Assembly: GCA_022340315.1 (NCBI GenBank) | Contig: JAJDOD010000114.1 | Span: forward strand, 1-37,922 | From: Silicimonas sp. | GTDB taxonomy: Bacteria; Pseudomonadota; Alphaproteobacteria; Rhodobacterales; Rhodobacteraceae | DNA length: 37,922 nt | Direction: 5' to 3' | Shown: piece by piece, positions 1 to 37,922 of the stretch | Numbering within the stretch: position 1 is the stretch's first letter | Layout: the number at the start of each line of letters is the position of its first letter | Translations under genes and position numbers: made by a program | Notes under the pieces: generated by a model | Told to the model about the DNA's origin: nothing | Database searches by the model: none | The model's input: only the letters and a program-made list of their open reading frames with translations

Positions 1-189
1 GGGGTCGAGGTTGTCGGGGTTCTTCTGGAAGAAGAAGGGCGGCTCGCGGTCCGGGTCGTGGCCCATCTCGATGGCGTGCGCGGCATAGTTGCGGCCGATG
101 CAATACACCCGGCGGACCGGAAATACAGCGTCGGAGCCGGCAATGGGTAGTGCCGTCACCGGCGGCATGTTGATCGCATAGTCTGTCAT
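1..189 (-). CDS. Fumarylacetoacetate hydrolase family protein, N-terminal fragment (runs off the window)
   Basis: Only the first 63 codons are in the window; the gene continues beyond base 1. The translation begins MTDYAINMPPV and contains VRRVYCIGRNYAAHAIEMG followed by PPFFFQKNPDNL. The 'RxIYCIGRNYxxHxxEMG...PFFFxKP' stretch is the typical start of the catalytic domain of FAH-family enzymes. These are metal-dependent C-C hydrolases or isomerases of aromatic and pyruvate-type diketo acids, in the cytoplasm. The metal ligands lie further downstream and are not visible, so substrate and activity cannot be judged. The gene follows a DMT-type membrane protein and a DJ-1-family gene on the same strand, so all three may share a transcript. 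Confidence 0.8.
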   Translation of the reverse strand, partial: MTDYAINMPPVTALPIAGSDAVFPVRRVYCIGRNYAAHAIEMGHDPDREPPFFFQKNPDNLDP

Positions 190-271
190 ACTGGCCCTCG
201 AGATTGATCCTGGCGTCCCGATAGATCAACCGGGACGCAGGGTCAAAGGGACGTATGCGGCGACGGCGCGT

Positions 272-718
272 TCAGGCGAATTTCACCACCGCCGCGCCAG
301 CCAGAACCATCGCCGCCCCCGCGAGGCGCGCCAGCGTCACCGGGTTGGCCGCCGCCCCGAAGGCGCCCGCATGGTCCAGTGCCATTGCCGCCACCAGTTG
401 CCCGGCGATGACCAGCACCGCGGTGGTGCCGACGCCAAGCCGCGGGACCAGGAAAACCACCGCCACGATATAGGCGGTTGCGACGAGCCCGCCCGCCCAC
501 GCAGTCGCCGGCACCTCGGCCAGATCGGCCGGTGACGGCCAGCCGATGCGAAGTGCAAGGACCAGGACGGCAAGCGCCAGAAGGCCGACAAGGAAGACGA
601 AGAACGCGCCCAGGTAGACGCTTTTCAGCGCGGTGCCCAACTGGCCGTTGAGGGCCAGCTGGAACGGGATCATTGCGCCGGTGATCAGCGCCAGAAGTGC
701 GAGCATGGATTGCGACAT
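272..718 (-). CDS. DMT-superfamily small membrane transporter (YdcZ/DUF606 type)
   Basis: This 148-residue protein is almost entirely hydrophobic. Four or five membrane segments can be read: residues about 3-25, 35-57, 68-92, 98-115 and 125-146. The opening segment with ALITGAMIPFQLALNGQLG matches YdcZ/DUF606-type members of the drug/metabolite transporter superfamily, which have half the usual number of helices and probably dimerise. The substrate is unknown. It lies 52 bases downstream of the DJ-1-family gene and 82 bases upstream of the FAH-family gene on the same strand, which fits an operon. The family call is fairly safe; the transport role is inferred from the family. Confidence 0.75.
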   Translation of the reverse strand: MSQSMLALLALITGAMIPFQLALNGQLGTALKSVYLGAFFVFLVGLLALAVLVLALRIGWPSPADLAEVPATAWAGGLVATAYIVAVVFLVPRLGVGTTAVLVIAGQLVAAMALDHAGAFGAAANPVTLARLAGAAMVLAGAAVVKFA

Positions 719-770
719 GCCGGAACCTCCCCTGGATGTGACGGAAACCTTATCCGCGGATAAGGTGCGA

Positions 771-1484
771 TCATGCGCCGAGCGCCGCGATCACCTTCCG
801 CGCGGCGGCGGCGGAAGATACCTGCTGCTGCCCGGTAATCAGGTTGCCGTCGCGGATGGCAAACTCGGCCATCGGGCCGGCGGTGACGAAATTGGTGTCG
901 TCGATCTTCCGGGCCTCGGTTTCGATCCAGAATGGCTGGATTTTCTGCCCGACGGCGTGCTCGGCATACTGCTCCTCGCTGTCGGCAAATCCCGTCCAGG
1001 TCTTGCCCGAGACCAGCAGCGTGCCGTCGCTTAGCCGGGTCTTCAGAAGCACGCAGGTCCCGTGACAGACGGCACTGGTGATCTTGCCCGCCTCGTAAAA
1101 CCCCGCGACGGCGCTGTGCACCCGGTCGTCGTCGATCATCGAGACCATCGGCGACTGGCCACCCACGATGAACAGGGCATCGTAACCGGCCAAGTCCAGA
1201 TCGCCCAGCGCGGGCGTGCCCCGGATCAGGTCAAGGGTCGCCGCGGCTTCCTTGAAGCCCTTGGACACGATGTCATGGGCCGAGTACCCGCTTTCATGAT
1301 CCGGGTCGGAAAACCCGTCAGCCTCGAGGTCACCGCCATCAGGCGAGGCGATCGTGATGTCATAACCGGCATGGCTGAACTCAAGCCAGGCGTGGCTGAG
1401 CTCGGCCCACCAGAAGCCGATCGGCCAGCCGGTGACGGGGGACGTCGCCGGGTTCGCCACGAGCATAAGTACTTTCTTGGTCAT
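771..1484 (-). CDS. DJ-1/PfpI family protein (Hsp31-like type-1 glutamine amidotransferase fold)
   Basis: This 237-residue protein has the DJ-1/PfpI fold signatures. An acidic residue precedes the nucleophile region (E28 in FWWAELSHAW), and the nucleophile elbow is SAVCHGTC, with Cys140 followed by His141. DYDALFIVGGQSPM corresponds to the usual 'D..D.v.vPGG' strand. Length and the GFWWAEL motif fit the Hsp31-like subfamily, whose members are reported as glyoxalase III-like or chaperone/deglycase proteins. The exact activity cannot be settled from sequence. It is transcribed divergently from a LysR-type regulator with a 117-base intergenic region, a common arrangement for a regulator and its target. 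Start: ATG following GAGGAAACG. Confidence 0.85.
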   Translation of the reverse strand: MTKKVLMLVANPATSPVTGWPIGFWWAELSHAWLEFSHAGYDITIASPDGGDLEADGFSDPDHESGYSAHDIVSKGFKEAAATLDLIRGTPALGDLDLAGYDALFIVGGQSPMVSMIDDDRVHSAVAGFYEAGKITSAVCHGTCVLLKTRLSDGTLLVSGKTWTGFADSEEQYAEHAVGQKIQPFWIETEARKIDDTNFVTAGPMAEFAIRDGNLITGQQQVSSAAAARKVIAALGA

Positions 1485-1582
1485 CGTTTCCTCTTTCTAT
1501 CGCTCACTTTTCGGCAGGGTCCCGTCGGGCCTGGAACCCGTTGCCTTTCGATGCGCCGAGAGGTAGGCAGACGGAGATATAA

Positions 1583-1603
1583 ATGAAACTGAAATCAATT
1601 CAT
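1583..1603. promoter_or_regulatory. Candidate LysR-type operator (ATGAA-N11-TTCAT)
   Basis: A dyad of ATGAA, 11 bases, TTCAT lies between the divergent DJ-1-family and lysR genes and overlaps the lysR start codon. LysR regulators typically bind T-N11-A dyads near the promoter of the divergent target and often repress themselves. The match is short and could be chance in an AT-richer spacer. Confidence 0.35.
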
Positions 1604-2513
1604 GGCTGATTTAGACAGAAATAAACTCAGGCGGCTCGACCTGACCGTTCTGCTGATTTTCCTCGGTCTCATGCGGCTCGGAAAGGCCACCGATGTCGCC
1701 GGAGAGTTGGGCCTGACCAACTCCTCGATCAGCCATGCACTGCGCCGATTGCGCGATGTCTTCGGCGATGAACTGTTTCTGCGACGCCCGCATGGGCTTG
1801 AGCCGACCGCATTCGCCGAACGCATCGAACCCGAGATCGCCCGCGCGGTCGCGTCGCTTCAGACCGCGCTCGCGGGCCCGGCCGAGTTCCTGCCCGAGGC
1901 AGCGGAGGACACGCTACGTATCTCGGCCAACGATCGCGAAACCGCCTCGCTCATCCCCAGGGCCTTCGCACGGCTGTCGGGCCAGGCGCCCGGATTGCGG
2001 CTTTCCGTCCAGTCGCTCTCGAACGCCGAGGGTCTGCGCGGGCTGGCATCGGGCACACTGGACTTCGCCATCGGCTTTTTCCGGGATCCGGGACCGGATT
2101 ACCTCGTCCAGCCCTTGCGGACCGAGACCTATGTGGTCACCGCGCGGCGCGGCCATCCGATCTTCCGCGGACCGCTGACGGTGGAAAGCTATGTGGCGGC
2201 GGCGCATGTGCTGGTGTCGGGAGACGGGAAGCTGAGCGGCATCGTGGATCAGACGCTTGAGAAGGCCGGGCTTGCGCGGCGCGTCTGCCTGGCCGTCCCG
2301 TCCTTCCTGCCGGCCCTCTCGATCCTGTCCGACAGCGATTTCGTCGCGACGCTGCCTGCCAACCTTGTCCGGCAGCATGCCGCCGTGTTCCATCTCGACC
2401 ATTGCCCCCCGCCCATCGAGATCCGGCCGTTCGAGGTCTCGGTGCTGATCCACAGGCGCAATCGGAGAAGCCCGCTGCACCAATGGTGCCTCGGCAAGTT
2501 CCAGTCCGGCTGA
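1602..2513 (+). CDS. LysR-family transcriptional regulator
   Basis: This 303-residue protein has a typical LysR layout. The N-terminal winged helix-turn-helix (residues about 8-66) includes LDLTVLLIFLGLMRLGKATDVAGELGLTNSSISHALRRLRDVFGDELFLRRP read in segments. A linker helix follows, then a periplasmic-binding-type effector domain (about 95-295). 'GD.LF.RRPHGLEPT' resembles the NodD/SyrM-like branch, which often senses aromatic or quinone-like molecules. It is divergent to the DJ-1-family gene, the most likely target. The gene ends 24 bases from the convergent end of the kinase-associated operon. Confidence 0.9.
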   Translation: MADLDRNKLRRLDLTVLLIFLGLMRLGKATDVAGELGLTNSSISHALRRLRDVFGDELFLRRPHGLEPTAFAERIEPEIARAVASLQTALAGPAEFLPEAAEDTLRISANDRETASLIPRAFARLSGQAPGLRLSVQSLSNAEGLRGLASGTLDFAIGFFRDPGPDYLVQPLRTETYVVTARRGHPIFRGPLTVESYVAAAHVLVSGDGKLSGIVDQTLEKAGLARRVCLAVPSFLPALSILSDSDFVATLPANLVRQHAAVFHLDHCPPPIEIRPFEVSVLIHRRNRRSPLHQWCLGKFQSG

Positions 2514-2537
2514 ACCGGCGATCGGGGATTGGCTACG

Positions 2538-3701
2538 TCAGAGACCCAAAGACCAGGGCGTTGCAGACGGATGCGTGCGACGTGACCTTGGCCGGGGCTT
2601 CGGGCCGGATTTCGAGATCGTCCGGGTCGGGTTCTTCGGCATGTTCTTGATCGCCATCGACACCGTGCGCGGCGTCACCTTCTGATGCGCCGCCGGACTG
2701 TTCAAGAGCCGCGAGCGAGACGCCAGTTTGCCCAATTGAACGGAGTAGACCTGCTCACGCATCGGCCGGGTCAGGACGCGGTCGATTGCGTCGTCTATGT
2801 CCATTTCCGGCTCAATCTCGGCAACGTCCGGGAACGGCTGGTCTTCCGCAATCTCACTTATGGCCTCGGGGCTTGCCGAAACCTCGTCTTCGGCGGCCTC
2901 CGGCACCTCGGGCAACTGGTCGGCATAGCGCAGGCAAAGAACCTCGCCCGCGTCGAGCGCGGATTGCACCAGGACGTCGATCTCCTTCTTGATCGTCTTC
3001 ACGATGTGCGTGCCGCCCGACTCGCGGAAGGCCTCCTTGTCGACGCCGCCCTCGGCGCACTTGGCGCTCAGGGCGCTGGCGGGATCGACGCGGATGATTT
3101 CGACGAATTCCTGGGCGATTGACTTCCAGGTGTCCATCTTCATGCCCGGCGACAACACCAGGTAGCTGTGATCGCGAAGCCGGTCTGGAACCTGCTGCCA
3201 GGCCTCCTCAACCGGTTGGGTCAACTCGCCGCCTGCCCAGAGAGAGATATCGGCAGAGGGCAAAGTCTTGTCGACATCCTCGCAAAGCGCCTTGGGATCC
3301 TCCTCGGTCGCGACGAGCAGCGAGAGCTTCTTGAGAACCGGCAGGTCGACATAGATCCGCACCCGCGATGGATTCCCCTCGAACAACCGCCGGAAATCCG
3401 AACCCTCGATCCGTTCCTGCGACCCGTCCCGGTGCTGGACGCGTGCATGCGCGGTCTCACCGTGAAGGAACTGGATGCGGGCCCGCGTGAGGCCGGGCGA
3501 GACGACAGGCTGACCGATCATCAGGTTGATCAGCGCCAAGGCGTGCCTGGTGTCGGTCCCGAAGACGGTCAGGCGCAAGGGTTGTTCGAGCCGACGCAGG
3601 CACCGCTCGGCCAGGAAACGGTCGTTGCGCGAAAGGTCGACCGCCTCGATGAGGCGCTTCAGCTGAAGCGCTGTCTGCCGTGCACCTTGATCCTCGGACA
3701 T
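2538..3701 (-). CDS. Dynamin-like pseudo-GTPase candidate, last gene of the kinase/FHA/phosphatase operon
   Basis: I do not recognise a named family. This 387-residue protein follows the phosphatase gene by 6 bases. Its order of segments resembles a dynamin-type GTPase. LRLTVFGTDTRHALALINLM (residues about 41-60) sits where 'v.GefnsGKSsliNaL' is expected, and QPVVSPGLTRARIQFLHG where switch I is expected. VRIYVDLPVLKKLSLLVATEED replaces the 'l.DTPG' strand, and ADISLWAGG plus YLVLSPGMKMD replaces the 'NK.D' region. The GKS/T, DTPG and NKxD residues are all absent, so GTP binding looks lost. The middle is acidic and Pro/Ala/Glu-rich (about 265-315); the C-terminal 60 residues are basic and Ser/Thr/Pro-rich, a possible substrate tail for the kinases. 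The fold assignment is inference. It may instead be an unrelated scaffold. Confidence 0.6.
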   Translation of the reverse strand: MSEDQGARQTALQLKRLIEAVDLSRNDRFLAERCLRRLEQPLRLTVFGTDTRHALALINLMIGQPVVSPGLTRARIQFLHGETAHARVQHRDGSQERIEGSDFRRLFEGNPSRVRIYVDLPVLKKLSLLVATEEDPKALCEDVDKTLPSADISLWAGGELTQPVEEAWQQVPDRLRDHSYLVLSPGMKMDTWKSIAQEFVEIIRVDPASALSAKCAEGGVDKEAFRESGGTHIVKTIKKEIDVLVQSALDAGEVLCLRYADQLPEVPEAAEDEVSASPEAISEIAEDQPFPDVAEIEPEMDIDDAIDRVLTRPMREQVYSVQLGKLASRSRLLNSPAAHQKVTPRTVSMAIKNMPKNPTRTISKSGPKPRPRSRRTHPSATPWSLGL

Positions 3702-3707
3702 GATCCT

Positions 3708-4667
3708 CTAGCCACCCTTTGCACTATGCGCGAACACGGTACTTTCTTTCCCGTCCACGGACGCATCGCCGCCCTGCGGCCCCAGTTCATCCAGCATCGC
3801 CGCTTCTGCAAGACGCGTCGAATGGAAGTCTATCTCGGTAACGTTACCGCGACGTTTCGGACGGATCACCGGCTTCTCGTGGCGCACCTTGACGACCGAG
3901 AACGAGATGTTGTCCTGCTCTGGGTCTTCGAGGCCCTTCACCGCCTGAAGAAGCGCGTTGGCGATATCCGCGCTTGGCTTGCGCCGGTTGCGCGTGATGA
4001 TCTTGGCGATCACCTTGTCTTCCAGAAACTGCAGACCGTCGCTTGAAACAACGATGATGTCGCCCGCCTTCAACTCCAGCGAGAGACCACGGTTGTCGAT
4101 CCGGGCGATCTTGCCGCCGGCGACCGCCGAGGTGAGGCAGTTGCGCTCGGGGTGCGTCTTTGCGTCCTCGGCCTTGATCGAGCCTGCCGCCACCATCGCG
4201 TCGATCTGCGGCGCCATCGAGTGGTCTTCGTTGACCAGGTCCATCTTGCCCGCACGATAGTGATAAAGCGGGCTGTCGCCCACGGAGCTCCAGTAAAGCT
4301 TGTTGCCGGCCATGACGACGGCAACAACAGTCGATCCCATTCCCCGCGATTCCGGGTTCTCGGTCATCGCCTCGCGGATGCAATCATTGGCATTGGTGAT
4401 CGCGTTCAACATCAGTTGCGGCAGGTGCTCGGCATGATCGAAGAACATGTCGCTGTGATACTTCAGCTCGCTGTAGACTTCGGTGACCACCGTCTTGCTG
4501 GCGATGTCACCGGCGGAATGTCCGCCCATGCCATCGGCCAGGACAACGATCCCGCAGTCGTCTCCTACCGCGAAGTCGGAAACGAGCGAATCTTCCTGGT
4601 AGTCGCGTCCCCCACGATCAAGGGCGGATGCGACGTCGAAGCGCGGTTCAGGCAATCTCCACATCAT
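3708..4667 (-). CDS. PP2C-family (PPM) serine/threonine protein phosphatase
   Basis: This 319-residue protein should remove phosphates from Ser/Thr residues placed by the neighbouring kinases. PPM metal-site motifs are present in order: RGGRDYQEDS near residue 20, VVLADGMGGHSAGDIAS near 50, GMGSTVVAVV...VGDSPLYHYR near 115-140, IVVSSDGL near 213 and EQDNISFSVV near 252. The last 60 residues (PKRRGNVTEIDFHSTR onward) are a basic then acidic tail outside the catalytic domain. I chose the ATG at 4667 because AAGGGA lies upstream and a longer frame would run deep into the FHA gene. The start overlaps the FHA stop by 20 bases, implying translational coupling. This gene order resembles PppA-Fha-PpkA of type VI secretion, but no secretion genes are present. 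Confidence 0.92.
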   Translation of the reverse strand: MMWRLPEPRFDVASALDRGGRDYQEDSLVSDFAVGDDCGIVVLADGMGGHSAGDIASKTVVTEVYSELKYHSDMFFDHAEHLPQLMLNAITNANDCIREAMTENPESRGMGSTVVAVVMAGNKLYWSSVGDSPLYHYRAGKMDLVNEDHSMAPQIDAMVAAGSIKAEDAKTHPERNCLTSAVAGGKIARIDNRGLSLELKAGDIIVVSSDGLQFLEDKVIAKIITRNRRKPSADIANALLQAVKGLEDPEQDNISFSVVKVRHEKPVIRPKRRGNVTEIDFHSTRLAEAAMLDELGPQGGDASVDGKESTVFAHSAKGG

Positions 4668-5301
4668 CGTCGTCGTTCCCTTCCTCGGTTTCGGCAATTT
4701 CCCAATTGAATTTCTTTGAGCAAAGGGCGGCGAAACGCAGCTTGGTCTCGCCGATTTCGATCTCATCGCCGTCCTTAAGATTGCTCGTACTCACCACCGG
4801 TTTGCCGTTCAGGCGAACGATGTTCGACTTGCCGCCATGACCAAGCAGGAAGCTGTGGTCCTTGGGGTCGTATACGATCGCGGCATGGTTCTCGCGGCTG
4901 ATCGCCTGGTCGCCGAAATCGAGCTGGATCGCCTGGTCTTCGCCCCGGCCGATCTGGCTCATGCCGGACTTGATCGCAAACGCCTCGCCGAAGCCGGGGC
5001 CCTTGCTGACCATCACGAAGGCGACGGGAAACTGGACCCGTCCCGTTTCGACGGTCGCCTTGTCCTCGCCGAAGAGATCGACGATGCGTCCGTCGGACGT
5101 ATCGAAGCCCATCAGCCTCGTCTTGTTCGCGTTGACCGGACGGCGGCGCTTGCGCATGACCGGCTCGCCGGACGATGCATCGGGCGCCGCCATATCAGGC
5201 GCGGGCGCGGGCGCGGAAACGACCGGCGCCGGGCTTTCCTCGGCGTTCAGAACCAGTGGTTCCTCGAACTGCCTGCGTGCTTTCTTTCGGAAAAAGAACA
5301 C
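4648..5301 (-). CDS. FHA-domain phosphothreonine-binding protein
   Basis: This 217-residue cytoplasmic protein has no membrane segment. The first 60 residues are basic then Pro/Ala-rich. The FHA domain spans about 115-195 and carries the expected marks: QIGRGEDQAIQL, then DQAISRENHAAIVYD with the S-R-x-x-H pattern of phosphothreonine recognition, NIVRLNGKPV and LKDGDEIEIGETKLRF. The C-terminus is very acidic (EEGNDDDDVEIA). It should dock onto autophosphorylated kinase or phosphorylated partners. The start is GTG at 5301 behind GAGGAG, 35 bases after the kinase stop. The gene overlaps the phosphatase gene by 20 bases. Function as a phospho-reader is established for the family; the partner is inferred. 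Confidence 0.93.
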   Translation of the reverse strand: MFFFRKKARRQFEEPLVLNAEESPAPVVSAPAPAPDMAAPDASSGEPVMRKRRRPVNANKTRLMGFDTSDGRIVDLFGEDKATVETGRVQFPVAFVMVSKGPGFGEAFAIKSGMSQIGRGEDQAIQLDFGDQAISRENHAAIVYDPKDHSFLLGHGGKSNIVRLNGKPVVSTSNLKDGDEIEIGETKLRFAALCSKKFNWEIAETEEGNDDDDVEIA

Positions 5302-5336
5302 TTCTTCTCTCCTCTAAATTCGCCTGTTCGCCTTGC

Positions 5337-7862
5337 TCAGTTGGCAAGTGAGGCAAGGTTGAAGGCTTCGACCCAGATTTCACCGTTCCGCTTGACCGCG
5401 AAGCTGAAGCTCGACTTGCCGCTTGCGAGTTCGCGTTCCAGAACGTTCTGAAGTGAGTTTGGCCCGTCCAGGGATTCCATTGTCGAGGCGAAGGCCACCA
5501 GGGTATCGCCGACCTTGAAGCTCGACGAGCCAGGGGCCTCGATGACCTCTGTTTTCCAGCCGGCACCGTCCTTGCGCGTGACAAACCGGAGACCGTTCAG
5601 AAGAAGGGTTTGCTTCTCGGTCTCGACGGTCAGCGTCCGTTCCACGACGGCGGTGTTCAGTCCGGCGTCTATGCCTAGCTGCACACGAGCCCAGGTCTCG
5701 CCCTCGACCACCGGTGTCGACTTCACCAGCGCCGCGATTTCGTTATTCGACGAAACCGCCGTGCCGTTGACGGACACGATGCGCGAGTTCCGTGCGAGCC
5801 ATTCCGGCGCGCCTTCTTCCACACTGATGACCAGGCCTGGCTGCCAGGGCGACAGGGTGAACGGAAGCACCGGCACATAGCGGGCCACGATGGGCGAGAT
5901 TGCGTTTGACGCGGGCGCCGTAGTGGACGGAGCGATAACCGGTGCCGGCGCGCGTACGGCGGTCCGCGCCGTGCGCGACGTCGTCAACTCGGGCTGCGAC
6001 TTGGCCATCGAGACGAAGAAATCCAGCGTGGACGGCGCGGGCTCCGCGGCATCCGCGGGAACCGGCGTCTCGGCTTCTGCTGTCTCGACCGGTGCTGTTT
6101 CCGCCACGGCTGTTTCGACAGGTGCGGGCTCGATGGCATCAACCGCCGGTGCGGGTGCCACTTCTTCGACTTCGACAACGTCCACCGGCGCAGGTTCGGG
6201 AGCAGCCGGGGCCTCGGTGACGATCACCGGCGAAGCGTCTGCAAGTGCGGCCATCGCGACTTCGAGTTCACGCAGCGGGCGCGGTTGCGGCCTGACGACC
6301 GTTTCAGGGAGCGGCGACACGGAAGACGGAACCTCGAGATCCGCGATTTCGTCTGTTGCCGGAGCCAGAGGTTCTGCGACCGCGACGGTCACGGCTTCCA
6401 CTTCCGGAAGATCGGGGACCGCGGGCACTTCGACGACAGCTTCGGGTTCGGGTTGGGTTTCGACCGGGGCGGGCGGCGCGACGGCCGGAGCCGGTTCGGC
6501 GATTTCCGCGATCTCGGGCGCCGCGTCCTCGGTCGGCGCAACAGCGGCACCGATCTGCGATTCCGGGTCTTCGGACGGGGCCGCAGCGGCGAAATCCTCT
6601 TCCGCGGCCGGGGCCGTGAAGACAGGCGTTTCTGCGATCACGGGCGCAGGCGCCTCGTCCACGGGCTCGGGCGCCGCTTCCGCGACGATCTCCTCGACCG
6701 TCTCGGCAACCGGAGCCGGGGTGGCGGCAGGAGCCTCGACCGAAGCCAGTGCCTCGTCCGCGCCAATCGCGCCGGTCGGCGCGTCGGCTTCCGAGTTCGA
6801 CATCATGAAGAAACCGACACCGGCGGCAGCGGCCAGCGCGGATGTGCCCAGCAGGATCGGCATGATGGACTTCTTCTCGGCCGCAGCCGGGGCGGCCTGA
6901 TCGCGTCGCTCGGGCTTCTTCGGCGTCACCGGCGCGGCTTCCGACATATGCGCGAGCCATTCCTCGGCATCCTGCATCCGGTCGCGCGGCAGGATGGACA
7001 TTGCCTTGTCCAGTCCGGTCACGAACCGCTTGGAATAGTGGTTCGTCTTTTCGCCAAGCGAGACATAGGGATCGTCGTCGCCGGCCGCACAGGACGAGAG
7101 CCGCCACTGGCTGTCGGGCGGCAACTCGCGCGTGATGATGTGATAGAAGCTGGCCGCCAGCGAATAGAGGTCGCAGGACGGCGTCTGCTCGCTGCCTGCG
7201 ATGTAGAATTCCTGCGGCGAGTAACCGTCCTTGACCACGCGAAGCGCCGAGAGCATCCGCGTCACGCGTTCGTTGGTGCTTTCGCGCGCGGCGCCGAAGT
7301 CGATCAGGATCGGTTCGCCCTGGTCGTTGATGATGATGTTGTCCGGCGAGATGTCCCGGTGCAGCATGCCCAGCTGGTGGACGTGCTTGATCGCGTCGAG
7401 GATCTTCTTCAGATACCCTTCGACAAGATCGGGCTTCAGGCTGTCGGGGTCTTCCTGAAGGATCTCCAACAGATCGCGGCCGTGCACATAGTCCAGCGCC
7501 ATGTAGGCCGTGTTGTTCTCCTCGAAGACCTGGTGCACGCCCACGATGTTCGGGTGGTTTGCCTTGGCAAGCGCCATCGCCTCCTGCGAGAACAGCCGCA
7601 CGATGGAACGCAGTTCGTTCTGATGCGCGCGCGAGCGCGGGGTCACGGAGGTGTTCTGCCGCCGGCAGAAGCTGCCGGGGAAACATTCCTTGATGACCAC
7701 GCGCCGATCCAGGCTGTCCTTTGCAAGATAAGTGATACCGAAGCCGCCGGCTGCAAGGAAATCCTCGATCGTATACTGACCGAGCATCAATTTCGTGCCG
7801 GGCTTCAGCTCGTCAACAAACTCTTCGTCTTGGACTTCCGCGGCTGTATTTTCCAGGCTCAT
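5337..7862 (-). CDS. Membrane-anchored Ser/Thr protein kinase with C-terminal PDZ-like region (paralog 1)
   Basis: This 841-residue protein has four parts. The N-terminal kinase domain (about 20-305) has AAGGFGITYLAKD as the glycine loop, VVIKECFP with the ATP-anchoring Lys, LHRDISPDNII as catalytic loop, LIDFGAAR for Mg binding and KDGYSPQEFY in place of APE. The catalytic-loop Lys of HRDLKPxN is Ser here. One membrane helix follows (about 333-354, IMPILLGTSALAAAAGVGFF). Next is a roughly 300-residue Ala/Pro/Glu/Val linker, probably periplasmic. The C-terminus has PDZ-like strands (SRIVSVNGTAV, FKVGDTLVAF). I chose ATG 7862 (MSLENTAAE) because GAGG sits 8 bases upstream; the longer frame would need GTG at 7889 without such a site. 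It is first in the kinase-FHA-phosphatase-pseudo-GTPase operon. Confidence 0.9.
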   Translation of the reverse strand: MSLENTAAEVQDEEFVDELKPGTKLMLGQYTIEDFLAAGGFGITYLAKDSLDRRVVIKECFPGSFCRRQNTSVTPRSRAHQNELRSIVRLFSQEAMALAKANHPNIVGVHQVFEENNTAYMALDYVHGRDLLEILQEDPDSLKPDLVEGYLKKILDAIKHVHQLGMLHRDISPDNIIINDQGEPILIDFGAARESTNERVTRMLSALRVVKDGYSPQEFYIAGSEQTPSCDLYSLAASFYHIITRELPPDSQWRLSSCAAGDDDPYVSLGEKTNHYSKRFVTGLDKAMSILPRDRMQDAEEWLAHMSEAAPVTPKKPERRDQAAPAAAEKKSIMPILLGTSALAAAAGVGFFMMSNSEADAPTGAIGADEALASVEAPAATPAPVAETVEEIVAEAAPEPVDEAPAPVIAETPVFTAPAAEEDFAAAAPSEDPESQIGAAVAPTEDAAPEIAEIAEPAPAVAPPAPVETQPEPEAVVEVPAVPDLPEVEAVTVAVAEPLAPATDEIADLEVPSSVSPLPETVVRPQPRPLRELEVAMAALADASPVIVTEAPAAPEPAPVDVVEVEEVAPAPAVDAIEPAPVETAVAETAPVETAEAETPVPADAAEPAPSTLDFFVSMAKSQPELTTSRTARTAVRAPAPVIAPSTTAPASNAISPIVARYVPVLPFTLSPWQPGLVISVEEGAPEWLARNSRIVSVNGTAVSSNNEIAALVKSTPVVEGETWARVQLGIDAGLNTAVVERTLTVETEKQTLLLNGLRFVTRKDGAGWKTEVIEAPGSSSFKVGDTLVAFASTMESLDGPNSLQNVLERELASGKSSFSFAVKRNGEIWVEAFNLASLAN

Positions 7863-8220
7863 CGCCCTGACCTCACATGCGTTACACACTGGTGTTCCGA
7901 GCGAAGCTGATGGAAAAATCGGTCTCTTTTAAGGTTAACCCTTGTTGAACCGTGGAAAAATGTAAGGCGTTTGGACGCAATGCGGACACAATTCGTTCAC
8001 CGTCCAGAACCTATCTGTGCGCGTTTCCCGCCATTGTCGACAATCGAATTTGGCGTTTGCGACCGGAACTGCACCGCAGGTCCCATTCCATGCGAGCGGT
8101 CAACACTGACTGCCGACGCGCGAGCTTGGCCGGGCGTCCGTCATCCGCGACCGGGCACCGCGCCATACCAATCCCACCTGCAGTGCGGCGGGAGGTTCAA
8201 GGGCAGACCCGGCGCGCCTG
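7863..8220. other. Non-coding leader and promoter region of kinase 1 (358 bases)
   Basis: No gene is supported here. Plus-strand open frames that cross it lack coding-like composition and run antisense into the secreted-protein gene. The part next to the kinase holds TTAACCCTTGTTGAAC at 7935-7950, close to the alphaproteobacterial CtrA pattern TTAA-N7-TTAA. The rest shows no clear structure. Confidence 0.5.
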
Positions 8221-8793
8221 TCAGATCGGATCAGGCTTGGGAGCGAACGGATCGTCGCCTGACCGTTTCGCATCATTCACCTTGGACATCGCGGCCTGGC
8301 AATCCAGCATGGATGCGATGGCCTCATCCGCGCCGGAGAGCGCGAGAGTGGCAATCTCGGATCCGTCGTGCGAGATGCTGACCGTTTCCGTGGCGGTGAA
8401 CTCGGTCATGAAATGCGACGCCTGCTGATCCTCGATCGGGACCGACAACACGAGGCTGGGCAGGATCTCGTTCCAGCGATGCCCCTTGGCAACGCCCGTC
8501 CAGGCATCTAGCCCACCGAAGGCGACCTCGACATCATAGTCGCCGCCCGTCTCGACCGAATCCCAGTGAACGCTGGCAACGATCAGTTGCACGTTCTGCT
8601 GCGTCGCATTGAACTGGAACCGCAGGAACAGGTCGTCCTCGAAGCCCGAGATGATGAAACACGAATTGTCGATGGTCCGGTCGATGGCGACGCTCCAACC
8701 CTGGATATCGTCCTGCCAGGTCACCGTATCCTGAGCGACCGCCGCCGTTGTCATCGTCAGCGCGAACACCGCGCCAGAAGCAATCTTTAACAT
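8221..8793 (-). CDS. Secreted hypothetical protein of the kinase locus
   Basis: I cannot name a family. This 190-residue protein starts with a clear Sec signal peptide (MLKIASGAVFALTMTTAAVAQD, likely cut after AVA20), so it should be periplasmic. The mature part is mostly polar with alternating beta-like segments (FLRFQFNATQQNVQLIVAS, YDVEVAFGGLDAW). It has exactly two mature cysteines, Cys45 and Cys165, well placed for a disulfide. It ends in an Asp/Pro/Lys tail. The gene lies between the two kinases, on the strand of kinase 1 and 358 bases upstream of its start, and diverges from kinase 2. A role as a periplasmic ligand or partner of the kinases' external regions is possible, from position only. 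Confidence 0.8.
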   Translation of the reverse strand: MLKIASGAVFALTMTTAAVAQDTVTWQDDIQGWSVAIDRTIDNSCFIISGFEDDLFLRFQFNATQQNVQLIVASVHWDSVETGGDYDVEVAFGGLDAWTGVAKGHRWNEILPSLVLSVPIEDQQASHFMTEFTATETVSISHDGSEIATLALSGADEAIASMLDCQAAMSKVNDAKRSGDDPFAPKPDPI

Positions 8794-9194
8794 TTACACA
8801 CGCCCTTCAGCTAACGGAGGCTTGCTACCACAATTTCGCCACAAAGTGCCCATCGGGGCCGTAAACAATGCGTTTCCAAGCAATTTCAGTCGCTTGCGCG
8901 AAGCGCGTTTGCAACGATCCAAGTTAACCTGCAAGAAGTTCTTATCCAACAAGATATTAGGAATAACTTATTGTAATTAAACAGTTAAATTAACCTTCAG
9001 TACTGATTGCGGCACGTCCGGCTGAAAGGTTGGCTTCGGGCCCGCGAAGAATTCTTGAGCAAAATCAGAGGCAACGCCGCGTGGTTTCGGATTTAGCTTC
9101 AATTCTACACAGTTAACGCAATTTAATGCCATTTTTCACATTTACCTTGGGCGAAATCGTGCCGTCCTGCGGCTCATAAATGGTGGTCACAAAC
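8794..9194. other. Divergent AT-rich promoter region between the secreted protein and kinase 2
   Basis: This region of about 400 bases is clearly AT-richer than its surroundings, mainly 8880-9160. TTAA occurs at 8924, 8977, 8985, 8990, 9113 and 9123, several as TTAACC or GTTAAC; 9113-9126 reads TTAA-N6-TTAA. These resemble CtrA half-sites but none has the exact N7 spacing. No open frame with coding character is seen. It must hold the promoters for both divergent genes. Confidence 0.5.
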
Positions 9195-11441
9195 ATGAGC
9201 TCAAAGCTGACACCTCAAGAAAGCACCGAGGACCAGTCGGATGAAGAACTCCAGCCGGGAACCAAGCTTCTCCACGGCCAGTACGTCGTCGAGCAGTTTC
9301 TGAACAACGGCGGCTTCGGCATCACCTACCTGGCCAAGGACAGCCTTCACCGGCTGGTCGTCATCAAGGAGTGCTTCCCGGAATCTCTGGTGCGCCGCGC
9401 CAATTCGACGGTCCGCGTACGCTCGCGCGACCAGGCCGAGGCGTTCCGGACCATCGTCGATCTGTTTATCGAGGAGGCCCGCAACCTCGCGCGGCTCTCG
9501 CATCCCAACATCGTCGGCGTGCACCAGGTCTTCGAAGACAATGACACCGCCTACATGGCGATGGACTTCGTGCAAGGGCAGGATCTGCTGGAGATCGCGG
9601 AGGGCCCGAACAGCTTCAAACCCGCGGCGCTTGAGAAAATCGTCGTCAAGCTTCTGGACGCCATCGAGTTCATGCATCTCGAAGGCATCCTTCACCGCGA
9701 CATCGCACCCGACAATATCCTGCTGAGCAACGACAACGAGCCGGTTCTGATCGACTTCGGCGCCGCGCGCGAAACGGTGACCCGTGAGACCAGCTATCTC
9801 GGGTCCATGCGGACGGTGAAGGACGGCTACTCGCCCCAGGAGTTCTACGTCAACAACTCCGAGCAGCATCCTTCGAGCGATCTCTACTCGCTTGCGGCGT
9901 CCCTGTATCACATCATGACCAAGGAACTGCCCGTCAGCGCGCAGGTCCGCATGACGGCGATCGCCAGTGGCGACCCGGATCCCTACGTCTCGATCAGCGA
10001 TCGTGTCGAGGGATATTCCGAGCCATTTCTCGAGGCCATCGACCACGCGCTTCAGGTGTTCCCCAAGGATCGCATCCAAAGCGCGGCGGAATGGCGTGCC
10101 CGGATCACGCATACACGGATCTCGCAAATCACCCGCGGATCGGTATCCCGGCCCATGCTGGCCGTCGACAATGGCAACATCGTTCATCCCTTCGAGGAAG
10201 CCGCTGGCACCAAGGCCGCCAGCCCGAAGCGTCCCGGATCACCGGCGGCGGCCCGCATAACGCCCCGGCCTGCCGCGTCGAAAGCGGACAAGGATGACGT
10301 TTTTCTGAGCAACGCGAAGCCGACGGCGGCAACCCCAGCCCCGGCGTCCTCCGGCAAGGGCCTATATATCGGTGTCGCCGCGGCTGCCCTTCTGGCGGTC
10401 GTCGGTGGCGGCGCATTCATCATGACTGGCACATCCTCCACGCCGGATAGGCAGGTCGCTGCGAAAGTGGCTCCCTCGACCGGAGCCACGCCTGTGGGGG
10501 ACGACCAGGCAACTGCCAGCGCGCCCGAGCCGGCGACACCCGGCGCGGCGACGCAAACCGCCTCGACCGAGCCAGCCACGCCCGCGGCGCGGAGACGGCC
10601 CGAACAGGTACCGTTCTTCCTGGCCGAGAGTTCGAGCGGTGATGTCAGCGTGACCTCCGCGAACGGACGGCTTGCCTCAGGCGGCACCACGCGGCCCAAC
10701 CCGGAGACCAGCCTGGCGACAGCCCAGCGACCGGAAGCCGCCGCACCGGGGCCATCTCGGCAGGTTGCTGGCGGGGCGGAAAGCAGCCCGGCAGCCGCCG
10801 GCTTCGAAAACAGCGGAACGGTCGCGGTCGTCCCAACGGCGCAACTGTCGCCAACGAATATCCAGGAACTCACGCCGGTCATGACCGCCAAGGCGGTCCG
10901 TTTCGCGGTCGTCGCGGACCCCGCGGACCCCACCATCGTGCAGTCGATTGAAGGACCGGCGGCCGAACAGCTGGCGCCAGGCCAGCGGGTGCTGTCCGTC
11001 AACGGGTTCCCGCTTGGGTCGCTGGCCGACTTCCAGCGGGTCGTCGATGCGACTTCGGACTATGCCATCGGCGACAGCGTACGCGTGGCCTTCGGCGTCG
11101 AAGACCCCGTCACCGGCATCACGTCGGTTCGCAACGTCGTTCTTCCGGCGGTGCAGTCAACCATGCTTCTCAACGGCATTCGGTTCGAGACCGTCAGGGA
11201 CGGCGACGGCTGGGCCACCTTCGTTTCGGAAGCCTCCGGCCAGGAGCAGTCGGAATTGCAGACCGGCGACCGGATCGTTGCGCATATGCCGAGTAACGAC
11301 ATGATCGACCAGCAGGATGCCCTTCAGACGGTTTTGCAGCGCGAGCTCGAGGCCGGAAGCACCCAGATCAATTTCGCCGTGAACCGCAACGGCGATATGT
11401 GGCTGGTGTCCATGCCCTTTGGCCCTGCAACCGGAAACTGA
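9195..11441 (+). CDS. Membrane-anchored Ser/Thr protein kinase with C-terminal PDZ-like region (paralog 2)
   Basis: This 748-residue protein is a diverged duplicate of kinase 1. The kinase domain (about 25-305) has NNGGFGITYLAKD, VVIKECFP, LHRDIAPDNILL (Ala where HRDLKPxN has Lys), LIDFGAARE and KDGYSPQEFY. A membrane helix spans about 390-411 (LYIGVAAAALLAVVGGGAFI). A Thr/Ala/Pro linker and a C-terminal PDZ-like tandem follow: QRVLSVNGFPLGSLADFQRV, then LNGIRFETVRDGDGWATFVSEA and INFAVNRNGDMWLVSMPF. Kinase 1 ends with nearly the same pattern, so the duplicates share the external region too. I prefer ATG 9195 (MSSKLTPQE), which matches kinase 1 and has GGTGG upstream; ATG 9180 in the same frame is possible. 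It is followed by a 573-base gap before the PstS-OmpA gene. Confidence 0.9.
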   Translation: MSSKLTPQESTEDQSDEELQPGTKLLHGQYVVEQFLNNGGFGITYLAKDSLHRLVVIKECFPESLVRRANSTVRVRSRDQAEAFRTIVDLFIEEARNLARLSHPNIVGVHQVFEDNDTAYMAMDFVQGQDLLEIAEGPNSFKPAALEKIVVKLLDAIEFMHLEGILHRDIAPDNILLSNDNEPVLIDFGAARETVTRETSYLGSMRTVKDGYSPQEFYVNNSEQHPSSDLYSLAASLYHIMTKELPVSAQVRMTAIASGDPDPYVSISDRVEGYSEPFLEAIDHALQVFPKDRIQSAAEWRARITHTRISQITRGSVSRPMLAVDNGNIVHPFEEAAGTKAASPKRPGSPAAARITPRPAASKADKDDVFLSNAKPTAATPAPASSGKGLYIGVAAAALLAVVGGGAFIMTGTSSTPDRQVAAKVAPSTGATPVGDDQATASAPEPATPGAATQTASTEPATPAARRRPEQVPFFLAESSSGDVSVTSANGRLASGGTTRPNPETSLATAQRPEAAAPGPSRQVAGGAESSPAAAGFENSGTVAVVPTAQLSPTNIQELTPVMTAKAVRFAVVADPADPTIVQSIEGPAAEQLAPGQRVLSVNGFPLGSLADFQRVVDATSDYAIGDSVRVAFGVEDPVTGITSVRNVVLPAVQSTMLLNGIRFETVRDGDGWATFVSEASGQEQSELQTGDRIVAHMPSNDMIDQQDALQTVLQRELEAGSTQINFAVNRNGDMWLVSMPFGPATGN

Positions 11442-12014
11442 CGCGGCGGACGCAAGGCGCGCGCCCGCATCCGTATCGCACGCGCGCGCCAATCGGACTG
11501 CAGTCCGTCGTCGTGGCATGCGGAATGCGCAATCGGCCGGGCGGCGATCCGGGACGGGACGGGACGGGATGCCAGCGGCAGCCGATCACTCGGGGAACCC
11601 GCCACATGAAACCCCTGCATGCCACCGCAGATCGCACGTCTAGCGTCCCGCGCCGGAAGGATTGAGGCACACGCGGAAAGCAGCCCGCGACTGTCACGCC
11701 AAATTTACGGCAGTCCCGCGCTGACATCCTAGAAGCGCCTCAAAAACAACGCAGTCATGTCATCTGCACTGAAAATAAATTAATTTATTTCAATTACTTG
11801 ATAAATGTCGTCCTCAAGAAACGGCCAAATTGCACAAAATTTTGGGCATTTTCTAAAAACCCAGATTTGAACACAATTTTCGCCAATTCTCCGGTTTTGT
11901 TTCCTGCAGAATTTTAGGATGGACCTGAAGTTTGCACCCGTTCCGCGAGGAACTGACGAGTGTTTTTTTTCGAGTGGTAAGCCGAATGGTCCGCGAACAA
12001 CTGGAGTGGAACTC
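11442..12014. other. Long non-coding leader upstream of the PstS-OmpA fusion gene
   Basis: No gene is supported in these 573 bases. The first third is GC-rich with GGCGCGCG/CGCGCGCC arms near 11454-11500 that could form a terminator-like hairpin for kinase 2, though no T-tract follows. A G-quadruplex motif lies at 11551-11569. The second half is AT-rich (11750-11905), with AATAAATTAATTTATTT around 11776. An imperfect dyad ACTGTC...GGCAGT lies at about 11690-11714, loosely like a Pho box but inverted. The long frame starting at ATG 11919 is not used as the gene start because a better signal-peptide start exists at 12015. Confidence 0.5.
11551..11569 (+). repeat. Tandem GGGAC repeat with perfect four-tract G-quadruplex pattern
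   Basis: Four GGG tracts are separated by exactly two bases each (AC), giving GGGACGGGACGGGACGGGA. This satisfies the strict two-to-seven-base-loop quadruplex rule. It lies 110 bases after the kinase 2 stop and 446 bases before the PstS-OmpA start, on the transcribed-sense strand. It may instead be a plain pentanucleotide repeat prone to copy-number change. Confidence 0.6.
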
Positions 12015-13613
12015 GTGGTAAACAGACTCGCAAGTCAACTGAAGACATCTGCGGCAGGTGTCGCAATTGCGTCGGGGCTCTTGTTCTCGACGGCGGCAGT
12101 CGCGGATCAAGTTACGCTGAAATCGGCGGACGGCACCGTGAACCTGGTCGGTGAATATATCGACTTCAAGGACGACAACTACATCATCCGGACAGCTCTC
12201 GGCGATCTGCGTATCAGCGCGAGCCGTGTGCGTTGCGAAGGCGCTGCCTGTCCGTCGTTCGACAATGTGACCGCCGACGTGGCCATCGCGGGTTCGGACG
12301 CCATCGGCCTCGGCATGATGCCGCTCCTGATGTCCGGTTTCGCGGCGTCGATGGACGCGGATGCCGAGATTACCAACCCTGGCGACCACCAGACGCTTGC
12401 CACCCTGATCGCGGATGGCGGCTTCGGTGATGAAATCGGCTCCTACCTGGTGTCCTCCTCGACCGACAACGAAGCCTTCCAGGCTTTGCTCGAAGGTTCG
12501 GCACGCGTCGGCATGTCCTCGCGCCGCATCACCAAGGACGAGGCCCGCGCGCTTCGTGCCGATGGCGCCGGCAACATGGTCAGCCCTGACCAGGAGCGGA
12601 TCATCGCGGTCGACAGCATGGTTGTCGTAACGCACCCATCGAACCCGGTCGAGCAACTGTCGGTGGATCAGCTCCGCGGCATCTTCTCCGGCCAGATCAC
12701 CAACTGGCGTCAGGTCGGCGGCCCCGACAAGTCGATCACCGTCGTTTCGCGCGACCCTGACTCGGCCAGCTACGATTTCTTCATGACCTACCTCTTCGGT
12801 GACGAAAAGCCGAACATCCTGCCGCAGGCCATTGCTGCGGACGACCAGGAGATGTCGAACGTCGTCTATCTTGATCAGAACGCAATCGGTTTTGTCGGTT
12901 ACGCCTTCCAGCGTGGCGCGAAGCCGGTAACGCTGGTCAATGACTGCGGCATCGCGGCAGCGCCCGACGCGTTCTCGGCCAAGACCGAGGAATACGACCT
13001 GAGCCGTCGTATGTATCTCTACAACCGCGAGGACAACCTGGACGACGCAAGCCGCTCGTTCCTGAACTTCGTGGTTTCCAAGGACGCCGACGGCGTGATC
13101 GGCAAATCGGGCTTCATCGACCTCGGCATCAGCCGCCGGGCGCAGGACCTGACCGACAGCCGCGCGACGCAGCTTGCTGCCGAAGCGGCGGCCTATGACG
13201 CGGGCTTCGAGAGCAGCGTCGTCAATGAGATGCTCGACGAGATGGCCAAGTACGACCGTCTGTCGACCACGTTCCGCTTCAAGACCGGCTCCTCCAAGCT
13301 TGACGAACGCGGTATGCTCGACCTGGCGCGCCTGATCGAATACCTCGAAGACATGCCGAGCGGCACCAAGGTCTCGCTGGTCGGCTTTACCGACAGCGTG
13401 GGCGCGTTCGAGGCAAACCGCAACCTTTCCTTCGGCCGCGCTGGTGCGGTGCTGGACGAGATTCGCGGTAACGCCCAGGGCCGTCTTGACCACGTCGAGT
13501 TCGCTACCGCCGGGTTCGGCGAGGTCGCCCCGTCGGCCTGCAACGCGAACGATCGCGGCAAGGCCATCAACCGCCGCGTCGAGGTTTGGATCTCCAAGGA
13601 CTCCGCCACCTGA
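12015..13613 (+). CDS. PstS-like phosphate-binding domain fused to OmpA C-terminal peptidoglycan-binding domain
   Basis: This 532-residue secreted protein has a signal peptide ending AAVA30-DQ. A short N-terminal beta domain follows (VTLKSADGTVNLVGEYIDF...LGDLRISASRVRC, about 33-75). A PstS-type substrate-binding domain comes next (about 85-375), with IAGSDAIGLGMMPLLMSGF, ARVGMSSRRIT, IIAVDSMVVVTHPSNPVEQLS, LRGIFSGQITNWRQVGG and VVSRDPDSASYDFF. The OmpA_C domain (about 415-530) has TFRFKTGSSKLDERG, LVGFTDSVG..ANRNLSFGRA and FGEVAPSACN..GKAINRRVEVW. The first module suggests phosphate-like anion binding; the second should tether it to peptidoglycan. I chose GTG 12015 because GGAG precedes it by 8 bases and it gives a clean signal peptide. 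It precedes the PilJ-N protein, and both follow kinase 2. Confidence 0.88.
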   Translation: MVNRLASQLKTSAAGVAIASGLLFSTAAVADQVTLKSADGTVNLVGEYIDFKDDNYIIRTALGDLRISASRVRCEGAACPSFDNVTADVAIAGSDAIGLGMMPLLMSGFAASMDADAEITNPGDHQTLATLIADGGFGDEIGSYLVSSSTDNEAFQALLEGSARVGMSSRRITKDEARALRADGAGNMVSPDQERIIAVDSMVVVTHPSNPVEQLSVDQLRGIFSGQITNWRQVGGPDKSITVVSRDPDSASYDFFMTYLFGDEKPNILPQAIAADDQEMSNVVYLDQNAIGFVGYAFQRGAKPVTLVNDCGIAAAPDAFSAKTEEYDLSRRMYLYNREDNLDDASRSFLNFVVSKDADGVIGKSGFIDLGISRRAQDLTDSRATQLAAEAAAYDAGFESSVVNEMLDEMAKYDRLSTTFRFKTGSSKLDERGMLDLARLIEYLEDMPSGTKVSLVGFTDSVGAFEANRNLSFGRAGAVLDEIRGNAQGRLDHVEFATAGFGEVAPSACNANDRGKAINRRVEVWISKDSAT

Positions 13614-13622
13614 GGCAAATGC

Positions 13623-13648
13623 AGTGTCTGCCGGAAACGGCAGACACT
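13623..13648 (+). terminator. Perfect 11-bp hairpin with GAAA tetraloop in the PstS-OmpA / PilJ-N spacer
   Basis: AGTGTCTGCCG and CGGCAGACACT pair without mismatch around the loop GAAA. It starts 10 bases after the PstS-OmpA stop and ends 88 bases before the next start. No T-tract follows, so it is not a standard intrinsic terminator. It could protect the 3' end of a processed mRNA, attenuate read-through or bind a regulator. The structure is seen directly; its role is not known. Confidence 0.6.
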
Positions 13649-13735
13649 CCCGAACCGCAAGTTCGTGAGGGTGCCGGCCGCCAGATATCGGTCTGGCCAG
13701 CAACTCGCCTAAAAGGAAATGGACAGGAACCTAAG

Positions 13736-15160
13736 ATGATTACCGAACACAAAATTGGAAGATCTCTGGCTTTCGCTATTGCGGTCTGCGCCGGACTAAT
13801 CGCTCAACCTACAATGTCTGTAGCTCAAAGCGAACATTCCTTCGATGGCTCTAAAGCGCGGGTCAATCTCGCTGGCAAGCTTAGAGCGCTGACACAGGAA
13901 GTCGGCTCGGCAAGCTGCCGCATGAACGCCGGCATCGGCACCGAAGTGGCGAAAGCCGAACTGCAGAACGCGCAAAGCGAGTTCAACACCATTCTGAAAG
14001 GCCTCGAAAACGGCAGCATGGCACTGGGCATTCCGTCAGCGGAAAAACACCGGGTCGTGTTGAAATCCATCGAGAAGGTGCGGGATGCGTGGAAGCCCAT
14101 CGACGAGGCGGTTTCGACGCTAGTCTCCGGCTCGCCGGGTCAGTCCCGGGCAGCCGAAATCATCGCCGCCGACAATATGCTGCTTCTAGACACGACGATG
14201 ATCCTCGCCTCGGACATGTCGGGTCGCTACTCGAACCCGCAGGAACTGACGCAGGCCGACGCGATGGCTTTGAACATCGCGGGACGCCAGCCGATGCTGG
14301 GCCACCAGATCGCCAAGGAAGTCTGCGGCATCGTCACCCAGGCAAACGCTTCAAGTGCGATGGAAAATCTCGGTCAAAGCCTCGACATGTACAACGTCTC
14401 GCTCAATGCGCTGCGTGACGGCATGCTCGATGCGGGCGTCAACCCGCCGCCGAACGACATCATCCGCAACGAGCTGGCTTCGGTGAGCGAGACCTGGCAG
14501 CAAAGCCGGCAGGTACTCGATGCAATCCGCGGCGGCATGCAGCCATCGGCCGCGAACGTAGAGGCCCTCGCCGGCGTCTCCTCGGCACTGATGACCGATA
14601 TGGACAACGTCGTGACGCTCTACATGCTGGCCACCCCCGGCCAGGAGGACGTCTACCGCGTGCCTCTGCGCAACTACGCGGAAACGCAACTGTCCAAGTG
14701 GCTGGAAAACCCGCAGCTGATCGAGGCCGTCAAGGCGCAGAACGAAGCCCACCGCAGCCTGACCCAGGCCGACGTGGACCAGCTGGATCTCGACTGGCGT
14801 GCCCAGCGCAAGGAAGCCAACAAGCCGCTGATCGACCGCCTTCTGGGCCATCCCAGCTCGGAATGGCTGCGCGCGCAGCAGGCCGAAACGGCGAACTTCG
14901 TGACCGAAGTCTTCGCGATGGACAACCTTGGCCTGAACGTCGCGCAAAGCGTCGAGACTTCGGACTACTGGCAGGGCGACGAAGCCAAGTGGAAGAACAC
15001 CTTCGGCAATGGCTCCGGTGACATCCACATCAGCGAGGTCGAGTACGACGAAAGCACCGGCTCGTACCAGAGCCAGGTTTCGATGGCGATCAAGGACCCG
15101 GCAACGGGCGAACTGATCGGCGCCATCACCTTCGGTGTCAACGTCCAGTCGCTGCTCTAA
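13736..15160 (+). CDS. Secreted protein with two PilJ N-terminal domains and a Cache-like C-terminal domain
   Basis: This 474-residue protein has a signal peptide (cleavage near MSVA30-QS). The first PilJ-type helical sensor repeat starts at about 41 (ARVNLAGKLRALTQEVGSASC) and a second at about 177 (MALNIAGRQPMLGHQIAKEVCG). The INLAGRQRMLSQ-like signature is diagnostic of type IV pili methyl-accepting N-terminal domains. The last 100 residues (TANFVTEVFAMDNLGLNVAQS, TSDYWQGDEAKW, YQSQVSMAIKDP, LIGAITFGVNV) look like a Cache-type ligand-binding domain. There is no further membrane helix, HAMP or MCP signalling domain, so it cannot signal to CheA itself and must act through a partner. ATG 13736 is preceded by AGGAA. 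A strong terminator follows. Confidence 0.85.
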   Translation: MITEHKIGRSLAFAIAVCAGLIAQPTMSVAQSEHSFDGSKARVNLAGKLRALTQEVGSASCRMNAGIGTEVAKAELQNAQSEFNTILKGLENGSMALGIPSAEKHRVVLKSIEKVRDAWKPIDEAVSTLVSGSPGQSRAAEIIAADNMLLLDTTMILASDMSGRYSNPQELTQADAMALNIAGRQPMLGHQIAKEVCGIVTQANASSAMENLGQSLDMYNVSLNALRDGMLDAGVNPPPNDIIRNELASVSETWQQSRQVLDAIRGGMQPSAANVEALAGVSSALMTDMDNVVTLYMLATPGQEDVYRVPLRNYAETQLSKWLENPQLIEAVKAQNEAHRSLTQADVDQLDLDWRAQRKEANKPLIDRLLGHPSSEWLRAQQAETANFVTEVFAMDNLGLNVAQSVETSDYWQGDEAKWKNTFGNGSGDIHISEVEYDESTGSYQSQVSMAIKDPATGELIGAITFGVNVQSLL

Positions 15161-15184
15161 GCCTCGGGACCATACCAACCAGAA

Positions 15185-15217
15185 GCCGCGCCCGCGAAAC
15201 ACCGGGCGCGGCTTTTT
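15185..15217 (+). terminator. Rho-independent terminator after the PilJ-N gene
   Basis: GCCGCGCCCG and CGGGCGCGGC form a perfect 10-bp stem with an 8-base loop, followed by TTTTT. It lies 24 bases after the stop and closes the plus-strand cluster. Confidence 0.9.
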
Positions 15218-15279
15218 CATGTTCCCATGACCGGAAACCGACCGGTCACGCTCCACAACCAGAACGTGGCGCGGCAGCG

Positions 15280-15897
15280 TCATTGAGGGGGTGAGCGAGA
15301 CTGGTGGGGAGCAACGAGCCTCGCGCCTGCCACGGCCCTGACCAGCAAGGCGGCGGCCAGAAGGCAGAGCACGGTCTTGGACGCCGTCCCCATCGTACCC
15401 TCGATCAGCAACGCATGGACGGCGCTGCCGGCGACAACGATGGTTGCAAAGGCCATATGCAGCCGGCGCCAGGTGCGCGGTGCGCGCGAAAACCTGTAAC
15501 GCAGGATCGCCACCACCCCGGTTCCGAACAGCGCCCACATCGCCACGGCGCCCCAGACCGAGAACGGCGTCGGCGACCGGAACAGCAGCACGTCGATCAC
15601 GTCCGGCGGGCTGGTGATCCAGAGACCCGTGACGTGAAGGACAACGGCGGCGACAAGCAGACCCCCGGTCCAGCGATGGACCCGCCGCCCTTTGGCGATC
15701 GAAACGCCGGGCAGCATCCCGGCGGCCAGCAACGGTTGCAGCACCAGAAGAACCATGCCGAAAAGGCCCGCAAAACCTGCCGCGACATAGATCGGCTGAC
15801 GATAGGCAAGGAAAGGGCTGGTTGCAGCGGCAAGCGCTGTCCAGAAAAACAGGGCGAGAAGCGAGGCCCAGATCACTATGCCACGCAGGGTCATCAT
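15280..15897 (-). CDS. Ferric-reductase-like transmembrane (cytochrome b-type) protein
   Basis: This 205-residue membrane protein has six hydrophobic segments (about 5-27, 35-58, 76-94, 112-130, 147-166 and 170-190). Histidines lie in or next to four of them: KGRRVHRW at about 74, AVVLHVTG at 88, WRRLHMAF at 147 and SAVHALL at 160. This spacing of paired His in adjacent helices is typical of di-haem ferric reductase-like domains. There is no FAD or NAD binding part, so electrons must come from another protein or the quinone pool. It is the last gene after the Tat-exported dioxygenase-like gene, 19 bases apart, suggesting a functional pair. Start ATG 15897, with ATG 15894 next to it. Confidence 0.75.
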   Translation of the reverse strand: MMTLRGIVIWASLLALFFWTALAAATSPFLAYRQPIYVAAGFAGLFGMVLLVLQPLLAAGMLPGVSIAKGRRVHRWTGGLLVAAVVLHVTGLWITSPPDVIDVLLFRSPTPFSVWGAVAMWALFGTGVVAILRYRFSRAPRTWRRLHMAFATIVVAGSAVHALLIEGTMGTASKTVLCLLAAALLVRAVAGARLVAPHQSRSPPQ

Positions 15898-15916
15898 CGT
15901 TTTCGGACGAACGGCG

Positions 15917-16396
15917 TCAGGCCGGGCGGAGGATGAAATGCGCTTCCAGGCTGGTGTCGCGCGAGCTTTTCATGACCGGGCGCAGGAAGACCGTCTCGAA
16001 CTCGCCGCTGTCATAGGCCAGGTGTCCGTGCGCCTGACCGAAGGCGGGAACGATCTGGGGCATCTCGAGACGGAACTGCCCGTTCGCGTCGGTCAGCGTC
16101 GCGCCGTGGCTGTGCCAGTCGCGCTCGTGCCCCTCGGTGGTGTGCGCCCAGATCTGGATGCGCTGGCCTGCCAGCGGCCGGCCATCGCCCGCGCGCCGGA
16201 CGCTGCCGGACATCCAGAATCCACCGCCACCGATCCGCTCGACGACCGGCGCGCCGGGCCGGTAGTTGTTGGCCCCGCCGCGCATCGAGCGGGTCGCCTC
16301 AAGCGCCCTGGCGCGCGCCGGAACGAGAAGTCCCGCACCGCCAGCGGCCAGGCCGGTGAGCACGAATTTCCTGCGGTCACAAGGTGCTGAAAGCAT
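15917..16396 (-). CDS. Tat-exported intradiol ring-cleavage dioxygenase-like protein
   Basis: This 159-residue protein has a twin-arginine signal: CDRRKFVLTGLAAGGAGLL, then ARARA as probable cleavage site near residue 33. The mature part shows pieces of the intradiol dioxygenase beta-sandwich: GQRIQIWAHTTEGHERDW, HGATLTDANGQFRLEMPQIVPAF and QAHGHLAYD. In true catechol dioxygenases the iron is held by two Tyr and two His. Here the HGH pair is present but the Tyr of 'D..G.Y' reads EGHERDW, so catalysis is uncertain. It is shorter than cytoplasmic catechol dioxygenases (about 250-310 residues). ATG 16396 follows a perfect GGAGGT; a longer frame to 16474 was rejected. It pairs with the haem membrane protein downstream. 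Confidence 0.75.
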   Translation of the reverse strand: MLSAPCDRRKFVLTGLAAGGAGLLVPARARALEATRSMRGGANNYRPGAPVVERIGGGGFWMSGSVRRAGDGRPLAGQRIQIWAHTTEGHERDWHSHGATLTDANGQFRLEMPQIVPAFGQAHGHLAYDSGEFETVFLRPVMKSSRDTSLEAHFILRPA

Positions 16397-16543
16397 TAGA
16401 GTACCTCCGACTGAGGACGAATTTTTCCGCAAAGACCTGCGCTTCATCATACCCGCAAGGCGGACATGCGCCAACCGCTCCGGACCCCTGAACAGGGTGT
16501 TCCGCGCTCACGTTTTCGCTATATCGACTGACCGCGACGAATT

Positions 16544-17434
16544 TCAGGCGGCCAGCGCCTTGCCACGGCTCAGCGTGAACTCGTCCAGAACTTCGCTGCA
16601 TTCCGGGTCGTCCTCGGCCAGGCTCAGGGTAGCCTTCAGCATCCCAGCCTTCGAGCCACAGTCGAACCGTTCACCCGAGAAGCGGAAGCCTGCAAGTCCC
16701 ACGGTCCCTGCCCCGCGCGAAATGGCGTCGGTCAGTTGAATTTCGCCACCGGCGCCGGGTGTCTGCGTCTCCAGCGCCTCGAAGATCGAGGCGTCGAGCA
16801 CATAACGACCGACAACGGCATCGAGCGAGGGCGCGTCTGCCGGGTCCGGCTTCTCGACCATGCCATCGGCCAGAAGGACAGACCCATCTTGAGATAAAAC
16901 GGACAGGATGCCGTATTTCTTCGTCTCTTCGCGCGGGACGGTCATCGTCGCCACCATGTGACCCGCGTTGTTCCGCTTGTAGGCGTCGATCATCTCGCCA
17001 AGGCAACCTTCCCCGCGGATAAGGTCATCCGGCAAGATCACCGCCACCGCACCCGGCAGCACGTGATCACGTGCGCAGAGAACGGCATGGCCAAGTCCCA
17101 GCGGTTCGTTCTGCATGGTGAATACAACATCATCGTCGATACGGCTGAACGCGGCTTCGGCCAATTCCTCGGCCAGATCACTCTTGCCACGTGACTGCAA
17201 TTCATAGCGAAGTCGCGCGTCGTCCATCACATGCCGCTCGATAGCCCGTTTCGACGGATGGCTGACGAAAACCATCCGCTCGATCCCCGCCGCCTGAGCC
17301 TCGTCGATCGCATATTGGATCAGGGGCGTGTCCAGAACCGGCAGCAGTTCCTTCGGCGTCGCCTTGGTGGCGGGCAGGAAACGCGTGCCCAGTCCGGCAA
17401 CAGGAAAGATGGCGGTGCGTACAGGTGCAATCAT
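16544..17434 (-). CDS. galU: UTP--glucose-1-phosphate uridylyltransferase
   Basis: This 296-residue cytoplasmic enzyme makes UDP-glucose from UTP and glucose-1-phosphate. The nucleotide-binding start TAIFPVAGLGTRFLPATKATPKELLPV is complete, and LIQYAIDEAQAAGI, FTMQNEPLGLGHAVLCAR, VILPDDLI, MVEKPDP, GRYVLD and GEIQLTDAI follow in the usual order. Length is normal. ATG 17434 is chosen because AAGGAG lies 10 bases upstream; the frame extends to 17494 without support. It is divergent to the glucosylglycerol genes. UDP-glucose serves exopolysaccharide and lipopolysaccharide synthesis. GgpS usually prefers ADP-glucose, so a direct link to the osmolyte is uncertain. Confidence 0.95.
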   Translation of the reverse strand: MIAPVRTAIFPVAGLGTRFLPATKATPKELLPVLDTPLIQYAIDEAQAAGIERMVFVSHPSKRAIERHVMDDARLRYELQSRGKSDLAEELAEAAFSRIDDDVVFTMQNEPLGLGHAVLCARDHVLPGAVAVILPDDLIRGEGCLGEMIDAYKRNNAGHMVATMTVPREETKKYGILSVLSQDGSVLLADGMVEKPDPADAPSLDAVVGRYVLDASIFEALETQTPGAGGEIQLTDAISRGAGTVGLAGFRFSGERFDCGSKAGMLKATLSLAEDDPECSEVLDEFTLSRGKALAA

Positions 17435-17755
17435 GACGGCTCGACTCCTTTTTGTTTTCAGCGCAGAACATAATGCACCTGCAGCAAATGTCAAAAAACG
17501 ACATCAACTTGTATCTTTGCGACGTATTTTTGCCCGTTTTTTAGGCATACCGCCGAAATATCCGGCGGCTTGCTGCCAAAAAGTTCACAGATTTTGAAAA
17601 TAATAACTGAAAATCGCGAAATTTTGCACTTGCAGCATTGACCTCACGCTCTCACGGGCCATGTTGCTCCGCATGGAAGTTCTATGATCACCGACCTCGC
17701 GCGCGCTCGCTGACTGGCTGAGCGCGATCACTGGCCACCCACCACCGAGGACGAA
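17435..17755. other. Divergent AT-rich promoter region between galU and gpsA (321 bases)
   Basis: No gene is seen. The region is AT-rich, with runs such as AAAAAACG and GTATTTTTGCCCGTTTTTTAGG. A perfect 6-bp hairpin, CCGCCG-aaatatc-CGGCGG, lies at 17550-17568. TTGACC at 17638 could be a -35 element for gpsA, but no convincing -10 stands 17 bases on. An osmotic control element would be expected here but I cannot identify one. Confidence 0.45.
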
Positions 17756-18898
17756 ATGAAGCACGAACCCATACCATCCAACCCGTTCCCCTTCCAAGCC
17801 AGCCGTTATGAACGCGCGGCCGTGATCGGCGCGGGCTCGTGGGGGACGGCGCTGGCTGCAACGCTGGCGCGGGCCGGGGTCTCGACCCGCATCTGGGGGC
17901 GCGACAAGGCCGTGATCGACGCCATCAACGCACAGCACGAGAACACGCGCCACCTGCCCGGCGTACGGCTGCCCGACCGGCTTCATGGCGTGCGTGAGCT
18001 GGCACATGCGCTGGACGGAGCCGAGGTGGTTCTTATCGTCGTCCCCTCGCGCAGCGTCCGGACGGTCGCGCGGCAGGTCGCCGAGCATGCGCCCGCGAAC
18101 ATCCCAATCGCAGTCTGCGCCAAGGGGATCGAGGCCGAGACAGGCCTGCTGATGACCCAGATCGTCGAAGAGGAGGCGAAAGACCGTCCGATCGGTTGCG
18201 TCTCCGGTCCGACCTTCGCGCGCGAAACCGCGCTTGGCCACCCGACCGCGGCCACGGTCGCCTTTCCGTTTACCTACGCGGATCGGCTGAACCCCGAGAA
18301 GAGCCCGGCGGTCCGCCTTGCTCTGTCGCTGACAACCGAGAGCTTTCGGGCCTATGTCTCGGACGACCTGATCGGCGTCGAGATCGGCGGTGCGGTCAAG
18401 AACGTGGTCGCCATCGCCTGCGGCATGATGACCGGCGCCGGCTTTGCCGAGAACACGCGCGCCGCACTGATCACGCGCGGGCTCGACGAGATGAAGACAT
18501 TGGCAGAAGCCCTTGGCGGCAGAAGGGAAACCGTCACCGGCCTTTCGGGAATCGGCGACCTGGCGCTGACCTGCTCCAGCCCGACCTCGCGCAACATGTC
18601 GCTTGGCCAGCAGCTTGGCCAGGGTACCGCGCGGGACGACTGCTTCGACGGCAAGCCTGTCGTCGTGGAAGGTGAGTTCAACGCCAAGTCGGTCACCGAT
18701 CTCGCCCGGCGCCTGAATGTCGCCATGCCCATTTGCGAAACCGTTCGCTCGATCCTGCACGACGGGACCGGCCTCGGCACCGCCTTCGCCGCGCTCTGGG
18801 CCCGGCCCATCGAGGCCGAGCCGCGCGCAATGGACCTCTCTTTCAATCACCCATCGACAGACCAAGATATCGCAACACTTGCAGAAAGGATCTCATGA
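17756..18898 (+). CDS. gpsA: NAD(P)+-dependent glycerol-3-phosphate dehydrogenase
   Basis: This 380-residue enzyme reduces dihydroxyacetone phosphate to sn-glycerol-3-phosphate. The Rossmann start AAVIGAGSWGTALAATLARAG is at about 21-40. VPSRSVRTV, VCAKGIEAETG, CVSGPTFARET, the catalytic Lys region EIGGAVKNVVAIACGM, RAALITRGLDEM and GLSGIGDLALTCSSPTSRN all match GpsA. It is about 45 residues longer than typical housekeeping GpsA, partly from a 20-residue N-terminal extension. Its stop overlaps the next start (ATGA). Being the first gene of the ggpS operon, it most likely supplies the glycerol-3-phosphate acceptor for glucosylglycerol. A second general gpsA may exist elsewhere. Confidence 0.93.
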   Translation: MKHEPIPSNPFPFQASRYERAAVIGAGSWGTALAATLARAGVSTRIWGRDKAVIDAINAQHENTRHLPGVRLPDRLHGVRELAHALDGAEVVLIVVPSRSVRTVARQVAEHAPANIPIAVCAKGIEAETGLLMTQIVEEEAKDRPIGCVSGPTFARETALGHPTAATVAFPFTYADRLNPEKSPAVRLALSLTTESFRAYVSDDLIGVEIGGAVKNVVAIACGMMTGAGFAENTRAALITRGLDEMKTLAEALGGRRETVTGLSGIGDLALTCSSPTSRNMSLGQQLGQGTARDDCFDGKPVVVEGEFNAKSVTDLARRLNVAMPICETVRSILHDGTGLGTAFAALWARPIEAEPRAMDLSFNHPSTDQDIATLAERIS

Positions 18899-19677
18899 CC
18901 CGTCACGAAACCTTCACCACCTCCGATCTCGCCACCAAGGACTTCGTGCTTGCCACGGACCTCGACGGAACGTTCCTGGGAGGGACCGAAGACCAGCGGC
19001 AGCAATTCTATGGCTGGCTGGAAAGCAACCGTGACAGGGTTGGGCTGATCTTCGTGACCGGGCGCGATCCGGGCTTCATCAGCAACCTGACGCGCAAGGG
19101 CGGCGTACCGCGCCCCGACTACGTCGTGGGCGACGTGGGCACCACCGTCGCGCAGGTCGGGCACGATCATATCCTTTCACCGATCGCCGAGCTTGAAGCC
19201 GAGATTGCGCAAGCCTGGGGCATGGCGGGCGACCGCGTGCAATCGCTGCTGGCCGGCGTTCCCGGCCTGAGACTGCAATCGACAGCCTTCCGCTATCGCG
19301 CCAGCTACGACATGGACCCCGAGCGGTTCGACAGGCGCGCGCTGGATATCGTGGCCGAGGCCGGTCTCGACGCGCTGGTGTCGGACAACCGCTATTTCGA
19401 TGTCCTGCCCAAGGACGTCAGCAAGGGCCCGACGCTTCTGCGCCTTCTCGCGTGGCTTGGTGTCGAGAACAGCCGCACGCTGGTCGCGGGCGATACGCTT
19501 AACGATCTCTCGATGCTCAACATGGGCCTTCCGGCTGTCGCCGTCGGCAATTCCGAACCCGGCCTTATCGAGGCGCTGCAGGGCTGCGAGCACGTTCACT
19601 TCCCTGAAAGCCACGGGGTCGCGGGCATCGCGGAAGCCATTTTCCACCATGAACTTTTCCCAGTGACGAGAGGATAA
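18895..19677 (+). CDS. HAD-superfamily phosphatase, probable glucosylglycerol-phosphate phosphatase
   Basis: This 260-residue cytoplasmic HAD enzyme should remove the phosphate from glucosylglycerol-3-phosphate. HAD motif I is LATDLDGTFLGG (DxDGT, about 20-30), motif II is FVTGRD and motif IV is LVAGDTLNDLSML (GDxxND). A sucrose-phosphatase-type cap lies between, with KDVSKGPTLLRLL giving the conserved motif-III Lys. It differs from cyanobacterial StpA. In Pseudomonas and Stenotrophomonas the two activities are fused in GgpPS, with the HAD part first, and here the same order appears as separate genes. It overlaps gpsA by 4 bases and ends 6 bases before ggpS. Substrate is inferred from context. 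Confidence 0.85.
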   Translation: MTRHETFTTSDLATKDFVLATDLDGTFLGGTEDQRQQFYGWLESNRDRVGLIFVTGRDPGFISNLTRKGGVPRPDYVVGDVGTTVAQVGHDHILSPIAELEAEIAQAWGMAGDRVQSLLAGVPGLRLQSTAFRYRASYDMDPERFDRRALDIVAEAGLDALVSDNRYFDVLPKDVSKGPTLLRLLAWLGVENSRTLVAGDTLNDLSMLNMGLPAVAVGNSEPGLIEALQGCEHVHFPESHGVAGIAEAIFHHELFPVTRG

Positions 19678-19683
19678 ACAGGC

Positions 19684-21171
19684 ATGTCATCCGATCTGGT
19701 CATCGTCTACCACCGACAACCCTACGAGGAGGTCGAAGAGGGCGGCAAGACCGTCCTGAAGGAAAACAAGAGCCCCAACGGCATCGTGCCGACGCTGAAG
19801 AGCTTCTTCGGTGAAGCCGAGCACGGCGCCTGGGTCGCCTGGAAGCTGGCCGACGATCCGTCGAACCCCGATTTCGAGGAACGTATCGAGATCGACGACG
19901 CCTATGGCACGTATTCGGTCTCGCGCCTGCCGCTGACCGCCGGCGAGGTGCGCGAGTTCTATCACGTCACCTCGAAGGAAGCCTTCTGGCCGATCCTGCA
20001 TTCGTTCAAGGAGCGGTACAACTACGACCCCGTCGACTGGGCAAACTTCCGCACCGTGAACTGGAAGTTCGCCGAAGCCGCCGCGAAAGAGGCGGCCGAG
20101 GGCGCGCTGGTCTGGGTCCACGACTACAACCTCTGGCTCGTGCCGGGCTATCTCCGCTCGATGCGGCCCGACCTCAAGATTGCGTTCTTCCACCATACCC
20201 CCTTCCCCGCGGCGGACATGTTCAACGTGCTGCCCTGGCGCAAGGAAATCGTGGCAAGCCTTCTGGCCTGCGATGATGTCGGCTTCCACATCCCCCGCTA
20301 TGCCGCGAACTTCGTGTCGGTGGCGCGCAGCCTCTTCGATGTCGATGTGACCGAGCGCGTGAAAGTGCCCGAGAACTGGATTTCCGAGGGTACCGCACTT
20401 ACGGAACGGACCTATCCCTCGATCATCCGCCACCAGGATCGCGACGTTGCGATAAGTGTTACGCCGGTCGGCGTGGACACCGCCTTCATCGACGAACGCA
20501 CCCGCTCGGAGGATGCCGAGGAACAGGCGGCGCGCATTCGCGACGAGATGGGCGACGGCAAGCTGATCGTCTCGGTGGGCCGCACCGATTACACCAAGGG
20601 CGGCATCGAACAGCTAGGCAGCTTCGAGCGCCTGCTTGAGGAACACCCCGAGCTTCACGGCAAGGTCCGTCTCATGCACGTCTCGGTCTCGGCCAATCGC
20701 GGCATGACGGCCTATGAAAGCATCCAGAACGAGATCGAGCAGACCGCAGGCCGCATCAATGGCCGTTTCGGCACACTCGAATGGCAACCCGTCGCTCTGA
20801 TCTCGCGCGCGATCCCGTTCGCGCAACTCGTCGCCTATTACAAGGCGGCGGACGTGGCCTGGATCACGCCGCTGGCGGACGGCATGAACCTTGTCTGCAA
20901 GGAGTTCTGCGCCGCTCGTACCGATGGCGACGGCGTTCTTGTGCTCTCGGAATTCGCCGGCGCCGCCGTCGAACTTGGCGAAGCGCTGATTGCCAACCCG
21001 TTCTCCAACCGCTCGATGGATCGCACGATCCTGGAAGCGCTGGAGATGCCCGGGATCGAGCGCAAGCGCCGGATGGCATCGCTTCGCAAGGCCGTCGAGG
21101 AGAGCAATGTCCGCAACTGGGCGCCTGGCTTTCTCGATACGTCACGCGAATTGATCTACGCGGCGGAATAA
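19684..21171 (+). CDS. ggpS: Glucosylglycerol-phosphate synthase (GT20 family)
   Basis: This 495-residue enzyme joins glucose from a nucleotide sugar to glycerol-3-phosphate, the key step to the compatible solute glucosylglycerol. The N-terminus VIVYHRQPYEEVEEGGKTV, KSPNGIVPTLKSFF and YHVTSKEAFWPILHSF are hallmark GgpS stretches that differ from trehalose-phosphate synthase. GT20 motifs follow: VWVHDYNLWLVPGYLR, IAFFHHTPFPAADMFNVLPWR, ACDDVGFHIPRYAANF, SVGRTDYTKGG, ITPLADGMNLVCKEF and LSEFAGAAVEL. Length equals cyanobacterial GgpS. Start ATG 19684 follows AGAGGA. The stop lies 6 bases from the convergent acyl carrier protein gene; no T-tract terminator is seen between them. Confidence 0.95.
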   Translation: MSSDLVIVYHRQPYEEVEEGGKTVLKENKSPNGIVPTLKSFFGEAEHGAWVAWKLADDPSNPDFEERIEIDDAYGTYSVSRLPLTAGEVREFYHVTSKEAFWPILHSFKERYNYDPVDWANFRTVNWKFAEAAAKEAAEGALVWVHDYNLWLVPGYLRSMRPDLKIAFFHHTPFPAADMFNVLPWRKEIVASLLACDDVGFHIPRYAANFVSVARSLFDVDVTERVKVPENWISEGTALTERTYPSIIRHQDRDVAISVTPVGVDTAFIDERTRSEDAEEQAARIRDEMGDGKLIVSVGRTDYTKGGIEQLGSFERLLEEHPELHGKVRLMHVSVSANRGMTAYESIQNEIEQTAGRINGRFGTLEWQPVALISRAIPFAQLVAYYKAADVAWITPLADGMNLVCKEFCAARTDGDGVLVLSEFAGAAVELGEALIANPFSNRSMDRTILEALEMPGIERKRRMASLRKAVEESNVRNWAPGFLDTSRELIYAAE

Positions 21172-21177
21172 CCCGCG

Positions 21178-21399
21178 TCAGCCAAGCAGCTTCGCGACAT
21201 CCGCGAAGCCGCGCAACCCGACGATTTCCATCGGATCGAGGCTGCGGCCAAGCCGCGCTTCAAGCGCCGTGACTATGCGAAAATGAGCGAGGCTGTCCCA
21301 GGCCTCGCAGCTTTCCAGGGCGGTCGCTTCACCAACCTCGCCCGGCGCCAGCCCCAGGGCCTCGGCCAGCAGGTCGCGTGCCGCGTCGCCTCCGGTCAT
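21178..21399 (-). CDS. Acyl carrier protein
   Basis: This 73-residue protein has the ACP helical fold: ARDLLAEALGLAPGEVGEAT, then CEAWDSLAHFRIVTALEARLG with Ser in the DSL motif (about residue 38) for phosphopantetheine, then MEIVGLRGFADVAKLL. It differs from the fatty-acid AcpP by WDSLAHF and a lower acidic content. Such specialised carriers usually serve a dedicated ligase and acyltransferase. Its ATG overlaps the GNAT stop (ATGA), indicating coupling with the AMP ligase-GNAT pair. A 21-base inverted repeat (GCTTCGCG-acatc-CGCGAAGC, 21189-21209) lies in its last codons and might end transcripts from the convergent ggpS. Confidence 0.88.
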   Translation of the reverse strand: MTGGDAARDLLAEALGLAPGEVGEATALESCEAWDSLAHFRIVTALEARLGRSLDPMEIVGLRGFADVAKLLG

Positions 21400-22007
21400 G
21401 CCGGCACCAACCCGCGCGTCTCGCGCCAGTCCTCGGCCAGGTACTCGAAATACATCGTGTCGGCATGTTCGCCGGTCACCGGCGAGAGCCACGACTTCCG
21501 GTCGTATCCGATCAACCGGAACCCCAGCTTCTGATAATTGTAGATCGAACTGACGTTGCGGCTGAGGACGCGGCCGGCAAAGCGCATCACGTCCGGCGAA
21601 CCGCTGAAATGGTCCATGAGCCCGGTCCGGACCTCCTCGAAAACACCTTTGCCCCACCAGGATTTTGCCGTCAGCACGATCGACATGGCGGCGGTGCCGG
21701 AACGGTCGATCCGGATGCGGTGGGCCCCGATCGTCCCCTTGATCTCGCGCGCGACGATGGCGTGATAAAACAGGTGCCGCCCGTCCGGCTTGCCCATCGC
21801 CTTGACCCATTGAAGGCGCGTGTACGCGGGCTTGTCGTACATCAGGTTGTGCAGGATATCCGGGTTCGAGGCCCAGGGGAGCGTGATCTTCAAGGCCTCC
21901 GCCGTCGTGCAGCTCACCAGGTCGAAGCGTTCGGTTCGCACGGGCTTCGTCAGGTAGGGGTCCGGGTCCGTTCTCTTGCCAAGGTTCAGGACCATGCCGC
22001 CACCCAT
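21396..22007 (-). CDS. GNAT-family N-acetyltransferase (RimJ/RimL-like acyltransferase)
   Basis: This 203-residue protein has GNAT features: RFDLVSCTTAEALKITLPWASNP at the start, FYHAIVAREIKGTIGAHRIRID as the central strands, MSIVLTAKSWWGKGVFEEV in the cofactor region where 'GxGxA' normally occurs (here WGKGVF), and GRVLSRNVSSIYNYQKLGFRLIG at the end. The relaxed cofactor loop leaves room for an acyl-ACP donor instead of acetyl-CoA. The gene sits between the AMP ligase and the ACP, overlapping both. An acyl transfer from ACP to a sugar amine or protein is a reasonable inference. ATG 22007 has GGAG 8 bases upstream; ATG 21995 is an alternative. Confidence 0.85.
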   Translation of the reverse strand: MGGGMVLNLGKRTDPDPYLTKPVRTERFDLVSCTTAEALKITLPWASNPDILHNLMYDKPAYTRLQWVKAMGKPDGRHLFYHAIVAREIKGTIGAHRIRIDRSGTAAMSIVLTAKSWWGKGVFEEVRTGLMDHFSGSPDVMRFAGRVLSRNVSSIYNYQKLGFRLIGYDRKSWLSPVTGEHADTMYFEYLAEDWRETRGLVPA

Positions 22008-23404
22008 TTCGCACGCTCCGCCCTGCGGTCAGGCTTGCCCCGGTCGGTCTTCGCGATCTCGTCCGCCACTGCAACACGATGCGGCACCGCATCCGCCCGC
22101 ACCTCGCCCCGGCACCAGGCGATCAGTTCCTCTGGCGTCGTCTGCCCGTCGATCCGCACCACCGCGCCGACCAGTTCGCCAGAGATCTCATCCGGTATCC
22201 CGAAAGCGCAGGCCTCCAACACATCCGGATGCCGCTCCAGCAGCATGTCGACCTCTTCGGCCAGCACCTTGATGCCACCCTTGTTGATCTCGTTCTTCAC
22301 CCGGCCGATCAGCCTGAGTGTCTGATCCTCCTGCAACTCCCCGATATCACCTGTCATCAGCCAGCCGTCCGGCGTCTCGGCCTGCTCCGCCGCTCCCCAG
22401 AGACCCAGCATTCGGGCGGGGGACTGCACGGCCACCTCTCCCCGGCCCGTCTCGCGCAGAGCGCCGTCACGAAACACCCCGAACCGGCCTCCCCAGGGCT
22501 TGCCGACGTTGCCCTCCGCGCCAGCGGCATCGAGGCGCGCACCCGAGATCCAGTTTGCCGTCTCGGTCATGCCGTAGGTGTTGTAGACCTCGTCTGTCCC
22601 GCACCACTCCGCGATCTCCGACCAGAGCGCCACCGGCAGTGGCGCCGAACCGACATGCACCCGGCCAGGCGGCGCCGCGGGCGGCGGTGACATCCGCAGG
22701 ACCATTCGCCAGAACGATGGCACCGAGCTGAGAAATGTCACGTTCAGCCGGTCGATAAGCGCGCCCATCCCGGCGAAATCCTCCATCCCCGGCCGGTCGA
22801 GGATATGCACTGTCCCCCCCGCCAGAAGTGGCGTCAGGCAGTTGCCGATCAGACCGTGCCCGAAATAAAGCGGCAGCGGGCAAAGCGCGCGCGCGAGCGC
22901 CGTCTCACCGATCGCGGCCAGGTTAAGCCGCAGCCGCGCCTCCAGCCCCGCAAGGCTGTGCGTTACGCCCTTGGGCTCGCCCGTTGTGCCGGACGTCATG
23001 AGGATCAGCGCCGCATCTGGCCACTCCGGCGGCGGTGCGTCCCCGGCCACCGGCCTCAAGCCCGACGCTCCGAACCAGAGCCGGGGTGTTACCTTGGCGG
23101 TAACCCGCACCCGTTCATCCGGCTTCAACTCCGGGTTCACCAGAACCGCACAATTGCCCGAAACCCAGGTCGCGAACAACGCCACCAGGCAGGCGAGCGG
23201 GTCTCTGGCTGCGACGACCACCCGCGCACCGCCGCCGCCCACCGCCTCTGCGATCTCACCGGCGAGCGCCTCCACTCGATTGACAAGCAATTGATAATCC
23301 AGAACTTCTCCGGTTCGCAGCGCGTGAACACTTGCCGTCTCGGGCAGGTCCCTCACAAGCGGTGTCGAGCGAAACGAGCGCATCTGCGACACCGTGGCGT
23401 CCAT
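21986..23404 (-). CDS. Class I adenylate-forming enzyme (acyl-CoA/acyl-ACP ligase family)
   Basis: This 472-residue protein activates a carboxylic acid with ATP and loads it on a thiol. The core motifs are ALILMTSGTTGEPKGVTH (A3 P-loop, about residue 140), PLYFGHGLIGN, VGSAPLP, YNTYGMTETANW (A5), GWLMTGDIGELQEDQTLRLIGRVKNEINKGGIKV read in parts (A7-A8) and TDRGKPDRRA with the A10 Lys. It is shorter than typical acyl-CoA synthetases (about 500-550) but all motifs are present. Its start ATG shares one base with the yjbF stop, and its end overlaps the GNAT start. The adjacent ACP suggests it loads a carrier protein. The acyl substrate cannot be read. Confidence 0.9.
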   Translation of the reverse strand: MDATVSQMRSFRSTPLVRDLPETASVHALRTGEVLDYQLLVNRVEALAGEIAEAVGGGGARVVVAARDPLACLVALFATWVSGNCAVLVNPELKPDERVRVTAKVTPRLWFGASGLRPVAGDAPPPEWPDAALILMTSGTTGEPKGVTHSLAGLEARLRLNLAAIGETALARALCPLPLYFGHGLIGNCLTPLLAGGTVHILDRPGMEDFAGMGALIDRLNVTFLSSVPSFWRMVLRMSPPPAAPPGRVHVGSAPLPVALWSEIAEWCGTDEVYNTYGMTETANWISGARLDAAGAEGNVGKPWGGRFGVFRDGALRETGRGEVAVQSPARMLGLWGAAEQAETPDGWLMTGDIGELQEDQTLRLIGRVKNEINKGGIKVLAEEVDMLLERHPDVLEACAFGIPDEISGELVGAVVRIDGQTTPEELIAWCRGEVRADAVPHRVAVADEIAKTDRGKPDRRAERAKWVAAWS

Positions 23405-24099
23405 CAGTCCAGCGGCTCAAGAACATCGTAGCGGATCGCGCCCTGGTGCGGCCCCGTCCACTGCGTCGAAGACCAGATGAACCCGCTTGCCGGATCGACG
23501 AAATGCCGGTTTGCAAAGCGAATGTCCCCGCCTGCGCAGGTCTCATCCACGGTGACGACGGAATGCCTCCGCCCGACGATTGCGATGGACCCGGCCTTGC
23601 CCCGGTGAAAGCGGCAGGTGACGGTCACCGCCCTGCCCGGCCCCCGGTCCGAGACAGTGTAGCTTCGCGCGATGCGCTCGGGCCAGCGCGCAAGCGGGCG
23701 CGGGAAGGCGACCGGATCGCCGGCCGAGACGCCGATGGGCGCAAGGTTGTGTCCGAAGCCGGACGTGCTTTGCACCAGCCCGCCGTGCATCACCAGCCGC
23801 CGATCCGACCGCAACACATAGGTGACCTGCGGCCCGGTCTGCCGAAACGCGACCATGAGGTTCGTCTCCGGCACGCGCTCCTCCGACACGCGCAGAAGGG
23901 CCACGCCCATCGCCTCGACCTGTGCCCGCGTGATGGTTCGGGCGGGGTTCGCCGGGGTCGCTCCGGCGCCTGTGCGTGCAAGGTCGTCGCGAATCGCCGC
24001 GACCATCGGGCTTGTTCCCGAGGACGAGCAGGCCCCCAGGACCAGAGCGCCTGCAAGCGCGAGACCTCTGAGCCGCCTCAGTTCCAAAACGCCCCCCAT
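23404..24099 (-). CDS. yjbF: YjbF/GfcB-family exopolysaccharide lipoprotein
   Basis: This 231-residue protein starts with a lipoprotein signal: LALAGALVLGACSSSGTS, with Cys24 as lipidation site. The body follows the YjbF/GfcB pattern: VEAMGVALLRVSEERVPETNLMVAF, VTYVLRSDRRLVMHGGLVQSTSGFGHNLAPIG and a C-terminal FVDPASGFIWSSTQWTGP. In E. coli, yjbEFGH and gfcABCDE-type genes contribute to extracellular polysaccharide production. I chose ATG 24099, with AAAGGA 9 bases upstream, which overlaps the yjbH end by 22 bases. The longer frame is antisense-like and unsupported. The protein should sit in the outer membrane facing the periplasm. Confidence 0.87.
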   Translation of the reverse strand: MGGVLELRRLRGLALAGALVLGACSSSGTSPMVAAIRDDLARTGAGATPANPARTITRAQVEAMGVALLRVSEERVPETNLMVAFRQTGPQVTYVLRSDRRLVMHGGLVQSTSGFGHNLAPIGVSAGDPVAFPRPLARWPERIARSYTVSDRGPGRAVTVTCRFHRGKAGSIAIVGRRHSVVTVDETCAGGDIRFANRHFVDPASGFIWSSTQWTGPHQGAIRYDVLEPLD

Positions 24100-26183
24100 G
24101 CGTCGTCGATCCTTTGCGACCGGGCATCCTGCACCCGGCCCATCAGCCGGTCGGGAACCGAGACGCGCGCGCCGGCGTCGCCGTAATTGCCGCCCAGCGC
24201 AAGTGTGCTGCGCCGCCGGGTTTCGGCGCCCGAGAAGGTGGCAAGCGGGATCGAGATGCTCGCCCCCAGCTTGAGGTTCTCGTCCCGGTTGTCCTCGGTC
24301 AGCGTGGCATAGAGCGAGGCGTCCCAGCCGTTGGGGAAGTTGCGCGACAGCGTCAGTGTCGTGCCCCAGTCTCCGGCGATGTAGCGCCCCGCATCGACAC
24401 GTGCCGACACGCCACGATAGCCGGTGTCCCAATAGAGCGACAGGAACCCGGTCAGCGCGTCGTAATCCAGCGTGCCGAAGGGATCGTCGTAGGCGCGCTT
24501 GCGTGCATAGGTCACCTCGGCGCCCAGTGCCCAGTCGCGCCCATCGGGCAGCCAGACGGCCTCGGCACTCAGCCCGCTGTACTGGCGTTCGAGGATGCCG
24601 AAGGTCAGCCCGCCATAAACGGTCTGGCTCATCTTGCGCGAGTAGGCCCCGTAAAGCCGGTCCAGCCGCAGGGCGTTGCGGTCATATGACCCGCCGTCGC
24701 TGCGCGCGGTGGGTGTTGGGGGTGCGGGATCGGCGGTGCGATCACCTGCAACGAGGAACGACAGCGTTCCGGCGACGTAGAAACTGTCCGACAGATCATA
24801 GCGGACGTCGCCGAAAAGCGCCGCTTCCGGGTCGATCTCGCCGTCGGCGTCCAACGGCAGCGACAGGGCGGGCGACACTTCCCACGAAAGCCCGCGCCGC
24901 TGGGGCGCGCGCCAGTCCCAGGTTTCCGCCGGGTCGGCTCCGGCAACGCCGGTCAGTGCCCGCGACGCCGGCCCGCGCGCCGGCGCATCCGCCAGCGCCA
25001 CGACCTGGTCGCGCGGTACTCGGAAGGTCGCGCCGGGCAAACCACCCTCGAACACGGTTATCTCGAATGTCTCGACCGAGGGCGGCGCCACCTGCGACAG
25101 GACCCGCACCGTCCGCCCGACAAGTTGCGGCGCCGAAGTGTTGCCGGGGGTCGAAACGCCGAGACGCATGACCCTCGCCGATGCCCCGAAACGTTCGACC
25201 CGGACCGAGGATGGCTCCAACGCCTTGCCGGTCGCTTCGCGCAGGGCTGTCATGATCTCCGGGCGCTCGGGCCAACCCGTTATGTCGCGGCCGATGGCCG
25301 GCCGGGGTTCGGCGAAGACCGGCACGTTGCCCAGGTCGGGCGGATGCGGCGGTTTTTTCGGATTGGCGTGGAACGTCAGCCCCAGGCCGGCGGTATCTCC
25401 GTTGCGGCTGTAGGCAACAAGGTCCAGCCCATCGGCCACCCGATACCTGGCCGCGAAGCTGAACCGGCTTTCGGGCGCTGCAGCCCCATAGGAGCTGGCC
25501 GAGCTGTATTCCGCCGCCAGCGTCAGCCCCTCGATCGGCGTGTCCCATTCGATGCCCGCAAAGGGCGCCGCATCGCCCTGGAACAGATGCCCGAACTCGC
25601 CGCGCCGCGCCGCGCCCTGCGGCCGGTCCGCAAAGACATCGCCCGCGGTATCGTAGCCGCCAAGCCGCCCCCAGCCGAGCCCGAGGCTGACCCGCAAGCT
25701 GTCACCCAGCGTTTTGCCGGCAACGACATACTCGGCGCTTTCCCGGCTGTTCGAGAAGAGATCGTCGATTCCGACCGACAGCGCGGGCATCACCGGGCCC
25801 TCGTCCACGAGCCGCAACTTGACGTTCAGCGCCAGGTTATCGAGCGACACGCCGCCGCCGATATCCGCGAAACTGGTGAAGGATAGCGAAGTCTCGAGCC
25901 TCGGCGCCGCCTGGAACGCCAGCGACACCGCCCGCAGGTCCTCGTCGAAGGCAAGGCTTGCGGCAATGTCCGCGTCCCGCCCCGAAAAAGCCGAGGGCAT
26001 GTCGACGATTCCGGTAATCCCGTTGCGCAGCCGCTGTGGTTCGGCCGAGGCAGTCAGCAGACCCGACAGCAGAACGGCGCCCGCGATCGCCGCAGTCCGA
26101 AAGGAAAATTTTGCCCCAAATCCCAATATAGCGACCGCCCGGCTTGGAAATACCTCATGTTGTGGGTAATACGTTACCTGCAT
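24078..26183 (-). CDS. yjbH: YjbH-family exopolysaccharide outer membrane protein
   Basis: This 701-residue protein has an N-terminal export signal (FRTAAIAGAVLLSGLLTASAEPQ). LRNGITGIVDMPSAFSGRDADIAASLAF opens the YjbH fold: 'G..G....PsA....G' is typical of this family. The whole length is rich in alternating strands with aromatic girdles, as in a beta-barrel (LYGAYSRKMSQTVYGGLTFGILERQYSG, GFLSLYWDTGYRGVSARVDAGRYIAGDWG). It would lie in the outer membrane for polysaccharide export or assembly. Start is uncertain: ATG 26183 leaves a long 30-residue lead before the hydrophobic stretch; a TTG near 26126 is an alternative. It is the first gene of a five-gene overlapping operon. Confidence 0.88.
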   Translation of the reverse strand: MQVTYYPQHEVFPSRAVAILGFGAKFSFRTAAIAGAVLLSGLLTASAEPQRLRNGITGIVDMPSAFSGRDADIAASLAFDEDLRAVSLAFQAAPRLETSLSFTSFADIGGGVSLDNLALNVKLRLVDEGPVMPALSVGIDDLFSNSRESAEYVVAGKTLGDSLRVSLGLGWGRLGGYDTAGDVFADRPQGAARRGEFGHLFQGDAAPFAGIEWDTPIEGLTLAAEYSSASSYGAAAPESRFSFAARYRVADGLDLVAYSRNGDTAGLGLTFHANPKKPPHPPDLGNVPVFAEPRPAIGRDITGWPERPEIMTALREATGKALEPSSVRVERFGASARVMRLGVSTPGNTSAPQLVGRTVRVLSQVAPPSVETFEITVFEGGLPGATFRVPRDQVVALADAPARGPASRALTGVAGADPAETWDWRAPQRRGLSWEVSPALSLPLDADGEIDPEAALFGDVRYDLSDSFYVAGTLSFLVAGDRTADPAPPTPTARSDGGSYDRNALRLDRLYGAYSRKMSQTVYGGLTFGILERQYSGLSAEAVWLPDGRDWALGAEVTYARKRAYDDPFGTLDYDALTGFLSLYWDTGYRGVSARVDAGRYIAGDWGTTLTLSRNFPNGWDASLYATLTEDNRDENLKLGASISIPLATFSGAETRRRSTLALGGNYGDAGARVSVPDRLMGRVQDARSQRIDDAWGAFWN

Positions 26184-26280
26184 GTCTGCAACAGATCAGC
26201 CGAAATGCGTCGGCTCCGGGCTATTCAGAATGCAAACAAAGCGTTAACTCCGATTCCATCGGTACAAGGAAAGACATCTC

Positions 26281-26532
26281 ATGTTCAAATCCATTCTCAG
26301 GGGCGCTGGCATTTCCCTTTCGTTCCTGTCGCTCGGCAGCATGGCCACCGCTGGTTCGCTGGCCGAGGGCGTCGCGGATCCGCAAGTCGAGGATCTGGTC
26401 ATCGAAGAGGAAAGCGGAAACTCGATCGGCATCCTGCCCATCATCGGCCTGCTGGTGGTCGGCGCGCTCATCATCTCGAGTGGTGGCGGTGACGACGGGC
26501 CGACAAAGGAAGAACCTCCGGTCACCAAGTAA
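26281..26532 (+). CDS. Small exported glycine/acid-tailed protein, YjbE-like
   Basis: This 83-residue protein starts with a signal peptide (MFKSILRGAGISLSFLSLGSMATAGS). An acidic stretch follows (VADPQVEDLVIEEESGNS), then a hydrophobic helix (IGILPIIGLLVVGALIIS) and a polar SGGGDDGPTKEEPP tail. E. coli YjbE/GfcA are also small exported proteins with a hydrophobic part and a glycine-rich end, next to yjbF-H. The resemblance is in layout rather than sequence. AAGGAAAG precedes the ATG at 26281. It is divergent from yjbH and followed by its own terminator, so it is transcribed separately. Confidence 0.75.
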   Translation: MFKSILRGAGISLSFLSLGSMATAGSLAEGVADPQVEDLVIEEESGNSIGILPIIGLLVVGALIISSGGGDDGPTKEEPPVTK

Positions 26533-26548
26533 TTCCGAGTATCTGAAT

Positions 26549-26573
26549 GGCCGCCCTGTCGCGGCCTTTCTTT
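26549..26573 (+). terminator. Rho-independent terminator after the small YjbE-like gene
   Basis: GGCCGC and GCGGCC pair around the loop CCTGTC, followed by TTTCTTT. It is 16 bases past the stop and supports a monocistronic small transcript. Confidence 0.75.
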
Positions 26574-26671
26574 CAACCGGATCCCCTCGCGCGACATGGA
26601 AATCGCGCGCACCTCTTGCGTTGTCCGTGCAATCTGCGACCTTCGACGAAGGCATTGACAGGAGGTGCGAC

Positions 26672-27478
26672 GTGACCGCTCAATCCGAAATCCCGGTTCT
26701 GCGCGACGACGCCGACGGTGTCGCGACGCTGACGATGAACGCGCCCGGCTCGATCAACGCGCTGAGCGAGACGATGATCGCCGAGCTTTCGGCGGCGCTC
26801 GATGCGGTGGCCGATGACCGCGGCATCAAGGCGGTGATCCTGCGTGGCGCCGGCCCGCATTTCTGTGCCGGGCATAACCTCAAGGAAATGTCCGCAAGGC
26901 GGCAAGACGCCGACGGGGGGTTCCAGTACTTCCAGGACCTCTTCGCGAAATGCTCGGCCATGATGCTGCGCGTCGTCCGACTGCCCCAGCCCGTGATCGC
27001 GGAAGTCAGCGGCATCGCCACTGCCGCCGGCTGCCAGCTTGTCGCCAGCTGCGATCTTGCCGTGGCCGCCGAGGACGCGCGCTTCGCCACCTCCGGTGTC
27101 AACATCGGCCTCTTCTGCTCGACCCCGATGGTCGCGCTTTCGCGCAACCTCTCGCGCAAGGCGGCAATGGAGATGTTGCTGCTGGGTGACTTCCTGCCCG
27201 CGTCCCGCGTGGCGGAACTGGGCCTCGTCAACCGCGTCGTGCATCCCGATCTCCTCTCGGCAACCACCCGCGAAATGACGCTCGCCATCGCGTCAAAATC
27301 CCCCGCCGCCGTCCGCATCGGCAAGCGTGCCTTCTACGAACAGGCCGAGATGCCGCTCGAGGACGCCTATGCCTACGCGGGCCGCGTCATGGCCGAGAAC
27401 ATGATGGCCCGCGACACGGAAGCCGGGATCGGCGCCTTCATCGCCAAGGAACCGATGCCCGAGTGGACCGGCGACTGA
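26672..27478 (+). CDS. Enoyl-CoA hydratase/isomerase family (crotonase) protein
   Basis: This 268-residue enzyme has the crotonase signature. VATLTMNAPGSINALSETMIAEL opens the fold. GPHFCAGHNLKEM supplies the first oxyanion-hole part, and IAEVSGIATAAGCQLVASCDLAVAAEDARFATSGVNIGLFCS the second. The Glu positions of classical hydratases (E144/E164 in rat) are not both evident: FCSTPMVALSRNLSRKAAMEMLLLG lacks the usual 'PE.G' Glu. So a thioesterase, hydrolase or isomerase role is possible. Start is GTG 26672 behind a perfect GGAGG, and the longer frame into the small gene is rejected. It lies just upstream of the lacI operator but has no evident tie to inositol. Confidence 0.9.
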   Translation: MTAQSEIPVLRDDADGVATLTMNAPGSINALSETMIAELSAALDAVADDRGIKAVILRGAGPHFCAGHNLKEMSARRQDADGGFQYFQDLFAKCSAMMLRVVRLPQPVIAEVSGIATAAGCQLVASCDLAVAAEDARFATSGVNIGLFCSTPMVALSRNLSRKAAMEMLLLGDFLPASRVAELGLVNRVVHPDLLSATTREMTLAIASKSPAAVRIGKRAFYEQAEMPLEDAYAYAGRVMAENMMARDTEAGIGAFIAKEPMPEWTGD

Positions 27479-27490
27479 GCGCAGGCGGCT

Positions 27491-27504
27491 TGCAACCGGT
27501 TGCA
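27491..27504. promoter_or_regulatory. LacI-family operator upstream of lacI (TGCAACCGGTTGCA)
   Basis: This is a perfect 14-bp palindrome with the central CG typical of LacI/GalR sites. It stands 42 bases before the lacI start, suggesting autoregulation. The same core recurs at 32503-32516 in the divergent inositol promoter, the strongest evidence that this regulator controls that cluster. Confidence 0.85.
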
Positions 27505-27546
27505 CAAATCGTTTGATATTCGCGGCGCCGCGCCGGATAAGGCATC

Positions 27547-28551
27547 ATGCCTGGTCCAACCCTGAAAGACGTCGCCGAGCGCGCCGGTGTCTCCCGCTCC
27601 GCGGTCTCGCGCACGTTCACCGACGGCGCGTCGGTCTCGGACCGGATGCGCGCAAAGGTCGAACAGGCCGCGTCGGACCTTGGCTATAGCCCCAACGCGC
27701 TCGCCTCCTCGCTGACCACCGGGCGCACCAAGCTGATCGGACTGATCGCCAACAACTTCCACAACCCTCTGTTTCTCGAAATCTTCGACCTGTTCACCCG
27801 CGCCCTTCAGGATCGCGGCCTGCGCCCGCTCCTGGTCAACCTGACGGATGAAACCGACCCCGAGAACTCGGTCCGCATGATGCGCGCCTACTCGGTCGAT
27901 GGCGTCGTGGTTGCCACTTCCACCCTGCCGCCCGTCTTCGCCAAGGCTTTTCGCGACGCGGGCATTCCCGTTGTTCACAGCTTCGGGCGCTTCTCACCCC
28001 GTCCGCGCGTCCATGTCGTCGGCATCGACAACCTTGAATGCGGGCGCATGGCGGCCGTCGAACTTATCGAGCGCGGTTATCGCCGGATCGGCTTTCTCGG
28101 CGGTCCCGAGGCCGCAACATCGACGCAAGACCGTCTGAACGGCTTCGCCGCCGAACTGGCCAAGCACCCGAATGTGACCCTCAGCGACTCCTTCGCCGAG
28201 GGCTACACCTTCGAGGCCGGGCAAAGCGAAATGCTGAGGCTGATTGCCGACGGCCCGGCCGAAGCCTATTTCTGCGGCGACGACGTGATCGCGGTCGGCG
28301 CACTGGCGGCGCTTCGGGACAGCGGTTTCAAGGTGCCGGAAGACGTCGGCCTCATCGGGCTGAACGACATGGAGATGTCGGGCTGGCAGAACATCGACCT
28401 GACCACCATCCGGCAGCCGGTCAGCGACATCGTCGCCGCCAGCGTCGACGTGATGGACCACCTGCTGGAAAACCCCGAGGCCAGCCCGAAAGCCCGTCTC
28501 TTCTCCTGCACGGTGATCGAGCGCGGCACGCTCAGACCCAGACCCAGATGA
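27547..28551 (+). CDS. LacI-family transcriptional regulator of the inositol cluster
   Basis: This 334-residue protein has a LacI helix-turn-helix at residues 5-50 (TLKDVAERAGVSRSAVSRTF, hinge YSPNALASSLTTGRTKLIGLI). A sugar-binding-protein-type effector domain follows (NNFHNPLFLEIFDLF, VDGVVVATSTLPP, IDNLECGRMAAVELIERGYRRIGFLGG, YFCGDDVIAVGALAAL). The hinge LASSL probably inserts in the minor groove of the central CG of its operator. Two identical palindromes, one in front of this gene and one in the iol divergent promoter, define its likely regulon. The inducer would be an inositol intermediate, by analogy with other inositol repressors. Its stop overlaps the following GNAT start. Confidence 0.92.
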   Translation: MPGPTLKDVAERAGVSRSAVSRTFTDGASVSDRMRAKVEQAASDLGYSPNALASSLTTGRTKLIGLIANNFHNPLFLEIFDLFTRALQDRGLRPLLVNLTDETDPENSVRMMRAYSVDGVVVATSTLPPVFAKAFRDAGIPVVHSFGRFSPRPRVHVVGIDNLECGRMAAVELIERGYRRIGFLGGPEAATSTQDRLNGFAAELAKHPNVTLSDSFAEGYTFEAGQSEMLRLIADGPAEAYFCGDDVIAVGALAALRDSGFKVPEDVGLIGLNDMEMSGWQNIDLTTIRQPVSDIVAASVDVMDHLLENPEASPKARLFSCTVIERGTLRPRPR

Positions 28552-29300
28552 GCAGCCTTCTCGACAAGGTCGACGCCCTCGCCGGCTGGACCGCGGCAAC
28601 CCCCGGCGCCTGCAACGGCGGCCGGGCCATGGCGACCGACGATCCCGACCTGCTCGGCTGGCCGGTGATCCGCGCGCATTTCGAGGAAGACGGCGTCTTC
28701 GTCTTCCGCCACGTCCCGACCGCCGATGTCGCCCGCATCCGCGACCGCGTCGCCGACTGGGGCGGCACGCTGCACGAATGGCGCATCTTCCACGCATCGG
28801 CCGACCGGATCGCCGCCAACCGCACCCCGAAGGACGCGCCAGAAGGCTACGAGTTCACGACCGAAGCCCGGCCCGACGAGGACACCGTGACCGAGGTGAT
28901 GTCCTTTCTCTCCGCCCGAGGTCTCAAACCCTTCACCCGCCGCATCCTGTCCGGTGACATTAGCCCTTCAAGCCTCGTCACCGCGCGGACGCAGGACGGC
29001 ACGCTCGCCGCCGTCGCCTTCGGCCATTTCTGCTTCACGCCGCCCAGCATCTGGGACGGCACCGCCTGGTCCGGCCTCGTCGCCGTCGAGGAAAGCGCGC
29101 GCGGCACCGGGCTGGGACGCGCCGTCAGCGACGCCGCCATCGACGCGATGATCGGCACCCACGGCGCCCGTGCGGTGGTCGAATACGCCACCGCCGACAA
29201 CATGCCGTCCCGCCGCATGATCGAAGGCAGCGGCCTCCGGATGCGCGACGACATCCTCACCTGCGCCGCAACGGCCGGAAGCACCCCCTACACGCGCTAG
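28548..29300 (+). CDS. GNAT-family acetyltransferase co-translated with lacI
   Basis: This 250-residue protein has a C-terminal GNAT domain (about 140-240). GLVAVEESARGTGLGRAVSDAAIDAMIG carries the acetyl-CoA loop R-G-T-G-L-G, and ARAVVEYATADNMPSRRMIEGSGLRMRDD is the usual end. The first 130 residues (AGWTAATPGACNGGRAMATDDPDLLGWPV...WGGTLHEW) are not a known GNAT part and may bind a substrate. The ATG overlaps the lacI TGA by one codon frame (ATGA), so it is coupled to the regulator. The acetyl acceptor is unknown; modification of an inositol derivative or of a protein is speculative. Codon use matches its neighbours. Confidence 0.83.
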   Translation: MSSLLDKVDALAGWTAATPGACNGGRAMATDDPDLLGWPVIRAHFEEDGVFVFRHVPTADVARIRDRVADWGGTLHEWRIFHASADRIAANRTPKDAPEGYEFTTEARPDEDTVTEVMSFLSARGLKPFTRRILSGDISPSSLVTARTQDGTLAAVAFGHFCFTPPSIWDGTAWSGLVAVEESARGTGLGRAVSDAAIDAMIGTHGARAVVEYATADNMPSRRMIEGSGLRMRDDILTCAATAGSTPYTR

Positions 29301-29344
29301 GCGAAAATGCGCATTTTCGCCCGCAAAATCTGCGCAGATTTTGC
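29300..29344. terminator. Two tandem 22-bp perfect palindromes between convergent genes (bidirectional terminator)
   Basis: GGCGAAAATGC/GCATTTTCGCC at 29300-29321 and GCAAAATCTGC/GCAGATTTTGC at 29323-29344 are each perfectly self-complementary. Together they fill the whole spacer and touch both stop codons. AT-rich arms inside GC ends give A and T runs on both strands, fitting a two-way terminator. They could instead be a mobile palindromic repeat used as terminator. Confidence 0.8.
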
Positions 29345-30477
29345 TATCTCAGCGACGGCGGCCGCGCATCCACCCATTCGCCCCGCCCCTTGGCCGAGGC
29401 CACCGCGTAATGCACCGCCGCCATCGAACGCAGCCCGTCCTCTGCCGTGGGATAGGCCCCATGCGCCTCGCCCCGGATCGCGGCCGCCAGATCGACATAG
29501 ATATTGGCCACCGCCAGCGGGAACCCCTCGGGATGCGCAATCGCCACCCGGCTCAGCCGCGCCGCTTCTTCCGACAAGCCGCCCTCGCCCTTCTCCATGA
29601 TCTGCGTCCGACCGCCAACGGGCGTATAATAGACCTGGTTGGGCTGTTCCGAAGCCCAGCGCATCCCGCCGGTTTCTCCGAACACCTGGATATCGAACCC
29701 GTGCTGCCGCCCGATCGCCACGGACGAGGTCCAGAGCCGCCCCACCGTGCCGCCCTCCATCCGGAAGTTCACCATCGCGTCGTCTTCCAGTTCGCGGCTC
29801 GCAATGGTCGAGGCGAAATCGGCGGAAAGCTCCCGCACCTCGTCACCGGCGACGAAAGACGCCATGTGCAGCGCATGGATGCCGCAATCGGCAAACTGCC
29901 CGGAGACACCCGCCATCTTCGGATCATAGCGCCAGCGCACCCGCGGATTGTCCGCATCCGTCGCATCGCCGTGGTGCCCGTGGCTGAAGTTTGCCACCAC
30001 CAGCCGCACCTTGCCGATCTGGCCCGTGGCCACCATCTGCCGCATCTCGCGCACCATCGGATAGGCGCTGTAGCAATAGTTCACCGCGCAGATCCTGCCG
30101 CTGGCCTTCGCCACGCGCACGATCTCCTCGCCCTCCTCGACAGTCATCGTCATCGGCTTCTCGCACAGCACGTTGAACCCGGCTTCAAGGAACGCCTTGG
30201 TGATCTCGAAATGGGTCGAGTTCGGTGTGGCGACAGTAACCAGATCCACCCGGTCGGGCCGGTCGCGCTCGCCCGCCAGCATCTCTTCCCAGTCGCCATA
30301 GGCCCGGTCGGCCTCGACCCCCAGCCGCTGCGCATAGGCACGGCCTCTTTCAGCATTCACGTCCAGCGCTCCGGCGGCCAGCACGAAATTCCCGTCCGCC
30401 TGCGCGCCAAGGCGGTGCGCGGGCCCGATCTGGGACCCCTCACCGCCGCCGATCATTCCCCAAAGCAGTCTCGCCAT
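29344..30477 (-). CDS. Gfo/Idh/MocA family NAD(P)-dependent oxidoreductase (1)
   Basis: This 377-residue enzyme has an N-terminal Rossmann fold (LLWGMIGGGEGSQIGPAHRLGA, then LVTVATPNSTHFEITKAFLEAGFNVLCEKPM with the family EKP motif near residue 105). The C-terminal part carries the catalytic GVSGQFADCGIHALHMASFV, with D and H in the usual GxxxDxGxH position. The GGGEGSQIGPAHR start is a subtype often placed in sugar and inositol clusters. It is the last gene of the operon after the IolE-like gene (one-base gap). It likely oxidises a cyclic polyol or sugar acid; the substrate is unknown. It ends in the twin palindromes. Confidence 0.9.
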   Translation of the reverse strand: MARLLWGMIGGGEGSQIGPAHRLGAQADGNFVLAAGALDVNAERGRAYAQRLGVEADRAYGDWEEMLAGERDRPDRVDLVTVATPNSTHFEITKAFLEAGFNVLCEKPMTMTVEEGEEIVRVAKASGRICAVNYCYSAYPMVREMRQMVATGQIGKVRLVVANFSHGHHGDATDADNPRVRWRYDPKMAGVSGQFADCGIHALHMASFVAGDEVRELSADFASTIASRELEDDAMVNFRMEGGTVGRLWTSSVAIGRQHGFDIQVFGETGGMRWASEQPNQVYYTPVGGRTQIMEKGEGGLSEEAARLSRVAIAHPEGFPLAVANIYVDLAAAIRGEAHGAYPTAEDGLRSMAAVHYAVASAKGRGEWVDARPPSLR

Positions 30478-30478
30478 C

Positions 30479-31366
30479 TCAAAATCCTATGGATTGAAGG
30501 TAGTCGCGGTTCGCCCGCGCATCGTCGACGGGCCGCACATCCAGCGTCGGATCGCAATCCTGCTCGACCGTGCACCAGCCCTCGAAACCGTTCTCAAGCA
30601 GGATCTCCCGCACGGCCGGGAAATCCACGTCGCCGTCGCCCAGGTTGCAGAAAATACCCTGCCCGCAGGCCTTGTAGAAATCCGTGCGATTGGCAACCAC
30701 ATCCGCCTTAACCTTGGGGTCGATGTCCTTGAAATGCATATACGAAATCCGCCCGATATGTCTTCCCATGAACGCCACCGGGTCGAACCCGGCATAGGAG
30801 TGATGCCCGGTATCGAAACAGATCTTCAGCAGGCTCTCGTCCACCTCGTCCAGGAGCCTCTCCAGTTCCGGCTCGAAATCCATGAATCCCGCCGCATGGG
30901 CATGCATCCCCACCGTCAGCCCGTGATCGACCCCGATCCGCGCCGCCTCGGCGATCCGGTCGCGATAGGCCAGCCATTCGGACTTCTCCATCTGCTCGGC
31001 CTCTTCCACCCGACCCGCCGTCGGAGCACGGCGCGGCGAGATCGAATCGATCAGCACAAGGTGCTGCGCCCCATGCGCCACCAGCGCCTTGCAGGTCCGC
31101 ACCGTGCCGTCCAGCACATCGTCCCAGGCGGCGGGATCATGAAACGGCCGAAAGACGACACCCCCGATCAGCTCCAGATCATGCTCCGCCAGCGCCTCGC
31201 CCAGCTCCGCCGGGTCCTCCGGCATGAACCCCACCGGCCCCAGCTCGATACCGGTATAGCCCGCCTCGGCGTTCTCCTTCAGCACCGTCCGCCAGGACGG
31301 GTTGCGCGGATCGCCCGCGAACTCGACACCCCAGGAACAAGGGGCGTTGCCAATCCGAATGGTCAT
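30479..31366 (-). CDS. Sugar phosphate isomerase/epimerase, IolE-like inosose dehydratase
   Basis: This 295-residue TIM-barrel protein begins IRIGNAPCSWGVEFAGDPRNPSW, followed by AGYTGIELGPVGFMPEDP. The same opening marks IolE, 2-keto-myo-inositol dehydratase, which makes the diketone cleaved by IolD. Metal-site residues fit: E of VGMHAHAAGFMDFEPELE, CFDTGHHSYAG with D and HH, and YMHFKDID, WCTVEQDCDP at the end. Its place between two dehydrogenases and opposite iolD supports the role, but related xylose isomerase-like epimerases share these motifs. ATG 31366 follows AGGAG; the longer frame is rejected. Confidence 0.85.
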   Translation of the reverse strand: MTIRIGNAPCSWGVEFAGDPRNPSWRTVLKENAEAGYTGIELGPVGFMPEDPAELGEALAEHDLELIGGVVFRPFHDPAAWDDVLDGTVRTCKALVAHGAQHLVLIDSISPRRAPTAGRVEEAEQMEKSEWLAYRDRIAEAARIGVDHGLTVGMHAHAAGFMDFEPELERLLDEVDESLLKICFDTGHHSYAGFDPVAFMGRHIGRISYMHFKDIDPKVKADVVANRTDFYKACGQGIFCNLGDGDVDFPAVREILLENGFEGWCTVEQDCDPTLDVRPVDDARANRDYLQSIGF

Positions 31367-31379
31367 CTCTTGTGCTCTC

Positions 31380-32471
31380 CTAAAGCGCCATGTCGACCCA
31401 GGCGCGCGTCTCTGCCGAACGCCGCGCCGCGTCAATGATTCGCATCACCTCCAGCCCGTCCGCGAAGGTCGGCCAGACCGGCGCGCCGGTCTCGATCGCC
31501 TGCAGGAAATCCCGCGCCTCGATGATGATCTGGTCCTGGTAGCCCGTCCCGTGCCCGGGCCCGAGACAGAACGGCTCGTAATCGGGATGCGCCGGCCCGG
31601 TCAGGATCTTGCGGAATCCCCGCTCCGCCTCCGGTCCCTCGGCCCGGTAGAGCCAGAGCGCATTCTGATCCTCCTGGTCGAAGCGGATCGCGCCCTTCGT
31701 CCCGGTGATCTCGTAGGCATAGCCCATCTTCCGCCCCGTCGCGACGCGGCTGAAATAGAGATGCCCCATCACTCCGCTGGCAAAGCGGCACATGAACTGC
31801 GCATGGTCGTCGTTCGTCACCTCTCCGCCGGGCCGTATGCCGTGCACCGTCGCGATCTCGGCATTGACGCTGGCAATCGGGCCCAGCAGCGCCAGCGCGC
31901 AGTTGATCATGTGCGGGCTCAGATCGCCGATCGTCCCGTTGGCGTCACCGGAGGTCCGCCACGAGGCCGGCGCCTGCGGATCGGCAAGAAAATCCTCCGT
32001 ATGCTCCCCCCGGAACCAGGTGACATCCCCGATCTCACCATCGGCAACCAGCTTGCGGGCAAACTGGGTCGCGGGCGTGCGCACGTAATTGTAGCCAACC
32101 ATGCTCACATGGCCCTCGGCCGCGCGCACCATCGCCTCGGCCTCGTCCAGGCTCGCGCCCATCGGCTTCTCGCACATCACCGGCAATCCCCGCGCGAAGG
32201 CCGCCTCGGCGATCTCTAGGTGCAACTCCTGCGGCGTGGCGATCACAACCGCCTCGACACGCGGATCTGCCACCAGCTCGCGCCAGTCCCCGGTCGCTCG
32301 CGCGAAACCGAAAGCCGCCCGGTACCGCTCGGCGCTCTCCGCCGAAGACGCCGCGATCATCTCGAGACGCGGCCTGAGCGTGGTGCCGAAGACCGCGCCA
32401 ACGGCCGCCATCGCAACCGAATGCGCCTTGCCCATGTAGCCGCCGCCAACGACGCCAATCCCGATTTCGGA
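31380..32471 (-). CDS. Gfo/Idh/MocA family oxidoreductase (2), probable inositol dehydrogenase
   Basis: This 363-residue enzyme has the Rossmann motif IGIGVVGGGYMGKAHSVAM, VVIATPQELHLEIAEAAFARGLPVMCEKPMG (EKP) and a catalytic stretch GTIGDLSPHMINCALALLG with D-x-x-x-H. It fits a dehydrogenase acting on myo- or scyllo-inositol to inosose, the first step before IolE. I chose GTG 32471 since GGAGGA lies just upstream; the longer frame would start inside the operator palindrome at 32500-32519. The gene is first in the minus-strand operon, divergent from iolD and under the same operator. Which inositol isomer it uses cannot be read. Confidence 0.9.
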   Translation of the reverse strand, partial: SEIGIGVVGGGYMGKAHSVAMAAVGAVFGTTLRPRLEMIAASSAESAERYRAAFGFARATGDWRELVADPRVEAVVIATPQELHLEIAEAAFARGLPVMCEKPMGASLDEAEAMVRAAEGHVSMVGYNYVRTPATQFARKLVADGEIGDVTWFRGEHTEDFLADPQAPASWRTSGDANGTIGDLSPHMINCALALLGPIASVNAEIATVHGIRPGGEVTNDDHAQFMCRFASGVMGHLYFSRVATGRKMGYAYEITGTKGAIRFDQEDQNALWLYRAEGPEAERGFRKILTGPAHPDYEPFCLGPGHGTGYQDQIIIEARDFLQAIETGAPVWPTFADGLEVMRIIDAARRSAETRAWVDMAL

Positions 32472-32499
32472 CACTGGCTCTCCTCCCTCGCAGATTCTG

Positions 32500-32519
32500 T
32501 TTTGCAACCGGTTGCAAAA
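32500..32519. promoter_or_regulatory. LacI-family operator in the divergent inositol promoter (20-bp perfect palindrome)
   Basis: TTTTGCAACCGGTTGCAAAA is perfectly self-complementary. It contains the 14-bp core found before lacI. Lying 29 bases upstream of one operon start and 79 bases upstream of iolD, it can control both. TTGCAA at 32512 with TAACAG at 32535 (17-base gap) may be the iolD promoter, which the bound repressor would cover; that part is tentative. Confidence 0.88.
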
Positions 32520-32597
32520 TCCCTAGCGTCAGAATAACAGCAGCACAAGCGGCAACTTTCGGCTATGCCTGAGGCATAGGCTCCTAGGGAGGATGAC

Positions 32598-34451
32598 ATG
32601 AGCAAAACGATCCGGCTCACCACGGCGCAAGCCATCGTGCGTTATCTGGCAAACCAGTTCATCGAGATCGACGGTACCGAGCACCGCCTCTGCGGCGGCG
32701 GCTTCGGCATCTTCGGCCACGGCAATGTCACCTGCCTCGGCGAAGCGCTCTACGACCACAAGGACGCCCTGCCGCTCTACCGTGGCCAGAACGAACAAAG
32801 CATGGGCTTCGCCGCCGCGGCCTACGCAAAGTACTGGCTTCGCCGCCGCTTCATGTTCGCCACCGCCTCGGCCGGCCCCGGCACCGCCAACCTGATGACC
32901 GCCGCGGCGCTGTGCCATGCCAACCGCCTTCCGATGCTGATGCTCTGCGGCGACACGTTCATCACCCGGCTCCCCGACCCGGTGCTTCAGCAGCTCGAAC
33001 ATTTCGGCAATCCGGCCCTCGGCCTCAACGACGGCTTCAAGCCGGTCTCGCGCTTCTGGGACCGGATCACCCATCCCGCGCAGGTCATCCAGTCGCTTCC
33101 CGCCGCGATCGCCACCATGCTCGACCCGGCCGATTGCGGCCCCGCCTTCATCGCGCTGCCACAGGACGTGCAGGGCTGGACGTTCGACTACCCCTCCGAA
33201 CTCTTCACCAAACGCACACACCGCATCCGCCGCCAGGCGCCCGACACCCACGAGGTCGCGGACGCCATCGCAATGATCGAAGCGGCGGAACGCCCGATCA
33301 TCATCGCAGGCGGCGGCGTGCAGTATTCCGGCGCCGTCCCCGAACTCACCGCCTTCGCCGAGGCGCACGACATCCCCGTGGTCGAGACCATCGCCGGCCG
33401 TGCCAACCTGCTCGACACCCACCCGCTCAATATCGGCCCCATCGGCGTCACCGGCTCCGACAGCGCCAATGCCGTGGCCGAGGCGGCCGATCTGGTGATC
33501 GCCGTCGGCACCCGGCTGCAGGACTTCACGACCGGCTCGTGGACCGCGTTTTCCAAGGACGCCAAGTTCATCGGCATCAACGTCGGCCGCCACGACGCCA
33601 TGAAGCACCTGTCGCACCCTGTTGTCGGGGACGCGAAGTTGACGCTGCAAGCCCTTCAAACAGAATACAAAACACCCGCGAACTGGGTCTCCTTTGCGCA
33701 AGGCGAGCGCCAGAAATGGCAGGCCTACGTCGTCGAGAACGTCAAGCCCGGCAACCGCCCCAATTCCTATGCCCAGGCCATCGGCGTGGTGAACGACCTC
33801 TGCGGCCCGCGCGACCGGGTCGTGGCCGCCGCGGGCGGTCTGCCCGCCGAGGTCACCGCCAACTGGCGCACCCTCGACATCGGCACCGTCGATGTCGAAT
33901 TCGGCTTCTCCTGCATGGGTTACGAGATCGCCGGCGGCTGGGGCGCGCGGATCGCCCAATCCGAACAGGAACCCGATGCCGAGACAATCGTCTTCTGCGG
34001 CGACGGCTCTTACCTGTTGATGAACTCTGACCTCTACAGCTCTGTTCTGACGCAGAAAAAGATGATCGTCCTCGTCCTCGACAACGGCGGTTTCGCGGTC
34101 ATCAACAAGCTTCAGAACAACACCGGCAACGAAAGCTACAACAACCTCTTCACCGACGCGCCGACCATCCCGCAAGCCTTCGCCGTCGATTTCGAGGCCC
34201 ATGCCGCGTCGATGGGCTGCAACGCGGAAACCGTCTCGAACCCGACCGAATTGGGAGATGCCTTCAAACGCGCCCAGGCGGCGGACAAGACCTCCGTCAT
34301 CGTCATGAAAGTCGACGCCTACGAGGGCTGGACGACGGAAGGCCACACCTGGTGGGAAGTCGGCACCCCGCACGTGACCGATAACCCCAAGGTCGAGGCC
34401 GCCCACAAGGACTGGGAAGCCACACGCGAAAAGCAGCGCCGGGGCGTCTGA
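32598..34451 (+). CDS. iolD: 3D-(3,5/4)-trihydroxycyclohexane-1,2-dione acylhydrolase
   Basis: This 617-residue thiamine-diphosphate enzyme hydrolyses the cyclic dione to 5-deoxy-glucuronate. It starts TIRLTTAQAIVRYLANQFIEIDG and has GGFGIFGHGNVTCLGEAL, the ThDP Glu region RGQNEQSMGFAAAAYAK, FATASAGPGTANLMTAA and the ThDP/Mg motif FCGDGSYLLMN...VLDNGGFAVIN (GDG-x(~25)-NN type, here DNGG). Length is normal for IolD. ATG follows GGGAGGATGAC. It is the first gene of the plus-strand iolDCB-J operon and lies opposite the regulated dehydrogenase operon. Confidence in identity is high from overall pattern and context. Confidence 0.95.
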   Translation: MSKTIRLTTAQAIVRYLANQFIEIDGTEHRLCGGGFGIFGHGNVTCLGEALYDHKDALPLYRGQNEQSMGFAAAAYAKYWLRRRFMFATASAGPGTANLMTAAALCHANRLPMLMLCGDTFITRLPDPVLQQLEHFGNPALGLNDGFKPVSRFWDRITHPAQVIQSLPAAIATMLDPADCGPAFIALPQDVQGWTFDYPSELFTKRTHRIRRQAPDTHEVADAIAMIEAAERPIIIAGGGVQYSGAVPELTAFAEAHDIPVVETIAGRANLLDTHPLNIGPIGVTGSDSANAVAEAADLVIAVGTRLQDFTTGSWTAFSKDAKFIGINVGRHDAMKHLSHPVVGDAKLTLQALQTEYKTPANWVSFAQGERQKWQAYVVENVKPGNRPNSYAQAIGVVNDLCGPRDRVVAAAGGLPAEVTANWRTLDIGTVDVEFGFSCMGYEIAGGWGARIAQSEQEPDAETIVFCGDGSYLLMNSDLYSSVLTQKKMIVLVLDNGGFAVINKLQNNTGNESYNNLFTDAPTIPQAFAVDFEAHAASMGCNAETVSNPTELGDAFKRAQAADKTSVIVMKVDAYEGWTTEGHTWWEVGTPHVTDNPKVEAAHKDWEATREKQRRGV

Positions 34452-34473
34452 ACCACATGCACAATTCATCGGT

Positions 34474-34513
34474 CCCGAAATATCCCGGGGAGCGCGAGGG
34501 GCAGCGCCCCTCG
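34474..34513 (+). repeat. Intergenic palindromic repeat, copy 1 (iolD-iolC spacer)
   Basis: CCCGAAATATCCCGGGG is followed by the hairpin CGAGGGGC-AGC-GCCCCTCG (34495-34513). A close copy occurs at 36391-36440. No T-tract follows, so read-through to iolC is expected. Confidence 0.75.
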
Positions 34514-34542
34514 TGCCGCACAGAACCAGAGGCGACAGGTAA

Positions 34543-35523
34543 ATGAGCGCACTTCTCACCGGCATCGCGAAAAACGACTTCCTCATCGTCGGCCGCGCCG
34601 GCATCGACTTCTTCACCGATCCCGGCGTGACGCTGGAAGACTCGACCCGCATGACCGTCGACCTCGGCGGTTCCTCCGCCAACATCGGCGCGGGCATCTG
34701 CAAGCTCGGCGGCAAGGCCGCGCTTGTGACCCGCGTCTCGGATGACAGCATCGGCAGCTACTGCACCCGCCGCCTGCAGCACTACGGCGTCGACACCCGC
34801 TACGTCCGGACCATCGGCGGCGAATACCGCAACTCGCTTGCCGTCTACGAAAGCGTGACCGAGAACCACCGCAACGTCATCTACCGCAACGCCGCCGCCG
34901 ACTTCCAGATGGACGAGAGCGATGTCGAAGCCGTCGACTATTCAGCCTATGGCGCGCTCATCACCGCCGGCACCGTCTTCGCCGCCGACCCCTCGCGCTC
35001 GGCCACCTTCCGCGCCTTCGAGCTGGCGCGGGCGGCTGGCCTGCCGATCCTCTTCGACGTCGACTACCGCCCCTATTCCTGGCCCTCGGCCCAGGTCGCC
35101 AGCGACGTGCTCTCCCGTGCGGCCGAGCAATGCGACATGATCGTGGGCAATGACGAGGAATTCGGCTTCATGGCGGGCGACTACGACAAGGGCCTCGCCA
35201 AGGCCCGCGCGCTGTCGGAAACCACCGCCGAGATCGTCGTCTACAAGATGGGCCACGAGGGTGCCATCACCTTCACGAAAGGCGAGGAGATCCGCACCGG
35301 CATCTACCCCGTCGAGGCGCTCAAGCCGACCGGCGCGGGCGACAGCTTCATGGCAGGTCTCGTCACCTCGCTCGCTGGCGGCCACGACCTCAGGAGCGCG
35401 ATCCTCCGCGGCTCCGCCTGCGCCTCGATCACGGTCTCGAAACCCGGCTGCGCCCCCGCGATGGCCACGACCGGGGTTCTCGAAGACTTTCTCGCCACCC
35501 ACCCCGGCCCGACCACAGGATAA
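34543..35523 (+). CDS. iolC: 5-dehydro-2-deoxygluconokinase (PfkB family)
   Basis: This 326-residue kinase phosphorylates 5-dehydro-2-deoxygluconate at O-6. PfkB signatures are FLIVGRAGIDFFTDPG, VDLGGSSANIGAGICKLGGKAALVTRVSDD (first PfkB motif) and the catalytic LKPTGAGDSFMAGLVTSL (GAGD with Asp base). IVYKMGHEGAITF supplies the nucleotide-side strand. Length fits stand-alone IolC; it is not fused to the aldolase domain found in some proteobacteria. The 91-base spacer to iolD holds a palindromic repeat. The stop is 6 bases before iolB, suggesting coupling. Confidence 0.93.
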   Translation: MSALLTGIAKNDFLIVGRAGIDFFTDPGVTLEDSTRMTVDLGGSSANIGAGICKLGGKAALVTRVSDDSIGSYCTRRLQHYGVDTRYVRTIGGEYRNSLAVYESVTENHRNVIYRNAAADFQMDESDVEAVDYSAYGALITAGTVFAADPSRSATFRAFELARAAGLPILFDVDYRPYSWPSAQVASDVLSRAAEQCDMIVGNDEEFGFMAGDYDKGLAKARALSETTAEIVVYKMGHEGAITFTKGEEIRTGIYPVEALKPTGAGDSFMAGLVTSLAGGHDLRSAILRGSACASITVSKPGCAPAMATTGVLEDFLATHPGPTTG

Positions 35524-35529
35524 CGCCCC

Positions 35530-36369
35530 ATGCACATCGCTCCCTACGACAACCGGAACGAACCCATCGTCGATGTCGACGACGCCACGGTGCCGCTCAA
35601 CTACTTCAACATCGTCAAGCTGGAACCGGGCCAGGCCTTCACCTACCAGGTGCCTGGCTACGAGACCTGCATCGTCCCCGCCACCGGCACCGTCGATGTC
35701 GAGGTCGAGGGCTTCACCGCCCAAAACCTCGGCGGGCGCGGCGTTGACGTCTGGGACGGCGAGCCCGAAGGCGTCTACGTTCCCTCCGGCGCCAAGGCCA
35801 CGATCATCGGCAAGACGACCTGCGAAGTCTTCGTCGCCGGCGCGAAATACGACGAGACGCTCGAACCTTTCGCGGTCCGCAAGGACGAACTCGACCTCGT
35901 CCAGTACGGCTCGGATGACACCAAAACCCACCGGAAAATCAAACACATCCTCGGCCAGAAACAGCACGACAAGGTCGGCCGCCTGCTGGTCTCGGAACTC
36001 TTCACCGTCGGCGCCGGCGGCTGGTCGGGCTTCCCCAGCCACAAGCACGACACCGACCGCCTGCCGCTCGAGACCCGCCACGACGAAACCTACAACTTCC
36101 GCTTCCGCCCCAACCACGGCTCGGGCGTCCAGATGCTGCAGCGCGAGGACGGCAAACCGGGCGACGCCTATCACATCGTCGACGGCTCGACGATCTGCCT
36201 CGACCGCGGCTACCACCCCTGCGCGGCGCTTCCGGGCTACGAGATGTACTATTTCACCATCCTCGGCGGCCTCAGCCAGCGCAGCCTCGTGCAATACTTC
36301 CAGCCAACCCACGCCTACCAGATCGAAACCATCCCCGGCATCAAGGACATGATCGCCAAGTTCAAATGA
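35530..36369 (+). CDS. iolB: 5-deoxy-glucuronate isomerase
   Basis: This 279-residue bicupin enzyme converts 5-deoxy-glucuronate to 5-dehydro-2-deoxygluconate. The N-terminal cupin (about 20-120) includes LNYFNIVKLEPGQAFTYQVPGYETCIV. The C-terminal cupin (about 145-255) has GGWSGFPSHKHDTDRLPLETRHDETYNFRF, with HKH, E and a later H (GYHPCAA) as metal ligands. ETYNFRF and GYHPC are hallmark IolB motifs. Length is normal. It follows iolC by 6 bases and precedes the aldolase by 88 bases that contain the second palindromic repeat. Confidence 0.94.
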   Translation: MHIAPYDNRNEPIVDVDDATVPLNYFNIVKLEPGQAFTYQVPGYETCIVPATGTVDVEVEGFTAQNLGGRGVDVWDGEPEGVYVPSGAKATIIGKTTCEVFVAGAKYDETLEPFAVRKDELDLVQYGSDDTKTHRKIKHILGQKQHDKVGRLLVSELFTVGAGGWSGFPSHKHDTDRLPLETRHDETYNFRFRPNHGSGVQMLQREDGKPGDAYHIVDGSTICLDRGYHPCAALPGYEMYYFTILGGLSQRSLVQYFQPTHAYQIETIPGIKDMIAKFK

Positions 36370-36390
36370 CAGCCCCTGGATATTATTGGC

Positions 36391-36440
36391 CCGAAAATAT
36401 CCCGGGGTGAGGCCGCAGGCCGAGGGGCAGCGCCCCTTTT
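36391..36440 (+). repeat. Intergenic palindromic repeat, copy 2 (iolB-iolJ spacer)
   Basis: CCGAAAATATCCCGGGG, then GGCCGCAGGCC as a small stem, then AGGGGC-AGC-GCCCCT followed by TTTT. Compared with copy 1 it has an extra 10-base arm. With its T-run it also looks like an intrinsic terminator inside the operon, so expression of the aldolase may be lowered. Confidence 0.75.
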
Positions 36441-36457
36441 CAACGAAAGACACGCAC

Positions 36458-37285
36458 ATGCCCCTCGCCACGCTCGCAGAAGTCCTGCAACCCGCCCTGA
36501 AAGACGGCTACGCCGTCGCCGGCCTCGTCACCCTCGGCTGGGAGGACATGCGCGCCTTCGTCACCGCCGCCGAGGCCGAAAACTGCCCCGTCATCCTGCA
36601 GGCCGGCCCCTCCTGCCGCACGCACACCCCGCTGCCGGTCCTCGGCGCGATGTTCCGCCACCTCGCCGAACACGCCTCTGTTCCCGTCGTCGCCCATCTC
36701 GACCACGGCTATACATTCGAGGACTGCGCCGCCGCGCTGGACGCCGGCTTCACGTCGCTGATGTATGACGGCTCACGCAAGCCGCTCGCGCAGAACATCG
36801 ACGAGACCGCCCGTATCGCCGAGATGGCGCACGCCGCCGGCATCTCCTGCGAGGGCGAGATCGGCTTCGTCGGCTACGACGGCGGCGAAGCCTCCGCCGG
36901 CACCGACCCCGACGAGGCCGCCCGCTTCGCCCGTGAAACCGGCATCGACGCAATGGCCATCTCCGTCGGAAACGTACACCTGCAACAGGACCAGTCCGGC
37001 GGTCTCGACGAGGCACGCATCGCCGCCATCGACGCCGCAACCACCGTGCCGCTCGTCATCCACGGCGGCTCGGGCGTGCCCGCCGCCCAGCGGCTTCGGC
37101 TCGCCCGCGAAACGTCGATCTGCAAGTTCAACATCGGCACCGAGTTGCGCATGGCCTTCGGCCGCGCCCTCCGCGAGGCAGTGGCCAGCGACCCCGAGCG
37201 CTTCGACCGCGTGCAGATCCTTCGGGACGTGGAGGCGCCGCTGGAGGCTGCCGCACGCGCGGTCCTGCGGAACTTCAAACCGTAA
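36458..37285 (+). CDS. iolJ: Class II aldolase, probable 6-phospho-5-dehydro-2-deoxygluconate aldolase
   Basis: This 275-residue zinc-dependent aldolase would split 6-phospho-5-dehydro-2-deoxygluconate into dihydroxyacetone phosphate and malonate semialdehyde. Class II FBP-aldolase motifs are VPVVAHLDHGYTFEDC (Zn ligand H and catalytic D), YDGSRKPLAQNI, GEIGFVGYDGG with Glu, AMAISVGNVH and VPLVIHGGSGVP with a Zn His; KFNIGTELR closes the phosphate site. Length fits IolJ/GatY/KbaY rather than longer FbaA. ATG 36458 is chosen; the frame to 36386 covers the repeat. Inositol specificity is taken from the operon. The next enzyme, malonate semialdehyde dehydrogenase (iolA), is not in the window. 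Confidence 0.88.
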   Translation: MPLATLAEVLQPALKDGYAVAGLVTLGWEDMRAFVTAAEAENCPVILQAGPSCRTHTPLPVLGAMFRHLAEHASVPVVAHLDHGYTFEDCAAALDAGFTSLMYDGSRKPLAQNIDETARIAEMAHAAGISCEGEIGFVGYDGGEASAGTDPDEAARFARETGIDAMAISVGNVHLQQDQSGGLDEARIAAIDAATTVPLVIHGGSGVPAAQRLRLARETSICKFNIGTELRMAFGRALREAVASDPERFDRVQILRDVEAPLEAAARAVLRNFKP

Positions 37286-37602
37286 CGCGGCACTGCGGCA
37301 GCTTTCTCCGAGACCAGGACCCGAAAGCGCAATCGGGCAGGCGAATGCGCCGGAAGGCCTGCCGATCGACAGCACTGGCAACAAGCTGCTCGGCCAATCC
37401 CTGATGGCGCGCGACTTCGAGCGCCAGGTCGCCGAACTGCAGGTGCGGTTCGCCATTCTGAAGGGCTACAACGAACTTGGCATACCTATCACCGTGGCCG
37501 GAGAAAACTCCGTCCAGGGCAAGGGAAAATGCGGTCAGACCGCGATTTGTGCGACAAAGCCGCGGCTCACGACAAATCAGATCGCTAGGGCACAGGCCCC
37601 CG
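37286..37602. other. Intergenic stretch holding only the transposase remnant
   Basis: Between the aldolase stop and the PLP-enzyme stop (317 bases) no intact gene is seen. No clear terminator follows the aldolase. A 13-base inverted repeat, GCGGTC-AG-ACCGC type, lies near 37532 and might mark an IS end, but its partner was not found. Confidence 0.5.
37355..37560 (+). pseudogene. IS5-type transposase remnant with internal deletion
   Basis: Reading one frame from about 37355 gives GLPIDSTGNKLLGQSLMARDF, then ERQVAELQVRFAILKGYNELGIPITVAGE. 'IDSTG' is the middle DDE-region signature of IS5-group transposases ('vDSTGik'). 'LLGQ.LMARDF.RQVAE.QVR.A.LN.Y' is the C-terminal end in Rhodobacterales copies. 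They are normally more than 100 residues apart but here are adjacent, so an internal deletion has joined them. No start codon or N-terminus exists. This is a dead fragment; family call is from memory of the motif. Confidence 0.6.
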
Positions 37603-37922
37603 TCACATCCTTTCCAGGGACACCGCGATCGCTGCCCAAAGCTCTTCCACCGGCTCGCACCCCACCGACAGGCGCACCGCGCCCGGCGCCACCGCATCGC
37701 CCCAGCGCGCCCGCCGCTCGGCCGAGGAATGCACCCCCCCGAACGAGGTCGCGGGCTGCAACAGCGCGCAGCCGTCGATAAATGCCTCCGCGGCAGCCTC
37801 ATCGGCAAGTTCCAGATGGATGAGAAACCCGAACCGCAGCATCTGCGCCCTTGCAAGGTCATGCGCCGGATCGCCCGGCAGCCCCGGAAACCGCACCGCG
37901 ACCACCTTCGGGTGCGCCGCCA
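37603..37922 (-). CDS. Cys/Met-metabolism PLP-dependent enzyme, C-terminal fragment (runs off the window)
   Basis: Only the last about 105 residues are present; the gene continues past the window end. HPKVVAVRFPGLPGDPAHDLA, then LIHLELADEAAAEAFIDGCALLQPATSFGGVHSS and DAVAPGAVRLSVGCEPVEELW match the end of cystathionine gamma-synthase/beta-lyase-type enzymes. 'SfGGvES...R.svG.E...dL' is the family signature. The 'GGVHSS' replaces the more usual 'GGvESL'. The PLP lysine lies outside, so the reaction (synthase, beta-lyase or gamma-lyase) cannot be told. It is convergent with the transposase remnant. Confidence 0.85.
   Translation of the reverse strand, partial: AAHPKVVAVRFPGLPGDPAHDLARAQMLRFGFLIHLELADEAAAEAFIDGCALLQPATSFGGVHSSAERRARWGDAVAPGAVRLSVGCEPVEELWAAIAVSLERM

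Follow-up and report, generated by a model that had tools for sequence, protein, structure and literature searches.

A yjbH-yjbF export operon joined by gene overlap to a ligase, GNAT and acyl carrier protein cassette in Silicimonas and a second genus

The window analysed here, by which we mean the whole stretch of DNA, is an entire contig of 37,922 bases from a Silicimonas sp. assembly of 3.33 Mb in 210 contigs that is 86% complete. Five genes lie head to tail on its minus strand, from position 26183 down to 21178, and all five products exceeded the curated Pfam cut-off in profile searches. The first is yjbH (24078-26183), encoding a GfcD-like outer-membrane double beta-barrel protein of 701 aa (PF06082, 387.4 bits against a cut-off of 24), followed by yjbF (23404-24099), for a GfcB-like lipoprotein of 231 aa (PF11102, 96.8 bits against 25.9), and by the gene of an AMP-forming acyl ligase of 472 aa (21986-23404; PF00501, 149.7 bits; PF13193, 55.8 bits). 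A GNAT acyltransferase gene (21396-21995, with an alternative start at ATG 22007; PF13302, 34.7 bits against 25.4) and a gene for an acyl carrier protein (ACP) of 73 aa (21178-21399; PF00550, 26.0 bits against 20.8) complete the set. The original prediction held that these genes overlap by 1-22 bases, and this was confirmed when the junctions were read from the DNA: yjbH and yjbF overlap by 22 nt, yjbF and the ligase gene by 1 nt (TGATG), the ligase and GNAT genes by 10 nt from ATG 21995 or 22 nt from the upstream ATG 22007, and the GNAT and ACP genes by 4 nt (ATGA). Judging from these overlaps, the five genes are probably translated jointly. The 22-nt overlap is no peculiarity of this locus, as 7 of the 11 further yjbFH pairs examined also have a start that produces it. 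Neither a glycosyltransferase gene nor yjbG/gfcC is found in the operon, where yjbF overlaps the ligase gene directly. Glucosylglycerol genes adjoin it, GgpS scoring 663 bits; we rejected such neighbours as operon partners because another genome, G362, has the operon and gave no GgpS match at 1e-60 in a search run with no positive control. The same search, likewise with no positive control, gave no match in any of four congeners.

The AlphaFold2 model of YjbH (mean pLDDT 80) predicts 12 strands at residues 73-273, a middle domain and 13 strands at residues 431-664. YjbF carries the motif LGAC, a putative lipobox. The predicted YjbH layout matches the 12 + 13 strand two-barrel published for Escherichia coli GfcD, in which a lipid anchor was simulated as leaving sideways (PMC11494523); GfcB, GfcC and GfcD are described in PMC8592465 as interacting, and GfcB as LolA-like. 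A fold search with the YjbH model returned general barrels, porins, ushers, FadL and LptD, all with TM of 0.21 or less by model length, so that the fold matches of this predicted structure say nothing specific, and a sequence search of the PDB gave no meaningful YjbH match. Divergent from yjbH, on the plus strand at 26281-26532, lies a small ORF of 83 aa whose start resembles a signal sequence and which contains a hydrophobic stretch; we consider it a candidate YjbE-like partner.

The features that an acyl relay would need are intact in the trio of downstream genes, namely the ATP-binding and A10 lysine motifs of the ligase, the ACP serine and the predicted GNAT fold. The TSGTT..PK motif and the A10 lysine of the ligase were invariant in 17 of 17 aligned sequences, and Ser36 of the ACP, within a WDSLxH motif, in 14 of 14. 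Oxalate-CoA ligases are the nearest solved structures to the ligase. At the place of the A-domain FDxS motif stands FGHG, which holds no Asp and is likewise present in 17/17, as is an Asn-Trp pair at positions 330/331 of the A-domain code. In that code, the Asp that binds the alpha-amino group occupies position 235; on alignment to two LgrA domains this Asp lands on His183 of the ligase in one case and on Gly184 in the other. We therefore rejected activation of an alpha-amino acid, there being no Asp at the amino-acid A-domain position. Because of the likeness to oxalate-CoA ligases, the missing Asp and the Asn-Trp pair, we infer that the ligase substrate may be a small, polar, non-alpha-amino acid. 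The GNAT, modelled in its 203-aa form with a pLDDT of 88, is of the RimL/SpeG/AAC(6')/PseH type by both profile and fold search. Its fold matches include PseH (4ri1, Z 16.7) and FdhC (5ktc, Z 16.5), with a best row of 18.0 and many matches tied, and these two are on a par with acetyltransferases of polyamines, ribosomal proteins and aminoglycosides; thus, the fold does not pick an acceptor. In profile searches against solved structures, aminoglycoside 6'-acetyltransferases ranked highest.

The operon recurs in a second genus. YjbH was present in the fetched stretch of 2 of 18 ligase loci, the window and locus L098 of G362, where the order is again yjbH, yjbF, ligase, GNAT, ACP and the overlaps of 22, 1, 10 and 4 nt equal those of the window, the GNAT start corresponding to ATG 21995 being common to both. 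Protein identity between the two loci is 52% for YjbH (over the 458 aa compared, the L098 yjbH being truncated by a contig end), 47% for YjbF, 58% for the ligase, 65% for the GNAT and 56% for the ACP, and the ligases of the two loci group as sisters in a phylogenetic tree, with support of 100/99. The retention of these junctions despite 47-65% protein identity argues for selection on the operon as a unit. Both carrier assemblies are incomplete (G362 at 79%). The presence of the same operon in G362 rules out a one-strain oddity or a chimera. The coupling of yjbFH to the trio is thus real and recurrent.

The YjbH proteins joined to the trio also stand apart from their relatives. A two-sequence profile of the window and L098 proteins scored 1488 bits in the window genome (G000) and 971 bits in G362, against 483 bits for the next-best score among 394 family genomes, so that by profile score the two form a branch of their own that is found in just these two genomes of the 394. 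Other YjbH proteins of the family are at most 34% identical to that of the window among the best dozen listed by BLAST, and the nearest trio-free YjbH in our alignment, from L126, is 37% identical. PF06082 matched in 94 of 149 family genomes. In four congeners, whose assemblies are 83-94% complete, neither PF06082 nor, at 1e-60, the ligase gave a match, which fits acquisition as a set. When yjbFH neighbourhoods were surveyed for ligase, ACP and GNAT genes, as the original prediction had proposed, 43 hand-picked yjbH loci were inspected over about 9 kb on each side where the contig allows, and an ORF counted as a trio gene if it matched one of the trio profiles. ACP and GNAT matches occurred in the window and L098, and neither gene in its trio form was seen in the other 41 loci. 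Forty of these neighbourhoods were chosen from the window-nearest and best-scoring matches and are not a random sample. L134, L151 and L159 have a low-scoring AMP-ligase-like ORF several kb from yjbH. An OPX protein (PF02563) was present in 14 of 14 genomes searched and does not discriminate.

Approached from the ligase, the trio is much more widespread than its link to yjbFH. A profile of four ligases (A2), applied at a threshold of 1e-95, picked out 4 genomes among 394 of the family (G000, G001, G212 and G362) and 14 among 385 of the class, G000 included; a wider profile at 1e-110 matched in 3 of 398 genomes of a phylum sample, one of which, G813, was new. Eighteen distinct ligase loci resulted, in which the ligase matches scored at least 473 bits against 126 bits for the next ORF in the fetched loci. 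The complete ligase-GNAT-ACP trio is present in 15 of the 18, from 10 families of the class (the window, L039, L040, L041, L098, L099, L100, L102-L108 and L171), with the ACP and GNAT positions exchanged in L100. The ligase and ACP genes lie together with the GNAT gene some kb off in L109 and L110, and in L101 the ligase has no trio partners within 12 kb. Pairwise ligase and GNAT distances correlate (Mantel r 0.81, p 0.0002, n = 14), more so than ligase and ACP (0.35, p 0.008) or GNAT and ACP distances (0.35, p 0.006); this suggests co-divergence of ligase and GNAT, although common descent alone could yield the same correlation. Being complete in 15 of 18 ligase loci, the trio is a unit. We did not count as orthologues 37 loci, mostly actinobacterial, that a ligase-only scan found at 24-43% ligase identity, and we rejected a GNAT match in G060 (25% identity), whose 11.8-kb contig has no ligase or ACP match. 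A ligase search at 1e-70 found no match in 72,556 plasmid records. YjbH was absent from the fetched stretch in 16 of the 18 ligase loci, G813 being judged on its fetched stretch. Against the original prediction it could have been held that the trio usually lies away from yjb genes, which it does, and that the overlap is unique to one strain, which it is not, since G362 has the operon.

Elsewhere the trio keeps varied company. In L105 it is surrounded by genes for Polysacc_synt_2, DegT, cytidylyltransferase-aminotransferase and glycosyltransferase-28-GNAT proteins, a set of pseudaminate type. L109 has a Polysacc_synt_2 gene, and its ACP is fused to a methylisocitrate-lyase/PEP-mutase domain; in L104, genes for GDP-mannose dehydratase, ManC and a UDP-sugar dehydrogenase lie about 4 kb and more from the trio; and in L103 a TPR-sulfotransferase gene adjoins the ligase gene. 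L099 and L171 carry near the trio PqqD and transglutaminase-like/lasso-B2-like (PF13471) genes, the L099 score of 32.9 being slightly below the cut-off of 33, as well as a gene whose product, 343 or 327 aa long, has no Pfam match. A type I secretion set stands beside the trio in L041, and the ORFs of L040, L100 and L102 revealed no clear neighbour theme. Since the neighbours in L105, L099, L171 and L041 vary in this way, the cassette is general and serves several cargoes, the Yjb link being one of its uses.

Small ORFs similar to the one beside yjbH are present in 12 of the 43 yjbH loci, the window included, whereas no such ORF was found in the other 31 at the threshold used. Seven ORFs were used to build the search profile, including those of the window, L039, L127, L128 and Phaeobacter inhibens, which match by construction; those found with it are in L126, L130, L132, L133, L135, L137, L140, L144 and L151. 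The window genome has a single match, the one beside yjbH. G001 has five, one of them directly after the ACP gene of the trio and with yjbFH on another contig, and the three of G362 are all on other contigs, the relevant yjbH flank lying beyond the contig end. As several genomes carry more than one member of this profile family, the adjacency in G001 counts for less. E. coli YjbE resembles the small ORF in place and layout, but its score against the profile (6.6 bits with a bias of 12.5) gives no homology signal, and GfcA scored below zero.

Compared with E. coli yjbEFGH/gfcABCD, the latter belonging to group 4 capsule, the window operon shares the YjbH and YjbF families, the two-barrel layout, overlapping genes and an adjacent small ORF; it differs in the order yjbH-yjbF with no yjbG/gfcC, in the divergent orientation of the small ORF and in the added ligase, GNAT and ACP. 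The usual Rhodobacterales locus, exemplified by P. inhibens pPGA1_65, likewise has overlapping yjbH and yjbF (by 4 nt there), an adjacent small ORF and no annotated yjbG/gfcC, and its YjbH is 30% identical to that of the window; however, its neighbours are genes for dTDP-rhamnose, sugar transferase and polysaccharide export, and the trio is absent. The original prediction knew of no described yjb locus with this module, and indeed none was present among the open-access literature matches listed; nor did the literature matches listed include the ligase-GNAT-ACP cassette as a described unit. TIGR03098, likewise a family of AMP ligases, is named after an exosortase-associated system, but the window ligase is no member, scoring 97.2 bits against a cut-off of 592.35. 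By description, a relay of this kind is established in SB-203208 biosynthesis, where, as PMC6331615 reports, an adenylate-forming enzyme, SbzL, loads 2-sulfamoylacetate on an ACP (SbzG/K) and the GNAT SbzI transfers this small acid to an amine in vitro; in contrast to the window, that system serves antibiotic biosynthesis and has no export genes in the account given there. Flagellin glycosylation islands also place an ACP and a CaiC-type or AMP-dependent ligase in a surface-glycan locus, but they have LuxC, LuxE and FabG-type genes, and the accessible portions of PMC4875605 and PMC7874193 describe neither a yjbFH link nor a ligase-GNAT-ACP cassette.

We consider the chances evenly balanced that the operon is a Yjb export system with its own acyl relay, in which the trio loads a small acid and acylates an amine of the cargo, probably an amino sugar. 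We infer both the individual reactions and their sequence, and likewise which acid, which acceptor amine and which cargo take part. The ligase would adenylate a small non-alpha-amino carboxylic acid and load it on the ACP. From there the GNAT would move the acyl group, still in the cytoplasm, to a cargo amine that most likely belongs to an amino sugar, either in a glycan or in the precursor of one; bringing the acylated product to the cell surface would fall to YjbF and the two-barrel YjbH. The conserved junctions, the separate YjbH branch, the unity of the trio, the pseudaminate-type cluster of L105 and the SbzL relay count for this reading, and the occurrence of yjbFH in just 2 of 18 ligase loci, the 41 of 43 yjbH loci with no trio-type ACP or GNAT, the missing glycosyltransferase, the incompleteness of both carrier assemblies, the tied GNAT fold matches and the non-glycan neighbours in L041, L099 and L171 count against it. 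The coupling that the original prediction saw is therefore borne out, with the same junctions in a second genus, but its proposal that the polysaccharide or its anchor is acylated is not established, the operon having no glycosyltransferase. We think it rather unlikely that the product of the trio is an N-acylated small molecule with no connection to Yjb export, and that the genes share a transcript for reasons of regulation or descent only: the 16 of 18 ligase loci with no YjbH in the fetched stretch would fit this, yet the two genera have preserved the gene order and every one of the four overlaps at such divergence, and the joined YjbH branch occurs nowhere else in the 394 genomes.

Other cargoes for the same exporter also have to be weighed. 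That the trio produces or finishes a hydrophobic acyl anchor, and that YjbH frees the anchored glycan sideways into the outer leaflet through a gap between strands 1 and 13 of its C-terminal barrel, would agree with the modelling of GfcD as an exporter of lipid-anchored polysaccharide (PMC11494523), with the reported LolA-like fold of the YjbF relative GfcB (PMC8592465) and with the 13-strand C-terminal barrel that the window YjbH appears to retain by secondary structure. We nevertheless regard it as improbable, because the published GfcD mechanism is computational and because the invariant FGHG, the Asn-Trp pair and the oxalate-CoA ligase match would argue for a small polar acid; these residues also weaken the anchor version of the original acylation idea. 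Acylation of a protein or peptide, such as the product of the small ORF, which YjbFH would export or display, seems unlikely to us. The small ORF in 12 of 43 yjbH loci and directly after the trio in G001, the PqqD and lasso-B2-like genes of L099 and L171, the type I secretion set of L041, and the presence of RimL and, at rank 19, of a lasso-peptide acetyltransferase among the GNAT fold matches all point this way, as does the suggestion, made by the authors of PMC8592465, that GfcA is possibly modified and then sent to GfcD. However, 31 of 43 yjbH loci have no small ORF at the threshold used, the three matches of G362 lie on other contigs (with the yjbH flank beyond the contig end), and a Sec-exported precursor would need to be acylated before export.

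Returning to the Yjb export system with its own relay, we tentatively suggest, as a possible but doubtful extension, that the acyl group is an export or anchoring tag on a glycan or a small secreted protein, and that YjbF and YjbH recognise the tag and release the cargo at the outer membrane. For the cargo of YjbH/GfcD, one published model proposes, on computational grounds, a lipid-anchored polysaccharide. An exporter coupled to an acyl-loading relay offers a direct handle on this cargo, since the load of the ACP and the acceptor of the GNAT would reveal its chemistry; and the trio, complete in 10 of the alphaproteobacterial families sampled, stands in several surface-related contexts. If the acyl group does serve as such a tag, tag chemistry would for the first time be built into a Yjb/Gfc system, and the load of the ACP could disclose the elusive Yjb cargo.

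Beside the operon of yjbH, yjbF, AMP ligase, GNAT and ACP genes, and convergent with it, lie genes for a GalU-like protein, a glycerol-3-phosphate dehydrogenase, a HAD phosphatase and a glucosylglycerol-phosphate synthase (GgpS; window 16544-21171), the last of which scored 663 bits against a cut-off of 569 in a profile search. These genes likely form a glucosylglycerol set, and GgpS had no match at 1e-60 in four other genomes of the window's genus (83-94% complete) or in G362, a genome from another genus of the family with the same operon. A regulator, labelled LacI-type on inspection of its sequence, heads a group with a TPP enzyme, a PfkB kinase and a KduI/IolB protein (27547-37285) that looks like a myo-inositol catabolism set. 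Two large protein kinases stand with a PP2C phosphatase and an FHA protein in a putative signalling island (3708-11441); one of the kinases has a PDZ match that is weak and falls below the cut-off.

The family of the small ORF divergent from yjbH is multi-copy in genomes G346, G233 and G093, where a threshold of E 0.01 gave 10, 9 and 7 matches, respectively, the weakest of them doubtful. In G674, contig C51 carries both YjbH, in an open frame of 1092 aa (2666-5665), and a ligase-GNAT-ACP trio, about 81 kb apart.

Among other loci with this ligase, L099 (7349-9178) and L171 (7313-12669) belong to two different families and share PqqD and a transglutaminase-like protein near the trio, together with a 327-343 aa protein without Pfam match; in L171, an NTP_transf_5 protein adjoins the ACP. 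The three loci from one genus each have an ORF of 382-394 aa ahead of the ligase (L106 8074-9258, L107 10668-11816, L108 8070-9233); the L107 ORF matches neither a Pfam nor an NCBIfam family at the thresholds applied. Finally, near the L109 ligase, an ACP is fused to a methylisocitrate-lyase/PEP-mutase domain (11137-12285), a hint that the acid may undergo processing on its carrier.
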